Below the pieces are notes generated by a model. It was not told the DNA's origin. It ran no database searches and was given only the letters and a program-made list of their open reading frames with translations. This document shows positions 1 through 64,000 of a stretch of 64,000 nucleotides of DNA, piece by piece. Each line of letters begins with the position of its first letter. Position 1 is the stretch's first letter. Source of the DNA: an uncultured Roseibium sp. (lineage in GTDB: Bacteria > Pseudomonadota > Alphaproteobacteria > Rhizobiales > Stappiaceae); contig NZ_CANLVF010000003.1 of the NCBI RefSeq assembly GCF_947494555.1, positions 434,001 to 498,000 on the forward strand, read 5' to 3'. A program made the translations under genes and the position numbers.

Positions 1-253
1 AGCTGGAGTGCGGATCCAGGGAAGTCAGCATGCCGTTGATGGCGCTTTCGATCAGCTGCGCATCGTCCGGAACTTCCACATAATCGGAACGAACCCGCTC
101 GAACACGTCGCCGAACAGGTTGAGTTGCCGGTAAGTGTCGGTTGCGGCAGCATTCGCCGTGGCAGAAACCTTGAGCGGCATCTGGGACATTGTCGTAACT
201 GCCGCAGCCCCAACAAGGGCACCCACCAGCAGCAAGGAAGCTTTCCGTATCAT
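1..253 (-). CDS. ctpA: S41 family C-terminal processing peptidase, N-terminal part (cut by window edge)
   Basis: Reading the minus strand from the ATG at 253 gives a protein starting MIRKASLLLVGALVGAAAV, a signal peptide or signal anchor. It continues with the tail-specific protease N-terminal helix region (YRQLNLFGDVFERVRSDYV) and a DPHSS motif typical of CtpA. These periplasmic serine proteases (PDZ plus Ser/Lys dyad) trim or degrade envelope proteins. The PDZ and catalytic parts lie outside the window. The ATG overlaps the envC stop as ATGA, so the two genes are probably translationally coupled, as is usual in Hyphomicrobiales. The family call is firm; substrates are unknown. Confidence 0.88.
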   Translation of the reverse strand, partial: MIRKASLLLVGALVGAAAVTTMSQMPLKVSATANAAATDTYRQLNLFGDVFERVRSDYVEVPDDAQLIESAINGMLTSLDPHSS

Positions 254-1641
254 CCGCGAGCCTTTTCTTCTTCTGTGCGTTCCCACCAGGGCGTGGGATC
301 GATCGCACGGCCGTCCTTCCGAAATTCAACATATAGGATCGGCTGGGTCGAACCCAAGCCGAACGTAGAGGCACTTGCCCACTGGGTAGCGCCCATCACA
401 CCAACCGGTTCCCCGGTAAGAACAAATTGCCCCAATTCCGCATCTATCCGATCCATGCCGGCGAGGAGGACATGGTAGCCGTCGCCAGTGTTCAGGATCA
501 AGAGCTGACCGAACGAACGGAACGGACCGGAATAGACCACCCAGCCATCGGCCGGGGAAGTTACATTAGACCCTGGCCTTGTGGCGATAGATTGACCTTC
601 CGTCAAACCACCGAATTCATCTTCCTGGCCAAAATCCTTCAGCATGGTTCCCGCAACCGGATGCGGCAGCCTGCCCTTAGCTTCACCAAACGATATCTCC
701 GGAGCAAGCCTTCCGGGATCCGCAAAGGGATCAACATTGCGCGAGGTGTCGCGCTTCGCATTCAACGCAGCCTGCCGGGATTTTTCTGCCGCAACCTGTG
801 CGCTTTCGATTTCCGTCTCCAGATTTGCGATCAGCTCCTGCAGGGAGCCTGCCTGTTCCGCCAGTTCCGCCGCGCGTTTTTTCTCCTCTTCGAGCACCTG
901 GACCGATTGAAGATGTTCCTGTCTTTTGGCACTCAAAAGAAGTTCCAGCCGCGACTTTTCCTCAGCCAATCTCATCGCATCGCCGCGAAGGCGGTTTTTC
1001 TCCTCGGCGATGACAGACTTAAGCCGCTGTAATTCTTCCAAATCTGCCGCAAGCGCCTCGGTCTCCACCTTCAATTCGGGCATCACCGCATTTAGAAGTA
1101 TCGCACTTCGCACGGCCGACAAGGCGTCACTTGGGCGCACAGCAAGAGCCGGAGGCGGGCGTTTTCCGATTCGCTGAAGCGCAGCAAGCACTTCGGCCAG
1201 TATATCCCGCCGGGCAATCAGGGAGAGCCGAACGGCATCTTCGTTTTCCCCGAGGCTCATCAACCTGCGTTCCGTATCGGTCAGCTCGGTTTCAAGACCC
1301 TTGATGGTGTCCGAGGAGCTGATGATCTTTGCGTTGAGCGTTTCCCGGTCGCGATCCAGCGCGCGTATCTCGCGGGCGATGGCATCCTGACGATCCGTCG
1401 ACACCTCAATGTCCCTCGACAACGCGGCCAGTTCGCCTTCGCGCTTTTTCTTGCGATCCAGAAACGCATCGATCTCGGAGGTTTCAGCGACCGATGTCTC
1501 AGGTTGCTCGTCGAGGCTTTCGCTTGAAACCGACGGACCAGGAGTGAGTATCAGAGCAAGCGCCACCAAACTCAGGACTGGCCCTGTTGTCTGCCGCTTC
1601 CAAAGTCCAGGACGCACTTTACTGATGCGATCCGGTTTCAA
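250..1641 (-). CDS. envC: EnvC-like murein hydrolase activator with degenerate M23 domain
   Basis: The 463-residue protein has an N-terminal hydrophobic signal segment (about residues 18-36). A long charged coiled coil (about 55-300) follows, then a C-terminal LytM/M23 domain (about 325-455). The domain keeps the fold signature (SPADGWVVYSG) but lacks the zinc-binding HxH: the site reads YHVLLAGM. This is the pattern of EnvC, which activates periplasmic amidases during septal peptidoglycan splitting instead of cutting itself. The start is a TTG with GGGAG about 10 bases upstream; an in-frame GTG at 1617 would give a tighter signal peptide. It lies directly upstream of ctpA in the same operon. 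Confidence 0.87.
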   Translation of the reverse strand: MKPDRISKVRPGLWKRQTTGPVLSLVALALILTPGPSVSSESLDEQPETSVAETSEIDAFLDRKKKREGELAALSRDIEVSTDRQDAIAREIRALDRDRETLNAKIISSSDTIKGLETELTDTERRLMSLGENEDAVRLSLIARRDILAEVLAALQRIGKRPPPALAVRPSDALSAVRSAILLNAVMPELKVETEALAADLEELQRLKSVIAEEKNRLRGDAMRLAEEKSRLELLLSAKRQEHLQSVQVLEEEKKRAAELAEQAGSLQELIANLETEIESAQVAAEKSRQAALNAKRDTSRNVDPFADPGRLAPEISFGEAKGRLPHPVAGTMLKDFGQEDEFGGLTEGQSIATRPGSNVTSPADGWVVYSGPFRSFGQLLILNTGDGYHVLLAGMDRIDAELGQFVLTGEPVGVMGATQWASASTFGLGSTQPILYVEFRKDGRAIDPTPWWERTEEEKARG

Positions 1642-1917
1642 TTCTCGTCAGCTCCCAAAGGTTGCCCTTCCTGCGATACACAGTCTGCGTTAACGAAGCG
1701 TTTACACACATAACCGGATTGTTAATCCACCCGCCGCCCAAGCGCGATCACGCAACCTTACCGCGGCATACTCCTGCTCTCTTACCGGTTAAGTGCGGAA
1801 TACGGCGAGATACGGGCAAAATCGTGTTTTCTTGCCCTTTTGCCTGGTTAACAATAATTAATGTTGTCAGCTGTGGAATAAAGATTTGCCCACCGCCTCG
1901 GAGGATTTGCACGCCTG

Positions 1918-2418
1918 TTATGTGCGGGCGTAGCGGTAAACCAGATCGCCCGGATCGGGGCGCGCCGCATCAGGATCCAGAACCCCGCCGAGCCTTTCAG
2001 CAAGACGGCATGATCGGATATTGTCGGCATCCGTGTAGCTTACAAACGTCGCCAGCCGTACGTGATCGAAAGCCCAGTCGCGAAGAACCGCCGCGGCTTC
2101 ATAGGCAACGCCCTTTCCTTCTGCATGTGCATAGACCAGCCATCCAAGTTCGTGCTCCGGGAAAAGCGGCCCGTGATTGAGTCCGACCTGCCCGAGGCAC
2201 TCGGCTGTTACACGGTCTTCGATCATCAAGGCTCCATGACCCATCAGCGCCCATTGGCCAACGTCATGACAGAACATGCCCCAGGCCTTCTCCACCGACA
2301 TGGGCCCACCCATGAACTTTGCGCGCTCTGACTGCATGAGGCTGACATAGTCCGGCCAGTCCGCCAGTGTCATCGGCCGCAATGCGAACCGCTCCGTCAG
2401 AAGCGTTGGTGTGTGCAT
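1918..2418 (-). CDS. GNAT family N-acetyltransferase (RimJ/RimL type)
   Basis: The 166-residue protein begins with the usual RimJ/RimL-type opening (LLTERFALRP) and carries the later ELGWLVYAHAEGKGVAYEAA acetyl-CoA binding segment. It ends with a strand and helix around SCRLAERLGG. Such enzymes acetylate amino groups of proteins or small molecules using acetyl-CoA; the substrate cannot be told from sequence. The upstream ATG at 2466 overlaps the rlmH stop as ATGA and would add 16 residues, so coupling argues for 2466 while family alignment favours 2418. No clear ribosome binding site precedes either. About 276 bases without a gene separate it from envC. Confidence 0.8.
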   Translation of the reverse strand: MHTPTLLTERFALRPMTLADWPDYVSLMQSERAKFMGGPMSVEKAWGMFCHDVGQWALMGHGALMIEDRVTAECLGQVGLNHGPLFPEHELGWLVYAHAEGKGVAYEAAAVLRDWAFDHVRLATFVSYTDADNIRSCRLAERLGGVLDPDAARPDPGDLVYRYART

Positions 2419-2462
2419 GGCAAATTGATCCGTGCTTTGCAGTGAACGTTGGTCGGGCACGA

Positions 2463-2945
2463 TCATGACCGGTGATAAGGGTGCCCGGATTGTATCGTCA
2501 TGGCCCTGTAAATCTGCTCCGCGAGCAAGATGCGGGCAATCTGATGCGGCCAGGTCATGGTCCCAAGTGCCAGTTTCAGATCAGCGCGGGAAAGCACATC
2601 CGGACCGTGTCCATCCGCCCCTCCGATTGCGAATACGATTTCCGGAACACCCTCATTCCGCCAGCTTTCCAGTTTCCGACTGAAATCCGCGCTGGTCAGA
2701 TGCCGCCCGTTTTCGTCAAGTGCGACGAGCTGTGCCCCGTTTGAAAGGGAGTTCAGCAGCGCCGTGGCTTCCTCGTTTTTCCGGTCCGCGGCGCGCTGCG
2801 CGCGGCTTTCGGACATTTCGTTGAGGATAATTCCGGCAACGCCGAGCCCGCGTCCTGTTTTTCGCGCACGCTCAAGATACCGGTCAAGCAGGTCCTTGTC
2901 CGCACCGGCCTTCATCTTACCGATACAGGAGAGTGTGAAGCGCAT
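2463..2945 (-). CDS. rlmH: 23S rRNA pseudouridine-1915 N3-methyltransferase RlmH
   Basis: The 160-residue SPOUT-class protein contains the SAM-binding knot: FAIGGADGHG, then LALGTMTWPHQIARILLAEQIYRA, and the C-terminal SGHPYHRS. This is almost the E. coli RlmH ending. It methylates pseudouridine 1915 in helix 69 of 23S rRNA, acting on assembled 70S ribosomes. The start at 2945 (MRFTLSCIGKMKAG) matches the family and its usual length of about 155-160; an upstream extension in the same frame has no family match. It sits next to rsfS, a common pairing in bacteria. Confidence 0.95.
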   Translation of the reverse strand: MRFTLSCIGKMKAGADKDLLDRYLERARKTGRGLGVAGIILNEMSESRAQRAADRKNEEATALLNSLSNGAQLVALDENGRHLTSADFSRKLESWRNEGVPEIVFAIGGADGHGPDVLSRADLKLALGTMTWPHQIARILLAEQIYRAMTIQSGHPYHRS

Positions 2946-3064
2946 AAGATCCCCGCCGGATGTCTGTCCGGTCTTAAACTTCCGCATGACGGTTGGCGCG
3001 GACCGGGCGGTCCTCAGATCAGCCTGCTTTCAAGACGCGACTCGAAAGCAGGGTCTTTTCCGGC

Positions 3065-3475
3065 TCAGCCTATATATTGCGGCGCATCGTCCGTTTCGGG
3101 GGCCCACATCTTCTCAAGATTGTAGAAGCCGCGAACTTCAGGACGGAAAATATGTACGATGACATCACCTGCATCGATCAGAACCCAGTCACACGTGTTC
3201 TGACCTTCAACCGTAGCCTTGCCGACGCCGGCAGATTTCAGGTTCTTCAGCAAATGATCCGCAATTGCACCCACATGGCGATGGGAACGTCCGGACACAA
3301 TTACCATGTGATCCGCAAGGGAGCTTTTGCCAGTGATGTCGAGAGTTACCAGGTCCTCAGCTTTCGAGTCTTCCAGACTGCTCAGAACCGTATCGAGGAG
3401 ACCTGCCGCAAGATCAGCGCTTACGGAAGCCTGCAGAGGAGTGGACAATTCTGTCCGCCCACTTTCAAAGGTCAT
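3065..3475 (-). CDS. rsfS: Ribosomal silencing factor RsfS
   Basis: The 136-residue protein is a member of the RsfS/Iojap family. The sequence shows the family core: DLVTLDITGKSSLADHMVIVSGRSHRH, then CDWVLIDAGDVIVHIFRPEVRGFYNLEKMW. RsfS binds L14 on the 50S subunit and blocks subunit joining when nutrients are short. The ATG at 3475 was chosen because the upstream in-frame GTG (3529) adds an unrelated basic stretch. It lies between nadD and rlmH, the standard nadD-rsfS-rlmH arrangement. Confidence 0.94.
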   Translation of the reverse strand: MTFESGRTELSTPLQASVSADLAAGLLDTVLSSLEDSKAEDLVTLDITGKSSLADHMVIVSGRSHRHVGAIADHLLKNLKSAGVGKATVEGQNTCDWVLIDAGDVIVHIFRPEVRGFYNLEKMWAPETDDAPQYIG

Positions 3476-3681
3476 GGTCAGGTGTAGTGCCTTTCGCCGT
3501 TTGTGCCGTCCCGCTACCAACGTCGTCACGAACCAGATAGTTCGGCTTCATACGTCACCCGTTTTGGATGCAGGACCGGTTGACCGTACCTCGGCCGCGT
3601 TCATCGCGACCGCCTCTATAATACCGCTTCCCGTTTGGCATTTTCAAGACAACGGTTTTTCATCGTTAATTTTGTCAATAT

Positions 3682-4314
3682 TCACGCGCGAGAATTTCGC
3701 AGATCCGTTGAGGATGTTCGATCAAGCGGCGTGTGCAAAAACGTCCAGATCGGCGGCTCCATATCCGGCAGCAGTTTGGCCTCTTCTTCCGGAAGCCTAT
3801 ATCTTTCAAAGGCTTTTGCCATAGGAGACGAGACGGTCGACAGCGACGCTCCGGGTCTGTCGACAATGGCAACCGGTACGGAGCCGACAATCGTCCGCCA
3901 ATCCTGCCAGCGATGGAAACTGCCAAGATTGTCAGCACCCATGACCCAAACGAATCGCAGCGACGGGCATTTTGCTCTCAACGCAACAATCGTTTTTGCC
4001 GTGTAAGGCGTGCCGAGGACGGCTTCGTAGGCCGTTATCTTCATCCGGGGATGATCAGCAACCGCGCGTGTCATGCGCAGCCGCGATTCCAGTGGTGCCA
4101 GTTCCGCGTGGCTTTTCAGCGGATTGCCCGGCGTTACGAACCACCAGACCTGATCAAGACCAAGGCGTTTTATCACCGTTTCAGCAACCAGCCGATGTCC
4201 GGAATGAGGGGGATTGAATGATCCCCCGAAAATCCCGATACGGTTGCCCGGCTCTGCATGCGGCAGTTTCAACCAATCGCCACAAAGACCCGGCCCGAAT
4301 GTGATAGGACTCAT
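3682..4314 (-). CDS. nadD: Nicotinate-nucleotide adenylyltransferase NadD
   Basis: The 210-residue protein shows the nucleotidyltransferase signature [19 protein letters not shown] (HxGH type), [10 protein letters not shown] and a C-terminal SSTDLR, close to the ISSTxIR motif of NadD. It joins nicotinate mononucleotide and ATP to form deamido-NAD in the NAD biosynthesis pathway. The ATG at 4314 overlaps the proA stop as ATGA, so the two are probably co-translated. Length matches the family. Confidence 0.95.
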
Positions 4315-5591
4315 GGGCGCGTCTGACCTGACCCATGCACCTTGTATTTGAAACTGGTGAGTTGCTCGACGCCAACCGGGCCGCGCGCGTGCATGCGCCC
4401 TGTTGCAATCCCGATCTCCGCGCCCATTCCAAATTCGCCGCCGTCCGCGAATTGAGTCGATGCATTGTGCAGAACGATGGCGGAATCGACCTCGGCCTGG
4501 AATCGTGCCGCAGCCTCACCATCCTCCGTCAGGATGCAATCTGTATGGTTCGATCCGTAAGTGGCGATATGATCCATCGCCGCATCCAGACCCGGCACGA
4601 CCTTGACCGACAGGATTGTGTCCAGATACTCGGTTGACCAGTCCTGCTCGCTCGCCGGAATAACGTTTTCGCAAATATCACGGACCACATCACATCCACG
4701 AATTTCGCAATCCCGGTCCTGCAAGGCCTTCACGATAAGCGGCATATGGCTGTGCGCGACCTGTTCGTCGACAAGCAGTGTTTCCAGCGCACCGCAGATG
4801 CCGGTGCGGCGGAGCTTTGAATTGACCACAATGTCAATTGACTGGGTCAAGTCAGCCTCCTTGTCGAGGAATATGTGCACCAGCCCCTCCAGATGGGCAA
4901 AAACCGGTACGCGGGCTTCCGTCTGGACCCGCTCAACAAGACTGCGGCCGCCCCGGGGGACGATGACGTCAAGGTTGCCGCCGAGCCCTTTCAGCATTTC
5001 ACCGACAGCCGCCCTGTCCGTCACGGGCACGATCTGGATGGCATCTTCGGGCAGACCGGCCGCCTTCAACCCTGTCTGAAGCGCTGCATGGATCGCCCGA
5101 TTGGAGTGAATGGTATCCGAACCGCCGCGCAACACCACTGCATTGCCCGCCTTGAGACAGAGAGCGCCGGCATCCGCGGTCACATTCGGCCGGCTTTCGT
5201 AGATCACACCGATGACGCCGAGCGGAGTACGCACCCGCTCTATCTTCAATCCGTTCGGTCGCTCCCAGGCCGCAATCACGCTTCCGACCGGATCGTCCAG
5301 TGCGACAATGTCTTCCAGCGCTTTTGCAATCGCCTCGATCCGCTCTTCATTCAAGGTGCCCCGGTCAAGAAAAGCAGCTGTCTGGCCATTGGCCTTCATG
5401 GCCTCGACGTCACGCACATTGCCAGCAAGGATGTCAGCTGTTGCGAGTCGGACTGCCTGTGCCATCTCACGGAGAGCATTGTCTTTTTGCTCTGCTGGAA
5501 CGGTCGCAAGAACCCTGCCGGCAGCGCGGGCGCGTTGCCCGATCTCTGCCATGAGATCTTCGGTCGTTCTGGCCTCAACCACGTCCAGCAT
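4311..5591 (-). CDS. proA: Glutamate-5-semialdehyde dehydrogenase (gamma-glutamyl phosphate reductase) ProA
   Basis: The 426-residue aldehyde-dehydrogenase-fold enzyme reduces gamma-glutamyl phosphate with NADPH in proline biosynthesis. Recognisable blocks are [37 protein letters not shown], the catalytic cysteine in [11 protein letters not shown] and the C-terminal [14 protein letters not shown]. The ATG at 5591 has GGGAG 9 bases upstream. It follows proB with a 52-base gap, giving an obgE-proB-proA-nadD run. Confidence 0.96.
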
Positions 5592-5643
5592 TGTCGTTTA
5601 CTCCCAAAAATGCGGCTCTTGTGAGCCGTATTACCCTCGCGTT

Positions 5644-6788
5644 TTAGCGCGTTCCGTTCAAAAACGCATCCTCGAGTACGAGATCGTCCCGGTGGATCAT
5701 CTCCGCACGGCCCGGGTAACCGACGATCGCCTCGATCTCGCGGCTGTTCCGTCCGGCAATCAGCCGGGCTTCATCAACGTCGTAGGCGACAAGTCCGCGG
5801 CCTATCGTGCATCCGTCGGGGCTCAGCAGCGTCACCGCATCGCCACGCGAAAAAGTACCAGACACCGCCGTCACACCAGCCGGCAGCAGGCTCTTGCCGG
5901 ACTTCATCGCCTTCACGGCGCCTTCATCAAGCGAGATGTTGCCCCGCGGCTCCAGATGGCCGCCGATCCAGGCCTTGCGCGCACTTGCAGGCGTCGCAAG
6001 TGCCGGAAACCAGGTACCGCGCGCGCCCTCGTGCAAGCGCTTGAGCGGGTTCAATTCCTTGCCGGACGTGATCACCATGGATGTACCGGCGGCCGTCGCG
6101 ATCTTACCTGCATCGATTTTCGTTTTCATACCGCCGCGGGACAGTTCGGACCCGGCACTGCCTGCCATTGCTTCAATTTCAGCGGTGATGCGCGGAACTT
6201 CCGGCAGAAATACCGCATCCGGATCTTGCGCAGGTGGAGCCGTGTAGAGCCCGTCGATATCCGACAGCAGGACGAGACAGTCCGCGCTGGCCATCGTCGC
6301 GACGCGCGCGGCGAGACGGTCATTGTCGCCGTACCGGATTTCGGATGTCGCCACTGAATCGTTTTCGTTGATGATCGGCACAGCCCCCATCTTCAAGAGC
6401 ATCCCGATGGTCGCCCGTGCATTCAGGTAGCGGCGGCGCTCTTCGGTATCTCCCAGCGTCAACAGAATCTGTCCCGCTTTCTTACCGTGTTGGCCGAGGG
6501 CATCCGCATAAGCCTGCGCAAGAGCGATCTGGCCAGCAGCGGCAGCTGCCTGGCTTTCTTCCAGCTTGAGGGGCCCTTGCGGCAATCCCAGAACACCTCG
6601 CCCCAGGGCAATCGAACCGGATGACACAATCAGGACTTCGGATTGCGCCTCGGCGAGCATGACGATATCGCCCACCAGCGCCTCCAGCCAGGCACGTTTC
6701 AGTTCGCCGCGCTCCACGAGCAAAGCGGAGCCGATCTTCACGACGATGCGCCTGTATTGACCAAGACTGCGCGACGAGGATGTTGCCA

Positions 6789-6789
<1 letters not shown>
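5644..6789 (-). CDS. proB: Glutamate 5-kinase ProB (AAK kinase plus PUA domain)
   Basis: The 381-residue protein has an amino-acid kinase domain (about 10-260: [47 protein letters not shown]) and a C-terminal PUA domain (about 280-360). It phosphorylates glutamate, the first and normally proline-inhibited step of proline synthesis. The ATG at 6789 overlaps the obgE stop as ATGA, which decides the start against an ATG four codons upstream. Confidence 0.96.
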
Positions 6790-7850
<1,061 letters not shown>

Positions 7851-7887
7851 TCACTTATCCTGCTGTCAGGCCATGACCTTTCAAGGG

Positions 7888-8433
7888 TCAAAGACCGCGC
7901 ATAAAGTCCGCTCGCGTCATTTCGCTTCTGATGGCAGGCAACGTCTCACCGCGTGATACGCTTACGCAACTGACTTCGCCGACAGGGCGAAATCCGGTTC
8001 TTTCCATCACCTTGATCGAAGCCGGGTTTTCCGTCATGGCTTCACAAGCAAGCCGTTCATGTGCCGTGTTTTCAAACACCCAGCAGATCGCAGCGTTCAA
8101 AGCCTCGCTCATGAACCCCTTGCCCCAGTAGGGCCGCCCCAGCCAATAGCCGATCTCTGGGGTCTCCTGCAACTTTTTGAAGCCGAGGCCGCCGATCAAT
8201 TCACCTTCATGGTCAATATGAAAACCAAGTTCATCCGCTTCCGCCAGGTTTTCCCAGCGAGCGAGCGATTTTTCAAGATATTGGCGCCCCTGTTCAAGGT
8301 CGTAGGGATAGGGGACGCGCGACAGCATCTTGGCGACTTCGTAGTCGCCCAGAAGCTCGGCACACCGGTCGATATCGTCGGCACGCGGTGGCCTCACCAC
8401 CAGGCGTTCGGTTTCAATCACAGAGGTTCGCAT
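7888..8433 (-). CDS. GNAT family N-acetyltransferase, fourth of a tandem set
   Basis: The 181-residue RimJ/RimL-type protein carries IETERLVVRPP near the start, an EIGYWLGRPYWGKGFMSEALNAA acetyl-CoA loop and NPASIKVMERTGFRPVG near the end. ATG 8433 overlaps the stop of the upstream acetyltransferase by one base (TGATG); a GTG one codon earlier is possible. It is the last of four overlapping acetyltransferase genes before obgE. GNAT genes between rpmA and obgE are common in this order, and the substrate may be a ribosomal protein or a free amine, but nothing here shows which. Confidence 0.87.
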   Translation of the reverse strand: MRTSVIETERLVVRPPRADDIDRCAELLGDYEVAKMLSRVPYPYDLEQGRQYLEKSLARWENLAEADELGFHIDHEGELIGGLGFKKLQETPEIGYWLGRPYWGKGFMSEALNAAICWVFENTAHERLACEAMTENPASIKVMERTGFRPVGEVSCVSVSRGETLPAIRSEMTRADFMRGL

Positions 8434-8972
8434 CACGCAGTTTCCCTTGCGACGAATTCTTCTCTACCGAGAAACACCCTGGTGGATGCCATGACTTTTC
8501 CGCGTGCGCGCACATTCAGATCGCGGGCGACACCATGTCCGAAACCGAGCTTGGTCAGAACACTCATAGATGCAGGGTTCTCGTCCAGAGCACCCGACTC
8601 AATCGCTTGAGCGTCGGACACCGAAAAGAACCAGGCCAATGCCATGCCGGCCGCTTCCATCATATAGCCCTTGCCCCAATAGGGCTGGCCAAGCCAGTAT
8701 CCAAGCGTTGGTTCATTGCCGTGGCGACCGAGCGAGACCGCGCCGATCAGACCAGTGCCGTCGTCAATTGCAAACGCGCATTCGCCCGCCAGGTCGTCGG
8801 ATGCGATCTGCCCCAGCCACCAGCGGGCATCATCCATTGTGTAGGGATGCGGCACTACAGACAGCATCTTGGAGACTTCGTAGTTTCCAATCAATTCGAA
8901 CAGCCGTTCAGCGTCCGACCCAGCAGGCGGACGCAGTATCAGACGCTTCGAATTCAGAGCCACGGGTTTCAT
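8433..8972 (-). CDS. GNAT family N-acetyltransferase, third of a tandem set
   Basis: The 179-residue protein is built like its neighbours: LNSKRLILRPPAGSD at the start, TLGYWLGQPYWGKGYMMEAA in the acetyl-CoA loop, and NPASMSVLTKLGFG near the end. The ATG overlaps the upstream acetyltransferase stop as ATGA. It shares the GYWLGxPYWGKG motif with the genes on either side, so the set probably arose by duplication. Substrate unknown. Confidence 0.87.
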   Translation of the reverse strand: MKPVALNSKRLILRPPAGSDAERLFELIGNYEVSKMLSVVPHPYTMDDARWWLGQIASDDLAGECAFAIDDGTGLIGAVSLGRHGNEPTLGYWLGQPYWGKGYMMEAAGMALAWFFSVSDAQAIESGALDENPASMSVLTKLGFGHGVARDLNVRARGKVMASTRVFLGREEFVARETA

Positions 8973-9538
8973 GCCGGCACCCGCCGTTTCTCAAAGTCAG
9001 CCTGCGACAGGCGGACAACAACGTTCGAGACCCTTCGGTCAAGCGGTTTGGCAAAGCGTTCCGTGATGGAGTAAGGCTTGAACCCGACCTTGCGCAGAAG
9101 CGCACGCGAACGTGTGTTTTCTTCATAGGCGCGGGCAGCAATCACATCGGTCGCAAAGGCCTTGAAGGCCCAGTCGAGCGCAGCGTCGACGGCTTCACGG
9201 GCGTATCCGTGCCCCTGAAAAGCGCGACCGATCCAATATCCGATCGTCGGTGCGTTCGGCAATTCCTTCAGGTCACCGGGCGCTTCGACCGCGACAACAC
9301 CGATAAACACACCACCGAGGGTGATCGCAAATACGGCTTCCGTCTCTAATGGGTCCTGCTCAATAACGGTGTCCAGAAAAGCTTCAGCGGATCCGTCCTC
9401 ATAGGGCCACGAAAAAGACGTCAGCCAGCGGGCAACCTGAAAGTCCTTCCCGGCAAGTTCAATCACCGCTTCCGTGTCTGCGAGTGTAATCGGCCGCAAT
9501 ACCAGGCGTCGCGTTCTCAAATCAGGTAAACTCGTCAT
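8969..9538 (-). CDS. GNAT family N-acetyltransferase, second of a tandem set
   Basis: The protein is 189 residues when started at the ATG at 9538, which overlaps the upstream stop as ATGA. The reading frame stays open for about 90 more codons upstream, but that part lies inside the neighbouring gene and shows no family features. Family blocks are LRTRRLVLRPITLADT, TIGYWIGRAFQGHGYAREAV and NTRSRALLRKVGFKP. The acetyl-CoA loop (AFQGHG) differs from the PYWGKG of the next two copies, so this copy has diverged more. Confidence 0.87.
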   Translation of the reverse strand: MTSLPDLRTRRLVLRPITLADTEAVIELAGKDFQVARWLTSFSWPYEDGSAEAFLDTVIEQDPLETEAVFAITLGGVFIGVVAVEAPGDLKELPNAPTIGYWIGRAFQGHGYAREAVDAALDWAFKAFATDVIAARAYEENTRSRALLRKVGFKPYSITERFAKPLDRRVSNVVVRLSQADFEKRRVPA

Positions 9539-10140
9539 CGTCCTTGCCCCCAACATTTTAAAGACTTCCAAACTGTTCTTTCCAGTACATACCGTTCGAT
9601 CGGCACGGACCCGCCGGCTCCAACCGAGCGGATCATCGCCTGGTCCCGGTACTGGAAACCGGACTTGACCAGCACACGGCGCGACGCCGGATTGGTCACG
9701 CGGCAGGATCCCTGAAGTTCTTCGATGTCGTTGTAGGTAAAGGCATGGTCGACCAGCGCATGCACGGCTTCGGTCGCATACCCCCTCCCCCAGAAAGGCT
9801 CGCCCAGCCAATAGCCGACATGCACGGCACCGTCCTCTTCGACGGCGGCATATTTGGCAACACCGATCAAACGTCCGGTGCTCTTCAGCCGGATTGCGAA
9901 TATGGCCGAATTTTCCCTCGCCTGACCTGCACGCGCGATCAGATTGCGGCCATTTTCCAATGTAAATGGATGGGGCAAGGCGGCGAGATTCGCCGCGACT
10001 GTCTTGTTGTTGGCCAGAAATACCAGATCGGCCAGATCGTCCTTGCGCGGCTTGTCGAGCCGTACATGAACCGCTTCCTGCGGCAACGGGGCCGCGGCCA
10101 AACTGCTTTCGTCCAGCAATCCATCGCTTTCAACAACCAT
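9535..10140 (-). CDS. GNAT family N-acetyltransferase, first of a tandem set
   Basis: The protein is about 201 residues, with VHVRLDKPRKDDLADLVFLAN near the start, VGYWLGEPFWGRGYATEAV in the acetyl-CoA loop and NPASRRVLVKSGF near the end. GGAGG lies 5 bases before the ATG at 10140 and only 2 before the ATG at 10143, so 10140 is preferred. An in-frame start at 10185 would run through the hairpin at 10167-10192 and is unlikely. It leads the four-gene acetyltransferase array after rpmA. Confidence 0.86.
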   Translation of the reverse strand: MVVESDGLLDESSLAAAPLPQEAVHVRLDKPRKDDLADLVFLANNKTVAANLAALPHPFTLENGRNLIARAGQARENSAIFAIRLKSTGRLIGVAKYAAVEEDGAVHVGYWLGEPFWGRGYATEAVHALVDHAFTYNDIEELQGSCRVTNPASRRVLVKSGFQYRDQAMIRSVGAGGSVPIERYVLERTVWKSLKCWGQGR

Positions 10141-10154
10141 CATTTCCTCCAGCA

Positions 10155-10192
10155 CAAACAAATCAAGGGAGAGATGGCGTCCCATCTCCCCC
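10155..10192 (-). terminator. Probable intrinsic terminator or attenuator after rpmA
   Basis: On the minus strand a hairpin with arms at 10182-10192 and 10167-10177 (GGGGGAGATGG against CCATCTCTCCC, one bulge, four-base loop) is followed by a T-rich tail (TTGATTTGTTTGT). It would lower read-through from the abundant L21-L27 transcript into the acetyltransferase-obgE genes. Confidence 0.6.
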
Positions 10193-10282
10193 TTGGATCT
10201 TCGACTGGTCTTCTGGTTGCTGACCTGTCTCGAACTGCCGGGGTCTTACGGGACGCCGGCGTTTCGAAACTTCACGTCGGCT

Positions 10283-10552
10283 TTACTCCGCGGCTTCCGC
10301 CACTGGGACCACATTGATAAGTGTTCGTTTGTTGGCTGCCGCCTTAAACTGAACCTTGCCTTCAACGGTCGCGAAAATGGTGTGATCCTTACCCATGCCC
10401 ACGCCGGTGCCCGGGTGCCACTGTGTGCCACGCTGACGAGCGATGATGTTGCCTGGAATCACGGATTCCCCGCCGTATTTCTTGATGCCGAGACGGCGGC
10501 CAGCTGAGTCGCGGCCGTTACGGGACGAGCCGCCTGCCTTCTTATGTGCCAT
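10283..10552 (-). CDS. rpmA: 50S ribosomal protein L27
   Basis: The 89-residue protein begins [16 protein letters not shown] and contains [15 protein letters not shown] and [11 protein letters not shown], the L27 hallmarks. It lies near the peptidyl-transferase centre of the large subunit. There is no N-terminal extension of the Firmicutes type that needs cleavage. GAGGAG precedes the ATG. It is co-transcribed with rplU after a 55-base gap. Confidence 0.98.
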
Positions 10553-10607
10553 CGTTAGAACTCCTCGTTCTTCGAATTCTTAAATCAACAGTCCTGAAAC
10601 AGCGGCC

Positions 10608-11303
10608 TTAAGCGCCTGCAAGTTCCTTGGCCTGTTCAACCCAGTTGTCGCGCTCGATGCGGCCCTTGAAGTTCAGGACCTCGTCAACGCGGGCGATGTC
10701 TTCCGCAGAGAAGTTCACGATCTGCTCGTAGGTGGTGATGCCCAGAGCGTTCAGCTTCTTCTCAAGAACCGGGCCGACGCCGGAGATCTTCTTCAGGTCG
10801 TCCTTGCCTTCCGGTGCGGTGAAGAGCGGCTCGACGGCTGCTTCTTCTTTTTTGTCTTCCTTCACTTCGGAAGCCTTCGGAGCTTCTTCAGTCTTCGGAG
10901 CCGCTTCAGCTTTCGGCGCTGCTTCGGCTTCCTTTTCTTCAGCCTTTGGCGCAGCCTTTTTCGGCGCTGCCTTCTTGGCCGGTTTTGCACCACCGGTCAG
11001 AATGTCCGTTACCTTGACGAGGGTGTAGGACTGACGATGGCCATTGCGGCGGCGTGAATTCTGGCGCCGGCGCTTCTTGAACACGATGATCTTGCGGCCA
11101 CGGCCCTGATCGACCACTTCCGCAACCACGCTGGCACCTTCCACAGTGGGAGCGCCAACAGTTGTTTCCGCGCCGTTTCCAACCAAAAGCACTTCGTCAA
11201 AAGTTACGGTGCTGCCGGCTTCGGCTTCGAGTTTTTCGACCCTCAGGAGGTCGTCTGCGGCAACAGTATACTGTTTGCCACCGGTTTTGATTACAGCGAA
11301 CAT
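10608..11303 (-). CDS. rplU: 50S ribosomal protein L21 with long C-terminal extension
   Basis: The first 100 or so residues are a normal L21 ([40 protein letters not shown]). They are followed by an Ala/Lys/Glu-rich linker (about 105-160) and a C-terminal helix-hairpin-helix-like module (about 165-231: [18 protein letters not shown]). The total is 231 residues against about 103 in E. coli. Extensions of this kind are known in alphaproteobacterial L21, but their role is not established. The ATG at 11303 was chosen because upstream sequence in the frame is not L21-like. Confidence 0.96.
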
Positions 11304-11514
11304 GTCGCGCACGTCCTTCTTTTCGTTTTTGACATCCCGGCATAGGCCTTTCGGCTCGAAAACCGGTTGCATTCAGGTCGAACTCAAGGCGCCTGTCCCT
11401 CCGGACATCCGTCCGGTTGACAGGTCTTTGCGTCGGGTTGCGTGAAGCTTTCAGCCCGTCTGGCCTGGATCGACAAAGAAAACCCGAAAAAGCTGAACTT
11501 TTCCGAGCCCGCGC

Positions 11515-11542
11515 AATATAACTCTCCATCGCGTGGAGTCAA
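11515..11542 (-). promoter_or_regulatory. Probable sigma-70 promoter of rplU-rpmA
   Basis: On the minus strand TTGACT (11542-11537) and TATATT (11520-11515) are separated by 16 bases. Transcription would start near 11507 and give an rplU leader of about 200 bases. I saw no other gene in 11304-11795; the open frames there are read through the tRNA gene or low-complexity sequence. Confidence 0.55.
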
Positions 11543-11795
11543 ACGGAAATATGCGCCGCGCGCCGTGCTGCGCCCAGACCCCCGATGCATCAGCAGCCAA
11601 CCGCCGCGTTCGTCTTGCGTGTCTGGCCCAGGGAAAGATCCGGTCTGCCAGGTGTCCGGCACCGCTGGTCTCCAGGAACGCGCAGCGCCGCACAATGAAC
11701 CCGACTGTTCAAAGAATGCAAATCGGGTCTTGCGGTTGAAATGGAGCTTGTCTATGTTCCGCGCCACTTGAGACCCGTTTTGTCGAAAGTGCCGC

Positions 11796-11885
11796 GGAGA
11801 GGTGCCGGAGTGGTTGAACGGGGCGGTCTCGAAAACCGTTGAGCGCGCAAGCGTTCCGGGGGTTCGAATCCCCCTCTCTCCGCCA
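11796..11885 (+). tRNA. tRNA-Ser (anticodon CGA)
   Basis: This 90-base class II tRNA has an acceptor stem GGAGAGG pairing with TCTCTCC (one G-T pair), an anticodon loop CTCGAAA giving CGA for codon UCG, a long variable arm (GAGCGCGCAAGCGTTC), a T arm GGGGG-TTCGAAT-CCCCC, and an encoded CCA end. It is divergent from rplU. Open frames read through it on both strands are artefacts. Confidence 0.95.
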
Positions 11886-12149
11886 TTTCCAAAAATGCCC
11901 AGCCTGAACACATCGACAACCGCCTGCACTGCTGGGAGAGTTTATCCTTCCGGTGCATCTGGTTGTGACAATGCCGCCAGAAACATCATTTGAAATCGAT
12001 CTTGAAGATCGTGGTCCGGCGCACTAGACCGCACCGTCGCCAGCATGGCCGTCAAGGCGGCGAGCTCGCTCCGCTGTACAGATTGTCGGCTGGAGAACCG
12101 CCTGCTAGACAACGGACTTGTTCAGCAATGAGACATTTGAGCAGACAAT

Positions 12150-12719
12150 ATGCAGATCATATTAATGCGGCACGGCAAACCCGAACTCGATCTGGAATCT
12201 TTGAAACAGCAGAAGGTTTCGGCACGGCAAGTTGGTGAAATCGTCGCCAGCTACGAGTTTTCCGGATTGTCATCAACGGCAACTCCGACTGAGGCAGCCA
12301 GCACTGTCGCCGATGAATGTTCTGCCGCTTTCAGCAGTGATCTGAAACGTGCAACGGATTCGATCCAGAAACTTGGGATCCAGGCCAAAACCACGTACGA
12401 TGACGTGTTTCGAGAGCCTGCCCTGCCGTATCTTAATTTGGGCTGGCCCAAATTCTCGTTTTTTACTTACTGCATTCTGTTTCGCGTGCTTTGGTTTCTT
12501 GGGTTTTCAGCGAACGGAGAGTCCTATAATTCCGCCAAAAGGCGCGCGAGAACCTGCGCCAAGATACTTCGAAAGAGTGCCAAAGAAGAAGGCCGAGTCT
12601 TGCTTCTTGGCCAAGGAATGATGAATCGCCTCATTGCCCGTGAACTCAGGGGCAGGGGGTGGTACAACGCGCAACACGGCGATGACGGGTATTGGTCTTT
12701 CACTGTTTTCCGAAAGTGA
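12150..12719 (+). CDS. Histidine phosphatase (phosphoglycerate-mutase-like) family protein
   Basis: The 189-residue protein starts with IILMRHGKPEL, the RHG phosphohistidine motif (His8). The region that normally holds the second catalytic histidine (usually VxHG) reads LLGQGMMNRLIA, with Gln155 at that place. A hydrophobic stretch (about 100-120) follows the middle of the domain. Family members are phosphatases of small molecules or phosphoproteins; the missing histidine makes activity uncertain. It lies alone between the tRNA and the glycan-type cluster and has no strong ribosome binding site. Confidence 0.72.
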   Translation: MQIILMRHGKPELDLESLKQQKVSARQVGEIVASYEFSGLSSTATPTEAASTVADECSAAFSSDLKRATDSIQKLGIQAKTTYDDVFREPALPYLNLGWPKFSFFTYCILFRVLWFLGFSANGESYNSAKRRARTCAKILRKSAKEEGRVLLLGQGMMNRLIARELRGRGWYNAQHGDDGYWSFTVFRK

Positions 12720-13096
12720 GCAATGTCTCTTCGCGTGTTGCGGCAGCGACAGGCACCCAAGCATGACGGCCTTTGGGCCAACATGGTGATTAATCTGGCA
12801 ACTTCCCTTGTTGGCTTTCGTAGCCGATTGATACTTTAGATTTTTAGATTTTGATCCGGGCTCCAAAAGCAGGAGCCTGTGATTTCGCATTTTTCTCTTG
12901 CTTTGCTCCGTCCGAACCCGCCGGAGCCAAGCGCGATCGGTCCGGATCCTCAAATGAATTTGACCTGAAAATATCATTCTTTGCGGCCCCGCACCTTCAA
13001 CACCGAGACAATACTTGTGCTCTTTGCAGTTCTGTCTGATAAGGCGGTCAAAATTGATACCAAGACTTGGTTCACGTAGAGCGTTTCAGGACAAGA
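12720..13096. other. Intergenic stretch without a recognised gene
   Basis: No supported coding frame was seen in these 377 bases. A short hairpin (GGCTCC, 7-base loop, GGAGCC) sits near 12857-12877 but lacks a T-run, so it is not called a terminator. The promoter of the following sialyltransferase-like gene should lie in the last 150 bases, but I could not pick a convincing pair of boxes. Confidence 0.5.
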
Positions 13097-13780
13097 ATGA
13101 TCGACAGCAGCCTGTTGGCACGAAACCCCAAGACACTTGCAATCGTCGGAAACGGCCCCGTCTCGCAGGAAAATGCCGCAGTAATCGACGAGGCAGATAT
13201 CGTTCTGAGATTCAACAGGGCCACTTCGTGCGGCGCGGCCGGCAAGCGTGTGGACATTTTGATAATCAACCGCGCCCGCGTCTACATGAGCAAACGGATC
13301 AATCCCGTCGCCCTTCACCGGGCCAAGGAAGTCTGGATCAACGACATTGAAGAAAACGGGCAGGTCGACTGGCTGTTCGAACATGAATGCAAGCCGAATT
13401 ATCTGGGCCTTGGTCCGCTGGAGAAGGCGCGAAAACACCTGGAACGCTACGCTGCGGGACCCGATTTCCTGCCCACAACCGGCATATGCGCCATCGCCGA
13501 ACTGCTGGACACCATACCGGAGGCGGAACTGCGCATGTTCGGCTTCACCCACCAGGGCATGCACACACATGACCTTGATGCGGAAAGAGACTGGGTCAAT
13601 GATCTCGTAAAAGAAGGCCGGCTCAAGAAGTTCGATGCGAGCGGAGCGGCGGCTCGGCGCCCTTTTGCCGAAGAGGCAGAGTTCTGGCTTCGGTTGACGG
13701 AAAAGCGCCTGAAGCACTACGTCCAGAACAAACTCATTCATTCCGGCGCCGAGACCAAAAAACGGATATACGGCGAATGA
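13097..13780 (+). CDS. Sialyltransferase-like (GT29-type) glycosyltransferase
   Basis: The 227-residue protein has a sialyl-motif-L-like N-terminus (about 13-43: TLAIVGNGPVS then DIVLRFNRA). It also has a sialyl-motif-S-like segment (about 124-151: FLPTTGICAIAELLD then LRMFGF) and an HX4E motif (His158-Glu163), matching motif VS of family 29. Such enzymes transfer sialic acid or related ulosonates from CMP-sugars. Some databases label bacterial relatives urease accessory proteins, without functional support. The start at 13097 has CAGGA upstream; the frame extends ten codons further. There is no signal peptide or membrane segment, so it should be cytoplasmic. The CMP-sugar synthetase gene next door supports the role. 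Confidence 0.68.
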   Translation: MIDSSLLARNPKTLAIVGNGPVSQENAAVIDEADIVLRFNRATSCGAAGKRVDILIINRARVYMSKRINPVALHRAKEVWINDIEENGQVDWLFEHECKPNYLGLGPLEKARKHLERYAAGPDFLPTTGICAIAELLDTIPEAELRMFGFTHQGMHTHDLDAERDWVNDLVKEGRLKKFDASGAAARRPFAEEAEFWLRLTEKRLKHYVQNKLIHSGAETKKRIYGE

Positions 13781-13971
13781 GACCTTTGCTTCTGACAGCT
13801 TAAGGCCTCACCGCAAAATGGCGCAAGCGCCCCAAAACATACAGGTGCTTGCGAGCCCGAGAATTCAGGGATCCCGTCACCATTCCTGATTTGTCGGAAA
13901 ATATGCTAGACGGTGCGCGTTCACAGGCCCCTTCCGGAAAATCGAAATCTCAACCGACAGAGAACACATCA

Positions 13972-14709
13972 ATGAAAACAATCGCAATTATTCCTGCGCG
14001 AGGTGGTTCGAAGGGACTTCCGGGAAAGAATATCAAGCTTCTCGACGGACATCCCCTGATTGCCTATCCGATTTCCGCTGCGCGCCTCAGCGGGGCCTGC
14101 GATGAGATAATCGTCACAACCGACTCGGAAGAAATTGCGGACGTTGCCAGGCGTTACGGCGCCAACGTTCCCTTTATCAGACCAAGGGAACTGGCTCAGG
14201 ACCTTTCGACGACGGAAGAAACACTGCAGCATGCGCTCGCGTCTTACGAGGAGCTTGCGAACGAGGCCTTCGACATCTGCGTGTTTCTGACCGCGACAGA
14301 CATCTTCAGGAACCCGGCCTGGATCAAACAGGCCGTCGATGCGCTCAAGAACGATCCGGATCTTGAGAGTGCTTTTTCGGTTCAGGGGACCCACAAGAAC
14401 TACTGGATCAAAAACGATGATGACGAAGGCTACAGCCGCCTGCAGGAGTGGATGGCATCTTATTCGTCGCGGCAGGTCCGAAAGAAGATCTACCGGGAAG
14501 ATACCGGGCTGACCTGCGCCAGCCGGGCCCATCTCTGGCGAAACGGCCGCCGTATCGGCGATAGCATTTCGCCGATCATCAACGATCGCACGGAAACGGG
14601 TCTGGACATTCACTCCGAGTTCGATTTCTTCCTCTGTGAGCAGGCAATTGCGTGGCTGAAGGCCAACGATCCCGACAATGCTCCTCAAATCATAGAACCC
14701 AAGCGTTGA
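13972..14709 (+). CDS. CMP-N-acylneuraminate (nonulosonate) cytidylyltransferase
   Basis: The 245-residue protein opens with the nucleotide-binding signature IIPARGGSKGLPGKN, followed by IVTTDSEEIADVARRYGANVPFIRP and ending with LDIHSEFDFFLCE. This is the pattern of NeuA/PseF/LegF-type synthetases. These join CTP and a 2-keto-3-deoxy sugar acid to give CMP-ulosonate and inorganic pyrophosphate. The sugar itself cannot be read from sequence, and no neighbouring NeuB of normal type is present. The ATG at 13972 begins exactly at the domain; the upstream in-frame extension is not family-like. Confidence 0.85.
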   Translation: MKTIAIIPARGGSKGLPGKNIKLLDGHPLIAYPISAARLSGACDEIIVTTDSEEIADVARRYGANVPFIRPRELAQDLSTTEETLQHALASYEELANEAFDICVFLTATDIFRNPAWIKQAVDALKNDPDLESAFSVQGTHKNYWIKNDDDEGYSRLQEWMASYSSRQVRKKIYREDTGLTCASRAHLWRNGRRIGDSISPIINDRTETGLDIHSEFDFFLCEQAIAWLKANDPDNAPQIIEPKR

Positions 14710-14911
14710 GGTGTTTCCCGCACTGTTGCACTCGGGCCGATCCCGTGGTTAACAACAGCGCCGCGTGGCGCATTGAGCCAAAGGCTCTGGCCCACCTGGG
14801 CAAAATGGTGCCCTGGCGAGAAGCAGAGCGGCGGCATATCGCGGGAGCTTGAAACGCACACTCCCAATGACACAAATTTTGACGATGGCTCGCCAGTAAC
14901 AGACCAGACAG

Positions 14912-16300
14912 ATGAATAACGCACCGCTCGTTTCCATAATTATCAGAACAAAGAACGAAGAACGCTGGATTAGCGCATGCCTGAAAAGCGTATTCAGGCA
15001 GAATTATCCTAATCTTGAAGTTATTCTCGTCGACAACAAATCGACCGATCGCACCGTCGCCAAGGCAAAGCAATATCCGGTCAAGCTTGTCGAGATCGAG
15101 GATTTCAAGCCGGGGCTGGCCATCAATCTGGGAATCAAGGCCAGCAAGGGCGACATATTGGTCTGCCTGTCGGGGCATTGTGTTCCAACAGACGAAACCT
15201 GGCTGACCAATCTGGTTGCAGATCTGGATGATCCGCAGATCGCCGGTGTCTATGGCCGCCAGCAACCTCTGTCGTTCAGTTCGCCTTTCGACAAGCGCGA
15301 TCTGATGATCGTCTTCGGCCTAGACAAGAAGGTCCAGCACAAGGACAGCTTCTTTCACAACGCGAACTCGGCATTCCGGCGAGAAATCTGGCAGCGTTTT
15401 CCCTTCGACAACGATCTTTCAAATATCGAAGACAGGTTGTGGGGCAAGACGGTTATCGATGCGGGCCTCAAGATCGTCTACGAGCCTGATGCGTCGGTCT
15501 ATCACTACCACGGCATACACCAGGATCTTGACGTCAACCGCGCCAACAATGTTGTGCGGATAATGGAAGAGATCAGCGGAGCGGCGGATCTTGGCCGGCA
15601 TGCGATGCACAAGGCCGAGGTGTTTGCGATCATCCCCGTGCGCGGCAAGTCCATAACAGGTGAAAACGGTCCCCTGCTGAAATACGCCATCAGACAGGCG
15701 CAGGCGTCGCCCTCGATCGACCGGGTCATCGTCAGCACGGATTCAGAAGAAACCGCCGAGCTTGCAAAGAGCCTCGGAGCAGAGGCTCCGTTTCTGCGCC
15801 CCGAACACCTGAGCGACGATATCGTCGGTATAGGAGACGTTCTTCAATGGACCCTGGAGGAAGTCGAGCAGCTCTATGGTGTGCCGGACCTTGTGGTCGT
15901 CCTTGGAGAAACCTACCCCTTCCGGCCCGACACGCTCATTGAGGACATGATTTCGCTGACCCTGGACCAGGGATTCGATGCTGTCATCGCGGGGCAAAGC
16001 GAGAGCCGTCATATCTGGTTCCGCGATCGCGACGGCCAGATCGAAGACAGCAGCGAGCCGGTATCGACCCCGCGCAACCTGCGCGACAAGCATGCGCTTG
16101 TCGGCCTGTTCGGACTTGGCTGTGTTACGCATCCGATGAACATCCGCCTGGGCGATCCCTTGTCGGGGCGCCTGGGTATCGTGGAAGTCAGTGACCCATT
16201 GTCACGGATCGAAGTCCGAGATCAAAAGACCATGCAGCTCACAGAGCCGATGCTGATCAACTGGCGCACGGCAAACGGCAGCGAGAACCCGAAACCATGA
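14912..16300 (+). CDS. GT2 glycosyltransferase fused to a CMP-sugar synthetase-like domain
   Basis: Residues about 5-225 form a GT-A family 2 domain: VSIIIRTKNEERWISACLKS, ILVDNKSTDRT, then NANSAFRREIW and EDRLWGKTV. Residues about 235-450 resemble the cytidylyltransferase of the upstream gene (VFAIIPVRGKS, VIVSTDSEETAELAKSLGAEAPFLRPEHLSDD). In this second domain the signature is degraded: GGSKGLPGKN has become GKSITGENG, losing the lysines expected to bind CTP. The half may therefore be structural, or use another ligand. The gene ends in an ATGA overlap with the oxidoreductase, so the products are likely made together. Confidence 0.8.
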   Translation: MNNAPLVSIIIRTKNEERWISACLKSVFRQNYPNLEVILVDNKSTDRTVAKAKQYPVKLVEIEDFKPGLAINLGIKASKGDILVCLSGHCVPTDETWLTNLVADLDDPQIAGVYGRQQPLSFSSPFDKRDLMIVFGLDKKVQHKDSFFHNANSAFRREIWQRFPFDNDLSNIEDRLWGKTVIDAGLKIVYEPDASVYHYHGIHQDLDVNRANNVVRIMEEISGAADLGRHAMHKAEVFAIIPVRGKSITGENGPLLKYAIRQAQASPSIDRVIVSTDSEETAELAKSLGAEAPFLRPEHLSDDIVGIGDVLQWTLEEVEQLYGVPDLVVVLGETYPFRPDTLIEDMISLTLDQGFDAVIAGQSESRHIWFRDRDGQIEDSSEPVSTPRNLRDKHALVGLFGLGCVTHPMNIRLGDPLSGRLGIVEVSDPLSRIEVRDQKTMQLTEPMLINWRTANGSENPKP

Positions 16301-17394
16301 CAAAAACAAAACTTCGTGTCGGCCTTCTGGGCTGTGGCCGCGTTGCACAACACTACGTCAAGATCCTGAACGGCGACCCCGGCGTGACCGGACTTGAGAT
16401 CGTCGGGTGCGCGGATGCGCGCAGCCAGGCCGCAACGGCAACCGCCAATGCGCTCAACTCAACAGCCTTCGTGTCCCTTAATGCACTGATCGATGGGGCA
16501 AAGCCGGATCTTGTTCTTGTGCTTACGCCGAGCGGCGATCACACCGCCCATGCCCGCAGCGCGCTGGAAAAGGGCTGCCACGTCATTTGCGAAAAACCGA
16601 TCACGCTTCTGCCCGGTGATGCCTACGACCTCGGCAAATTTGCAGCTTCCAAAGGTCTGATGTACGGCTGCATATTCCAGAATCGCTACAACCCGGCGGT
16701 GATGAAACTGAAGGAAACCTTCGCCGAAGGACGTTTCGGGCGCATTATTTCAGCCTGTGTCCGCCTGCGCTGGTGCCGCGAACAATCCTATTATGAGGAC
16801 GAGTGGCACGGCACGTGGGCGATGGATGGCGGCGTCATCAACCAGCAGGCGATCCATCACGTTGACGCGCTCAACTGGATCTGCGGACCCGTCGAGCGGG
16901 TGTCCGCCGCCATGGCAAACCGCATGAATGAACTTGAAGCCGAAGACACCATGGTTGCAGCTCTGCAATTCTCAAACGGTGCCCTCGGCACGATCGAGGC
17001 AACAACTGCCGCCCGCCCGCGTGACTTTGAAGCATCGCTTTCCATTGTCGGCGAGAAGGGCATGGCGCAGATCGGCGGGATCGCGCTCAACACAATCGAC
17101 ACCTGGGAATTCACGGAAAGCAGGCCGTCCGACCAAACCGTCTTTGAAGAATTCAGCCGGTCGGTACCGACCGGCTATGGCCTCAGTCATGGACCAATGC
17201 TTCAGGATATCGTGGATCGCCTGCTTTCCGGCGACATTGAACCGCCGATCACTGCGCTGGATGCGGTTCGCAGCGTTGAGCTGGTGCATGCGCTTTACAA
17301 AAGCATTGAAAGCGAAACCTGGGTGAATATTGGCGACCAGCCGCTGTCATCGCGGCTCGGCACCGGCATAGCGACTGATAAGGGAGACATTTAA
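16297..17394 (+). CDS. Gfo/Idh/MocA family NAD(P)-dependent oxidoreductase
   Basis: The 365-residue protein has an N-terminal Rossmann fold (VGLLGCGRVAQHYVKIL), the family CEKPI motif that places the catalytic lysine, and a C-terminal sugar-binding domain (MDGGVINQQAIHHVDALNWICGPV) carrying the typical HxxD. Members oxidise or reduce ring hydroxyls of sugars, inositols or nucleotide sugars. Position in the cluster suggests it tailors the sugar acid or its precursor. It overlaps the gene on each side by 4 bases and 1 base. Confidence 0.87.
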   Translation: MTKTKLRVGLLGCGRVAQHYVKILNGDPGVTGLEIVGCADARSQAATATANALNSTAFVSLNALIDGAKPDLVLVLTPSGDHTAHARSALEKGCHVICEKPITLLPGDAYDLGKFAASKGLMYGCIFQNRYNPAVMKLKETFAEGRFGRIISACVRLRWCREQSYYEDEWHGTWAMDGGVINQQAIHHVDALNWICGPVERVSAAMANRMNELEAEDTMVAALQFSNGALGTIEATTAARPRDFEASLSIVGEKGMAQIGGIALNTIDTWEFTESRPSDQTVFEEFSRSVPTGYGLSHGPMLQDIVDRLLSGDIEPPITALDAVRSVELVHALYKSIESETWVNIGDQPLSSRLGTGIATDKGDI

Positions 17395-18296
17395 TGGCCA
17401 TTGAGAACAAAGCCCCCGGAAAAGACGTTTCGAGCGAAGATCTCGAGTCAAAGTTTCCCCTGGCTGCGAAGAAATCTGCAGATCACTTCTCGACCTTCGA
17501 GATTGCCGGCGCACAATTCGGCGGTGGCCATATCCCGGTGTTTGCCGGACCGAACATGGTCGAGAGCGAGGAACTGATTGTCGAAACCGCCACTGCTGTC
17601 AAAGCGAGCGGAGCACAATTCCTGCGCGGCGGCGCCTTCAAGCCGCTCTCCTTTCCGTACCGCTCGGCCAAGTACAATGAAACACGCGAAGACGGCATCC
17701 GCTGGCTCGGAACCGCGAAGAAGGAAACCGGGATCGGGATCATCACTGAAATCATGGAGGAACGTTATCTGGACCTCGTTTGTGAGGTCGCGGACATTCT
17801 CCAGATCGGTTCCCGGAACATGCAGAACTATCCCCTGATCACGGCAGCGGCGAAGACCGGCAAACCACTTATGATCAAGCGGCATTTCGGATGTTCATTG
17901 CGCGACTGGCTGGGCGCTGCCGAATACGCAATGGTTGAAGGGAATGAAAAGATCATTCTGTGCGAACGCGGCGTGACTGCACCGCATACACACAAGGATT
18001 CCTCACGCTTTCTCCTGGACCTGCAGGTCGTTCCCGCCGCCAAGGAAGTCACGCACTTGCCGATTGCCGTCGATCCGAGCCATGCCACTTTCTGGCGCAG
18101 CTGGGTCAAGCCGATGGCGCTCGCGTCCGTTGCTTCGGGGGCCGACGCGATCATGCTCGAGGTGCACCCCGACCCGGAAAACTCCGCGGTAGATCCGCTT
18201 CAACCGATCACCTTCGAGGCTTTCGAAGATCTGATGGTTTCGATGGAGGGCATCGCGCAGGTCGTCGACCGTACCATGGGCAGAACGCTCTCCTGA
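17394..18296 (+). CDS. DAHP/KDO8P synthase-like PEP-dependent aldolase with variant metal and acceptor motifs
   Basis: The 300-residue TIM barrel aligns throughout with type I-beta DAHP synthase: LRGGAFKP, LQIGSRNMQN, AAEYAMVEGNEKIILCERG, LPIAVDPSH, MLEVHPDPENS. Two active-site blocks differ. The metal-ligand Cys of AGPCxVES is Asn54 (AGPNMVES), as in metal-independent KDO8P synthases; His230, Glu256 and Asp260 remain. The KPRTS loop that holds the erythrose-4-phosphate phosphate reads KPLSF (83-87). It should therefore condense PEP with an aldehyde other than erythrose 4-phosphate, perhaps without metal. TAATG overlap with the upstream gene and GGGAG support the start. The alternative is a plain extra DAHP synthase, which the motif changes argue against. 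Confidence 0.75.
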   Translation: MAIENKAPGKDVSSEDLESKFPLAAKKSADHFSTFEIAGAQFGGGHIPVFAGPNMVESEELIVETATAVKASGAQFLRGGAFKPLSFPYRSAKYNETREDGIRWLGTAKKETGIGIITEIMEERYLDLVCEVADILQIGSRNMQNYPLITAAAKTGKPLMIKRHFGCSLRDWLGAAEYAMVEGNEKIILCERGVTAPHTHKDSSRFLLDLQVVPAAKEVTHLPIAVDPSHATFWRSWVKPMALASVASGADAIMLEVHPDPENSAVDPLQPITFEAFEDLMVSMEGIAQVVDRTMGRTLS

Positions 18297-18339
18297 TCCG
18301 CGGCCGATACAACGGGCGCCGCCTCAAATTCCTAATCTG

Positions 18340-18369
18340 ACGGCCCGCAGTTTTGCAGCAGCGGGCCGT
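18340..18369 (+). other. Strong intergenic hairpin between the aldolase and AroE-like genes
   Basis: ACGGCCCGC (18340-18348) and GCGGGCCGT (18361-18369) form a perfect 9-bp stem with a 12-base loop. There is no T-run after it, so it is more likely an mRNA-stabilising or attenuating structure than a full intrinsic terminator. Confidence 0.5.
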
Positions 18370-18433
18370 TACCGGACGTGCCGCGGATGACCGTTTCACC
18401 CGCCAATGACATGATGCTCAGGGACCCACTGCC

Positions 18434-19315
18434 ATGAAGATCGTAGAACTCCTGGAAAACGATCCGGGCCTTAAGGCCGGCGAACGCTATGCCGGCATTC
18501 TTGGCGCTTCACCGTCAAAAGGGGCACGCTCTCCCCTTCTCTGGAATGCCGCTTTTCAGGACTTCGGGCGGCCGGAACGCATGGTTCCGATGGATGTTCT
18601 GCCGGAAAAACTCGGTCAGGTTCTTGAGACGCTCGCCGGCGATACGGATTTCATCGGCGGTGCCGTAACCATGCCCTACAAGGAAAGCATTGCTGCCTGG
18701 CTGGGCAGTCATAGACTTTCACCGCAGGCGCTGAAAATCGGCGCTGTCAATTGCCTCTATCGAAATGATGCCGGAGAGCTATGCGGCACCAATACCGATG
18801 GCGAGGCGGCCCTTGCCGATATCAAAGCGTCCATTCCGGACCTTCGGGGTGTAGACACCTTGTTGATCGGGCCGGGTGGTGCGGGCAAAGCGGTTGCCGC
18901 ATTTCTGGCGGATGCCGGAGCCTCCCTGACGATCGTTTCAAGATCACCTGAAACTGCCAAAGACTTTTGCTCCGGGATCGGCGCTAAATCGGCCACCAAC
19001 GCCGACATAGGCGCGTTGATACCGGCATCCTCCCTGATCGTGAATTGCACCCCGGTCGGATTTGCCAACGGGGTCGCGAGCGAAAGCCCGATAGCAGCCG
19101 CCGACCTGGACCAGGTGCGGCCCGGCAGCCTCGTCTTCGATATCATTTACGACCCGCTAAAGACGCCGTTGCTGACCATGGCCGAAAAGAACGGCCTGGA
19201 AATCAAGAACGGATTGACCATGAACCTGCTGCAGGCCGTTCTCGGGTTTTCCAAGGCGACCAGGATCGCGGATCTGGACCGCATTTCAGCGAGTATGAAA
19301 AAAGCGGCTGGATGA
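18434..19315 (+). CDS. Shikimate dehydrogenase-like (AroE family) oxidoreductase
   Basis: The 293-residue protein keeps the AroE plan: N-terminal substrate domain with RSPLLWNAAF, catalytic Lys83 (AVTMPYKES) and Asp122 (GTNTDGEAAL), a Rossmann segment LLIGPGGAGKAV, and C-terminal GLTMNLLQAVLGF. The first serine of the SxS pair that binds the shikimate carboxylate is Ala31 (ARS), and the usual NVT before the lysine is AVT. It is probably a paralogue acting on a related polyol, not the housekeeping AroE. It follows the aldolase after 137 bases containing a hairpin and ends the plus-strand cluster. Confidence 0.78.
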   Translation: MKIVELLENDPGLKAGERYAGILGASPSKGARSPLLWNAAFQDFGRPERMVPMDVLPEKLGQVLETLAGDTDFIGGAVTMPYKESIAAWLGSHRLSPQALKIGAVNCLYRNDAGELCGTNTDGEAALADIKASIPDLRGVDTLLIGPGGAGKAVAAFLADAGASLTIVSRSPETAKDFCSGIGAKSATNADIGALIPASSLIVNCTPVGFANGVASESPIAAADLDQVRPGSLVFDIIYDPLKTPLLTMAEKNGLEIKNGLTMNLLQAVLGFSKATRIADLDRISASMKKAAG

Positions 19316-19362
19316 CTGATGTCATATAGTCTGGTGTCTTTAGAGGCCGCCTGAATTCGACG

Positions 19363-19836
19363 CTACGGCTGCACGTTGGTTGGCGTTTGAAACTCGCAAT
19401 AGATCGTTGAGTCTAGATATTTTTTCGGCCGCGCGAGATCACAGGTGACGCTGAATGGACCACCTGCCGACCCTGTGCCTGAGTCTCTAAACCCGAGGAG
19501 ACTCTGGCCGTTGTGCCTGATGACAAGTGCATAGACCAGCAGCTCGTCTCCGAACATATGTACGACCTTGACAGTTTTGATCGGCCCGACCGCAAACCTG
19601 CCGCTTGAGTCCGATCTGGTGCTGATTGAACGCTGGTCTTTGGAAACTTGTGTCGCATCAACCGTAGAAAGATATGAGCGTACCAAAACCACTTCCGCGC
19701 CTTCGACAGGCACACCATTCTCAAGGACGACACCTGAGATCTTTGGTGCCAGATCATGCGGCACGGGAAACAGAACGCAGGCTGGCAAAACGCCGCAGAC
19801 TGCGAACGACGCAAGCAAGCGGAACAAAAGGTTCAA
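19363..19836 (-). CDS. Putative lipoprotein with an Ig-like/carboxypeptidase-regulatory domain
   Basis: The 157-residue protein begins with a hydrophobic signal followed by LPAC, a lipobox that would put the lipidated cysteine near residue 20. Residues about 30-60 (ISGVVLENGVPVEGAEVVLVRS) look like a carboxypeptidase-regulatory or transthyretin-like strand pattern. The rest is unrecognised. The start is a TTG without a clear ribosome binding site. It converges with the AroE-like gene. Function unknown. Confidence 0.6.
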   Translation of the reverse strand: MNLLFRLLASFAVCGVLPACVLFPVPHDLAPKISGVVLENGVPVEGAEVVLVRSYLSTVDATQVSKDQRSISTRSDSSGRFAVGPIKTVKVVHMFGDELLVYALVIRHNGQSLLGFRDSGTGSAGGPFSVTCDLARPKKYLDSTIYCEFQTPTNVQP

Positions 19837-19936
19837 AACGAAGACCGATTCTCTGGCTCAAGAACTAACGATATCGTCAGAACAGTGACGAAAAGCTTGG
19901 CCGATCTATGGCGCTCCGCTTTTTCAGACTGGATCG

Positions 19937-20482
19937 CTACTCCACCGGAAAATCAATTCGCGGCAGGCGGGTGCGAGAGCGGTAGAGGTGGCGTTCGGTG
20001 GGAACGTCGGAGCTGTAGAAATAAGTGTCGTCGACCTCATCCAGCGGGATGCGGCGTTGCAGGGGCGCCGTGCCGTTCTTGCTCGACAGGATAAGTCCGT
20101 TCCCGGACCATTCCTCCACACGTGCTGAATGACAAGGCATGCCGGCATACTCGCCACTGACTTCAAACCAGACCATGATGTCATGGACCTGCGGTTCGTC
20201 GACGGCGGTCCATTCCTCTTCCAGAACCGTCAGCATGGGAACGCCTGAGAACGGCGTATAGCCGTAGAGTGGGTACGTTCCGGTGGCCCAGCCATGGCAG
20301 AAATAGCGTTCCGGTAGGCGCGTAGTCGGCTTGGGAACCCAGACACGGACAGGCGTTCCCCCGTTTGTGCGGGCGTATTTGATATTGCCCCAGGCATTGG
20401 GATTGCGCTCCTGCCAGGCGCGCGGAACAATGCCATGGCAGGTGAGTGTTTCCGGCATGTCGTTGGGATCAATCGGTTGCAC
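19937..20482 (-). CDS. Conserved-looking hypothetical protein
   Basis: I do not recognise this protein of about 181 residues. It is rich in Trp, Tyr and Pro (PRAWQERNPNAWGNIKYA, YFCHGWATGTYPLYGYTPFSG), has no signal peptide or membrane segment, and ends with a basic strand (RHLYRSRTRLPRIDFPVE). A GTG start at 20482 has AAGGA 6 bases upstream; a TTG at 20506 would add eight residues. It lies between a lipoprotein gene and a LysR gene on the same strand. Confidence 0.55.
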   Translation of the reverse strand: MQPIDPNDMPETLTCHGIVPRAWQERNPNAWGNIKYARTNGGTPVRVWVPKPTTRLPERYFCHGWATGTYPLYGYTPFSGVPMLTVLEEEWTAVDEPQVHDIMVWFEVSGEYAGMPCHSARVEEWSGNGLILSSKNGTAPLQRRIPLDEVDDTYFYSSDVPTERHLYRSRTRLPRIDFPVE

Positions 20483-20581
20483 GTGTTGTCCTTTCAAAAA
20501 ACGCAATCAACGACACCGATGCCAAAATGAACGCCTTTTCAGACATGAGATCAAGTGCAAGACGCTAACCCGAGAACGCAA

Positions 20582-21487
20582 TCAACCCTCCTCCGCCGCT
20601 GAAATCAGCCAGTTTCGCACTCGTTCCGCATTTTCGCTGAGCGGTCGCGACTTCGACCAGACGAGATAAAACCCCATGCCCGTCCGCCAGCTCCAGTCCT
20701 GGCGGGCACTGACAAGACTGTTCTCGATCAGTGGAAAGGCGAGATGGTTCCAGCCGAACGCAAAGCCTTCGCCCGAGATGGCCGCGTTGAGGACGAGCGC
20801 ATAGTCATTGAGACGCAACCCGGAGGGTGGGATCGCGACCTCACAGCCTTGCGCATCGAACCAGTCCTTCCAACTGGGGCGTTCGCGGACCGGTTCTTCG
20901 AGATGGATCAACGTGTGTTCAAGAATGTCTTCCTTGCACTTTAGGTCGCTGGCAGACATCAAGGCGGGACTGGCAATCGGATAAATCACCTCCTCAGCGA
21001 TCAGCGAGGCGTTGCAGCCCGGCCAGCGTCCGTCGCCGCGACGCACTGCGAGCGTGATGCCGCCATCGTCAATATCGGGCTCCCGGTCGCTTGACTGCAG
21101 GCGCAGGTCGATATCGGGGTGAAGGTCGCGCAGGGTTCTCAGACGCGGCATCATCCAATAGGTGTTGAAGGCGGTCGAAGCACACAGGGTGACAATGGCA
21201 TTTCTGGCTTCCGCCTGGACAGAACGTGTCGCTTCGAGGATCTGGTGCAGGCCCTTGGAAAGCTCGGCGTAAAACCGCGCACCGACGGGCGTCAGCTCCA
21301 CCTTCTTGTGCGCCCGACGAAACAGCGGTGCGCCGAGCGCGTTTTCAAGATTTTTGACTGCGGCACTAACGGCCGGTTGCTGCACATTCAGTTCTGCCGC
21401 CGCGCGGGTGAAGGAGCCATGCCTCGCGGCAGCCTCAAAAATGAGGATGTAGCGCGGAGAACCAACGATCTTCCAAAGGTTTTGCAT
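20582..21487 (-). CDS. LysR family transcriptional regulator (GcvA-like)
   Basis: The 301-residue protein has an N-terminal winged HTH (about 10-70: FEAAARHGSFTRAAAELNVQQPAVSAAVKNLE) and a LysR substrate domain with the GcvA-like IDLRLQSSDREPDIDDGGITLAVRRGDGRWPG. It is divergent from the mttB-enolase-dehydrogenase operon, which it probably controls. Its ATG lies inside the left arm of a perfect inverted repeat (21482-21504), and no ribosome binding site is visible, so its mRNA may be leaderless or poorly translated. Confidence 0.88.
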   Translation of the reverse strand: MQNLWKIVGSPRYILIFEAAARHGSFTRAAAELNVQQPAVSAAVKNLENALGAPLFRRAHKKVELTPVGARFYAELSKGLHQILEATRSVQAEARNAIVTLCASTAFNTYWMMPRLRTLRDLHPDIDLRLQSSDREPDIDDGGITLAVRRGDGRWPGCNASLIAEEVIYPIASPALMSASDLKCKEDILEHTLIHLEEPVRERPSWKDWFDAQGCEVAIPPSGLRLNDYALVLNAAISGEGFAFGWNHLAFPLIENSLVSARQDWSWRTGMGFYLVWSKSRPLSENAERVRNWLISAAEEG

Positions 21488-21504
21488 AATTTCAGTTTAT
21501 GCAA
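21482..21504. promoter_or_regulatory. Perfect inverted repeat, LysR-type box
   Basis: TTGCATAA (21482-21489) and TTATGCAA (21497-21504) are exact inverted repeats around a 7-base centre and contain a T-N11-A core (21487-21499). The box lies between the divergent LysR and mttB genes and overlaps the LysR start codon, consistent with autoregulation and control of the operon. Confidence 0.65.
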
Positions 21505-21582
21505 TGCGTGAATTTTTTCAATCGTCACAAGGCTTGTCCAAAGCGCTAGATTTTCGGGATCGGTCCATGGAAAGGCGACGAG

Positions 21583-23097
21583 ATGGCAAGACGTTCACGT
21601 GCTGCACGCGGGCGGAGCGCGGAGGCAAAGCCCGGGGCACCGTTCATCCGGCGCGTGCTGCCCTATTTCGAAATTCTTGATGAAGAAAGCCTGACGGCAC
21701 TCGAAACCCAGGTCGACTGGATTTTTGAAGATGTGGGCGTGGCTTTCAGAGACGATCCCGAAGCCTTGCGGATCTGGGCCGAAGCTGGAGCACGCATTGA
21801 AGGCGATCTCGTGCGCGCGGATGCGTCCTGGATCCGTTCCTTGTGTGGCAAGGCACCACGGAAGTTTATCCAGCGCGCACGCAACCCGGAAAGGTCGGTC
21901 ACGATCGGTGGCGACAACCAGGTGTTTGCTCCGGTCTACGGATCGCCCTTCGTGCGCGACCTTGAAGGCGGGCGCCGCTACGGAGACCAGGCAAGCTTCG
22001 AGAAGCTGGTGAAGCTTACCTACATGCATCCCCACCTTCACCATGGCGGCTTCGTGACCTGCGAGCCCTGCGACGTGCCTGTCTCGAAACGCCATCTCGA
22101 CATGCTCTTTGCTCACATGACACTGAGCGACAAGCCGCATCTTGGCGCGATCACGGAGATGAGCCGGGCCGAAGACAGCGTCGCGATGGCCGAGATTGTG
22201 TTCGGCCGGGATGTGATGGAGCAGGACTGCGTCATCATGGGCAACGTCAACACGAACTCGCCGCTTCTGGTGGACAAGGTGGCGAGCGAGGCCGTGCGCG
22301 TTTATTGCGGACGTGGCCAGGGCATCGTCGTCGTGCCGTTCATCCTGTCCGGAGCGATGGGGCCGGTTTCGACAGCCGCATCCGTCTGTCAGGCGATGGC
22401 CGAGGCGATGATGGTCTGCGCCTTTTCACAGATCGTACGGCCCGGCGCACCGTTTGTGCTCGGCAACTTCCTCAGTTCGATGAGCCTGAAGAGCGGAGCG
22501 CCAACGTTCGGAATGCCCGAACCTGTGGTGTCGAACTATGTCATCGGGCAACTTGCGCGCCGCGCAGGCCTGCCGCTGAGATGCGGCGGGTCATTGACAG
22601 CCTCGAAAATTGAAGATGCGCAGGCTGCCTATGAGAGCGCTGATTCAATGCATTCGACGATGCTTGCGGGTGCAAATTTCGTTCTGCATTCCGCCGGGTG
22701 GCTCGAAGGCGGGCTTTGCACCGGATTTGAAAAACTGATCATGGATGCGGACCGGCTGGGGTCCTACGAGAAGATCCTCTCCGGCGGGCTGGACACATCG
22801 GAAGAAGCATTTGCCCGCGACGCCTACGGCGAAGTCGGGCCCGGCGGTCATTTCCTCGGATCGGCGCACACGATGCGGAATTATCAGACAGCCTTTTACG
22901 AACCGCGTCTCTCAGACAGCGAAAATGTCGAAAGCTGGGAAGAAGGCGGATCGAAGGATATGCGCCAGCGTGCCTTCGAACGGTGGCAAGCGATGCTGGC
23001 CGATTATCAGGAGCCGCCTATGGATCCGGCGACGCGCGAGGAACTGGAGGCCTACGTGGCCCGGCGGAAGGAGGAGCTTCCAGATGCCTGGTATTAA
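21583..23097 (+). CDS. MttB-family methyltransferase (trimethylamine/betaine methyltransferase-like, non-pyrrolysine)
   Basis: The 504-residue protein aligns with the MttB superfamily: FEDVGVAFRDDPEALRIWAEAGA near the start, VFAPVYGSPFVRDLEGG, MGNVNTNSPLLVDK, and GPGGHFLGSAHTM near the end. No in-frame amber codon exists, so it is a non-pyrrolysine member like glycine-betaine or proline-betaine methyltransferases. Characterised members move a methyl group to a corrinoid protein, but no corrinoid protein or activase gene is seen in this window. It is first in an operon with an enolase-family enzyme and a GcvT-type flavoprotein, pointing to demethylation of a quaternary amine. Purines (AAAGG) lie upstream of the ATG. 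Confidence 0.85.
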   Translation: MARRSRAARGRSAEAKPGAPFIRRVLPYFEILDEESLTALETQVDWIFEDVGVAFRDDPEALRIWAEAGARIEGDLVRADASWIRSLCGKAPRKFIQRARNPERSVTIGGDNQVFAPVYGSPFVRDLEGGRRYGDQASFEKLVKLTYMHPHLHHGGFVTCEPCDVPVSKRHLDMLFAHMTLSDKPHLGAITEMSRAEDSVAMAEIVFGRDVMEQDCVIMGNVNTNSPLLVDKVASEAVRVYCGRGQGIVVVPFILSGAMGPVSTAASVCQAMAEAMMVCAFSQIVRPGAPFVLGNFLSSMSLKSGAPTFGMPEPVVSNYVIGQLARRAGLPLRCGGSLTASKIEDAQAAYESADSMHSTMLAGANFVLHSAGWLEGGLCTGFEKLIMDADRLGSYEKILSGGLDTSEEAFARDAYGEVGPGGHFLGSAHTMRNYQTAFYEPRLSDSENVESWEEGGSKDMRQRAFERWQAMLADYQEPPMDPATREELEAYVARRKEELPDAWY

Positions 23098-24259
23098 GAT
23101 CACGGCAGTGAAAACGACACCGGTCAACATTCCGCTTGAAAAGCCGATGTGGTGGACGGGCGGCCACTATCCCGGCACGTCCAAGATCGTCATCGAAGTG
23201 GAAACCGACCAGGGACTGGTCGGGCTCGGCGAAGCTCCTTCGGTAGATGTGCTTGCATCCGTGAAAGCCATGGGCGAGCGGCTGATCGGGTCCGATCCGC
23301 TGGATATTGCCGGCTGCGAAAGTCTGTGCGTTCCGCCCTGGCAGATCGTGCAGAACACGGACGACAGTTCGGTCGTGAAGGCATTCGGCGCAATCGAGAT
23401 CGCGCTCTGGGACCTGCGCGGCAAGGTCACCGGAGAACCTTTATACCGGCTGCTCGGCGGCGCGGTGCGCAAGGACATTCCCTTCACCGAGTATTTCGCG
23501 TTCCGGCATGGCGGCGAAACAAGTCCGGACGAAGTTGCCGACTATTGCCTGCGCATGCGCGAAGAACACGGTGCGACCATGTTCGAGGGCAAGTTGATCC
23601 TCGGTGACCCGAAACTGGAAATCGATACCGTCAAGGCGCTGAGGGAGGCGCTCGGTCCGGACGACATGATCCGCCTGGACAGCAACATGCAATGGTCGCT
23701 CCCCAGCGCGATCCGGATATTCCGGGAGATCGAGCCTTATGACATCCGCAACTACGAAGACCCGGTTGCGACGTTCGAGGAAATGGCGGAACTTCGCAGA
23801 CACTCCTCCATCCGGCTCTCCACCCATGTGCCCGACATCCGCCGCGCAGTCAGCCTCGGCGCACCGGACTATATCGTCACCAACTTTGCGGTGCTGGGCG
23901 GCATCTCCCGCACCGTGCGCTTTGTCGGGGCGTGCGAGGCGATGGGCATAGGTTTCTGGTGCTATTCGGGCGATGCGGGCATCGCGACCGCAGGCTATCT
24001 GCATATGTCGGCGGCAATGCCCTGGATTACCGAGCCGAGCCAGTCGCTGTTCCGCTGGCAGGTCGGCGATGTGATCGAAGGTGGACCGTTCCGCCAGAAG
24101 GACAACCTCATCGCCGCTCCGGAAGGTCCGGGGCTCGGCGTCACGCTCGATCGCGACGCATTGGCACATTGGCACCGGCACCTGGTCGATAACGGACCGC
24201 TCGATCATTTCCATGACCCCGCAATGCCGGGCAGCTTCAGGCGGCTGCCGCTCAATTGA
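23084..24259 (+). CDS. Mandelate racemase/muconate lactonizing (enolase superfamily) enzyme, divergent
   Basis: The 391-residue protein has the capping domain (about 1-125) and barrel of the enolase superfamily. GGAGGAG precedes the ATG, which overlaps the mttB end by 14 bases. Metal ligands Asp199 (LDSN) and Glu225 (NYEDP) are clear. The third ligand position reads STHVPD (His248 where Asn or Asp is usual). The KxK place reads EGKLIL, with only Lys170, and the sixth-strand lysine of racemases is absent. Acid sugar dehydratase or betaine isomerase is possible; the residues do not fit a known subgroup well. Translation is coupled to mttB. Confidence 0.8.
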   Translation: MPGIKITAVKTTPVNIPLEKPMWWTGGHYPGTSKIVIEVETDQGLVGLGEAPSVDVLASVKAMGERLIGSDPLDIAGCESLCVPPWQIVQNTDDSSVVKAFGAIEIALWDLRGKVTGEPLYRLLGGAVRKDIPFTEYFAFRHGGETSPDEVADYCLRMREEHGATMFEGKLILGDPKLEIDTVKALREALGPDDMIRLDSNMQWSLPSAIRIFREIEPYDIRNYEDPVATFEEMAELRRHSSIRLSTHVPDIRRAVSLGAPDYIVTNFAVLGGISRTVRFVGACEAMGIGFWCYSGDAGIATAGYLHMSAAMPWITEPSQSLFRWQVGDVIEGGPFRQKDNLIAAPEGPGLGVTLDRDALAHWHRHLVDNGPLDHFHDPAMPGSFRRLPLN

Positions 24260-24266
24260 GGAGACA

Positions 24267-26735
24267 ATGATGCCCGAGATCCAGAAAGACGAGACCGGTA
24301 GCGGCAAACAACTGCCCAGCCATGCACGCGTTGTGGTGATCGGCGGCGGTGTCGTCGGCTGTTCCATCCTGTTTCACCTCGCCAAATTCGGCTGGAAGGA
24401 TGTCGTCCTTCTGGAGCGCGACGAGCTGACTTCCGGGTCGTCCTGGCACGCCGCCGGACAGATCCACACGATCAGTTCCGATCCGAATATCTCACGCCTG
24501 CAGTCTTACACGATCGATCTCTACCGGGAGATCGAGGAGATCTCCGGGCACAGTGTCGGGCTGCACATCACCGGCGGTTTTTATCTGGCGTCGACGAAAG
24601 ACTGGTACGGCTACCTGAAGCGGGAACGCTCGAAAGCCCGCTACATGGGCCTTTCGCAGGAGTTCATCAGCCCCCAGGAAGTTGCCGAACGCCACCCGCT
24701 GATCGACCCCAAACACTATTACGCTGCGCTTTGGGACGACCAGGACGGGGATCTCGACCCGTCTAGCGCGACCTATGCCTTTGCCAAGGCCGCCCGGCAC
24801 CACGGCGCACAGTATTTCACCCATACGCCTGCAACGGCGACACGTCAGCGCGCGGACGGCTCCTGGGATGTCACGACACCCAAAGGCGTGATCAACGCCG
24901 AACACATTGTCAATTGCGGTGGCCTTTGGGCACGCGAGGTCGGGACCATGCAAGGGCTTCACTTGCCCGTGCAACCCATGGAACATCATTACCTGATCAC
25001 CGAACCGATCCCGGAGATCGAAGAGCGGATGAAGCAGGGCGAGGCAGGCCGCCTTCCCGCCGGGATCGATTATGAAGCCAATATCTATTTCCGCCAGGAA
25101 CGCCACGGCATGCTGCTCGGCACCTATGAGCCGAAGGGCACGCCGTGGAAAGTGGACGGCACGCCCTGGAGCTTCGGGCACGAATTGCTGCAGCCCGATA
25201 TCGACCGTGTCGCCGATCGGCTCGAGATGTCCTTTGAGCGCATTCCGGCCATGGGACATGCCGGCATCAAGAATATCGTCAACGGACCATTCACCTTCGG
25301 TCCGGACGGGAACCCGATGATTGGCCCCGTTCCGGGCATGCGAAACTACTGGTGCGCCGTCGGTGTCATGGCGGGCTTCTGCCAGGGCGGCGGCGTCGGC
25401 CTGACGATGGCTGAATGGATGATCGACGGCGAGCCGTCAATCGACGTGTGGGCCATGGATGTCGCGCGTTTCGGCGATTTCGCCACGCCCGACTGGGGTA
25501 CCGTCAAGTCGACGGAAAATTACGAACGCCGGTTCGTGATGACCTTCCCAAACGAAACTCTGCCCAAGGGCCGCCGCCAGAAGACCACGGCCCTTTACGA
25601 CAGGCTGGTTAGCAAAGGTGCAGTGATGGGCCAGGGCTTCGGGTTGGAGCACGCGCTCTGGTTTGCGGACGGACCGGAGGATGCACACGAAGATCCGACC
25701 TTCCAGCGCAGCCGCTGTCATGACTATGTTGCCCGCGAAGTAAAGGCCGTGCGCGAGGCTGTCGGCGGCATTGAAATCGCTAACTTCGCCAAGCATGAAT
25801 TCAAAGGTCCGGGCGCGCGCGCCTATCTCGACAATGTACTCGCCGGGCATGTTCCCAAACCCGGTCGCCTGACACTGACGCCAATGCTAACCGAGGCAGG
25901 CAGGCTTTACGGCGACCTGACGGTCGCCTGTCTTGAAGAAGAGCATTTCATGCTGTTCGGATCGGGTGCGATGCAGGAGGCGCACCGGCGCTGGTTTCAG
26001 CGCAACCTGCCCTCCGATATAACCTACGCCAATGTCTCTGACGACTGGCACGGTCTTGCTTTGTCCGGACCGAAATCCCGCAACTTGCTGCAGCGTCTGA
26101 TGCGGGAAGACATCTCCGCGGACAGTTTCAGGTTCCGCGATCTTCGCCGGACATTTGTCGCCGGTGTTCCGGTCATCCTAAACCGCATCAGCTTTTCCGG
26201 TGAACTGGGCTACGAGGTCTACTGCCGCCCCCAGTACCTGCTTCGTCTTGCCGAAGCTGTCGAAGAAGCCGGAGCGGATTTCGGATATCGCTGGTATGGC
26301 GCGCGTGCGCTCATGTCGATGCGGCTGGAAAAAGGCTGGGGTGTCTGGACGCTCGACTACCGGCCTGATTTTAATGCGGTCGAAAGCAACATGGACATCT
26401 TCATCAACTGGAAGAAGGACTTTGTCGGCAAGAAAGCCACTGAAACCTTCCGCGCACAAGGCGTGAAGCAAAAGCTTGTCACCATGACGATCGATGTCGA
26501 CGGCATTGATGTGTCCAATGACGAAGCCATCCTGAAGGACGGCGCCGCAGTCGGATATGTTTCCTCCGGCGGGTACGCGCACCACGTCAATCGTTCGATG
26601 GCAATGGGGTATGTGGCAACAGAGCACAGCACACCGGGAACGGCCCTCAAGGTTGAGATCCTGGGTGAGTTCTTCGATGCGGAAGTCCTTGGCACTCCGA
26701 TCTATGATGCGAACGGGGCGAACATGCGGGCGTAG
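24267..26735 (+). CDS. FAD-dependent dimethylglycine/sarcosine dehydrogenase-like protein with GcvT domain
   Basis: The 822-residue protein combines a DAO-type FAD domain (about 20-400: VVVIGGGVVGCSILFHLAKFG), whose SSWHAAGQ holds the histidine that binds FAD covalently in relatives, with a GcvT aminomethyltransferase-like half (about 440-815: RRTFVAGVPVILNRISFSGELGYE). Relatives oxidise N-methyl groups of dimethylglycine or sarcosine and pass the formaldehyde unit to tetrahydrofolate. GAGGAG lies before paired ATGs (24267, 24270). Third gene of the operon, it likely removes methyl groups left after MttB action. Confidence 0.88.
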   Translation: MMPEIQKDETGSGKQLPSHARVVVIGGGVVGCSILFHLAKFGWKDVVLLERDELTSGSSWHAAGQIHTISSDPNISRLQSYTIDLYREIEEISGHSVGLHITGGFYLASTKDWYGYLKRERSKARYMGLSQEFISPQEVAERHPLIDPKHYYAALWDDQDGDLDPSSATYAFAKAARHHGAQYFTHTPATATRQRADGSWDVTTPKGVINAEHIVNCGGLWAREVGTMQGLHLPVQPMEHHYLITEPIPEIEERMKQGEAGRLPAGIDYEANIYFRQERHGMLLGTYEPKGTPWKVDGTPWSFGHELLQPDIDRVADRLEMSFERIPAMGHAGIKNIVNGPFTFGPDGNPMIGPVPGMRNYWCAVGVMAGFCQGGGVGLTMAEWMIDGEPSIDVWAMDVARFGDFATPDWGTVKSTENYERRFVMTFPNETLPKGRRQKTTALYDRLVSKGAVMGQGFGLEHALWFADGPEDAHEDPTFQRSRCHDYVAREVKAVREAVGGIEIANFAKHEFKGPGARAYLDNVLAGHVPKPGRLTLTPMLTEAGRLYGDLTVACLEEEHFMLFGSGAMQEAHRRWFQRNLPSDITYANVSDDWHGLALSGPKSRNLLQRLMREDISADSFRFRDLRRTFVAGVPVILNRISFSGELGYEVYCRPQYLLRLAEAVEEAGADFGYRWYGARALMSMRLEKGWGVWTLDYRPDFNAVESNMDIFINWKKDFVGKKATETFRAQGVKQKLVTMTIDVDGIDVSNDEAILKDGAAVGYVSSGGYAHHVNRSMAMGYVATEHSTPGTALKVEILGEFFDAEVLGTPIYDANGANMRA

Positions 26736-26852
26736 CGGTTCGACCCGAAGTGCCGTTGAGGCTTGCCGGTTCTTGCGTTGACGTTTTGTGATTGCGCAGA
26801 AAAACGCTTCAACAAGGTTTTGGCAGCGATCGCATTGCTGTAAACGGTTCAG

Positions 26853-27506
26853 ATGCTGGATCTACCTGAACACTACAAGGTCTTCGTTGAACACTATGGC
26901 CTTATAGTGCTCTTCATAACGCTATTTCTTGAAACTCTCGGGCTGCCTCTTCCAGGCGAAACCGCGCTTATCATGACTTCCGCGCTTGCCTCAGATGGCG
27001 GTTTGAACATTGTGTCCGTTGCAGCGGCTGGCATCACAGCGGCAATGGCGGGCGACAATGTCGCTTACCTCATTGGCAGACGGTATGGACGAGGTCTGGT
27101 TTTGACATACGGCCGACGCTTCGGCGTGACTGATGAGAACTACCGGAAAGCGGAACAAGCGACGGAAAAGTATGGTGCCTACATTGTTGTCTTTGCCCGA
27201 TTTTTCGTCGTGCTACGGCAACTAAACGGTCTGGTTGCCGGCTCGGCAAACATGAGTTGGCCAAGGTTTCTTCTGGCCAATCTTGTCGGCTCCACGTTGT
27301 GGGTCCTTTTCTGGACCACGCTGGTCTATCAGTTCGGGCACACCATCGCGCTTATCCCGAAAGCGCTTCACCATCTTTCCCTGATTGCGGCAATGTCTGT
27401 GCCCGTACTGTTGATCCTTTTGGTGATCTTGTATCGCCGATATGGAATCGACATTCGATCTCGTCTTCCGAGCCCGTCTTCCACGTCTGATGAGGAGAAG
27501 CGTTGA
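26853..27506 (+). CDS. DedA family integral membrane protein
   Basis: The 217-residue membrane protein shows the DedA/SNARE-associated pattern: FLETLGLPLPGETALIMTSALA, GDNVAYLIGRRYGRGLV, ARFFVVLRQLNGLVAGSANMSWPRFL (the FARFxPxxR-like motif, here with V for P) and a glycine-containing NLVGSTLWVLFWT. DedA proteins are linked to undecaprenyl-phosphate or phospholipid flipping and to proton-motive-force upkeep. It stands apart from the upstream operon (117-base gap) and converges with the AraC gene. Confidence 0.87.
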   Translation: MLDLPEHYKVFVEHYGLIVLFITLFLETLGLPLPGETALIMTSALASDGGLNIVSVAAAGITAAMAGDNVAYLIGRRYGRGLVLTYGRRFGVTDENYRKAEQATEKYGAYIVVFARFFVVLRQLNGLVAGSANMSWPRFLLANLVGSTLWVLFWTTLVYQFGHTIALIPKALHHLSLIAAMSVPVLLILLVILYRRYGIDIRSRLPSPSSTSDEEKR

Positions 27507-27602
27507 CGCGCAGCCATCAGCGAGCAGTCCCTTCCGGCAACTGCTTAGCGCTTGCGTTCTTTTCCAAGCCCGTCGCAGTCGTGCATGTGCATCTTCAGAC
27601 AC

Positions 27603-28580
27603 TCACGCAATCTGATGAACGGCCAGTGTGTCTTTGGTGAAAACACGCTGGTTATGCGGTGTAACGCCAAATCTGTTCTGATAGGTGCGGATAAAATGCG
27701 ATGGGGATTCGTAGCCGCAGGCAAGTGCGATTTCCGAGACAGACTGTTCGGTCTGAAGAAGAAGGTTTCTTGCCTTTGTGAGTTTCTGATTGATTGCAAA
27801 TTTTTTCGGCGACATTTTCAGATGCTTCTGGAAGAGCCGCTCGAGTTGCCGCGTTGAAATTCCGATCCGCCGTGCGATTTCCGATGTCGGTATGAAGTAA
27901 GGTGCCGTTTCGTTGAGAAGCCGGATTGCCTCCGCGATATGCGGGTTCCGGATACCATAGCGGGCCTGCACCGATATCTGCTGGGTTGCGTGGGCGGGCC
28001 GGACACCCGAATAGACCATCTGGTCCGCTATCGCCATGGCAAGATCCATCCCATGGGTTTCCCCGATCAGGTGCAGCATCAGGTCCGTTGCAGCAGTTCC
28101 CCCTGACGCGGTGACAAAAGCTTCATCTGCCACGAAAACATTCCTGACCAGGTCCACATCCGGAAAATTTTCCTGAAAACTGTCGTGGAAAGCCCAATGA
28201 ACAGCCGCCCGGCGATTTTCGAGCAGACCGGCCTTGGCAAGGACAAAGGCACCAGAGCAGAGAGCACCGATCCTCGTCCCGCGCGCCCGTTCCCGGCGAA
28301 TGAATGACAATACTTCCGGCGACGCCCTGTCACCGACATTCAGTCCTGAAATGAGAAACAGGCTGCTTCTTGACGGAAGCGGCTCCAGTCCCTGGTCGAC
28401 CAGCGTGACCGTCCTGTTTGAGCAGACGGCCCTCTCACCCGACGGTGACGCCAGTTGCCAGCGGTAAAGCTCGTTTCCGGAAAGCAGGTTGGCGATCCGG
28501 AGCGGCTCGACCGCACAGGAGAACGCAATGTGTGAAAAATCATCCAGCAGCAGAAAGGTGACGTCGGTGGTGCGGGACAT
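27603..28580 (-). CDS. GlxA-type AraC family transcriptional regulator
   Basis: The 325-residue protein has an N-terminal DJ-1/PfpI amidotransferase-like sensor domain (about 5-190: VTFLLLDDFSHIAFSCAVEPLRIAN, GALCSGAFVLAKAGLL) and two C-terminal AraC HTHs (about 225-320). This architecture is shared by GbdR and CdhR, activators of glycine-betaine and carnitine catabolism, which fits the neighbourhood. The ATG at 28580 has GGAG 9 bases upstream; the frame extends 12 codons further without a ribosome binding site. It is divergent from the GntR gene, sharing an operator region. Confidence 0.86.
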   Translation of the reverse strand: MSRTTDVTFLLLDDFSHIAFSCAVEPLRIANLLSGNELYRWQLASPSGERAVCSNRTVTLVDQGLEPLPSRSSLFLISGLNVGDRASPEVLSFIRRERARGTRIGALCSGAFVLAKAGLLENRRAAVHWAFHDSFQENFPDVDLVRNVFVADEAFVTASGGTAATDLMLHLIGETHGMDLAMAIADQMVYSGVRPAHATQQISVQARYGIRNPHIAEAIRLLNETAPYFIPTSEIARRIGISTRQLERLFQKHLKMSPKKFAINQKLTKARNLLLQTEQSVSEIALACGYESPSHFIRTYQNRFGVTPHNQRVFTKDTLAVHQIA

Positions 28581-28633
28581 GTCGCTTTTCTCCGGCCTCT
28601 GTCGCCTCATGCTCATATGGCCGGGCGACGTGT

Positions 28634-28676
28634 TTGTATAATTTTTGTGTTGCTATTGTATTCAACATGTATACAA
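28634..28676. promoter_or_regulatory. Three phased TTGTATNNAA-like sites between AraC and GntR genes
   Basis: TTGTATAATT (28634), TTGTATTCAA (28656) and ATGTATACAA (28667) start 22 and 11 bases apart, that is on one face of the helix. The third contains the palindrome TGTATACA, the form expected for GntR/FadR-type operators. On the minus strand TTGAAT (28665-28660) and ATTATA (28642-28637), 17 bases apart, could be the promoter of the AraC gene, so binding would repress it. Confidence 0.5.
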
Positions 28677-28708
28677 GCAGGTCAACAAAAATCGAAAGGT
28701 GCGGTTCC

Positions 28709-29419
28709 ATGCCAAATGCTCGTGGCACAGCCAAATCGGCCGCCTATGAGGATCTGAAACGCGCAATCCTGACCCTGGAGCGCGAACCCGGAAGTCCCCT
28801 TGAGGAAAGCGAACTTTGCGACCAGTACGGCCTCTCGCGAACACCCTTGCGCGAGGTGCTGCAGCAACTCTCCGGAGAAGGATATGTGACGCTGCAGCTC
28901 CACAGGGGGGCACGTGTTTCTGACATGACGCACTATACGCTCCGGGACTTTTTCCTCGCTGCACCGTTGATCTACAGCGCGGTCCTGAGGCTCGCGGTTC
29001 AAAACGCAACGCCGCGCCAGATCGAGGCCCTGAAGGAGGCGCAGGATGCGTTTCGAGCAGCGCTTGGATCGAGCGATACGACAGCGCGTGCACTTACCAA
29101 CGATCAGTTCCACCGGATCACGGGGCACATGGCCGGCAACAGCTATCTGCTTGCAAGTCTCGACCGGCTCCTGATCGACCACACACGCATCGCCATGACG
29201 TTCTTTCGCCCGAAGGCCGGAGCGAACAACGACCGGCTCGAACTTGCCAGCCAGCAGCATGACGAGATGATCGCATGCATCGAAAGCGGTGATGAGGACC
29301 GGGCCTCGGAACTGGCGCTCGAACACTGGGCGCTGTCGCGTGACCAGATCGAATTGTTCGTGATGCCCGAGGGACTGGAAGCCCCGCTCGGCGCACCACC
29401 GAAGCAAAAATCCGCATGA
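28709..29419 (+). CDS. GntR family transcriptional regulator (FCD type)
   Basis: The 236-residue protein has an N-terminal winged HTH (about 12-75: SELCDQYGLSRTPLREVLQQLSGEGYVTL) and an all-helical FCD ligand domain (about 90-220) with the D-x-x-x-H metal-binding start (NDQFHRI). The ATG at 28709 gives the usual family N-terminus; the frame continues upstream over the operator sites. It is 7 bases from the DapA-like gene and heads that operon, so it likely senses the substrate or an intermediate. Confidence 0.86.
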   Translation: MPNARGTAKSAAYEDLKRAILTLEREPGSPLEESELCDQYGLSRTPLREVLQQLSGEGYVTLQLHRGARVSDMTHYTLRDFFLAAPLIYSAVLRLAVQNATPRQIEALKEAQDAFRAALGSSDTTARALTNDQFHRITGHMAGNSYLLASLDRLLIDHTRIAMTFFRPKAGANNDRLELASQQHDEMIACIESGDEDRASELALEHWALSRDQIELFVMPEGLEAPLGAPPKQKSA

Positions 29420-29426
29420 GGTTCAT

Positions 29427-30344
29427 ATGACGCCGATAATGACGTTCGAAGGCATCTATACGCCTGTCGTCACTCCCTATGACGACGACGGGAATGTGGT
29501 CTGGGATGCTCTTGAAAAAGTGATCGACCACCTCGTCTACAGCGGGGTGCACGGACTGATTTCCGGAGGATCAACCGGCGAGAACTACACTCAGACGGTC
29601 GAGGAGCGCCTGGAACTCGCGCGCTTCACAAATGAAAAACTGTCTGGGCGGCTCCCCCTCATCATCGGCACCGGCACGATGCGAACGCCCGATTCCATCG
29701 CGCTCGCGGAAGGTGGTGCAAAACTCGGCGCGGATGCTTTGCTGGTGGCAACGCCACCTTATGCGGTACCAACGGAGCGAGAGAATGCGCTGAACGTTCT
29801 GACGATCGACCGGGCCGCGAACCTGCCGATCATGCTCTACAATTACCCGGGCCGGATGGGTGTGAACATGGGCGAGGAATTCCTCGACCGTGTGGGCCGG
29901 TCGCGCAATGTCTGCGCAATCAAGGAAAGTTCGGGCGACATCAACCGGGTCCATCTGCTGGCGCGCGACTACCCGCACATCCAGATGTCCTGCGGCATGG
30001 ACGACCAGGCACTTGAATTTTTCGCCTGGGGGGCTCGCAGCTGGGTTTGCGCCGGATCGAATTTCCTGCCGCATGAACACGTCGCGCTTTATCGAGCCTG
30101 CGCCCTCGAAGGCGATTTTTCGAAGGGCCGGCGGATCATGTCGGCCATGATGCCGCTGATGCGGGTTCTGGAGCAGGGTGGGAAATTCATCCAGTGCGTC
30201 AAGCACGGGGTGGCGATGACGGGCCTTTACTCCGGTCCGCCGCGGCCACCGCTCAAGGCCCTCAACAAGGACGACAAGCGTCAGCTTGAACAGGTCATCC
30301 GGGTTCTCAAATCAACCATCGAAGACATCACGGCGGGAGCATGA
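29427..30344 (+). CDS. Dihydrodipicolinate synthase/N-acetylneuraminate lyase family aldolase
   Basis: The 305-residue barrel shows the class I aldolase features of the DapA family: GGSTGENY, YNYPGRMG and the Schiff-base lysine in CAIKESSGD. The family includes lyases and also the deaminase/dehydratase steps of hydroxyproline and uronic acid breakdown. With an aldehyde dehydrogenase and an amine oxidase-like gene in the same operon, a role in catabolism of hydroxyproline-like or keto-acid compounds is inferred, not lysine synthesis. GAGG precedes the ATG. Confidence 0.85.
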   Translation: MTPIMTFEGIYTPVVTPYDDDGNVVWDALEKVIDHLVYSGVHGLISGGSTGENYTQTVEERLELARFTNEKLSGRLPLIIGTGTMRTPDSIALAEGGAKLGADALLVATPPYAVPTERENALNVLTIDRAANLPIMLYNYPGRMGVNMGEEFLDRVGRSRNVCAIKESSGDINRVHLLARDYPHIQMSCGMDDQALEFFAWGARSWVCAGSNFLPHEHVALYRACALEGDFSKGRRIMSAMMPLMRVLEQGGKFIQCVKHGVAMTGLYSGPPRPPLKALNKDDKRQLEQVIRVLKSTIEDITAGA

Positions 30345-30346
30345 CC

Positions 30347-31846
30347 ATGACGGATCTTCTGACTCGCGAGGAATACAAGGCACTCGCCGCCAAGCTCGAC
30401 TTTCCGACCAGTGCCTTTATCGATGGCGGTTACCGGCCGGCACAGTCCGGCAAGACGTTTGCGACGGTCAATCCGGCGACAGCCGAAACCCTTGCCGAGA
30501 TCGCGTCCTGCGGCGCGGAGGATGTCGACTTTGCCGTTCTGAAGGCACGTGAAGCATTCGAGGATGGCAGGTGGTCGAAACTGCATCCTTCAGAGCGCAA
30601 GGACATCCTTATCCGCTTTGCCAAACTGCTCACACGCAACCGGCGCGAACTTGCCGTCATGGAAAGCCTCGACAGCGGCAAGACGATTTACGATTGCGAG
30701 ACGGTCGACATTCCTGAAACGATCCATTGTCTCAAATGGCATGCGGAGGCAATCGACAAGATCTATGATCAGGTTTCCCCGGCATCCGATGAACACATCG
30801 CGATGATCGTGCGCGAACCGGTTGGTGTCGTCGGCCTCGTCCTGCCGTGGAATTTCCCGCTTCTGATGCTGGCCTGGAAGATCGGACCGGCGCTTGCGGT
30901 CGGCTGTTCGGTTGTCGTGAAGCCCGCCGAAGAGACATCGCTCACCGCGTTGCGCGTTGCTGAACTGGCTTCAGAAGCCGGCATTCCGCGTGGCGTTCTG
31001 AACGTCGTTCCGGGAACGGGTCCGGATGTCGGCGAACCGCTTGGGCGTCATATGGATGTCGACATGATCTCCTTCACGGGGTCGACGGAAACCGGCCGCC
31101 GGTTCCTGCGCTATTCCGCCGACAGCAACTTGAAGGAAGTTGTCCTAGAGATGGGCGGCAAGAACCCGAGCGTCGTTCTGAAAGATGCAGAGAACCTGGA
31201 TCGGATTGCCGCGCATATCGTCAACGGCGCATTTTGGAACATGGGCGAAAATTGCTCCGCCAGCTCACGTCTGATTGTCGAGGAAGAAATCAAGGAGCCG
31301 CTTCTGGAGCGGATCTACGCCCACGCCCGCGAATGGACAATGGGCGACCCGCTCGATCCGGAACACAGGGTTGGTGCGCTGGTTTCGGCGGAGCATTACG
31401 GTAAGGTCTGTTCCTATCTGGAAACCGGTGCGAAGGTCTTGATGGGCGGCAAGGCGCACGACGGTGCGTTCGTGGAGCCCACCATCCTGGAAGCGCCCGC
31501 CAATTCCAGTGTTGCGCGGGAAGAAATTTTCGGTCCCGTCCTAAATGTGCTCACCGTCAAGGGGTTCGATGATGCCATCGAACTTGCGAACTCCACGGAG
31601 TACGGGCTGGCGGCCTCGATCTTCACAGCCAATGCAAAACGTGCCTTGCGCGGTGCCAGGGCCATTCGCGCGGGGACTGTTACGGTCAATTGCTTCGGTG
31701 AAGGCGACATCGCAACACCGTTCGGCGGATTCAAACAGTCCGGTTTCGGTGGGCGCGACAACAGCCTTGCGGCCCATGATCAGTACACGCAGATTAAGAC
31801 AATATGGCTCGACCTTTCCGACGACGGGGATGAGGCCGTGGGATGA
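30347..31846 (+). CDS. NAD(P)-dependent aldehyde dehydrogenase (PuuC-like)
   Basis: The 499-residue protein carries the aldehyde dehydrogenase set: LPWNFPLLMLAWKIGPAL, FTGSTETGRRF, catalytic Glu in LEMGGKNP, catalytic Cys in GENCSASSR and a C-terminal GGFKQSGFGGRDNSLAAHDQYTQIKTIW. It resembles gamma-glutamyl-aminobutyraldehyde dehydrogenases. The ATG at 30347 has GGGAG at correct distance; the ATG at 30341 overlaps the upstream stop but is too near it. In this operon it probably oxidises an amino or keto aldehyde to the acid. Confidence 0.9.
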   Translation: MTDLLTREEYKALAAKLDFPTSAFIDGGYRPAQSGKTFATVNPATAETLAEIASCGAEDVDFAVLKAREAFEDGRWSKLHPSERKDILIRFAKLLTRNRRELAVMESLDSGKTIYDCETVDIPETIHCLKWHAEAIDKIYDQVSPASDEHIAMIVREPVGVVGLVLPWNFPLLMLAWKIGPALAVGCSVVVKPAEETSLTALRVAELASEAGIPRGVLNVVPGTGPDVGEPLGRHMDVDMISFTGSTETGRRFLRYSADSNLKEVVLEMGGKNPSVVLKDAENLDRIAAHIVNGAFWNMGENCSASSRLIVEEEIKEPLLERIYAHAREWTMGDPLDPEHRVGALVSAEHYGKVCSYLETGAKVLMGGKAHDGAFVEPTILEAPANSSVAREEIFGPVLNVLTVKGFDDAIELANSTEYGLAASIFTANAKRALRGARAIRAGTVTVNCFGEGDIATPFGGFKQSGFGGRDNSLAAHDQYTQIKTIWLDLSDDGDEAVG

Positions 31847-33186
31847 TAGGCGAGCGGTCCGCCAAGACGCTGCCGAACCTTCAGGGTCCGGCAGCATGGA
31901 ACCGGATACTGGCGGACCGGCCGGAGGCAATGCCCCTGAGCGAAGCGACGAGCGCCGACATCGTCGTCATCGGAGCGGGATTTGCAGGGCTTTCGGCGGC
32001 AAGGCGATTGAACCAAATCGACAGCGGTCTGAATATTGTCGTTTTGGATGCGTGCGGGATCGCGGAAAGTTCCGCCGGCCGCAACTCAGGTTTCATGATC
32101 GATCTACCCCATGAACTGAACTCAGATGACTACGCGGGTACCGGAGACGATCAGGCGATCACCTCGCTCAACAGAAAGGCGATCTCCTTCGCAGGCGAAG
32201 CTGTCGAAGACTATGGCATCGACAAGAATTTCTTCGACAGCGCCGGCAAGATCAATGGCGCGGCCAGCTCCAAGGCTGTTGAACACAACGAAAGTTATGC
32301 CAGACACCTACAGAATCTCGGTGAAGCCTATGAAATGCTGGACGCACAGCAAATGGCGGATCTGACCGGCAGCCGTCACTACCTGTCAGGACTCTACACA
32401 CCAGGAACCGTTATGCTCCAGCCGGCCGGTTACATTCGCGGCCTGGCCAATGGTTTGCGGCGCAAAGGCGTCCGGATATTCGACAAGAGCCCGGTGCAGC
32501 GCTACGCGCGCGAGGGATCCACCTGGAAAGTCGTCACACCGGCGGGATCCGTTGTGACGCAAAAAATCATCCTGACGGTCAACGGGCACCTGGAAAGCTT
32601 CGGGTTCGAACGCGGCCGCCTGATGCAGCTCTTCCTGTTTGCGGTCATGACGCCGGAACTCGACAAGGATGCCCTGTCGCGACTGGGAGGCGCACCGCGG
32701 TGGGGAATAACCCCATCGGACCCCATGGGCACAACCATGCGCCGGATCGACACTGCCCAAGGCGGCAACCGGATCGTGACCAGAACCTGCGCCGTTCTAA
32801 AGCCGAACATGCAGCTGCATGCCAAAAGCCTGGAACGCGCAGCCTGTGTGATGCAGCGCAAATTCGACGAGCGTTTTCCGCAATTGGCTGGCCTCAATAT
32901 GGAGTTTCGTTGGGCCGGACATCTCTGTCTCAGCCTTAACTCGGTTGCGGTGATGCGGGAACTGGATGAGGGCGTCTATTCGGGCTGCGTTCAAAACGGG
33001 CTCGGCACGGCGCGCGGAACATTGACAGGCATAGGTGCAGCCGAACTTGCGTGTCGCGTATCGAGCGAAATCACCTGTCATTTCAGCGCTGAAGCGCCTC
33101 CCAGGAAACTACCACCCCAGCCTTTTCGCGAGATTGGCGCCAACATGGTGCTGCGCTGGAAAGAATGGCGCGCTGCCGCGGAATAG
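31843..33186 (+). CDS. FAD-dependent amine oxidoreductase (DAO/PuuB-like)
   Basis: The 447-residue protein has the Rossmann FAD motif at about 40-70 (DIVVIGAGFAGLSAARRL) and the SSAGRNSGFMID segment after it. A DAO substrate domain follows, ending FRWAGHLCLSLNSVAV and GVYSGCVQNGLGTARGT. It resembles gamma-glutamylputrescine oxidase and related secondary amine oxidases. ATGA overlap couples it to the aldehyde dehydrogenase, which would take the aldehyde it makes. The C-terminal about 40 residues are loosely conserved. Confidence 0.86.
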   Translation: MIGERSAKTLPNLQGPAAWNRILADRPEAMPLSEATSADIVVIGAGFAGLSAARRLNQIDSGLNIVVLDACGIAESSAGRNSGFMIDLPHELNSDDYAGTGDDQAITSLNRKAISFAGEAVEDYGIDKNFFDSAGKINGAASSKAVEHNESYARHLQNLGEAYEMLDAQQMADLTGSRHYLSGLYTPGTVMLQPAGYIRGLANGLRRKGVRIFDKSPVQRYAREGSTWKVVTPAGSVVTQKIILTVNGHLESFGFERGRLMQLFLFAVMTPELDKDALSRLGGAPRWGITPSDPMGTTMRRIDTAQGGNRIVTRTCAVLKPNMQLHAKSLERAACVMQRKFDERFPQLAGLNMEFRWAGHLCLSLNSVAVMRELDEGVYSGCVQNGLGTARGTLTGIGAAELACRVSSEITCHFSAEAPPRKLPPQPFREIGANMVLRWKEWRAAAE

Positions 33187-33300
33187 GCAAAGGCTGTTTG
33201 GAGGAAGGTGCTGGGCAGACAAGTACCTGCCCCTTTCGTCATCTCCTGTTTCAATTGCTTGCCCGCAAACAAGACTTCTCAAACTCTCATTATCCAACGA

Positions 33301-33406
33301 CCTCATCCTGAGGAGGGCTGAAAGACCGTCTCGAAGGATGCGAGGCACACTTAGAACTTGGGAGCACGTGGCCCATTCTTCGAGACAACGCACGCGCTTC
33401 CTCAGG
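33301..33406. repeat. Palindromic intergenic repeat (nested hairpin)
   Basis: Outer arms CCTGAGGA (33307-33314) and TCCTCAGG (33399-33406) enclose inner arms GTCTCGAAGGATG (33328-33340) and CATTCTTCGAGAC (33374-33386), which pair with one wobble. The layout and wording match a dispersed palindromic element I associate with Hyphomicrobiales genomes. Only this copy was noticed in the window. It occupies the 282-base gap between the amine oxidase and permease genes, where it may also end both converging transcripts. Confidence 0.65.
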
Positions 33407-33468
33407 CTTAGTAGGACAAGTCTGTCGCGCGAACGTTCTTCTAGCGGCAAGGCGCGCGCTAAACCGCA

Positions 33469-34491
33469 TCAATAGACCCAGCCGAAAACGTATCCCGCCA
33501 GAACCGACCCGGTCACAGCCAGGGCCAGATACAACAGGAAAGGCTTCAGTTTCAGCACAGGGAAAATCGCCAGGGCGCCCCAAATGCTGACGACGCCACC
33601 AGAAACCAGAAAGGCCATCGCGGCACCGGGCGCCATACCGTTGTCGACCAGAGCGCGCGTGAGCGGCAATGCGGCGTAGCCGTCGATATAGGCCGGCGCG
33701 CCAACAAAAACAGCAGCCGGTATCGCCCACCATTTGTCTTCCCCGACATAGTGCGCAAGCGCGCCAGGCGTCAGGGCGGCATTGAGTGCGTATTCGGCAA
33801 AAAAGGCCGGGAGCAGGCAGATCAGGATCAACCGCGTCGTGGCGCTTGCCTGACGGACAAAGGCCTGACGGCGGTCCGCTTGCTGCCAGACACGTGGTTC
33901 GAACGAGGTCGCACCGCAGCATGATTTTGCGGTCAAATCCGCTGCAAGACCACCTGTGCGCAGAACAGATTGCTGCGTTTGGCTACTTGTCAGCAAGGCC
34001 GTGACCGTGCCCCCAAAAATGCCCAGTCCAAAAGCCGCGACCGTCTTGCCGATCGCGAAGGCAAATCCGAGCGTCGCGGCGGTTGTCGCAAGCATCGCCG
34101 GGTCGGTGACCGGTGAAGACAGCCAGAACGCCATTACGGGCGCAAGAGGAACGCCGGCGGCCAAAAGGCCCACCATCAGCGGCAGAACCGTCACACCGCA
34201 AACCGGGGTGAGTGCGCCAATCAATGACGCCGCCAGGACCGTGTATGCCACCCGGCCTTCGAAAGCCTGCTTGATGATCCTGTCTGCACCACTCGACATG
34301 ATCCAGGCGGTCAGCAAGATGCCAGGAACGACAAGCGGCGACACAGTGACCAGCCCGGCCACCGAAAACCAAAGACCATCGAAAACAAAAGCAGGCCATA
34401 CAAGGACCGGAGCGAGGATCAATGCGGCGACGGCTGCCAATCGCAACGCCTGCCCACGGTTCCAGTTCACTGTCATTTCCCGAACGTTCAT
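33469..34491 (-). CDS. Permease of the DUF318/ArsP-like family
   Basis: The 340-residue protein has about eight to ten hydrophobic segments and two internal repeats with the family pattern GALTPVCGVTVLPLMVGLLAAGVPLAPVMAF and YIDGYAALPLTRALVDNG. A cytoplasmic-side CCGATS cysteine pair sits mid-protein. ArsP-like members export organoarsenicals or metals; the substrate here is unknown. GGAG 7 bases before the ATG at 34491 decides the start over longer in-frame forms. It is divergent from a LysR gene, the likely regulator. Confidence 0.75.
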   Translation of the reverse strand: MNVREMTVNWNRGQALRLAAVAALILAPVLVWPAFVFDGLWFSVAGLVTVSPLVVPGILLTAWIMSSGADRIIKQAFEGRVAYTVLAASLIGALTPVCGVTVLPLMVGLLAAGVPLAPVMAFWLSSPVTDPAMLATTAATLGFAFAIGKTVAAFGLGIFGGTVTALLTSSQTQQSVLRTGGLAADLTAKSCCGATSFEPRVWQQADRRQAFVRQASATTRLILICLLPAFFAEYALNAALTPGALAHYVGEDKWWAIPAAVFVGAPAYIDGYAALPLTRALVDNGMAPGAAMAFLVSGGVVSIWGALAIFPVLKLKPFLLYLALAVTGSVLAGYVFGWVY

Positions 34492-34580
34492 TGGTGGCTC
34501 CACTGTTGACGACAGCACCATACGGGTGTTTCTTACATTAGAAAAACGAATATCTTGAATATCAGACATTGGGAAAATCG

Positions 34581-35435
34581 ATGGAAAATCTTGACAGCGA
34601 TCTCCTGCGCACATTTCTCGCTGTCGCTGATACCGGCAGCATTACCGAAGGCGGGCAAAGGATCGGCCGCTCGCAGTCGGCGATAAGCCTGCAGGTCGGA
34701 AGACTGGAGCACATTGTCGGTCAATCGGTGTTTCGACGAACGGGGCGCGGCGTTTCGCTGACCGATGCGGGAAAACAATTGCTGCCTGTTGCCAGGGATG
34801 TGACGGCGCGGCTCGATGCGACGCTGCGCGACCTGACCTCAACCTCCTTGCGCGGAACGCTGCGGCTTGGAATACCCGACGATCACGGCAGGGCAAAGCT
34901 GACGCAGATTATCGGACGATTTGTCCAGGCCCATCCTGAGGTTCGTCTTGAGGTCACGTGTTCGCTGAGCCCGGATTTTCCGGAAATGCTCGCCAGGGAC
35001 AAGCTGGATCTTGCCGTTTACGAGGTTGAAAACCCGACCGCGACCGAAGAGGTCATTTTCGAGGATGCGACCCACTGGGTCGTGTCGAAACACAGAAATA
35101 TCGAGACCCTGGACCCGCTTCCGGTCGCTTTGTTCGACCGCGCCTGCTGGTGGCGCGATGCCGCAATTGCTTCGCTAACGGCGAGCAAGAAGCCGTTCCG
35201 GGTCATTTATTCAAGTCAGAGCGTATCCGGGGTGAAGGCCGCTGTTGAAGCAGGGGTTGCGATAGGTCTTCTTGGACGCACTTCGATCGATGCCCAGATG
35301 ACTGTTCTTGGCGAAGACCGGGGGTTCAAACGCACACCGGTGTCCAACCTTGTTCTCGGAGCGAACAACGCGCACGACCAGGATCTCCTGAACTCCATGA
35401 AGTCCGCTATCAGAGATGCGTTTCGCTACGCATAG
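34581..35435 (+). CDS. LysR family transcriptional regulator
   Basis: The 284-residue protein has an N-terminal HTH (about 1-60: LLRTFLAVADTGSITEGGQRIGRSQSAISLQVGRLE) and a LysR effector domain (about 85-275). GGGA precedes the ATG at 34581; the upstream TTG in frame adds only four residues. The promoter region shared with the divergent permease gene contains a direct repeat GAATATC-tt-GAATATC near 34548-34563, a possible binding site. Confidence 0.87.
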   Translation: MENLDSDLLRTFLAVADTGSITEGGQRIGRSQSAISLQVGRLEHIVGQSVFRRTGRGVSLTDAGKQLLPVARDVTARLDATLRDLTSTSLRGTLRLGIPDDHGRAKLTQIIGRFVQAHPEVRLEVTCSLSPDFPEMLARDKLDLAVYEVENPTATEEVIFEDATHWVVSKHRNIETLDPLPVALFDRACWWRDAAIASLTASKKPFRVIYSSQSVSGVKAAVEAGVAIGLLGRTSIDAQMTVLGEDRGFKRTPVSNLVLGANNAHDQDLLNSMKSAIRDAFRYA

Positions 35436-35464
35436 ACTGAACCGCTCTGCGTGAATCTAAACCG

Positions 35465-36199
35465 CTAGGGCAAGCTCAACCGCGTCATGCGGCCACCATC
35501 GACGATATAGGTCTGACCCGTGATGAAGCCGCTTTCGGCTGCCGCCAGGAATGCGACGAGTGCCGCCACTTCCTCCGGCTGTCCCGTTCGGCCGACAGGA
35601 TGAAGCGCACCGACATCGCGGCGGAAGGCTTCGGGATCCGGCATGGCATTGATGAAATCGAGATTGAGATCAGTGTCGATCCAGCCGGGGGCAACCGCAT
35701 TGCACCTTATTCCATCAGCACCGTGATCGACTGCAACAGCACGCGTCAACCCGTGCAGACCGGCCTTCGAAGCCGAATAGGCAGCATGATTGCCATTACA
35801 GCCGATGCCCTCGATCGATCCGATGTTCACGATTACACCACGCGTCTTGCGCAGATGAGGCAGTGCATGCTTGATCAGCAGAAAGGGCGCCGTCAGATTG
35901 ACGTTCAGCGTGCGCTGCCAGTCCGACAGATCCATGTCTTCGACCGAAGCTTCCTGCATGACACCGGCATTGTTTACGAGAATATCCAGAGTGCCAGCAC
36001 GCGCTACGACCTCATGCACGACACCCTGTGGCGCGTCAGGGTCGTTGAGGTCTGCCGGCACATTTTCGAAATCCGGATCCTCACCCCGCTGGGTGGTGAA
36101 CACCCGGGCGCCTTCAGCCTTCAGGCGTCCGGCAACGGCCTTGCCAATGCCGCTGCGCCCGCCCGTTACAAGTGCGACCTTTTCCGCGAACCGGTTCAT
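35465..36199 (-). CDS. Short-chain dehydrogenase/reductase (SDR)
   Basis: The 244-residue classical SDR has a GGRSGIGKAV cofactor motif, LDILVNNAGV, a catalytic Ser in NIGSIEG and YSASK (Tyr-x3-Lys), and ends with GFITGQTYIVDGG. The enzyme oxidises or reduces a hydroxyl or keto group with NAD(P). Its ATG overlaps the stop of the upstream SDR as ATGA. It is last in the minus-strand mttB-enolase-SDR-SDR operon. Substrate unknown. Confidence 0.88.
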   Translation of the reverse strand: MNRFAEKVALVTGGRSGIGKAVAGRLKAEGARVFTTQRGEDPDFENVPADLNDPDAPQGVVHEVVARAGTLDILVNNAGVMQEASVEDMDLSDWQRTLNVNLTAPFLLIKHALPHLRKTRGVIVNIGSIEGIGCNGNHAAYSASKAGLHGLTRAVAVDHGADGIRCNAVAPGWIDTDLNLDFINAMPDPEAFRRDVGALHPVGRTGQPEEVAALVAFLAAAESGFITGQTYIVDGGRMTRLSLP

Positions 36200-36927
36200 G
36201 AGACGGGTTTACCGCCGTTGACCTCGACCAGCGCGCCGCACATGTAGCGCGCGGCATCGGAGGCCAGGAACAGAACGACGTCTGCAATCTCTTCCGGTTG
36301 CGCGACATGGCCCAGAGGCACTGTCTTCCCCAGCTCCGCTATAGCCGACTGAGGATCAAATCCGCGCTTTTCAAATCCAGTGCGCAGCATCGGAGTATCG
36401 ACTTCGTTCGGGCACACCGCATTGATCCGAATGCCCTGGTGGGCATGATCGCGACCCATGCATTGCGTCAGAGACGCAATCGCCGCCTTGGTCGTGCAAT
36501 AGATCGCATGGTTCGGCCCGGGATGAATCCCCCAGCAGGACGCCACGTTGACGATCACGCCGCCGCCAGCATCCTCCATGATCGGAATTGCCGCACGGCA
36601 GATGCGGAAAGGTGCTTCCACATTGACACCGACTGACAACGCCCAGTCACTGTCGCTGGTTTCAGTCACAGGTCCTCGCGAAATCACGCCGGCGTTGTTG
36701 ACGATGATGTCGAGACCACCAAGTGCTTCGACCGCAGCTTGTGCGAGACCATCTGCGTAGCTGCGCTCCAACAAATCTCCGGGTAGATCGACATCCGCGT
36801 CCAGTCCATCGCAATTCATGTCTGCAACGGCCACCTTTGCGCCTTCTTCGCGCAGCAGCCGTGTGATGACCTGTCCGATACCACCGGCGGCGCCGGTTAC
36901 GAGCACTCTCTTTTCTGCAAAACGCAA
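36196..36927 (-). CDS. Short-chain dehydrogenase/reductase (SDR), TTG start
   Basis: The 243-residue SDR has GAAGGIGQVI, LDIIVNNAGV, catalytic Ser in NVASCWG and YCTTK, and ends CGALVEVNGGKPVS. The start codon is TTG, supported by GGGAGG 6 bases upstream. It lies 14 bases after the HpbD-like enolase gene and is coupled to the second SDR. Two SDRs side by side suggest consecutive oxidation steps on the released hydroxy compound, which is inference. Confidence 0.88.
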   Translation of the reverse strand: MRFAEKRVLVTGAAGGIGQVITRLLREEGAKVAVADMNCDGLDADVDLPGDLLERSYADGLAQAAVEALGGLDIIVNNAGVISRGPVTETSDSDWALSVGVNVEAPFRICRAAIPIMEDAGGGVIVNVASCWGIHPGPNHAIYCTTKAAIASLTQCMGRDHAHQGIRINAVCPNEVDTPMLRTGFEKRGFDPQSAIAELGKTVPLGHVAQPEEIADVVLFLASDAARYMCGALVEVNGGKPVS

Positions 36928-36941
36928 CTCTTGCCTCCCAA

Positions 36942-38045
36942 TCAGAATGACGCGATCGGCGCACCGAAAAGACGTTCGTCCGGCATAATGCCAAGACCCG
37001 GGCGTCGCGGCAGGCGGATATGGCCGTCTTGGATCCGAACGCCACCGTCTTCAACGTATGGCGTTTCGATCATCGGTTCGGCAAGCCAGACCCCCTCCAG
37101 TAGTGCAGGTTTCACCGTTGCCGCAAGGTGCGTACAGGCGGCTGCTATGATATCGCCGCCCCAGGCGTCGTCGCATGTGTGCGGCAGATTGAGAGCCTCG
37201 CAAATGTCGCGGAACGCAGCCATTTGCTGGAGACCGCCGATCCGGGTCACCTTCATGCCGAATCCATCGACGAGGCCACTGCCTGCCGCACGAATGACGG
37301 TCGCCAGATCGACACCGCTTTCGTCCATGTAAATGGCGTGCTGAACCTGAGGCCGGATCTTTGCCAAATCCTCGATCCGATTGCAGGGTTGCTCCATGAC
37401 AAAGGGAATGTCAGGGCATTCCCGGCTGACGCGCAAGGCGTCGCGCGTCGTCCAGCCACGGTTGCCGTCAACGGCGAGGCGCATACCGGAACCAGATACC
37501 CGCTCCCAGACCTTGCGGATTGTCTCAATGTCGAGCTCTACCGGGCGTCCGCCGACCTTGATCTGGAGGCGCGGATAACCTTCGTTGCACTTGTCAGCCG
37601 CCAGCCTTGCGATTTCGTCCGGAGCGCCGACACCGGTCGCATAATAGGACGGCAGATTTTCGTTGGCGACGCCGCCAAGCAAATCGGCCACCCGCACGCC
37701 ATAGTGCTTGCCGAGCAGATCGTAACCGGCAATGTCGATAGCCGCCTTGGCGTAGTTGTGCCCGTTCAGCTCGCCGTGCATTGTCCTGGCAATCGTGAGC
37801 GGCAGGACATCTGTTCCTACCAGAGATGGCGCCATTTGCAGCAGAGCGGCCTGCGCACCACGCGCGTGTGCTTCAGCATAGGTGGGACCGACCGGACAGG
37901 TCTCGCCCCATCCGACAAGGCCGTTGTCGGCGATCAGCTTGACCAGCGTCGTTTCCAAGGCCCAGACCTCGGCATTGGCCATGGTATAGGGCCCGTTCTT
38001 CACGGGAAGGTCGTGGCGGAAAATCTCGACCGATTTGATCTTCAT
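36942..38045 (-). CDS. Enolase superfamily enzyme, hydroxyproline-betaine 2-epimerase/cis-3-hydroxyproline dehydratase-like
   Basis: The 367-residue protein strongly resembles, from memory of the family, HpbD of Pelagibaca: an opening [32 protein letters not shown] and DDAWGGDI. The catalytic set is complete: Lys163 (QIKVGG) and Lys265 ([10 protein letters not shown]) as opposed acid/bases, with Asp193, Glu218 and Asp241 as Mg2+ ligands. HpbD epimerises trans-4-hydroxy-L-proline betaine; close relatives dehydrate cis-3-hydroxyproline. The adjacent MttB-type methyltransferase favours a betaine substrate. Which of the two reactions occurs cannot be settled here. Confidence 0.82.
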
Positions 38046-38100
38046 TTAAGCTTCCGACTAGCAAGCCTGAAGGGACGCGCAGCCCCTTCCCCGGTACGTA

Positions 38101-39648
38101 TCAATAGTCCTGATTGAGGGCATCTTCCGCCGGAATTTCACGTTCACGGCGGGCGATATAGTCGAGCAGCGCTTCGTTTTTCGCTTCGTCCAACTTGGGT
38201 TCCTGATACTCGGACAACAGCTTGCGAGCCTGTTTCAGGGCGCGCTCGGTGATTTCCACCTCTCCTTCCGCTTTCCATTGCTCAATGGAATTGTTGTCGA
38301 ACATGTCCGGCATGAAGAAGGCCCGCTGGAAATTCTCCTGTGTATGGGGGTGCCCGAGATAGTGACCGCCCGGCCCGACGTCGCGTACGGCCGCAAGCGC
38401 TTCGTCGAAATCATCCCAGCGAGGCCCTTCGGCCATGCGGTACACCATTGCGGTTTGTTCAGCGTCGACGATGAACTTGGCAACCGAGCAATGCATGCCC
38501 GCTTCGTTCCATCCGGCCGTGTGCCAGATGTAGTTGGCACCTGCATGAATGACGGCGCTCAGCGTGGCCGCGCTTTCATAACCTGCCTGCGCGTCGAAGG
38601 TCTTGGCACCACCAAGCGACCCTGACGTCCGCCAAGGCACGTCATAGTGCCTGGCCAGCTGACCAATCAAAAAATTCATCAGGCTGATTTCCGGCGTTCC
38701 GGCCATCGGAGCACCGGATTTCATTGAAACCGTGGACAGGTAGTGCCCGTAGATCGCAGGTGCTCCTTTGCGGATCACCTGCGTATAGGCCAGCGCGCTC
38801 AGCGCTTCCGCGTTGAGCTGGGCGACCGCCGGCACGACCGACGCAGGCGTGTTGGCACCGCCGAGGACAAAAGGAGAGCACAATACCGGCTGGTTTCTTT
38901 TTGAGAACGCACGCATGGCACCAAGCATTGTCTCGTCCCAGACAAGCGGTGAGTTGCCGTTGCAGTTTCCCGTCGTGACAGGGTGGTCTTCCAGGTAGTC
39001 CTCGCCGAACAGGATCGCGCACATATCCATGACGTCTTCCGCATTCTTCGGGCTGGTCGTCATGCCCATGAATGTCTTGTCGGAGTGTTTCATCGACGAA
39101 TAGGTGATGCGCAGGTGTCGGTGGCTGATGGGGTGGTCGTAGGGCTCCACAATGTGGTGTGCACTGGAATGGATGGCCGGAAGCATGTGGCTCAGTTTGT
39201 GAAACATGGCCAGGTCGTCCAGCGTCGGATTGCGCCTCTCGTCGTCGAGATCCCTGAGGAACGGCGCTCCCGTCATGGGAACGAACATGGAGCGGTTTCC
39301 ACCAAGGGGAATGTTCTTGGACGGGTCCCGGGCGTGATACGTGAAACTGGACGGGATCGTGCTGATCAGTTCACGAACATGCCCGCGGTCCAGATAGACA
39401 CGCTCGCCATCGACCTTCGCCCCGGCCTTCTTCCAGTCGTCCAGCGCGATCGGGTCTCGAAAGACGATACCGACCTCTTCGAGGATCGACATGGACGCAT
39501 CGTCAAGTTTTCGGATCTGGTCGCCGTCCAGCGGCTCGCAAAGCGGAAGGTTACGCGTGAGCCCGGGAAGCATGGCGTGGTCTGGCGCGGTCCGAATGGC
39601 TCTGCGGCCGGCACGGCCGCCGCTGCGACTGCGAGCTGCAACACTCAT
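38101..39648 (-). CDS. MttB-family methyltransferase, second copy
   Basis: The 515-residue protein shares the plan of the copy at 21583: EEVGIVFRDPIALDDWKKAGA, MFVPMTGAPFLRDLDDERR, TGNCNGNSPLVWDETML and GPGGHYLGHPHTQENFQ. It has no in-frame amber codon. The ATG at 39648 has GGAG 6 bases upstream; a TTG one codon before is weaker. It heads an operon with an HpbD-like enolase and two SDRs. As for the first copy, no corrinoid partner gene is nearby, so the methyl acceptor is unknown. A quaternary betaine is the most likely substrate. Confidence 0.85.
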   Translation of the reverse strand: MSVAARSRSGGRAGRRAIRTAPDHAMLPGLTRNLPLCEPLDGDQIRKLDDASMSILEEVGIVFRDPIALDDWKKAGAKVDGERVYLDRGHVRELISTIPSSFTYHARDPSKNIPLGGNRSMFVPMTGAPFLRDLDDERRNPTLDDLAMFHKLSHMLPAIHSSAHHIVEPYDHPISHRHLRITYSSMKHSDKTFMGMTTSPKNAEDVMDMCAILFGEDYLEDHPVTTGNCNGNSPLVWDETMLGAMRAFSKRNQPVLCSPFVLGGANTPASVVPAVAQLNAEALSALAYTQVIRKGAPAIYGHYLSTVSMKSGAPMAGTPEISLMNFLIGQLARHYDVPWRTSGSLGGAKTFDAQAGYESAATLSAVIHAGANYIWHTAGWNEAGMHCSVAKFIVDAEQTAMVYRMAEGPRWDDFDEALAAVRDVGPGGHYLGHPHTQENFQRAFFMPDMFDNNSIEQWKAEGEVEITERALKQARKLLSEYQEPKLDEAKNEALLDYIARREREIPAEDALNQDY

Positions 39649-39794
39649 CAATGTCTCCGAATTCTGGTCTGTTATGCCATTAGAGTGCGCTTTCGCGTGA
39701 TGTCCTGCCTGTCAGAAACCGAACACGGCGCGCATTTTCCGACATTGCCGCACTATTCGGCGATCAACAGGAACTCCTCCGGGCCGAAATCGCA

Positions 39795-40730
39795 TCATCC
39801 TCGATTGCGCAAGCTCCTCAGATCCACCTCGCGATGTGCCTTGAAGCTTCGGATCAGGGTCGAGGCACCGGCAAAACCGCAGCGCAGTGCAATATCGTTC
39901 AGGGACAGATCGCTAAAGAGGACAAGCTGCCTTGCCCGGTCAAGGCGCATGAGAAGGTAGTATTTCCCGGGAGGCATCTGCAGCTTCTCGATAACGAGGC
40001 GATGGAGCGATCGCTCGGACATGTTCACGGCACGGGCAATGTCGGCGATCGTCATCGTCTGCTCCAACGCTTCGGACATCACCCGGATTATCCGCTTCAG
40101 CTGGTGCGGTGCGCTCGATGCCAGCGTCAGATCGAAACCGGAAGCGCCTGACCGGCGTACGTTGTCGTGAAGGAACATCGCCCCTGCATCGAAGGCAGCA
40201 GCCTGACCAAACCGGTCACCGATATAGTTGAGGATCAGGTCGAGTGCGGCAGACGCGCTGCCACATGTCCAGAAGCGGCCATCCTTGACGAAACGGTCAG
40301 ACAGGACACGCACCTTGGGAAAAGTCTCGGCGAACTCGTCGAGCAACTGCCAGTGAAGGGTTGCCGAACGTCCGTCGAGACAGCCCAACATTGCAAGTTT
40401 CCAGGCGCCTGTGTCCGCGGCGATGATCGTGCAGTCCTGAGTGAGTGAGGAAAGGTAACGGCGAAGCGCTATCAGCGCATTGCCCTCACGAAACTTGTCT
40501 CCCGAGATCAGAAACACGAGATCCGCGGGCCCGGCATCTGCGAGGCGAGTGTCCGGAGAGACCTTGATCCCACTCGAACTGCTGACTTCGGTGTCTGCCT
40601 CTGTCGCGATCTTCCAGCAGATCTCCGCTCCGGCGCGGTCCCGCACGACCCGCAGAGGCTCCAGCAGACAGGCCAATACCATGTTCGAGAAGGACCCGGA
40701 GAGCAGAATTGTCACATTGAAGTCAGGCAT
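39795..40730 (-). CDS. GlxA-type AraC family transcriptional regulator, second copy
   Basis: The 311-residue protein has a DJ-1/PfpI-like sensor domain (about 5-185: NVTILLSGSFSNMVLACLLEPLRVV) and a C-terminal AraC DNA-binding domain (about 215-305: MTIADIARAVNMSERSLHRLV). The longer in-frame start at 40874 would run into the divergent CoA-transferase gene, so 40730 is preferred. It lies between the mttB2 operon and the CaiB-like gene, and probably controls one or both. Confidence 0.85.
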   Translation of the reverse strand: MPDFNVTILLSGSFSNMVLACLLEPLRVVRDRAGAEICWKIATEADTEVSSSSGIKVSPDTRLADAGPADLVFLISGDKFREGNALIALRRYLSSLTQDCTIIAADTGAWKLAMLGCLDGRSATLHWQLLDEFAETFPKVRVLSDRFVKDGRFWTCGSASAALDLILNYIGDRFGQAAAFDAGAMFLHDNVRRSGASGFDLTLASSAPHQLKRIIRVMSEALEQTMTIADIARAVNMSERSLHRLVIEKLQMPPGKYYLLMRLDRARQLVLFSDLSLNDIALRCGFAGASTLIRSFKAHREVDLRSLRNRG

Positions 40731-40742
40731 TGGCAGATAGGG

Positions 40743-40772
40743 ACAGCTTTTTGGCAGAATCGGCACAGCTTT
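40743..40772. promoter_or_regulatory. Direct repeats, probable AraC-type binding sites
   Basis: ACAGCTTT occurs at 40743-40750 and again at 40765-40772, 22 bases (two helical turns) apart, between the divergent AraC and CaiB-like genes. The spacing and head-to-tail layout are those expected for an AraC-family activator upstream of the CaiB-like gene. Confidence 0.45.
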
Positions 40773-40826
40773 GTTCCCCCGCTTAAATAATCTGTTTCCC
40801 GAGGAGAACAAGTCGGAGGGCTTATC

Positions 40827-43304
40827 GTGCAGGAAAGGCCGCTTTCGCACATCAGGGTGCTTGATTTCGGGCACTACCTGGCTGGGCCACTGGTCGGAAT
40901 GATGCTTTCCGATCTTGGCGCCGAAGTGATCCGGATCGATCCACCCGGAGGCCCGCGATGGAAGGCCCCGGTCTTCGACATGATTTCCAGGGGTAAGCGG
41001 GCGCTGACGCTCGATCTCAAATCGGAAGAAGGCCGTCTAACGGCTCTGAAGTTGACCGCGAGATCAGATGTTGTCATCGACAATTTTCGCCCCGGCGTGA
41101 TGGCAAGGCTTGGCGTTGGCCCCTCATCTTTGCGCCGCGCCAATCCGGCGATCATCTCCCTGTCGCTGCCAGGATTTGCATCCACAGATCCGGAATTGCG
41201 GGAGATTGCAGCCTGGGAAGCCGTGATCGCGGCAAGAACCGGTCAGTTTACGGATATGGGACTTAACCGCCGTCTGATGGGCATCAACCCGTCCTTTACA
41301 CCGCTCGGACTGGCGTCCGCCTACGGCGCAGCATTCGGAGCAATGTCGGTCCTGTTCGCGCTTCGCGCGCGGGAGCAACTGGGCGGTGACCATATCGAAG
41401 TGCCACTCGCATCGGCGCTGTTCGAAGGGCTGGTCTACAACAGCGAGCAGATCGAGGACTATCCGGATCGCTACAAGTCGCCACGCGAACTGGAATTGGA
41501 ACGCCGCGCGCGGCTTGGACTGCCCAACAATCTGAGTTATCCGGAACTCTCGGAGTTTCTCGACCCCTTTTATCGCACTTACATGTGCGCGGACGGGCGC
41601 GGCTTTTATGTGGTTGCCTGCTCGATCGTGACGCATCCGCGCCGGGTCCTGGAACTCCTGGGTCTGCAGGAGCTGTTGAAGGATCTGCCGGATTTCGACG
41701 TATACCTCGATAGAGGCGACTGGCCATCGGACTGGGCCCTTCGAAATTATCCCGTCGGGACGCAAGATCGCGGCAGGATCTCGGATGCCATGAAGGCAGC
41801 GTTCCTAACCCGGCCCTCACATGAATGGGAAACGCTGTTTGGTGCCGCGAAAGCGCCTGCAACCACACAGCGCAGCACCCGGGAATGGCTGAAGGACCCA
41901 CACGCGCTTCAGTCCGGTCTGGTCCTGGAAGTCGACGACCCACGCCATGGCAAAATGCGTCAGATGGGAAACATCTGCTGGCTATCTTGTGATGGCGACG
42001 CGGTCAACAAGCGGCCTGGTCCATTGCCAGACGACATGCGCCCCGCCCTGCCTGAACTTCTGTTGGAACCTCCAAGAACGCAGCAGGGATCGAAAGTTGG
42101 CGGCTGGCTGGACGGGCTCAGGGTTCTTGATCTGACAAACGTGATTGCAGGGCCGACCATCGGCTCGACGGTCGCGCGCTTTGGAGCGGAGGTCACCCTT
42201 GTTCAACCGGTCTCGCCATCCGTTGATCCGTGGAATGCAGTCGTGTTCGGGCTTCAGGCGCAACGTGGCAAACGAAGCATCCTGTTGAACCTGCGCACGG
42301 CCGAAGGCCAAAGCGCGCTTTGGAAACTGTTGTCGGAGGCAGATGTCGTGACAATGAACGGAACGGACGAGCAGCGTCTGTCTCTTGGTTTGAGCGAAGA
42401 GCGGTTGGCCGAGATCAATCCAAAGCTGATACTCGTTCAACTGGACGCCTTTGGCGCACCACTCCGCGGTCCGAAATCGGACCATCTCGGTTATGATGAT
42501 CTGGCCCAGGCGGCTACAGGCGTCATGACCCGATTTGGCGGCGGTCCGGATACGCCGGAAGAACACGCACATTTCGGCACGATTGACGTCCTTGCCGGTT
42601 TTTGCGGTTGTGCGGCGCTCGGAGCCGCCTTGGAACGGTTGCGCGTAACCGGCTGTGGCGGCATTGCCAGGGCGTCGCTCGCTTCTGCCGGCGAATTGAT
42701 CCAGGCCCAATTCATGTACGATTTCAACGGCCGGGCGCCCTTTGACGAACCTTCGGGTCGTCATGTGCGCGGATGGGGACCGTTCTACAGGTGCTATCAG
42801 GCAGCAGACGGCTGGATGTTCTTTGCGGCCCCTACGTTACAGCAGAGCAGTTTGAACCACGTTCCTGAATTTCATGACCTGTTAAATGCTCAAGAAAACG
42901 ACCTTGAGGAGACACTGACTACTCGCTTTCTGCAGCAACCGATAAGGTACTGGGCTGAACGTTTTTCAGGAACGGCGGCGGCCGTTGTGCCCCTAAGCTC
43001 TCTTCATGCAACGCGAAAGGCAGCGCTCAAGAAGGAGAGTGAGGGTGAGGCCGACATTCGTTCCGGTACCTTCAGCGCGATCCGTCATGACGCGCACCCG
43101 ATGGGGCGATGGGTTGACCTTGTTGCTCCCAATGCCGTCCGCCCTGAACAGGCACAGGTTGTTGTTCCCGGCCCGGCTCCCAAATACGGGGCTCATACCA
43201 GGGATATCCTCTCAGAACTGGGTTATGAGGCACGGGAAATCGACGCGATGATCGCCAAAGGCTCCGCCGCAGAACAATGGTCGGAAAAATATCTTCCAGA
43301 ATAG
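40827..43304 (+). CDS. Double-domain CaiB/BaiF (class III) CoA-transferase-like protein lacking the catalytic Asp
   Basis: The 825-residue protein is two fused class III CoA-transferase domains. The first (about 8-400) opens IRVLDFGHYLAGPLVGMMLSDLGAEV; the second (about 427-800) opens LRVLDLTNVIAGPTIGSTVARFGAEV. In both, the strand that normally reads VDVSxxDA with the nucleophilic Asp reads L-A-S-A: Ser196 and Ser620. So neither half should form the usual aspartyl-CoA anhydride. The start is GTG with GGAGGG 6 bases upstream. Divergent from an AraC regulator and upstream of a peptide-type ABC transporter. It may be a binding or altered-mechanism protein. Confidence 0.82.
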   Translation: MQERPLSHIRVLDFGHYLAGPLVGMMLSDLGAEVIRIDPPGGPRWKAPVFDMISRGKRALTLDLKSEEGRLTALKLTARSDVVIDNFRPGVMARLGVGPSSLRRANPAIISLSLPGFASTDPELREIAAWEAVIAARTGQFTDMGLNRRLMGINPSFTPLGLASAYGAAFGAMSVLFALRAREQLGGDHIEVPLASALFEGLVYNSEQIEDYPDRYKSPRELELERRARLGLPNNLSYPELSEFLDPFYRTYMCADGRGFYVVACSIVTHPRRVLELLGLQELLKDLPDFDVYLDRGDWPSDWALRNYPVGTQDRGRISDAMKAAFLTRPSHEWETLFGAAKAPATTQRSTREWLKDPHALQSGLVLEVDDPRHGKMRQMGNICWLSCDGDAVNKRPGPLPDDMRPALPELLLEPPRTQQGSKVGGWLDGLRVLDLTNVIAGPTIGSTVARFGAEVTLVQPVSPSVDPWNAVVFGLQAQRGKRSILLNLRTAEGQSALWKLLSEADVVTMNGTDEQRLSLGLSEERLAEINPKLILVQLDAFGAPLRGPKSDHLGYDDLAQAATGVMTRFGGGPDTPEEHAHFGTIDVLAGFCGCAALGAALERLRVTGCGGIARASLASAGELIQAQFMYDFNGRAPFDEPSGRHVRGWGPFYRCYQAADGWMFFAAPTLQQSSLNHVPEFHDLLNAQENDLEETLTTRFLQQPIRYWAERFSGTAAAVVPLSSLHATRKAALKKESEGEADIRSGTFSAIRHDAHPMGRWVDLVAPNAVRPEQAQVVVPGPAPKYGAHTRDILSELGYEAREIDAMIAKGSAAEQWSEKYLPE

Positions 43305-43791
43305 TTTCATGAAGGATGAGAAATGCCTGTCGACATCCTCAAAAGCCCCTTGGGAACAGGGCCGTTTCTGAATCAACGCTCACAACACTCCCGTGTGAAT
43401 CGCAACAATTTTCTTGCCACAATTGACGGGAAGCGGCTGAAATCTTGGAAAATAATGACGCAAAAAAGTTAAATAATGTTAATTTCAGACCCGTTGCAAG
43501 ATGATACTAAAGTATTCAATAATATTGGCAGCTCAACATGCAGCCAGAATGTGCGCTGCTGCCCAAAATTAAAGCAACTGGTCAAATCCTGTGCCGCAAT
43601 GCGGAAAAATTGGATTTAATCAAGATCGAAAAAATGAAAGGAATAATTTCATCCAAAGGGTAGCGGAATCGGCATTGTTCGTGTTTTGCTGATTACATGT
43701 CGCATATGAGCTTTGCAAATACCGCAAATATGCTGAAGCTGCATGTGGGAAATTGAACGACAAATGTCAGGCAACGATCCTGAAGGGGAGA
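43305..43791. other. AT-rich intergenic region upstream of the ABC transporter operon
   Basis: No supported gene was seen in these 487 bases, which are clearly richer in A and T than the surroundings. Near the downstream end are dyads TTTGC (43712) with GCAAA (43724) and GCATAT (43702) with ATATGC (43728), possibly operator sequence, but their centres differ and I would not lean on them. The transporter promoter must lie here. Confidence 0.45.
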
Positions 43792-45405
43792 ATGATGACA
43801 AAATCGAAAAATCCAGAGTTGCTGAATAACCTCGAAAAGGCGGCACGGAGCGGCGGCATATCGAAACGTGAGTTCCTGCATTATTCGATGCTCGCAGGTG
43901 TGACCGCGTCCACTGCAACAGGGCTTTGGACGTCGCAGGCCAAGGCACAACCCAAGCGCGGCGGAACCTTCCGCTATGGCGTGCATGACGGAAACACCAG
44001 CGACAGCCATGATCCAGGCACTTACCAGAGTGTCTACTCCATTCAGCTTGCTCACACACATCGCAGCTATCTCACCGAAATCACCGAAGAAAACGGCCTC
44101 GGCCCTGACATGGCCGTCGGTTGGGAAGCAAGCCCTGATGCCAAGACCTGGACGTTTGAGCTGAACACGGATGCGACCTTCCATGACGGGCGCAAGTTCA
44201 CGGCTAACGATGCCGTCGCATCTTTGAATTTCCACCGCGGTGAAAAGTCGACTTCGGCCGCCAAGGCGCTTCTCGACAGCGTGGTCGACATCAAGACTGA
44301 CGGTGACAAACACATCGTGATCGAACTCGATCAGGGATTTGCGGACCTGCCGTGGATCCTGACCGACTACCATCTCGTCATGCTTCCGGCAAAAGACGAT
44401 GGATCGGTAGACTGGGAAAGCGGCGTCGGTGCCGGCCCCTACAAGATCGAGCAGAACGAATTCGGCATCGGTACATCGCTTGTGCGCCATGACGGCTGGC
44501 ATCGCGAAGGTGCCTGGTTCGACCGTATCGACATGACCGCTCTCAATGACCCGAATGCGCGCCAGACAGCGCTCGTGACCGGCGATGTCGACGCAATTTC
44601 GTCTGTCGACCTGAAGACCATGGCTCTTCTGCAACGGCATCCCGAAGTCGAGCTCGACAACATTCCGTCCGGTTCGGCGATCACGCTGCCGATGTTCTGC
44701 GATGTCGCACCGTTCGACAACGTCGATGTGCGCATGGCACTCAAGCTTGCGATCGACCGTGATGAGATCGTTGAAAAGATCGTGTTCGGCACCGGCATAC
44801 CGGGCAACGACTTCCACGTCTCACCGAACATGCCTTATTTCCCTGCGGATATTCCGCAGCGGACATACGATCCGGAAAAGGCCAAGTGGCACCTGAAGCA
44901 GGCCGGCATGGAAAATCTTTCGGTCAGCCTGTCGGCTGCCGACAGTGTTTTGCCGGGCGCGGTCGACATGATCGTGCTTTATTCCGAACAGGCCAAGAAG
45001 GCCGGGATAGACATCAAGCCGGTGCGCGAGGCAAACGACGGCTACTGGTCGGATGTCTGGCTCAAGAAGCCCTGGGTCTTCGTCAAGTGGGGCGCGCGCC
45101 CGACACCGGACAACATGTTCACGCTCGCCTACAAGGACGATGCAGCCTGGAACGAAGCGCACTGGAAGAACCCGCGCTTCAATGAGCTGCTTCTCCAGGC
45201 GAAAGCCGAACTCGACGAAACACGGCGCGGTGAAATGTACCACGAGATGTGCACGCTCGCCCGCGACGATGGCGGCACCGTCATCCCAATGTTCGTCAAC
45301 TTCGTCTATGCGCGCCGGAAGAACGTCAAGCACGGCCCAAGCGTCTCCGCATCCTGGGAAACCGATGGTGCACGCGGAACGCATCGGTGGTGGTTCGAAG
45401 GCTGA
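43792..45405 (+). CDS. ABC transporter substrate-binding protein (dipeptide/oligopeptide family 5)
   Basis: The 537-residue protein has a Tat-like signal (KREFLHYSMLAGVTASTATG, with KR where twin Arg is usual) ending near SQAKAQ. The SBP_bac_5 fold follows: GGTFRYGVHDG, LTEITEENGLGPDMAVGWEASPDAKTWTF and VRMALKLAIDRDEIVEKI. Family 5 proteins bind peptides but also opines, betaines and other compounds, so the substrate is open. GGGGAG lies before paired ATGs (43792, 43795). It is the first gene of the transporter operon. Confidence 0.92.
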   Translation: MMTKSKNPELLNNLEKAARSGGISKREFLHYSMLAGVTASTATGLWTSQAKAQPKRGGTFRYGVHDGNTSDSHDPGTYQSVYSIQLAHTHRSYLTEITEENGLGPDMAVGWEASPDAKTWTFELNTDATFHDGRKFTANDAVASLNFHRGEKSTSAAKALLDSVVDIKTDGDKHIVIELDQGFADLPWILTDYHLVMLPAKDDGSVDWESGVGAGPYKIEQNEFGIGTSLVRHDGWHREGAWFDRIDMTALNDPNARQTALVTGDVDAISSVDLKTMALLQRHPEVELDNIPSGSAITLPMFCDVAPFDNVDVRMALKLAIDRDEIVEKIVFGTGIPGNDFHVSPNMPYFPADIPQRTYDPEKAKWHLKQAGMENLSVSLSAADSVLPGAVDMIVLYSEQAKKAGIDIKPVREANDGYWSDVWLKKPWVFVKWGARPTPDNMFTLAYKDDAAWNEAHWKNPRFNELLLQAKAELDETRRGEMYHEMCTLARDDGGTVIPMFVNFVYARRKNVKHGPSVSASWETDGARGTHRWWFEG

Positions 45406-45416
45406 TTATCAACACT

Positions 45417-45439
45417 TGCGGCGGGCTTTGCCCGCCGCA
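45417..45439 (+). other. Perfect 10-bp hairpin after the binding-protein gene
   Basis: TGCGGCGGGC (45417-45426) and GCCCGCCGCA (45430-45439) pair perfectly around a TTT loop, 11 bases after the stop codon and with no T-run. Such stem-loops protect the 3' end of binding-protein mRNA, giving more binding protein than membrane components. Confidence 0.65.
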
Positions 45440-45587
45440 CTCGCATTGGAACGGCGTCTGTTATGAGGCCGCTCCATACTAGACTGTCGGGTATTTCCAA
45501 AGACAAAATCAGGACCTGTTCTGGGTCCGCACCCGACATAAAATCCGGTCAACTGGGGTACCGGGCGTCTTTATTCTGGAGGGACAA

Positions 45588-46544
45588 ATGGGGGACATCC
45601 TACAGCTGGTCCTAAAGAGACTTGGCTTAGGTGTGGTCACTCTTCTGGTGATCTCAATCCTGATTTTCTTTGCGGTCGAATTACTGCCGGGCGACATCGC
45701 CCAAGCCGTTCTGGGGCAGGCCGCTACACCTGAAACTGTTGCAGCGCTGCGCGAAAAAATGGGGCTCGATCAGCCTGCCATACTGCGCTACTTCCAATGG
45801 CTCGGAGGTGCCTTGACCGGCGACTTCGGGGTGTCATTGATTTCCGGTGAACGGGTCACCGAAGCCATCAGCGGCCGGTTTATAAATACGCTGTTCCTGG
45901 CGTGCTACGCCGCCGTCATTGCCGTACCGATTTCGATCATTCTCGGCGTCATCGTCGCACTGCTGCGCAATACGCTGTTTGACCGCGTAGCAAACGTTGT
46001 GACGCTGACATCGATCAGCTCTCCAGAATTCTTCCTCGGCTATATCCTGATCCTTTACCTGGCTGTGAAGACCAACTACTTCCCGGCGATCGCGAGCCTG
46101 AGCACCGACATGAGCTTCGGTGAATTGCTCCACAGGACGTTCCTGCCGGCCCTTACGTTGGTCCTTGTCGTGACCGCGCACATGATGCGCATGACACGTG
46201 CCGCGATCATCAATCTTCTGGCATCGCCCTATATCGAAATGGCACGATTGAAAGGCGTGCCGCCGTGGAAAGTCATCGTCAAACATGCGCTTCCCAACGC
46301 CTGGGCACCGATCATCAACGTTGTTGCCCTGAACCTTGCCTACCTCATCACAGGCGTGGTTCTCGTTGAGGTCGTCTTTGTTTACCCGGGTATCGGCCAG
46401 CTTCTTGTCGATGCCGTCTCGAAGCGTGACTTCCCGATCGTTCAGGCGTGCTGTCTCATCTTCGCTGCGACCTTCATCCTGCTCAACCTTGCAGCCGATG
46501 TCGGATCGATCTTGACCAACCCGCGTTTGCGGCATCCGAAGTGA
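45588..46544 (+). CDS. ABC transporter permease, DppB-like
   Basis: The 318-residue protein has about six membrane segments. The N-terminal region is of DppB type (LLVISILIFFAVELLPGDIA, ALREKMGLDQPAILRYFQWL) and the EAA loop IEMARLKGVPPWKVIVKHALPNA contacts the ATPase. It forms the membrane channel with the next gene product. TGGAGGGA precedes the ATG. The 182-base gap from the binding protein contains the hairpin at 45417. Confidence 0.93.
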   Translation: MGDILQLVLKRLGLGVVTLLVISILIFFAVELLPGDIAQAVLGQAATPETVAALREKMGLDQPAILRYFQWLGGALTGDFGVSLISGERVTEAISGRFINTLFLACYAAVIAVPISIILGVIVALLRNTLFDRVANVVTLTSISSPEFFLGYILILYLAVKTNYFPAIASLSTDMSFGELLHRTFLPALTLVLVVTAHMMRMTRAAIINLLASPYIEMARLKGVPPWKVIVKHALPNAWAPIINVVALNLAYLITGVVLVEVVFVYPGIGQLLVDAVSKRDFPIVQACCLIFAATFILLNLAADVGSILTNPRLRHPK

Positions 46545-46554
46545 GGGCAGCGAC

Positions 46555-47619
46555 ATGAATTCATTCGTCATTGGATATTATGCGCTGCTGATCGGGGCCT
46601 CGTGCCTGGCAGCCTACTTCAAGCAACGGCAGATCTTTCTGCTGATCTTCTCGCTGACGCTTGTTTCCTTCGTCACGGGGATCGTCGGCGGTGCGCCTGC
46701 GTTGCGCTCCATCACAATTGCCGCCGGACTGCTTGCGCTTGCCGCAGGCGTTTCCTACGCTTTCCGCGAGTTCCTGATCATCATCGCACCAGATGGTGTG
46801 GCAAAGGAACTGCGAACCGCGCCACTCACGGCGGCCTTCGGCATGTTCGTGATCTTCACCTACGCCATTGCCGGGATCTTTGCGCCGGTCATCGCACCGT
46901 TCGGTGAAGCTGAGGTGATCTCGTCAGCCTTTGCACCGGCAGACGAGAATATGTTGCTCGGAGCAGACCAGCTCGGCCGCGACATGTTCAGCCGGATCAT
47001 CTACGGCGCTCGCAACACGGTCGGCCTCGCCCTCGTGGCAACCAGCCTGGCGTTCATCGCCGGCGCTCTGGCAGGCCTTCTGGCCGCGACGAAAGGTGGC
47101 TGGTTCGACCAGTTCATGGGGCGGCTCGCGGACGTGATCATGTCGATCCCGTCGCTGATCTTCGCACTGCTGATCCTGAGTATCTTCGGGACCAGTCTCT
47201 TTGTGATCGTCATCGTGGTTGCGTTGATCTATTCGCCACGCGTTTTCCGCCTGACACGCGCCGTAGCGGGCAACGTTGTCGTTATGGACTATATCGAAGC
47301 GGCAAAGCTCCGCGGCGAAGGGACCTGGTATCTGATCCGCAAGGAAATCCTGCCGAACTCAACCGCCCCGCTTGTTGCGGAATTCGGTCTGGAGTTCTGC
47401 TTTGTGTTCCTGCTGATCGCTGGTCTGTCCTTCCTCGGTCTCGGCATCCAGCCTCCAACGGCGGACTGGGGATCGATGGTGCGCGAGAACGCAACGCTGA
47501 TTTCGTTTGGTGAACTCACGCCGCTTATCCCGGCCGCCGCGATCGCGCTGCTGACGGTTGCGGTGAACTTCGTTGTCGACTGGATGCTGTTCCGGTCCTC
47601 CGGCCTTAAGGAGGTTTGA
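46555..47619 (+). CDS. ABC transporter permease, DppC-like
   Basis: The 354-residue protein is longer than typical DppC (about 300) because of extra N-terminal hydrophobic segments (about 1-75). The DppC core follows: LLGADQLGRDMFSRIIYGARNTVGLALVA, the EAA loop IEAAKLRGEGTWYLIRKEILPNS, and LSFLGLGIQPPTADWGSM. It starts 10 bases after the DppB-like gene with GAGGG upstream. Confidence 0.93.
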   Translation: MNSFVIGYYALLIGASCLAAYFKQRQIFLLIFSLTLVSFVTGIVGGAPALRSITIAAGLLALAAGVSYAFREFLIIIAPDGVAKELRTAPLTAAFGMFVIFTYAIAGIFAPVIAPFGEAEVISSAFAPADENMLLGADQLGRDMFSRIIYGARNTVGLALVATSLAFIAGALAGLLAATKGGWFDQFMGRLADVIMSIPSLIFALLILSIFGTSLFVIVIVVALIYSPRVFRLTRAVAGNVVVMDYIEAAKLRGEGTWYLIRKEILPNSTAPLVAEFGLEFCFVFLLIAGLSFLGLGIQPPTADWGSMVRENATLISFGELTPLIPAAAIALLTVAVNFVVDWMLFRSSGLKEV

Positions 47620-47621
47620 GC

Positions 47622-49274
47622 ATGGTCCCTAAAAAAGATGTGCTTCTTCAAATCAAGGACCTTCGGATTGAAGGTTATTCCGACGAAAATTGGATCGAGA
47701 TCGTCCATGGTGTCGACCTCACCCTTCACAAGGGTGAAGTCCTCGGCCTGATCGGGGAATCCGGCGCCGGCAAATCGACTATCGGTCTGGCCGCAATGGG
47801 GTTTGCGAGAGACGGCTGCCGGATTTCCGGTGGCTCGATCGAGTTCGACGGCATGGAACTGACAACGACGCCGGAAAGCGATCTGCGTGCTCTTCGCGGA
47901 TCACGGATCGCTTATGTGGCCCAATCGGCTGCGGCGTCGTTCAATCCTGCACACAGGATCATCGACCAGCATACGGAAGCTCCGATCCAGTATCGCATCC
48001 AGAAGCGTGTCGAAGCGCAGGAAGATGCGATGGAACTCTACCACCGCCTCCGCCTGCCCAATCCGGATGAGATCGGGTTCCGCTACCCGCACCAGGTGTC
48101 GGGTGGGCAGCTTCAACGCGCCATGACGGCGATGGCGATGGCATGCCGTCCCGACCTCATCATTTTCGATGAGCCGACGACAGCTCTGGACGTGACGACC
48201 CAGATTGAAGTTCTCGCTGCGATCAGGGACATCGTGGACCAGTTCAACACGGCTGCCATTTATATCACTCACGACCTCGCGGTCGTTGCGCAGATGGCAG
48301 ACACGATCAAGGTTCTTCTGAAAGGCGAAGAAGTCGAAGAAGCGCCAACGGAACAGATGCTGGATGCCCCGAGCGAGGACTACACAAAGAGCCTCTGGGC
48401 GGTCCGCAGCTTCAAACGGCCGCAGAAAGAAAGGCCGGCGGCGGCCGATGCCGTACCGATCGTCTCGGTCAAGAATGTGGACGCTGCCTATGGCAAGATC
48501 CAGGTGCTCGACGATGTCTCGTTCGATATCTATGCAGGCATGACCGTCGCCGTTGTCGGCGAGTCGGGATCGGGAAAATCGACGACTGCACGCTGCATTA
48601 CGGGTCTGCTGCCACCGACCAAGGGCGAAATTCTGTTCAATGGAGAAGCTCTGCCACCGCGGTATCAGGACCGGTCCAAGGACCAGCTTCGCCAGGCTCA
48701 GATGATTTACCAGATGGCGGACACCGCGCTGAACCCGAAAATCAGGATCAGCGAGATCATCGGCCGTCCCGCCCAGTTTTACGGTGGTCTGCGTGGCGCT
48801 GAACTCAAAAACCGGGTCGATGAACTTCTTGATCTGATCGAATTGGATCCGGCGAAATTCTACAATCGATTTCCACCGGAGCTTTCGGGAGGACAGAAGC
48901 AGCGCATCGGGATCGCGCGTGCGCTTGCCGCAGAACCCACCTTCATCATCTGCGACGAGGTCACGAGTGCCCTCGATCAGCTGGTCGCCGAAGGCATTCT
49001 GAAGCTGCTCGACAAACTTCAGCAGGACCTGAACCTGGCCTATATGTTCATTACCCACGATTTGGCGACAGTGCGCTCAATCGCCGATGAAGTTGTGGTG
49101 ATGCAGAGAGGCAAGGTGGTTGAACAGGGTCCCAAGGAAAAAATGTTCACCCCGCCGCATCACCCCTATACAGACCTCTTGCTGTCTTCGGTTCCCGAAA
49201 TGGATCCGAACTGGCTAACAACACTGCTTGAGGAACGTGGTACGGATTCGATTGGCGAAGCGGCAAACGTCTAG
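47622..49274 (+). CDS. Fused double ABC ATPase (DppD-DppF type)
   Basis: The 550-residue protein holds two ATPase domains. The first has Walker A GESGAGKST (45-53), signature VSGGQLQRAM and Walker B LIIFDEPTTALD. The second has GESGSGKST (about 306-314), LSGGQKQRIG and FIICDEVTSALD. Each domain ends with an oligopeptide-transporter-type tail. It energises the two permeases. AAGGAGG 7 bases upstream supports the ATG at 47622, two bases after the permease stop. A terminator follows. Confidence 0.94.
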   Translation: MVPKKDVLLQIKDLRIEGYSDENWIEIVHGVDLTLHKGEVLGLIGESGAGKSTIGLAAMGFARDGCRISGGSIEFDGMELTTTPESDLRALRGSRIAYVAQSAAASFNPAHRIIDQHTEAPIQYRIQKRVEAQEDAMELYHRLRLPNPDEIGFRYPHQVSGGQLQRAMTAMAMACRPDLIIFDEPTTALDVTTQIEVLAAIRDIVDQFNTAAIYITHDLAVVAQMADTIKVLLKGEEVEEAPTEQMLDAPSEDYTKSLWAVRSFKRPQKERPAAADAVPIVSVKNVDAAYGKIQVLDDVSFDIYAGMTVAVVGESGSGKSTTARCITGLLPPTKGEILFNGEALPPRYQDRSKDQLRQAQMIYQMADTALNPKIRISEIIGRPAQFYGGLRGAELKNRVDELLDLIELDPAKFYNRFPPELSGGQKQRIGIARALAAEPTFIICDEVTSALDQLVAEGILKLLDKLQQDLNLAYMFITHDLATVRSIADEVVVMQRGKVVEQGPKEKMFTPPHHPYTDLLLSSVPEMDPNWLTTLLEERGTDSIGEAANV

Positions 49275-49285
49275 GCAAACGAAAG

Positions 49286-49319
49286 AAAAACCCCGGGACA
49301 TCAAGCCCGGGGTTTTTGC
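49286..49319 (+). terminator. Rho-independent terminator of the ABC transporter operon
   Basis: CCCCGGG (49291-49297) and CCCGGGG form a GC stem, extended by AAAAA before and TTTTT after it (AAAAACCCCGGG ... CCCGGGGTTTTT). It ends the transporter transcript 12 bases past the stop and, being symmetrical, may also serve the small gene on the other strand. Confidence 0.88.
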
Positions 49320-49349
49320 TTTACATCGGAAATCCGGATTTTGGCGTCG

Positions 49350-49472
49350 TCAGCCGACCATGAGATAGCCGGACAGAGCCATAACGCCAACGATCAAACC
49401 ATAGACACCCACCAGACCCTGCCAGGATCCGCTGTGCTCTTTGTATTCGCGAATGAGATCATCACGGGTCAT
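49350..49472 (-). CDS. Small single-pass membrane protein (40 residues)
   Basis: A minus-strand frame from the ATG at 49472 encodes 40 residues. A charged head (MTRDDLIREYKEHSGSWQ) is followed by one hydrophobic helix (about 19-40) ending LSGYLMVG. A very strong ribosome binding site, AAGGAGGT, lies directly upstream. The stop at 49350 is about 30 bases from the shared terminator. No family is recognised. The head-plus-helix layout resembles small regulatory or subunit-like membrane proteins. Support comes from the ribosome binding site and the amphipathic plan, not from homology. Confidence 0.6.
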   Translation of the reverse strand: MTRDDLIREYKEHSGSWQGLVGVYGLIVGVMALSGYLMVG

Positions 49473-49774
49473 GCCGACCTCCTTTTGCCGGACACTGTCC
49501 GGAATGATGGCGTTTCAACTTACGCGGACACTTAAGGGAGAGAGATTAATAATTCAATGATTCAATACTAAGAATCGTACTACATTTTTTGCATAGCTGA
49601 ACTGCGAGTTATGACAAAAAAGACCGGGTATCAATGCAAAGTGTTCGATGCGGAAGCATTTGGGAAAATTTCTTCATGAATTCTATGTAGTTACAACTGA
49701 GATCACTTCAAAAGTACATAACTCGTTCGGCTTCGAACCACAGGCATTCATCCCATTGAAATGCACAGGGTGCG
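49473..49774. other. AT-rich intergenic region, nothing recognised
   Basis: These 302 bases are AT-rich. They should include the promoter of the small membrane protein gene on the minus strand. No other gene, repeat or RNA was recognised. Confidence 0.4.
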
Positions 49775-50644
49775 TCAATTTTTTCCAGCTCTGGCCCGGT
49801 AAACTTCAAAGACCGAAGCCGTATCAAGCCCTTCCGGCAACTCCCGAAGCGCGTTTTCATAGATCGATCTGCTCGCTTCAAACAACGGTGCCGAAACCCC
49901 TTTTGCAGCTATGTCGTTACCGATGATTCGCAGATCCTTTTCAAACATCCGGAGGCTGGCTGTCGGTGGCTCGTAAACACCAGTCATCATCATCGGCATT
50001 CGCAAGTCCGACATGCGCGACTGACCGGCTCCGCTGGAAAGCAGCTGATAGACGGTCTCCCGATCCAGTCCCAGGGCATCGCAATAGCTCAATGTTTCCG
50101 CCGCAGCTACATTGTGAACCGCGACCGCATGATTTGCGACGAACTTCAGCTTGGTGCCATTGCCGAATGCACCGACATTCATCACCAACCGCGTAAATTT
50201 TTCCAGCAACGGAACGGCGCGGACAATCGCATCCTCATCGCCCGACGCCATCATCACAAGGTCTGCGTCCGCCGCCTGCGCGCCGGTTCCACTGACCGGA
50301 CAATCAAGAACATCGACGCCGCTTCGCTCCAAAACGGCTCTTGCAGCTTGCTTGTCCTCTAAAGAAAAGGTTCCCGTCTCAATGACAATCTGTCCTGCCC
50401 GCAACAACTCGCTGAGTACGTTGCACACGGAAAACAACGCTTGCGGCGATGCGAGTGCAAGAATTACCGCATCGCAATCGGCAATCCATTTTCCCGGAGT
50501 TTCGAATACCCGGCCACCGGCTTCAAGAAGCGCTTGTCGCCCAATCTGCGAAGGATCAACCCCCAAAACAGTCTCACCCGCTCTGATCAGGTTCCTGCAA
50601 TATGCCCCTCCCATGATACCAAGGCCGATCACGGCGACTGTCAT
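49775..50644 (-). CDS. Beta-hydroxyacid dehydrogenase (3-hydroxyisobutyrate dehydrogenase family)
   Basis: The 289-residue protein has an N-terminal Rossmann fold (VAVIGLGIMGGAYCRNLIRAG), the substrate motif DCPVSGTGAQA and the catalytic lysine region GNGTKLKFVANHAV. The family reduces or oxidises short beta-hydroxy acids (3-hydroxyisobutyrate, tartronate, sulfolactaldehyde). GGAGG precedes the ATG. It is downstream of the decarboxylase gene on the same strand, 109 bases away. The substrate cannot be fixed from sequence. Confidence 0.87.
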   Translation of the reverse strand: MTVAVIGLGIMGGAYCRNLIRAGETVLGVDPSQIGRQALLEAGGRVFETPGKWIADCDAVILALASPQALFSVCNVLSELLRAGQIVIETGTFSLEDKQAARAVLERSGVDVLDCPVSGTGAQAADADLVMMASGDEDAIVRAVPLLEKFTRLVMNVGAFGNGTKLKFVANHAVAVHNVAAAETLSYCDALGLDRETVYQLLSSGAGQSRMSDLRMPMMMTGVYEPPTASLRMFEKDLRIIGNDIAAKGVSAPLFEASRSIYENALRELPEGLDTASVFEVYRARAGKN

Positions 50645-50753
50645 GGCCGCCCCCTCCGGGTCGAGACTTCTTCGTTATCGACAATCTTGTGCTCGTTCAT
50701 GCGTCAAGTTTAACCGAAACGTGCATTACCGGCACCTAGTGAATGCAGGAAGA

Positions 50754-52187
50754 TCAGACCTGCGTGTTTGTTGCTTCCAGGCGCACCTGCGCCTCGACCG
50801 CCTCGATTGAACGGATGATATCCATCGACGTTGTCCGGTGATTGACGATGGCTGCTCTCAAGCAGGACCGTCCTTTCTGTTTTGTCGTGGAAAAAACGGC
50901 GCTTCCCTGAAGTTGCAGCCGGGCTGCGATTTCATTCGGGTCGCCCTTTTCCGGATAGAAACAGCAAACATTCGATGTCACGGGGTGCGCCAACTGCAAA
51001 ACGTCGGACTTTTCGACAAGCTCCGCCATCAGGCCGGCCTGCCTGCAATTGTCGCTGATTGCGTTCCCAAATGCATCCATTCCGATCGCTTTTACGGCCG
51101 TCCAGACCTTCAACGCACGAAAACCGCGTGACAACTCCAGGCCAAGATCGCAATACCATGTGCCGCCGCCGCCCAGACCTGCTTCCTGGTGTTCAAGATA
51201 GGAAGGGCGTGAAGAAAAAGTTTGCAGATGCAGTTCACGATCGTAAATCATGCAGGCGCCGCAATCATAGGGCACCGACATCCATTTGTGGAAGTCGCAG
51301 GCGATGGAATTTGCCTTCTCGATACCCCTGCATAAATCCCGCCACGGCTGGTCTGCCAGACGTGTCCAAAATCCAAAGGCCGCGTCGACATGCAGCCAGA
51401 TGCCTGCTTCATTGCAAAAGGCGGCCAGATCGTCGATCGGATCGAAAACACCCGTGTCAACAGCCCCTGCCGTGCCGATGACCGCGAGCGGGACGCGCCC
51501 ATTTGCCCTGTCCCGTTCGACCGCTGCCTTCAAGGCTGCCATGTCCATCTGCAGCGCTTCATTTGTTTCCACGAAGGTAAGTGCATCGGTGCCGTGTCCC
51601 ATCACTTCAAGCGCCTTGGCAATGCAGGAATGTGTTCCCTTGCACAGATAAACAGCTATCTCCGGAAGCGACTGGATACCGGTTTTGCGAATTTCCTTTC
51701 CAAAGAGACGCGTGCGCGCTGCGGACAATGCCAATATGGTTGCCTGGGAGGTGCCACTTGTCAGGATAGCCGAGGCGTCTGAGCCGAACCCGGCAAGCTT
51801 CAGCAACCAGTCCAGGACCGCCTGTTCAACCTTCATCGCCCCATGATCACGCCCACCGCAATTGCTGTTCATGGTCGCTGCGACAAGTTCAGCGCCAACA
51901 GATACCGGGAGGCCGGTGCCGTGAACCCAACCGAAAAAGGCAGGATGCGTGTTGCCGGTCGCATAAGGCATAATATCTTCTGTCAGATGCCTAAATGTGG
52001 CTGCTGTGCCGCTTCCGGTTTCGCTCGGTTCCAGTTTCAGACTGTCACCGAGGCCAGCCGGCAACGGCTGCCAAGGCAGGTCACGCGCAGCTTTCATGCG
52101 GCCAATGCACTGCTCCAGAAGAGCGTGCATTTCGTCACCAAAATCTTCCCAGTCAGCTGGTTCAAGGCGGTCGCCTTCTTCTGACAT
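50754..52187 (-). CDS. PLP-dependent group II amino acid decarboxylase
   Basis: The 477-residue protein aligns with aromatic-amino-acid/glutamate/cysteine-sulfinate decarboxylases: HPAFFGWVHGTGLPVSV, LTSGTSQATILAL, HVDAAFGFW and the PLP lysine in CDFHKWMSVPYDCG. It removes the carboxylate of an amino acid to give the amine. GGAG 6 bases before the ATG at 52187 decides the start over the ATG four codons upstream. Neighbours (beta-hydroxyacid dehydrogenase, LysR) suggest a small catabolic module. Substrate unknown. Confidence 0.86.
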   Translation of the reverse strand: MSEEGDRLEPADWEDFGDEMHALLEQCIGRMKAARDLPWQPLPAGLGDSLKLEPSETGSGTAATFRHLTEDIMPYATGNTHPAFFGWVHGTGLPVSVGAELVAATMNSNCGGRDHGAMKVEQAVLDWLLKLAGFGSDASAILTSGTSQATILALSAARTRLFGKEIRKTGIQSLPEIAVYLCKGTHSCIAKALEVMGHGTDALTFVETNEALQMDMAALKAAVERDRANGRVPLAVIGTAGAVDTGVFDPIDDLAAFCNEAGIWLHVDAAFGFWTRLADQPWRDLCRGIEKANSIACDFHKWMSVPYDCGACMIYDRELHLQTFSSRPSYLEHQEAGLGGGGTWYCDLGLELSRGFRALKVWTAVKAIGMDAFGNAISDNCRQAGLMAELVEKSDVLQLAHPVTSNVCCFYPEKGDPNEIAARLQLQGSAVFSTTKQKGRSCLRAAIVNHRTTSMDIIRSIEAVEAQVRLEATNTQV

Positions 52188-52353
52188 TCCAAACTCCATC
52201 TATGCCGGCGCGGATCCAATAACGTTAGATCACGCAGAAAATACCTTGCAACGACGCATCCACACCTTTCAATTTTTGAAATCCATCATTTCTGCTTTCA
52301 CAAACAACCGATTTGGAATTGCCTACTCATGACAGCGTCCGCTTCAATCGCTC

Positions 52354-53316
52354 TCAACCTGCCACCTTGAAGGAATGACCCAGCCAGGGATATTCCGACA
52401 CAACCGGTGTTACTGTATGCGAGTGCAAAAACCCCTTCAGTGTTCTGGCCATCGCATCACCGAGCGAGCGGCTCCATTCGGGTCCGGCAGCAAGAACGAT
52501 CGTTCGGGAAAAGGCCTGAAACGGCAGCGGATGTATATCAATGTCCTTGTGGAATCGGCGAGCGCTTTTATAGGCAAGCGGCGTCGTGATCGACCAGTAT
52601 TGGCCCGTCGCAATCAATGCGAACAGAGACTGGTAGCTGTCAATCTCGACCCGAACTTCCTGGGTCAGGCGCAACCGGGAAAGCTGGGCCTCGATCTGCC
52701 TGCCCATAAGCAACCGCCTATCATAGGTAATATATTGAAGGTCCTTCAAATCCTGCAGGCCGGATTGCGGTGGATAGGCAGCCGAACTTGGAACAGCCAG
52801 TACATATGGATCCGAGAGAAGATCAATTTTTTCAATATCTTGGTCAATCTCACCACTCGACGTGTAAATCCCGATATCAAGAGACTGAGTTCGCAACTTG
52901 TCTTCGATCTCGTGACTTGGTCCGGTCAGAAGCCGGAATTCGCTCCTGGTCAGAGACGACGCCAGCTGACTAAGCAACATAGGCGTGATCTGGTCTTCAA
53001 AGTCTTCGATTGCACCAATACGAAGGGTTGCGTGGCCGGACAGGTCGAGCGAGATCAGTTCGGTCTGTGCCAGGTGAATTTCACCCATCGCCGTCTTGGC
53101 GCGCTCCAGGAAAAGCTGCCCGGCTCGGGTCATCGTCATCGGCCGGGAGTTGCGGTCGAGCAGCCGGCATCCAAGCGCCTGCTCCAGTTTCTTGATTTGC
53201 TGCGAAGCAGCGGGAAGACTGAGATCCGTCTCTGCAGCGGCCTGAGCTATCGATCCCGTTTCGGCAGCGATGCAAAATACCTCGATCCCTTTGAGGGACA
53301 TGTTGTTGAATCGCAT
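52354..53316 (-). CDS. LysR family transcriptional regulator
   Basis: The 320-residue protein has the HTH at about 6-65 (IEVFCIAAETGSIAQAAAETDLSLPAASQQIKKLE) followed by a LysR effector domain. GGGAG 6 bases before the ATG at 53316 supports this start; a longer GTG form is less likely. It is divergent from the DegT aminotransferase gene and upstream of the decarboxylase on its own strand, so it may control both arms. Confidence 0.88.
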   Translation of the reverse strand: MRFNNMSLKGIEVFCIAAETGSIAQAAAETDLSLPAASQQIKKLEQALGCRLLDRNSRPMTMTRAGQLFLERAKTAMGEIHLAQTELISLDLSGHATLRIGAIEDFEDQITPMLLSQLASSLTRSEFRLLTGPSHEIEDKLRTQSLDIGIYTSSGEIDQDIEKIDLLSDPYVLAVPSSAAYPPQSGLQDLKDLQYITYDRRLLMGRQIEAQLSRLRLTQEVRVEIDSYQSLFALIATGQYWSITTPLAYKSARRFHKDIDIHPLPFQAFSRTIVLAAGPEWSRSLGDAMARTLKGFLHSHTVTPVVSEYPWLGHSFKVAG

Positions 53317-53331
53317 GTTGCCGCTCCCTGG

Positions 53332-53344
53332 GGTCAATTTGACC
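53332..53344. promoter_or_regulatory. Short palindrome between LysR and aminotransferase genes
   Basis: GGTCAA-T-TTGACC is a 6-bp inverted repeat with a single central base in the 77-base divergent region. It lies just upstream of the LysR start and could be part of its binding site or overlap a promoter. Confidence 0.4.
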
Positions 53345-53393
53345 GATCGCAACGCGGCCAAGTCCGACAATCCCACCAGAGAGTTCTGATACC

Positions 53394-54590
53394 ATGTCAG
53401 TGTTAGATTTCAAAAAATCATTCACTCAGCAGGAAGCGATCACTCCGGAGGCAATTGCCGAAGCCGTGCGTGTTCTGCAAACGGGGCGCTTGCATCGTTA
53501 CAACACGATCGAAGGAGAGGACGGCGACACAGCCCTTTGGGAACAGGACTATGCCGCATATCAGGGGGCCGCATTCTGTCTTGCTACCACCTCCGGCGGA
53601 ACCGCCATGCAGATTGCCCTGCGCGCGGTGGGGGTTCAGGCAGGCGATGCCGTATTGACCAACGCCTTCACCCTTGCGCCAGTTCCGGGTGCGGTCGCTG
53701 CTGTCGGTGCTACCCCGATCTTCGTCGAAACCACTGAGAACCTCACCATCGACCTGGAAGATCTTTCGGCAAAGCTGCTGGCCAGCAGCGCCAAATTTCT
53801 GTTGCTGTCTCATATGCGCGGGCACCTTACGGACATGGATGCCTTGTGCACGCTGCTGACGAGATCGGGCGTCGTGCTGATCGAGGATTGTGCACACACG
53901 ATGGGTGCCGAGTGGAACGGCACCAAAAGCGGAAACTTCGGCAAGGTCGCCTGTTTCAGCACGCAGACCTACAAGCACCTGAACAGCGGTGAAGGCGGCC
54001 TTCTTACAACGAATGACCCGGATGTCATGGCAAGGTCCATCATCCTGTCCGGCTCCTACATGCTCTTTGAGAAACACCTGGTCCGCCCAGACAAGGAAGC
54101 ATTCGAAACGGCCAGGTTCGAAAGCCCCAATTGCTCATCGAGACTGGACAATCTTCGGGCCGCGATCCTGCGTCCGCAGCTTGCTAATCTGGACAAGAAC
54201 GTGGAGCGATGGAACCGGCGTTACAAGATCCTTGAAAACGGGCTTTCGAACGCTGCGAATGCCGTAGTCCCGGTCCGGCCTGACAAGGAATTCTATGTCG
54301 GATCGTCGTTCCAATTTCTGGTTCCATTGTGTCCCGACGAGGCATGCCGGTCTTTTGTTGCTGCATGCAAGAAACGCGGCGTCGAATTGAAATGGTTCGG
54401 CGATGCCAATCCCGTTGGCTTTACAAGCCGGTATGACAGCTGGACCTATGCACCCGAACAATCCCTGCCCCAAACGATCAATGTCTTGAGACGGGTTATG
54501 GATCTCCGGGTCCCGCTCAGTTTCACTGAGGGCGACTGTGAAACGATCGGCACCATCATATTCGAAGAACTGGCGCAAATTCAGGCCTGA
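53394..54590 (+). CDS. DegT/DnrJ/EryC1/StrS family aminotransferase
   Basis: The 398-residue fold-type I PLP enzyme shows ATTSGGTAMQIALRAVGVQAGDAVLT, IEDCAHTMGAEWNG (cofactor Asp) and the Schiff-base lysine in QTYKHLNSGEGG. Family members aminate keto-sugars or other keto compounds, usually with glutamate as donor. It is followed after 49 bases by the histidinol-dehydrogenase-like gene. No sugar-nucleotide genes are adjacent, so a small-molecule transamination is as likely as sugar amination. Confidence 0.87.
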   Translation: MSVLDFKKSFTQQEAITPEAIAEAVRVLQTGRLHRYNTIEGEDGDTALWEQDYAAYQGAAFCLATTSGGTAMQIALRAVGVQAGDAVLTNAFTLAPVPGAVAAVGATPIFVETTENLTIDLEDLSAKLLASSAKFLLLSHMRGHLTDMDALCTLLTRSGVVLIEDCAHTMGAEWNGTKSGNFGKVACFSTQTYKHLNSGEGGLLTTNDPDVMARSIILSGSYMLFEKHLVRPDKEAFETARFESPNCSSRLDNLRAAILRPQLANLDKNVERWNRRYKILENGLSNAANAVVPVRPDKEFYVGSSFQFLVPLCPDEACRSFVAACKKRGVELKWFGDANPVGFTSRYDSWTYAPEQSLPQTINVLRRVMDLRVPLSFTEGDCETIGTIIFEELAQIQA

Positions 54591-54639
54591 TGCCAGGCGA
54601 AAACCAAAAAAACAGCACCAAACGGACAAAGGCACATTC

Positions 54640-55950
54640 ATGGCTTCTACCTTTCTGAAACAGGCAAGTGAGAACGGCGGCTCGGTTCAGGACATGACAA
54701 CCGTCACGCAACGGGTGTCTGAGATGCTTCGGAAAATCGAGGCTGAAGGCGAGGATCGGACGATTGCCTATGCCAGACAACTCGATGGTTGGGAACAGGA
54801 TATCGTCGTCGCTCCGGAAGCGATCGAAGCGGCCTCGACGCAGGTTCCAGAAAGTCTGAAGGATGACATTCGATTTGCCCACGAGAACATCGCAGCATTT
54901 GCGAAAGCGCAGATGGAGAGCATTCGGGAATTTGACGTGGAATTGCGTCCAGGCCTTGTTGCCGGTCAAAAACTGATCCCGGTGTCCGCTGCAGGCTGCT
55001 ATGTCCCCGGAGGACGTTATAGCCATATCGCGTCGGCGATAATGACGGTGACAACTGCCAAAGTCGCGGGTGTGGATTTTATCTCGGCCTGCTCGCCGAC
55101 ACGGCCCGAGACTGGCATTGCGCCTGCAATCTTGTGGACTCTCGATTATTGCGGCGCGGACCGGGTCCTGTCTCTCGGAGGCGTACAGGCAATCGCCGCC
55201 ATGGCCTTCGGGCAATTCGGTTTGCCTGAGGCAGACATTCTAGTCGGCCCTGGGAACCAATATGTGGCCGAGGCGAAGAGGCTCTTGTTCGGACGAACAG
55301 GTATCGACATGTTTGCAGGCCCGACGGACAGCCTAATCATTGCCGACGAAACAGCTGACCCGGATATTGTTGCAGCGGACCTCGTTGGCCAGGCGGAGCA
55401 CGGCTATAATTCTCCGGTCTGGCTCGTGACGACGTCCGACCGCCTTGCCCGAAAGGTGCTGGAACTGGTGCCGATCATTGCAGGTGAGCTGCCGGACCCG
55501 AACCGCGAAAGCGCGTTGCAGGCATGGGACAATCTGGGTGAGGTTGTTCTTTGCGACCGGCGCGAGGACATGGTTGAATTCGCCAACAGGACCGGGCCGG
55601 AACATCTGCATGTGCAGGCCTCCGACCTTGACTGGTGGATCGGGGAGCTGGCGTCTTACGGTTCACTCTTTCTGGGCGAAGAAACCACGGTCGCCTTCGG
55701 TGACAAGGCGTCAGGGCCGAACCACGTGCTGCCGACGGCCAATGCCGCGCGCTACACGGGTGGCCTTTCGGTGCACAAGTTCCTGAAAACAGTGACCTGG
55801 CAGAAAATGACCCGGTCGGCAGTTCGTGACGTCGCACTTGCCACCGCTCGCATTTCGCGCTTTGAAGGGATGGAGGGCCACGCCCGCAGCGCGGACATTC
55901 GCCTGCAGAAATATGACCTGACAAATGACCCTCAGGCGCGCATCAAGTGA
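54640..55950 (+). CDS. Histidinol dehydrogenase family protein (HpsN-like)
   Basis: The 436-residue protein has the HisD fold: IPVSAAGCYVPGGRY, GVQAIAAMAFGQ and VGPGNQYVAEAKR. Zinc and catalytic residues appear present in VGQAEHGYNS, TGPEHLHV, GDKASGPNHVLPT and EGMEGHARSA. The setting, away from his genes and next to an aminotransferase, and the sequence style recall HpsN, a paralogue that oxidises 2,3-dihydroxypropane-1-sulfonate. That assignment is by memory of the family, so HisD-like amino-alcohol oxidation is the safe statement. The ATG at 54640 begins the family-like part. Confidence 0.82.
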   Translation: MASTFLKQASENGGSVQDMTTVTQRVSEMLRKIEAEGEDRTIAYARQLDGWEQDIVVAPEAIEAASTQVPESLKDDIRFAHENIAAFAKAQMESIREFDVELRPGLVAGQKLIPVSAAGCYVPGGRYSHIASAIMTVTTAKVAGVDFISACSPTRPETGIAPAILWTLDYCGADRVLSLGGVQAIAAMAFGQFGLPEADILVGPGNQYVAEAKRLLFGRTGIDMFAGPTDSLIIADETADPDIVAADLVGQAEHGYNSPVWLVTTSDRLARKVLELVPIIAGELPDPNRESALQAWDNLGEVVLCDRREDMVEFANRTGPEHLHVQASDLDWWIGELASYGSLFLGEETTVAFGDKASGPNHVLPTANAARYTGGLSVHKFLKTVTWQKMTRSAVRDVALATARISRFEGMEGHARSADIRLQKYDLTNDPQARIK

Positions 55951-56077
55951 TCGTCTTCGCACTCAAGTTTTGATTGCGGCCTGTGCCTGAAGCATTTGTT
56001 GAAAAGGTTGAATCACCAGTCGCTGCCTGAGATCATGAATTTCAGCGCGATAGGTGACGAGCTGTGTTTCAAGGTTT

Positions 56078-57151
56078 TCACGAAACGCTATTCGTGCCTA
56101 ATTCAAGATAAGTCCGCTCTACCTCGATCAGACGCTGTTTGCGCCACAACCCACCGCCGTAGCCGGTTAACGATCCATCAGCGCCAAGGACCCTGTGGCA
56201 GGGCACGACAATTGCCAGCTGATTGGCACCGTTGGCACGCGCCACGGCACGAACCGCCTCCGGTTTGCCCAGGTCTTTCGCAAGTTCGGAATAGCTTCGG
56301 GTGCTGCCCGCCGGAATTTTCAAGAGTTCGCGCCAGACATCCTTGGTGAACGCAGTGCCGTGCAGCGCGAGCCTGGTTTCAAACCGGCCCGACTCGCCGG
56401 TAAAAAAGACGTTCAATTCCTGCTGGATCTGGTCTGTGACGCTTGTCCTCCCGAATCCAATCCGGCCTTTGGCAAAGCCTTGAAGTTTCTTGAATTCGGC
56501 TGGAAGCGCTTTTCGGTCGAGAAACTCAAGCAAATGCAGATGCGTGTTGTCCGTCACCGCTATCAACGGGCCGAGTGGCGAGGACACCCAGTCTGCGAAC
56601 AGCAAGGGGTTCTGGGAGAAGGTTCCCGGTGGCTGACCGATTATCCTGGAAAACGCATCGCGGAATGCGCTGGAAGACTCAAACCCGGCCGTGATTTGCG
56701 CATCGATGACCTTGCCGCCTTCGGCAAGCGTGGAAAAGCCTTCCTGCAAGCGGCGCTGACGCGCCATTTCCAGAAACGTCATGCCGTAGTGTCTCTTGAA
56801 CGCACGGCGAACCGTGGACGGATCCAGTCCCAGCCGCACAAGATCCGGCTCGCCCCACCGATATCCGGGGCGCTTTTCAAGAGCTTCGATCAATGTCGAC
56901 ACGAGCGGGTCCGCGCCGGCTTCCGGCGCGGTCGGGCAGCAACGTTTGCAGGGACGGAACCCGGCATCGATACACGCCGCCACTGTCTCAAGGAAAGTGC
57001 AGTTCTCCCGCTTCGGCTTACGGGCCGGACATGTCAGACGGCAGAAGATCCCGGTTGAGGCGACGCAGACAAACATGCGCCCGTCATAGGACGCGTCACG
57101 ATTGAGAAGCGCTTCGTAGAGCGTGTCGAAATCAGGTCGGATCATCAGCAT
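56078..57151 (-). CDS. ada: Bifunctional Ada protein: methylphosphotriester sensor/regulator and O6-methylguanine-DNA methyltransferase
   Basis: The 357-residue protein has the full Ada order. A zinc domain carries four cysteines (Cys37, Cys41, Cys68, and Cys71 or Cys72: GIFCRLTCPARKP, FRPCKRCCP). An AraC-type HTH (about 85-170) and the methyltransferase domain with PCHRVLGADGSLTGYGGG follow. It repairs alkylated DNA by accepting methyl groups irreversibly and activates its own regulon when methylated. The first of two nearby ATGs was used; MIRPDF two codons on is also possible. Confidence 0.94.
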   Translation of the reverse strand: MLMIRPDFDTLYEALLNRDASYDGRMFVCVASTGIFCRLTCPARKPKRENCTFLETVAACIDAGFRPCKRCCPTAPEAGADPLVSTLIEALEKRPGYRWGEPDLVRLGLDPSTVRRAFKRHYGMTFLEMARQRRLQEGFSTLAEGGKVIDAQITAGFESSSAFRDAFSRIIGQPPGTFSQNPLLFADWVSSPLGPLIAVTDNTHLHLLEFLDRKALPAEFKKLQGFAKGRIGFGRTSVTDQIQQELNVFFTGESGRFETRLALHGTAFTKDVWRELLKIPAGSTRSYSELAKDLGKPEAVRAVARANGANQLAIVVPCHRVLGADGSLTGYGGGLWRKQRLIEVERTYLELGTNSVS

Positions 57152-57224
57152 GGCCTGAAACTAGTGTGCCAAACAAAAATATGCAGCCGGAAATCGGGCG
57201 CCTAATTTGAACGTATAATCTAAA

Positions 57225-58034
57225 TTAGCGATAGACCTGCTCTTCAGCGGGAAACTTGCGGTCCTTGACCTCATCCGAATAGGCCTTGACGGCTGCTTCA
57301 ATCTGGCCTCCGAGATTTCCGTAGACCTTGACGAATTTGGGCGGCGCCGGATTGAGGCCGAGCATGTCCTCCAGAACAAGGATCTGGCCGTCGCACTCCG
57401 CCGATGCGCCAATGCCAATGGTCGGAATTGGGATTTCCTTGGTGATCTGTGCGGCAAGGGGCTCAACCATCCCCTCCAGGACAACCGCGAATGCACCAGC
57501 TTCCGTTACAGCTGTCGCATCCTCAAAGTGCTGATCCCAGTCATCTTCGTGCCGCCCTTGCGTCTTGAACCCGCCCATGACGTGAACCGACTGCGGCGTG
57601 AGCCCGATATGCGCCATTACCGGAATACCGCGTTCACTCAGGAAGCGGATGGTTTCGGCCATTCGGACACCGCCCTCAAGCTTGACCGCGCCGCACTGGG
57701 TTTCCTTCATGACCCGCGCGGCATTGCGGAAGGCAACGGACGGGCTTTCCTCGTAGGTTCCAAAGGGCATATCGACAACGACGAGCGCGCGTCTGGTGCC
57801 GCGCACCACCGCCTTGCCATGCATTATCATCAGGTCGAGCGAAACGCCGACGGTGGATTCCATGCCGTGCATCACCATCCCGAGGCTGTCGCCGACCAGA
57901 ATGAAGTCGGCATAGTTGTCGACAATGGCCGCTGTATGCGCGTGATACGAGGTCAGAGAAACAATCGGGTCGCCGCCCTTGCGTTTCGCGATCTGGGGTG
58001 CGGTCAGCCGGCGGACAGGTTTTTGGACGCTCAT
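57225..58034 (-). CDS. panB: 3-methyl-2-oxobutanoate hydroxymethyltransferase PanB
   Basis: The 269-residue barrel contains [57 protein letters not shown] and [18 protein letters not shown], all PanB hallmarks. It transfers a hydroxymethyl group from 5,10-methylene-tetrahydrofolate to ketoisovalerate, making ketopantoate for pantothenate and coenzyme A. The start at 58034 gives the family length; the upstream extension lies in panC. It follows panC by 17 bases. Confidence 0.96.
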
Positions 58035-58051
58035 AGGGCGTATCCTTCGGG

Positions 58052-58903
58052 TCAGGTTTGCGGCGCAATAACGCGCTGATCTATCAGGAGAACGGTTCCG
58101 AAGCGAACCGCGAGCAGGACCACAGAGGGACGATCGAAGGGACTGGAACACTCAGCCAGTGTTTCGGCGTCCCGGATATCGACACTTTTCACCTCGGCTG
58201 AGGGTGCTTCCGCGAGACAAGACCTGACGGCGGCGTCTATCTCTTGGACTGAAGACCCCGCTGCAGCCAACGCCTCTGCCCTGTCGAGTGCGCGGTTCAG
58301 CACAGTGGCTTCAGCCCTTTGGTCATTGGACAGCCGCACGTTGCGCGAGGACATGGCCAGGCCGTCGGCTTCGCGAACGGTCGGATGAGCGATGATCTCC
58401 AGCGGCATATCAAGGTCACGCACCATCTGACGGATCAGTGTCAGCTGCTGATAGTCCTTTTCTCCGAAAACGGCAAAGTCAGGCGTGACGATATTGAACA
58501 GCTTGGTCACGACCGTTGAAACGCCACGAAAGTGACCCAGTCGCAGCGCACCCTGCAGGATCCCCGAAAGGCTTGGAACTTCGACATGGGTATCGCCAGC
58601 AGATGCGTACATTTCCTCAACGCTCGGCAGAAACACCGCATGGATACCTTCCGCCTCGAGGAGGCTCAGGTCCCTTTTCTCGTCACGCGGATAAGATGAG
58701 AGATCTTCACCAGGTCCGAATTGAGTCGGGTTGACGAATATACTTGCGACGGCCCGGTCCGCCTTCCGCGCTGCAGCGCGGACCAGGCAAAGATGGCCCT
58801 CATGCAGGTAACCCATGGTCGGCACCAGGGCCACCGTTTCTCCCGCCTTCTTCCATGTCCGGACGGTGTTCCGTATCTCCGCCTTTGTCCGGCAGATTAT
58901 CAT
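58052..58903 (-). CDS. panC: Pantothenate synthetase PanC
   Basis: The 283-residue enzyme shows [18 protein letters not shown] (HIGH-type), [32 protein letters not shown] and [12 protein letters not shown], the ATP and pantoate sites of PanC. It condenses pantoate with beta-alanine using ATP. GGGAGG lies upstream of the ATG. It forms a panC-panB operon divergent from the TRAP transporter genes. Confidence 0.96.
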
Positions 58904-59185
58904 TTTGTCCTCCCAGGCGCCCGGTTCCCGCCCTAGCCGCCTCTATTTCGCAGGTGCAACATATGCGGTGCACCCAGGAAGGTCCAGTAGCCCGTCCGGA
59001 GAGCATTCCATTCCCGTCCGGTGCGCCCGGACCGTGTGCTTTCCAAAATGTTATCGGCACAACTTCTTGATTCCCGGTGCTTGCGCCCGATGTCTTCTGA
59101 CAAAGAAACGAAAAATCGCTGGACATGCGAGTGGAACACCCTGCGCGAACATAATGTTCGCCGCTTTGATCTGAGGAGGAATTCA

Positions 59186-60202
59186 ATGGCTTTGAACAAC
59201 GCAACAGGTTTATTGAACGTTTTCTCTAAGAATGCGCCATCTGCAATCGCCGCTTTGCTCACATTCGGCCTGATGGCTCCCGCAGCTTTTGCCGAAGACC
59301 GGAGCAACTGGCCTTCCAGCTTTTCCGTCGGGACAGCAAGCCAAGGAGGCACCTATTTCGTTTACGGTTCCGGCTGGACCAATATGGTCGCCGACGAACT
59401 CGGTATTCCAGGCGGTGCGGAAGTTACGGCCGGACCGGTTCAAAATGCAGCCCTTGTCCAGACGGGCGATCTTGATTTCGGCATGGTCACGATGGGCCCC
59501 GCCTTTGACGCGATCAATGGCGAAAGCGCTCTGGCACCCGGTCTGAAACACGACAATATCCGGGCCATCTTCCCGATGTACAAAACCGCGTTTCACGTGA
59601 TGACACTGAAAAGTTCCGGTATTGAAAGTCTCGACGATATACCGGACGGCGCGACGATCGGCTTCGGTCCTGTTGGAGGCACACCCGGAACGTACTGGCC
59701 CCGCTTCTTCGAGACCTTTGGCAAAAACGTCGAAGCTCAACACGGTGGTGCAGCCGATCTCGCCGGTCAGCTGCAGGACGGCCTGATCGATGTTTACACC
59801 TGGGCGGCCGGCGTACCGTTTCCGGCATTTTCGCAGGTGGAAGCCCAAGCGGACGTCAATTTCTTCGGCATGACAGAAGAGCAAGCCAAAATGATCGCCG
59901 AAAATCATCCGGTGTCGCTCTTCACGATCCCGGCCGGCACCTATCCGTCTCAATCGGAAGATCATGCAAGCGTATCCATGTGGAACTTTGCCATCGCACG
60001 CGCGGATCTGCCGGAGGATTTTGTCTATGCGGTCGTTGACACGGTCATGAGTAATAATCCGAAGATGCTCGACATTCACAAGGCGGCGATCGAAACGCTT
60101 CCGGAGAACTACGACAAGAACGCTTTCATCCCGTGGCATCCCGGTGCCGTAAAGTGGTTCAAGGAAAACGGATTCGAGATCGATCCGGCTCTCGGTGGCT
60201 AG
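59186..60202 (+). CDS. TAXI family TRAP transporter solute-binding protein
   Basis: The 338-residue protein has a signal peptide ending near APAAFAED. The TAXI domain follows: FSVGTASQGGTYFVYGSGWTNMVADELG, LVQTGDLDFGMVTMGPA and IGFGPVGGTPGTYWPRFFE. TAXI proteins deliver ligands, often dicarboxylates or amino acids, to TRAP permeases. GAGGAGGA precedes the ATG at 59186, so the longer upstream frame is not used. Ligand unknown. Confidence 0.92.
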   Translation: MALNNATGLLNVFSKNAPSAIAALLTFGLMAPAAFAEDRSNWPSSFSVGTASQGGTYFVYGSGWTNMVADELGIPGGAEVTAGPVQNAALVQTGDLDFGMVTMGPAFDAINGESALAPGLKHDNIRAIFPMYKTAFHVMTLKSSGIESLDDIPDGATIGFGPVGGTPGTYWPRFFETFGKNVEAQHGGAADLAGQLQDGLIDVYTWAAGVPFPAFSQVEAQADVNFFGMTEEQAKMIAENHPVSLFTIPAGTYPSQSEDHASVSMWNFAIARADLPEDFVYAVVDTVMSNNPKMLDIHKAAIETLPENYDKNAFIPWHPGAVKWFKENGFEIDPALGG

Positions 60203-60232
60203 TAAATTAAGCCAGATTATCCTCAATATACG

Positions 60233-60259
60233 CCCCGGGCTGTCATCAGCAGCTCGGGG
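60233..60259 (+). other. Hairpin between TRAP binding protein and permease genes
   Basis: CCCCGGGCTG (60233-60242) and CAGCTCGGGG (60250-60259) form a near-perfect stem (one mismatch, 7-base loop) without a T-run. As after the ABC binding-protein gene, it likely stabilises the upstream message and lowers permease expression. Confidence 0.55.
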
Positions 60260-60285
60260 TAAGCCCTGTCGTTGAGAACATTGTC

Positions 60286-62415
60286 ATGTCCGAACCCTCA
60301 GGCCCGAATGATGCAGATGTCGATCAGGGCAGCACCAACGGCCTTCGGGGCTGGCAGGGCCTGGCGTTCGGTTTCCTGTGCGTCTTTTACGCGGCATGGC
60401 ATTTATACAGTCTGAATATCGCACCGCTTGAAACCTGGCTCTTTCGCATTCTTCATATCGCGGGAGCCCTGGTTCTCGGTTTCGGTCTGACGGGCATCCT
60501 GCTTGTCGGCGATGACAGGCGTTCGCGGAACGAGCGGCTTGAACGGCTGATCGCAATCATTGCCGGTATCCCGGTTTTGTATGCGTTCGGGCTGGTTGCA
60601 TTCGGCCTCAACCAGTACTGGACGACCGGCAAGGTCGAAAACCCTGATGCTGTCTTTGCCTATTTCGGGATTTCGCTTGCGGCCGGAACAACACTTGCCA
60701 TCGTTTCGGGCTGGTTTTTGCGCGGCAAGGAGGGCTATGTCGCGCCAACCGACTGGGTGCTATTGGTCGCAAGCCTCGCTTCAACGGGCTTTATCGCCCT
60801 AAGCCTGGATGCACTGAACCTGAGACTTCGGGCCGGTACGCCCTTTGCCGATCCGCAAAATGCATGGGCCGCGTTCGTTGCCGTCGCACTCATGCTCGAA
60901 CTAACCCGGCGCGTTGCCGGTCTTGCGCTCGTCGTCATTGCAACGGTGTTCGTGGGCTATGCCTTTCTCGGACCCTGGCTTCCCGGATTTCTGGAGCATC
61001 GCGGCTATGGTGCCAAGCGCTTCTTCAGTTACATTTTTACCGACAACGGCATTCTCGGACCAACGACAGCGGTCTCGTCGACCTACATCATCCTGTTCAT
61101 CATCTTCGCAGCCTTCCTGCAAAGCTCGAAGGTCGGCGACTATTTTGTCAATCTTGCTTTTGCAACAGCGGGCCGTGCCCGCGGCGGGCCGGCGAAAGTC
61201 GCGGTCTTTGCCTCCGGTCTGATGGGCATGATCAACGGCACTTCGGCCGGAAATGTGGTCTCGACGGGCTCGCTGACCATCCCACTGATGAAACGCGTCG
61301 GCTATCGGCCCCAATCAGCAGGTGCGATCGAGGCTGCTGCCTCCACCGGCGGGCAGATCATGCCGCCGATCATGGGTGCCGGTGCGTTCATCATGGCCGA
61401 AATCACCGGCATCCCCTACACCGAGCTCGTTGTCGCCGCGCTGATCCCCGCGGTGCTTTACTTCGTGTCGATCTACTTCATGGTCGACTTTGAGGCACGC
61501 CGACTTGGCATGCGCGGCATGACCAACGAGGAAGTGCCTAAATTCAGGAACCTGGCAAAACAGGCATTCCTGTTCCTCCCCATCATCATTCTGGTCGGCT
61601 CGCTCTTCCTGGGGTACTCGGTCATCCGGGCCGGGACACTCGCCATTGCCTCGGCAGCGGTCGTGAGCTGGCTTACGCCGTTTCGCATGGGAATTCGCGA
61701 GATCATCGAAGCGCTGCGCAATGCGTCCCAGATGTCGATCCAGATCATCACCGTCTGCGCGACGGCCGGGATCATTGTCGGCGTGATTTCCCTGACCGGT
61801 GTCGGCGCGCGGTTCTCATCGCTGCTGTTTGAACTTGCCGAAACCAGCAAGCTGCTTGCACTCATTTTCGCGATGATCATTTCGATCATTCTGGGAATGG
61901 GCATGCCGACAACAGCAGCCTACGCCGTCGCGGCGTCCGTCGTCGCGCCCGGACTGATCGAACTCGGCATTGCTCCGCTCGTGGCACATTTTTTCGTGTT
62001 CTATTTCGCGGTCGTCTCGGCGATCACACCGCCGGTCGCGCTCGCCGCCTATGCGGGCGCCGCCATCGCCGGGTCGGAGCCGATGCGCACCTCGGTGACC
62101 GCCTTCCGGGTCGGCCTTGCCGCCTTCATCGTCCCATACATGTTCTTTTACAGCCCCGGCCTGCTGCTGGAAGCAAGCTGGCTGGAGATTATACGCAACG
62201 CGGTAACGGCAATCATCGGCGTCTATCTCCTTTCAGGAGCTGTTCAGGCTTATCTCATGGGACCGCTTTCCCCAATCTGGCGGGTTCTGCTCCTGGCAGC
62301 AGCACTGTGCATGATCTCAGGCGACTGGCGCTCGGATATTGTCGGTATCCTTCTGGGCGCAGGGATCTGGCTCAAGTCGAGGCGCGATACCCGACCCGTC
62401 TCTAATACGGCTTAG
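60286..62415 (+). CDS. TRAP transporter fused 4TM/12TM permease
   Basis: The 709-residue membrane protein joins the small DctQ-like domain (about 25-200) and the large DctM-like domain (about 230-650). The large domain shows GMINGTSAGNVVSTGSLTIPLMKRVGY, AAASTGGQIMPPIMGAGAFIMAEITG and GMGMPTTAAYAVAASVVAPGL, typical of TAXI-TRAP fused permeases. It drives uptake with a sodium or proton gradient together with the binding protein upstream. Confidence 0.94.
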   Translation: MSEPSGPNDADVDQGSTNGLRGWQGLAFGFLCVFYAAWHLYSLNIAPLETWLFRILHIAGALVLGFGLTGILLVGDDRRSRNERLERLIAIIAGIPVLYAFGLVAFGLNQYWTTGKVENPDAVFAYFGISLAAGTTLAIVSGWFLRGKEGYVAPTDWVLLVASLASTGFIALSLDALNLRLRAGTPFADPQNAWAAFVAVALMLELTRRVAGLALVVIATVFVGYAFLGPWLPGFLEHRGYGAKRFFSYIFTDNGILGPTTAVSSTYIILFIIFAAFLQSSKVGDYFVNLAFATAGRARGGPAKVAVFASGLMGMINGTSAGNVVSTGSLTIPLMKRVGYRPQSAGAIEAAASTGGQIMPPIMGAGAFIMAEITGIPYTELVVAALIPAVLYFVSIYFMVDFEARRLGMRGMTNEEVPKFRNLAKQAFLFLPIIILVGSLFLGYSVIRAGTLAIASAAVVSWLTPFRMGIREIIEALRNASQMSIQIITVCATAGIIVGVISLTGVGARFSSLLFELAETSKLLALIFAMIISIILGMGMPTTAAYAVAASVVAPGLIELGIAPLVAHFFVFYFAVVSAITPPVALAAYAGAAIAGSEPMRTSVTAFRVGLAAFIVPYMFFYSPGLLLEASWLEIIRNAVTAIIGVYLLSGAVQAYLMGPLSPIWRVLLLAAALCMISGDWRSDIVGILLGAGIWLKSRRDTRPVSNTA

Positions 62416-62430
62416 AGAGGCCTTGCCACC

Positions 62431-63165
62431 CTAGCCTGCCTTGGCGATATCGTCTGTGCAGTCGATTTCCGCTTCGGTGCCGGTTTGTCTCGGGAACTGC
62501 GACAGGGCGCTCAGCATCAGCCAGTCCGGCAAGGCTCTGCGGTATTTTTCCTGCCCGACAACGTTCAGGTGGCCGTTGGCGATTTCGCTACGCAGGTCTC
62601 GCATGCCTCTCCAGGATTCCACGAAACGGCGAATGTCCGAACTTATCGTGAGGTCCACTTCGAGCCCGGGGTATTTCAGGCACATGTCGACATTGCCGCC
62701 TTCAACCACGAGCCAGAAACGGCTGAAGCCCTTGTGCGTTCCAGAAAAAGCGAATTCCATCACGATCCGCTGTTCGGGCATGGCGTCGACATTCAGTCTG
62801 GTGTGCATGCTCCAAGCCAGGAAAGCTGGATCAAGATCCTCCGTCTCCATGTCGCGCGACCACTTTTGGCCCCAGACCGCCAGGTTCATGATGATGGGAT
62901 CCAGGTCGCGCCCGGCCTCCGTCAGCTCATAAGCGAAGCCGCGTCCGTTATCGAGAGCGCGGCGTGTGATCAGTCCCGCATGTTCCAGGCTCGATAATCG
63001 CTGGCTCAGCAAAGTCGCAGAGATCTTCGGCACGCCACGATGAATCTCGTTGAAGCGCGTACACCCGTCGATCACGCGGCTGATGACCAGCAAGGTCCAG
63101 CGTTCGCAGAGAACTTCCGCCGCCAAGGCAAGCGGGCAGTACTGTCCATACCCTTTGTACGGCAT
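62431..63165 (-). CDS. HxlR family transcriptional regulator with SCP2-like C-terminal domain
   Basis: The 244-residue protein has an HxlR winged HTH (about 8-100: CPLALAAEVLCERWTLLVISRVIDG then ISATLLSQRLSSLEHAGLI). A C-terminal domain (about 120-220) resembles a sterol-carrier-protein-2-like fold (FAFSGTHKGFSRFWLVVEGG, LEVDLTISSDIRRFVESWRG). GGAG lies before the ATG at 63165. It converges with the TRAP permease and is divergent from a flavin oxidase gene that it probably controls. Confidence 0.86.
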   Translation of the reverse strand: MPYKGYGQYCPLALAAEVLCERWTLLVISRVIDGCTRFNEIHRGVPKISATLLSQRLSSLEHAGLITRRALDNGRGFAYELTEAGRDLDPIIMNLAVWGQKWSRDMETEDLDPAFLAWSMHTRLNVDAMPEQRIVMEFAFSGTHKGFSRFWLVVEGGNVDMCLKYPGLEVDLTISSDIRRFVESWRGMRDLRSEIANGHLNVVGQEKYRRALPDWLMLSALSQFPRQTGTEAEIDCTDDIAKAG

Positions 63166-63329
63166 CCGGCACTCCTCAGGTCCAATAGCGATAGAGGAAA
63201 GAGTACGGCGCTGCCAGAAATCGAACAACTCCGGAATCTGTAGTTACTGCATATTCGTGAGTTTTTTGGCTTCAAAATTCACGTCACGCTGACAGCCAGG
63301 ATGACAACCAGCGGAAGGCGGACAGCGAG

Positions 63330-64000
63330 ATGACAGACACTCTCCAGAACTTTCTGGCAACGCGTCTCGGCGCGAATGCCGTGTTCCCAGGGAACCCCGA
63401 ATTCGACGAGAGACGGCAGGTCTGGAACGGTTACATCGACCGTAAACCGATCGCAGTGGTGAAGGTCAAAGATGTTGCCGATGTCAGCGAGACGATCCGG
63501 ACAGCCGCCGGACGCGGACTGAATGTTTGCGTCAAGGGTGGAGGGCACAACATTGCCGGGTCGGCGGTCGCCGACGGTGCGCTGATGATCGACATGTCGG
63601 GATTGGACCAGATCCGGATCGATGCAGCCAACCGGGTCGCTCAGGTGGGCGGCGGGGCCACCTGGGCGCAATTCGATGCCGCCGCACAAGCAGAGGGACT
63701 GGCGGCTCCCGGTGGTGTTGTTTCCTCGACCGGCGTTGCCGGGCTGACACTTGGAGGCGGGTTCGGGTGGCTCGCGCGCCTGCATGGGCTGGCAGTCGAC
63801 AACGTGTTATCCGCCACGCTCGTTCTGGCCGACGGTACCGTCGCAATCTGCTCAGCTGATGAACATGCCGATCTTTTTTGGGCCATCCGGGGTGGCAGCG
63901 GAAACTTTGGCATCGTGACCGAGTTCACGTTCAGGCTTCACCCGGTCGGACCGGCTGTTCTTTTCGGCCCGACTTTTTTCGATTTGAAGGATGCGCGTGC
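63330..64000 (+). CDS. FAD-binding oxidoreductase, BBE/PCMH type (cut by window end)
   Basis: The visible 223 residues form the PCMH FAD-binding domain: CVKGGGHNIAGSAVADGALMIDMSGLDQI, VGGGATWAQFDAAAQ, TGVAGLTLGGGFGWLARLHGLAVDN and WAIRGGSGNFGIVTEFTF. The histidine in GGGHNIAG is the usual covalent FAD attachment site. Such enzymes oxidise sugars, alkaloids or aromatic alcohols. The substrate-binding half and C-terminal BBE segment lie beyond the window. It is divergent from the HxlR regulator. Confidence 0.9.
   Translation, partial: MTDTLQNFLATRLGANAVFPGNPEFDERRQVWNGYIDRKPIAVVKVKDVADVSETIRTAAGRGLNVCVKGGGHNIAGSAVADGALMIDMSGLDQIRIDAANRVAQVGGGATWAQFDAAAQAEGLAAPGGVVSSTGVAGLTLGGGFGWLARLHGLAVDNVLSATLVLADGTVAICSADEHADLFWAIRGGSGNFGIVTEFTFRLHPVGPAVLFGPTFFDLKDAR

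Follow-up and report, generated by a model that had tools for sequence, protein, structure and literature searches.

The window, a stretch of 64,000 nucleotides from an uncultured Roseibium sp. (contig NZ_CANLVF010000003.1), carries six open reading frames on the forward strand within positions 13097–19315 (Table 1), just as the earlier note had described. Five of these, encoding a CMP-sugar synthetase (CMAS), a GT2 fusion protein, a WlbA-like Gfo/Idh dehydrogenase, an aldolase and an AroE-like dehydrogenase, form a mobile cassette. The four genes from 14912 had also been described as tightly spaced, which is true of the first three (overlaps of 4 and 1 nt) and not of the AroE-like gene, which begins 137 nt later. 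In five relatives without the cassette at this place, homology to the window ends at 11885–11888; synteny is lost at the 3′ end of the tRNA-Ser(CGA) gene, and so the cassette occupies a variable region beside this tRNA. The carrier genome G066 is co-linear with the window across 8341–26731 (91.5%) and, among the carrier stretches compared, is the only one with a homologue of the histidine-phosphatase-like gene near the cassette; as it is not conserved, this gene was dropped as a pathway step. Scanning of the neighbour proteins revealed surroundings of the glycan-island type. PEP mutase was absent from the neighbour proteins scanned, and a phosphonate-type CMP pathway was dropped as well.

Table 1. 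Features at the cassette locus, in window coordinates.
Feature	Position	Strand	Basis and remarks
tRNA-Ser(CGA)	11796..11885	+	ARAGORN
Histidine-phosphatase-like gene	12150..12719	+	PF00300, 29.6 bits; local neighbour, outside the core
GT29-like protein	13097..13780	+	Sub-threshold PF00777; local Roseibium partner, outside the core
CMP-sugar synthetase (core CMAS)	13972..14709	+	PF02348, 100.9 bits
GT2 glycosyltransferase fused to a degenerate CMP-sugar-synthetase domain (CTP_transf_3)	14912..16300	+	PF00535, 96.5 bits; PF02348, 38.6 bits
GT2 part of the fusion	about 14912–15600	+	PF00535, 96.5 bits versus cutoff 23.3
WlbA-like Gfo/Idh/MocA dehydrogenase	16297..17394	+	Closest PDB entry 3q2k
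PEP aldolase (DAHP_synth_1)	17394..18296	+	PF00793, 166.4 bits; divergent clade of type I-beta descent
AroE-like dehydrogenase	18434..19315	+	PF08501, 51.4 bits

DAHP synthase normally starts the synthesis of aromatic amino acids, and it is to this enzyme that the window aldolase is most readily compared. It scores just above the cutoff of TIGR01361 (273.1 versus 267.75) and reaches 216–218 bits with 1vs1 and 1zco, but stays below the 335 of PRK08673 (312.6) and far below the cutoff of the KdsA model TIGR01362 (95.1 bits versus 314). The match to NeuB is partial and barely at its cutoff (PF03102, 22.3 bits versus 22.1, profile positions 52–146 of 241), and a Pfam search of the window aldolase gave no match for a C-terminal SAF domain. 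In a quick tree with two flagged long rows (L097 and L098, the latter joining beside the cassette clade), the cassette aldolases form one clade (SH-aLRT 99) which nests with the DAHP synthases and outside the KdsA clade. Identity to the window aldolase is 60–100% inside the clade versus at most 45% outside it.

The barrel sequence, the charged PEP-binding residues (Arg, Lys, Arg, Lys, Arg) and the catalytic His, Glu and Asp, which are the other three metal ligands, are shared with type I-beta DAHP synthases (PDB 1vs1, 1zco and 1rzm; TIGR01361), and both sets of residues are kept in 25/25 cassette aldolases. The metal Cys and the KPRTSPY motif of those enzymes are, in contrast, replaced by Asn and by KPL[ST]FPYR: in the window protein Asn54 (17553–17555) stands at the position of the metal-ligand Cys and Leu85 (17646–17648) at that of the Arg which binds erythrose-4-phosphate, the next position being Thr or Ser across the 25 rows. 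The cassette aldolases also differ in their inserted loops (YR..KY..E and an insertion after ERG) and in reading DPSHATFW. Asn for Cys, Leu for Arg and Phe for Ser occur together in all 25 cassette aldolases and in none of 12 ordinary relatives. Because the 25 rows were picked out by their AGPN letters, the count for Asn is circular, but the same 25 are the rows with at least 61% identity. The roles of the PEP, metal and erythrose-4-phosphate sites are taken from excerpts of PMC6362186 and PMC3052366. Read from its active site, the cassette aldolase is something other than an ordinary DAHP synthase.

An excerpt of PMC3052366 describes a metal-independent KDO8P synthase in which Asn at the metal Cys is accompanied by an altered loop at the metal Asp. 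The cassette aldolase shares both features with this Asn form of KdsA, although its sequence groups with the DAHP synthases instead. All reported DAHP synthases are metalloenzymes according to an excerpt of PMC6362186, and a DAHP-synthase-descended aldolase with Asn for a metal ligand would be an exception to this rule. The Arg lost from KPRTS may be replaced by a new Arg90 or Lys93, so that a phosphorylated acceptor is possible.

The closest PDB entry to the Gfo protein is 3q2k (226.9 bits), and its nearest solved structures, 3q2k and 3q2i, are what we take to be WlbA UDP-GlcNAcA 3-dehydrogenases. The Lys of EKP and a His, presumably the active-site residues of the WlbA type, are kept in 19/19 sequences. 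The Gfo fold and most of the neighbouring residues are also shared with the WlbA type. The cassette protein differs from the WlbA type in being without the Arg of RWRG, and the conserved set differs from the WlbA pathway in having no 3-aminotransferase.

The AroE-like protein falls short of the cutoffs of all aroE models listed, and in the tree the AroE-like proteins form one clade (support 100), separate from shikimate dehydrogenase. The catalytic Lys and Asp and the active-site Asn and Gln are shared with AroE and kept in 24/24 sequences, and an NADP-type Arg in 19/24 (the L017 protein, with a short aligned piece, falls outside this 24-row table). The substrate pocket, in contrast, is changed (GARSPLLWN): the first Ser of the carboxylate-binding pair is Ala in 24/24 while the second is kept, and the Asn of NVT is lost in 24/24, where Ala, Cys or Ser is found. 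We take the Ser pair and this Asn to be substrate-site residues of AroE. The folds predicted for the aldolase and the AroE-like protein follow from their sequences.

The best NCBIfam model for the CMP-sugar synthetase is PseF, at 134.7 bits and below the cutoff of 205.7; a PDB NeuA match scores 92.6 bits, and alignment shows the N-terminal ARxGSKGxxxKN motif to be intact (ARGGSKGLPGKN). The same motif is lost from the synthetase domain of the fusion protein in 18/18 fusion rows; the L012 protein, in which a CMAS is joined to a methyltransferase-like domain, was excluded from the fusion counts. In the GT2 part, the DxD position is occupied by S[GA]HC in 23/23 rows (22 genes), and on the basis of this motif loss we read the GT2 as lacking the metal-binding DxD or an equivalent pair.

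The description of the first gene as a GT29-like transferase stands at the level of motifs but not of profiles, since there is no Pfam match at E 0.001 and PF00777 is reached only at E 0.013 (15.4 bits versus a cutoff of 23). Blocks resembling sialylmotifs L, S and H-x4-E were recognised by eye in five aligned sequences, which conserve VGNG, RFN, PxxG, H158 and E163; the letters used for this comparison are those we take to belong to the sialylmotifs. The protein has no PHROG and no credible PDB match, its AlphaFold model (built from two sequences) has a pLDDT of 44, and an upstream TTG would move the start from 13097 to 13067. An excerpt of PMC10225777 presents the GT29 sialylmotifs as a set (L, S, III and VS).

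Comparison of neighbourhoods, which had been proposed for the aldolase and the GT29-like gene alike, gave different outcomes for the two: the aldolase keeps its partners across phyla, whereas the GT29-like gene is near the cassette only in the three Roseibium carriers (homologues in L005 and L101 only) and lies outside the core. The cassette aldolase occurs in 27 genomes, among them Roseibium, Marinomonas, SAR86, SAR324, SAR11 and Prochlorococcus (the window, G066, 21 loci, G493, G730, G1119 and G1178). All 27 carry the AroE-like gene, in 26 cases on the retrieved stretch that surrounds the aldolase and in the genome of L014 on another small contig. Gfo is near the aldolase in 24/27, none being seen in the neighbourhoods of L014, L023 and G493, and GT2 is present in 25/27, not being found in G730 nor in the L012 stretch, whose start falls inside Gfo. 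A clear CMAS is present in 22/27; homologues at only 35–38% occur in three Prochlorococcus loci and Magnetovibrio, and a partial one (46%) in the SAR324 genome. The C-terminal half of the fusion, as query, was left out of every count. Some partners are distant: in G493, CMAS and GT2 share the aldolase's contig but are 60–70 kb away from it, and in the genomes of L023 and L025 the distance is 11–18 kb. None of ten control loci around ordinary DAHP synthases has any cassette partner (about 10 kb on each side, E 1e-8). The neighbourhood comparison thus makes the observation more than chance, and the genes, which the earlier note had allowed might not be kept together, co-occur across phyla. Neither the aldolase nor the GT29-like protein has a relative among the viral contigs, and the aldolase matches in plasmid and phage records are all below 60% identity (best 44.7%). 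A literature search of titles and abstract openings found no description of the cassette, and a Pelagibacterales O-chain paper (PMC11898729) has none of the 12 terms looked for in it.

Elsewhere, the window genome encodes a type II DAHP synthase, a second, ordinary AroE, a KdsA above its cutoffs (a separate Cys-type gene, L002) and NeuB-family genes, all of the latter on other contigs; a search of 22 carrier genomes showed a further AroE copy in 21, G475 being the exception. With its altered active site and a type II enzyme elsewhere, the aldolase is neither ordinary nor the genome's sole DAHP synthase, and given these separate genes the objections foreseen in the earlier note fall away. The statement that ordinary NeuB, KdsA and epimerase are missing applies to the conserved set as regards a NeuB-type aldolase and a UDP-sugar epimerase, but not to the genome, where KdsA and NeuB-family genes are found. 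It is scarcely credible that we are dealing with duplicated enzymes of ordinary aromatic amino acid synthesis, namely an isozyme of DAHP synthase and an additional AroE, which came by chance to lie in a glycan island: the TIGR01361 score would fit, but the linkage across phyla, the altered metal-ligand and erythrose-4-phosphate sites in 25/25 members, the separate clades of both enzymes and the presence of the type II DAHP synthase and ordinary AroE elsewhere all argue against it.

The cassette resembles nonulosonic acid pathways (NeuB/PseI/LegI with NeuA/PseF) in its succession of PEP aldolase, CMP-sugar synthetase and transferase, and in a CMAS closest to PseF and NeuA. It differs in having no NeuB-type aldolase, UDP-sugar epimerase/hydrolase or aminotransferase in the set, and in including the Gfo and AroE-like dehydrogenases. 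The cassette might instead modify or supplement an ordinary nonulosonic acid from a NeuB encoded elsewhere, its aldolase making a side group or second unit. Strong NeuB-family matches (E <1e-30) are indeed found in 22 of 25 carrier genomes searched, the window's included, and on the aldolase's own contig in 9/25, and the gene immediately upstream of the L025 aldolase belongs to the NeuB family and is accompanied by PseG-like and PseH-like genes that score below their cutoffs. Yet such genes are common anyway (9/14 control genomes), only 4 of 21 loci (L013, L017, L023 and L025) have one within 10 kb of the aldolase, those of the window genome are on other contigs, and the carriers G477, G479 and G480, whose assemblies are small and may be incomplete, show none. 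On this basis, we regard a supplementary role as unlikely.

Still less probable is a carbocyclic product, a shikimate-type or quinate-type acid on a glycan. The adjoining DAHP-synthase-like and AroE-like enzymes and the retained AroE residues K, D, N and Q would accord with one, but the erythrose-4-phosphate-binding Arg is lost from the aldolase, the set includes a CMP-sugar synthetase, and no 3-dehydroquinate synthase-like cyclase is among the families recurring in more than five loci, which are an ABC transporter, an asparagine synthase and an SDR (identified from one scanned member each).

Sequence directly shows which genes make up the set and how they are conserved, which residues are retained or lost, and that the cassette is spread over several phyla. 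The cassette seems to build an acidic sugar and attach it at the cell surface, by way of an altered form of the starter enzyme of the aromatic pathway. The earlier proposal of a non-standard 3-deoxy-ulosonate that would be made, modified, CMP-activated and transferred fits both the conserved genes and the active-site residues, and we estimate a probability of roughly 70% that this horizontally spread cassette makes such an acid and places it in a surface glycan. All substrates, the sequence of the steps, the working of the aldolase without metal and the epimerisation are inferred. The aldolase would join PEP to an aldose, probably unphosphorylated, without a catalytic metal. The WlbA-like (NAD-type) and AroE-like (NADP-type) dehydrogenases would oxidise and then re-reduce one ring carbon, located two positions along from the one that bears the carboxylate (our candidate being C4 of the ulosonate), to yield an epimer not produced directly by the aldolase. 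Because a 4-keto-3-deoxy-ulosonate, being an acylpyruvate, would be reactive, another site of oxidation is possible, as is an oxidation that precedes the aldol step. The CMP-sugar synthetase would then activate the acid for transfer by the GT2 without DxD, to which a pseudo-synthetase domain is attached in many carriers; in Roseibium, the GT29-like enzyme may join in the transfer.

We give slightly less than even odds to a further idea, namely that the cassette represents a novel type of ulosonic acid pathway, distinct from those for Kdo and the nonulosonates. Its metal-independent, DAHP-synthase-derived synthase would use PEP and an unphosphorylated aldose, a redox pair derived from WlbA and shikimate dehydrogenase would set a new ring configuration, a GT2 would use a CMP-sugar, and the cassette would move among SAR11, Prochlorococcus and SAR86, all abundant in the ocean, with a surface sugar that may matter for phage attachment. 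Surface sugars help to decide phage infection of marine bacteria, yet to our knowledge little has been learned of the chemistry of these sugars in SAR11, SAR86 and Prochlorococcus. Shared across these three groups, the cassette would be a marker for one specific acid residue, and would serve as a genomic predictor for glycan surveys by DMB labelling and mass spectrometry.

All six genes that the earlier note combined into one cluster lie on the + strand of the window, and profile matches upheld the families given there, that of the GT29-like gene only at the motif level. The description of the four genes from 14912 as tightly spaced holds for the fusion (a GT2 glycosyltransferase joined to a CMP-sugar-synthetase-like domain), Gfo and aldolase genes, which overlap by 4 and 1 nt, but not for the AroE-like gene, which begins 137 nt later; the CMP-synthetase and GT29-like genes stand apart, with gaps of ~200 nt. 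The cassette, meaning the five genes from the CMP-sugar synthetase (CMAS) to the AroE-like dehydrogenase, is carried by a 7.0-Mb genome and adjoins a tRNA-Ser(CGA), at whose 3' end homology to five relatives ends; the insertion beside this tRNA is common to the window and the relative G066. Near-copies of the tRNA end (63–65 bp; L136, L137) are located about 6.5 and 9.1 kb downstream of it in two further relatives, G064 and G070. These resemble the marks left by integrated elements and suggest that the tRNA gene is a hotspot for insertions in the genus.

Positions of cassette genes and associated features in the window and in loci (L-numbers) from other genomes
Source	Position	Strand	Feature
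Window	11796-11885		tRNA-Ser(CGA)
Window	13097-13780	+	GT29-like
Window	13972-14709	+	CMAS
Window	14912-16300	+	GT2 fusion
Window	16297-17394	+	WlbA-like Gfo/Idh/MocA (Gfo)
Window	17394-18296	+	DAHP-synthase-like aldolase
Window	18434-19315	+	AroE-like dehydrogenase
Window	21583-23097		trimethylamine-methyltransferase (MttB) family protein, PF06253 723.7 bits
L012 (SAR11)	1785-3597		radical SAM/SPASM protein and class I/II aminotransferase, between aldolase and AroE-like gene
L012, L013 (SAR11)	4474-6216, 5816-7558		CMAS with long methyltransferase-like C-terminal extension (only L013 scanned)
L016, L017 (SAR11)	10922-12455, 10923-12459		APS-kinase-like and pyruvate-kinase-barrel proteins right after aldolase (one member each scanned)
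L025 (Pseudorhodoplanes MAG)	6482-11844		NeuB-family, PseG-like and PseH-like genes
L139 (Sinorhizobium meliloti pSymB)	498-1148		GT29-like relative between urease subunit genes, annotated urease accessory protein

The earlier proposal was to be abandoned if its genes did not stay together, and the cassette genes are in fact kept together across loci. Among the 21 stretches fetched from a one-genome-per-species scan, 20 contain the AroE-like gene, 19 Gfo (two partial), 17 the fusion and 14 CMAS at a minimum of 48% identity. Whole-genome look-up located CMAS in the genomes of L014 (54%) and L025 (58%) and the GT2 part in those of L014, L023 and L025; partners found in this way sit 11–18 kb from the aldolase in the L023 and L025 genomes, and those of G493 are on the aldolase's contig but 60–70 kb distant. 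All five genes are present in G066, in G1178 (in a different order) and in G1119, an independent draw with the exact order CMAS, fusion, Gfo, aldolase, AroE. Totals over 27 carriers (the 21 scan loci plus the window, G066, G493, G730, G1119 and G1178) are 27 for the AroE-like gene, 25 for GT2, 24 for Gfo (seen near) and 22 for clear CMAS; as a control, ~10 kb on either side of ten ordinary type I-beta DAHP synthase genes was compared, and 0/10 had any of the partners (E 1e-8). Other neighbours, judged from single scanned members, are of glycan-island type (asparagine-synthase-like, GDP-mannose-dehydratase-like, carbamoyltransferase, FkbM methyltransferase, WbqC and ABC transporter), together with a sulfotransferase-like protein scoring under cutoff. 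Any further family is shared by at most 9 of the loci compared, and on this ground the five genes, together with central metabolism, should be enough for the pathway.

The aldolase is rare among kin of the window's genome. Counting that genome, it was found in 3/87 genomes of the family (E 1e-50), in 1/397 drawn from the order (its own only; E 1e-60) and in 6/385 drawn from the class (E 1e-100), while 13/398 of the phylum draw pass E 1e-30, three at 63–100% identity and ten being ordinary enzymes at 34–41%. The species scan returned 22 loci, 21 of them in the cassette aldolase clade (65–89% identity); the other, L024, is an ordinary enzyme. The 21 come from Roseibium, a Rhodospirillaceae MAG, other alphaproteobacteria, Magnetovibrio, Pseudorhodoplanes, Marinomonas, SAR86, SAR324, Pelagibacteraceae and Prochlorococcus, and carriers include Roseibium sp. 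MMSF_3544 (NZ_JASHKA010000039.1, the cassette place of G064). In a tree built by a quick method, with two long rows flagged, 25 cassette aldolases form one clade (SH-aLRT 99) with the DAHP synthases and apart from KdsA. Within it, the Prochlorococcus sequences cluster with those of SAR11 (support 92), and the sequence of a SAR324 MAG clusters with those of alphaproteobacteria and G493 (support 97); from these cross-phylum groupings we infer horizontal spread.

The closest solved structures to the aldolase are the type I-beta DAHP synthases 1vs1 and 1zco. PMC6362186 describes every reported DAHP synthase as a metalloenzyme, with Cys, His, Glu and Asp as metal ligands, a PEP site formed by the Arg and Lys of LRGGAFKP, the Ser and Arg of GSR, a Lys and another Arg, and an E4P site containing the Arg-Thr of KPRT. 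In our alignment the five charged PEP residues and the His, Glu and Asp are kept in 25/25 cassette aldolases, all of which also carry four changes: the Cys is replaced by Asn, the E4P Arg by Leu and the Ser two residues further along by Phe, and a Pro follows the metal Asp. Each of the four is absent from all 12 ordinary sequences compared; two further sequences, L156 and L157, share the Asn, Leu and Phe. In KDO8P synthases, according to PMC3052366, Asn for this Cys is needed for metal independence and changes in the metal-Asp loop are likewise needed for good activity, and both places are altered in the cassette aldolase too. With its PEP residues kept and the E4P Arg lost, the enzyme is expected to join PEP to an aldehyde as before, although not to E4P in the usual manner. 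A free aldose as acceptor fits the conserved gene set, which is without a phosphatase, although Arg90 or Lys93 could provide a novel means of phosphate binding. The objection that this might be the genome's ordinary and only DAHP synthase is answered by a separate type II enzyme (E 3.4e-212).

The signature of the window's core CMP-synthetase is intact. In the fused synthetase domain it is lost in 18/18 rows, suggesting that this domain is probably non-catalytic, and in three genomes (G482, G483 and G493) the GT2 occurs without it. At the expected DxD position the GT2 has S[GA]HC (23/23 rows, 22 genes). The CMP-sugar-using GT29 enzymes work without a metal (PMC10225777), whereas the GT2 SpsA, whose structure was solved with dTDP, binds the cation through a residue pair that acts as DxD (PMC7439481). 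Lacking a DxD and encoded beside a CMP-sugar synthetase, the cassette GT2 is a fair candidate CMP-sugar transferase. The GT29-like gene is close to the cassette only in the three Roseibium carriers, and its distant relatives in rhizobia are annotated as urease operon accessory proteins.

The nearest PDB entries to Gfo are 3q2k (227 bits) and 3q2i (207 bits; next best 78), which we take to be WlbA enzymes oxidising C3 of UDP-GlcNAcA. Its Lys and His are kept in 19/19 rows, and an Asp typical of NAD use in 18/18 readable ones. The AroE-like proteins form one clade separate from 20 further AroE copies of the same genomes (support 100), another AroE being present in the window's genome. In 24/24 the catalytic Lys and Asp are kept, plus an Asn and a Gln, but Ala replaces the first Ser of the carboxylate site, and Ala, Cys or Ser replaces the Asn of NVT; an Arg typical of NADP use is in place in 19/24, one place later in 4 and absent in 1. 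SDH-family enzymes acting on sugars exist, and the PDB matches include one of them, 5-ketofructose reductase 7cok. The WlbA and AroE families both act at the ring position two carbons away from the one that bears the carboxylate; the equivalent position of a 3-deoxy-ulosonate pyranose is C4, which is why we propose C4 as the reaction site. Oxidation with NAD and then reduction with NADPH at C4 would yield an epimer; such epimerisation by the dehydrogenase pair is the least certain step.

KdsA (435 bits vs cutoff 242) and NeuB-family genes are also present in the window's genome. Of the 25 carriers searched, 22 have strong NeuB-family genes and 9 have them on the same contig as the aldolase; in 4/21 loci the distance to the aldolase is at most 10 kb, and in L025 the stretch immediately upstream of the aldolase and the AroE-like gene contains NeuB-family, PseG-like and PseH-like genes. 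This co-occurrence keeps alive the alternative that the cassette works together with a nonulosonic acid, which we nonetheless judge unlikely. The best explanation, with a probability of roughly 0.70, is that the cassette makes, activates and transfers a non-standard 3-deoxy-ulosonate. A literature search, thin in its coverage of subscription journals and preprints and so not proof of absence, found no account of a cluster of this kind. The literature searched describes neither this aldolase clade nor the pairing of the two dehydrogenases nor the set of partners; all of the steps are nevertheless of known types, and we therefore group the cassette with the CMP-ulosonate pathways.
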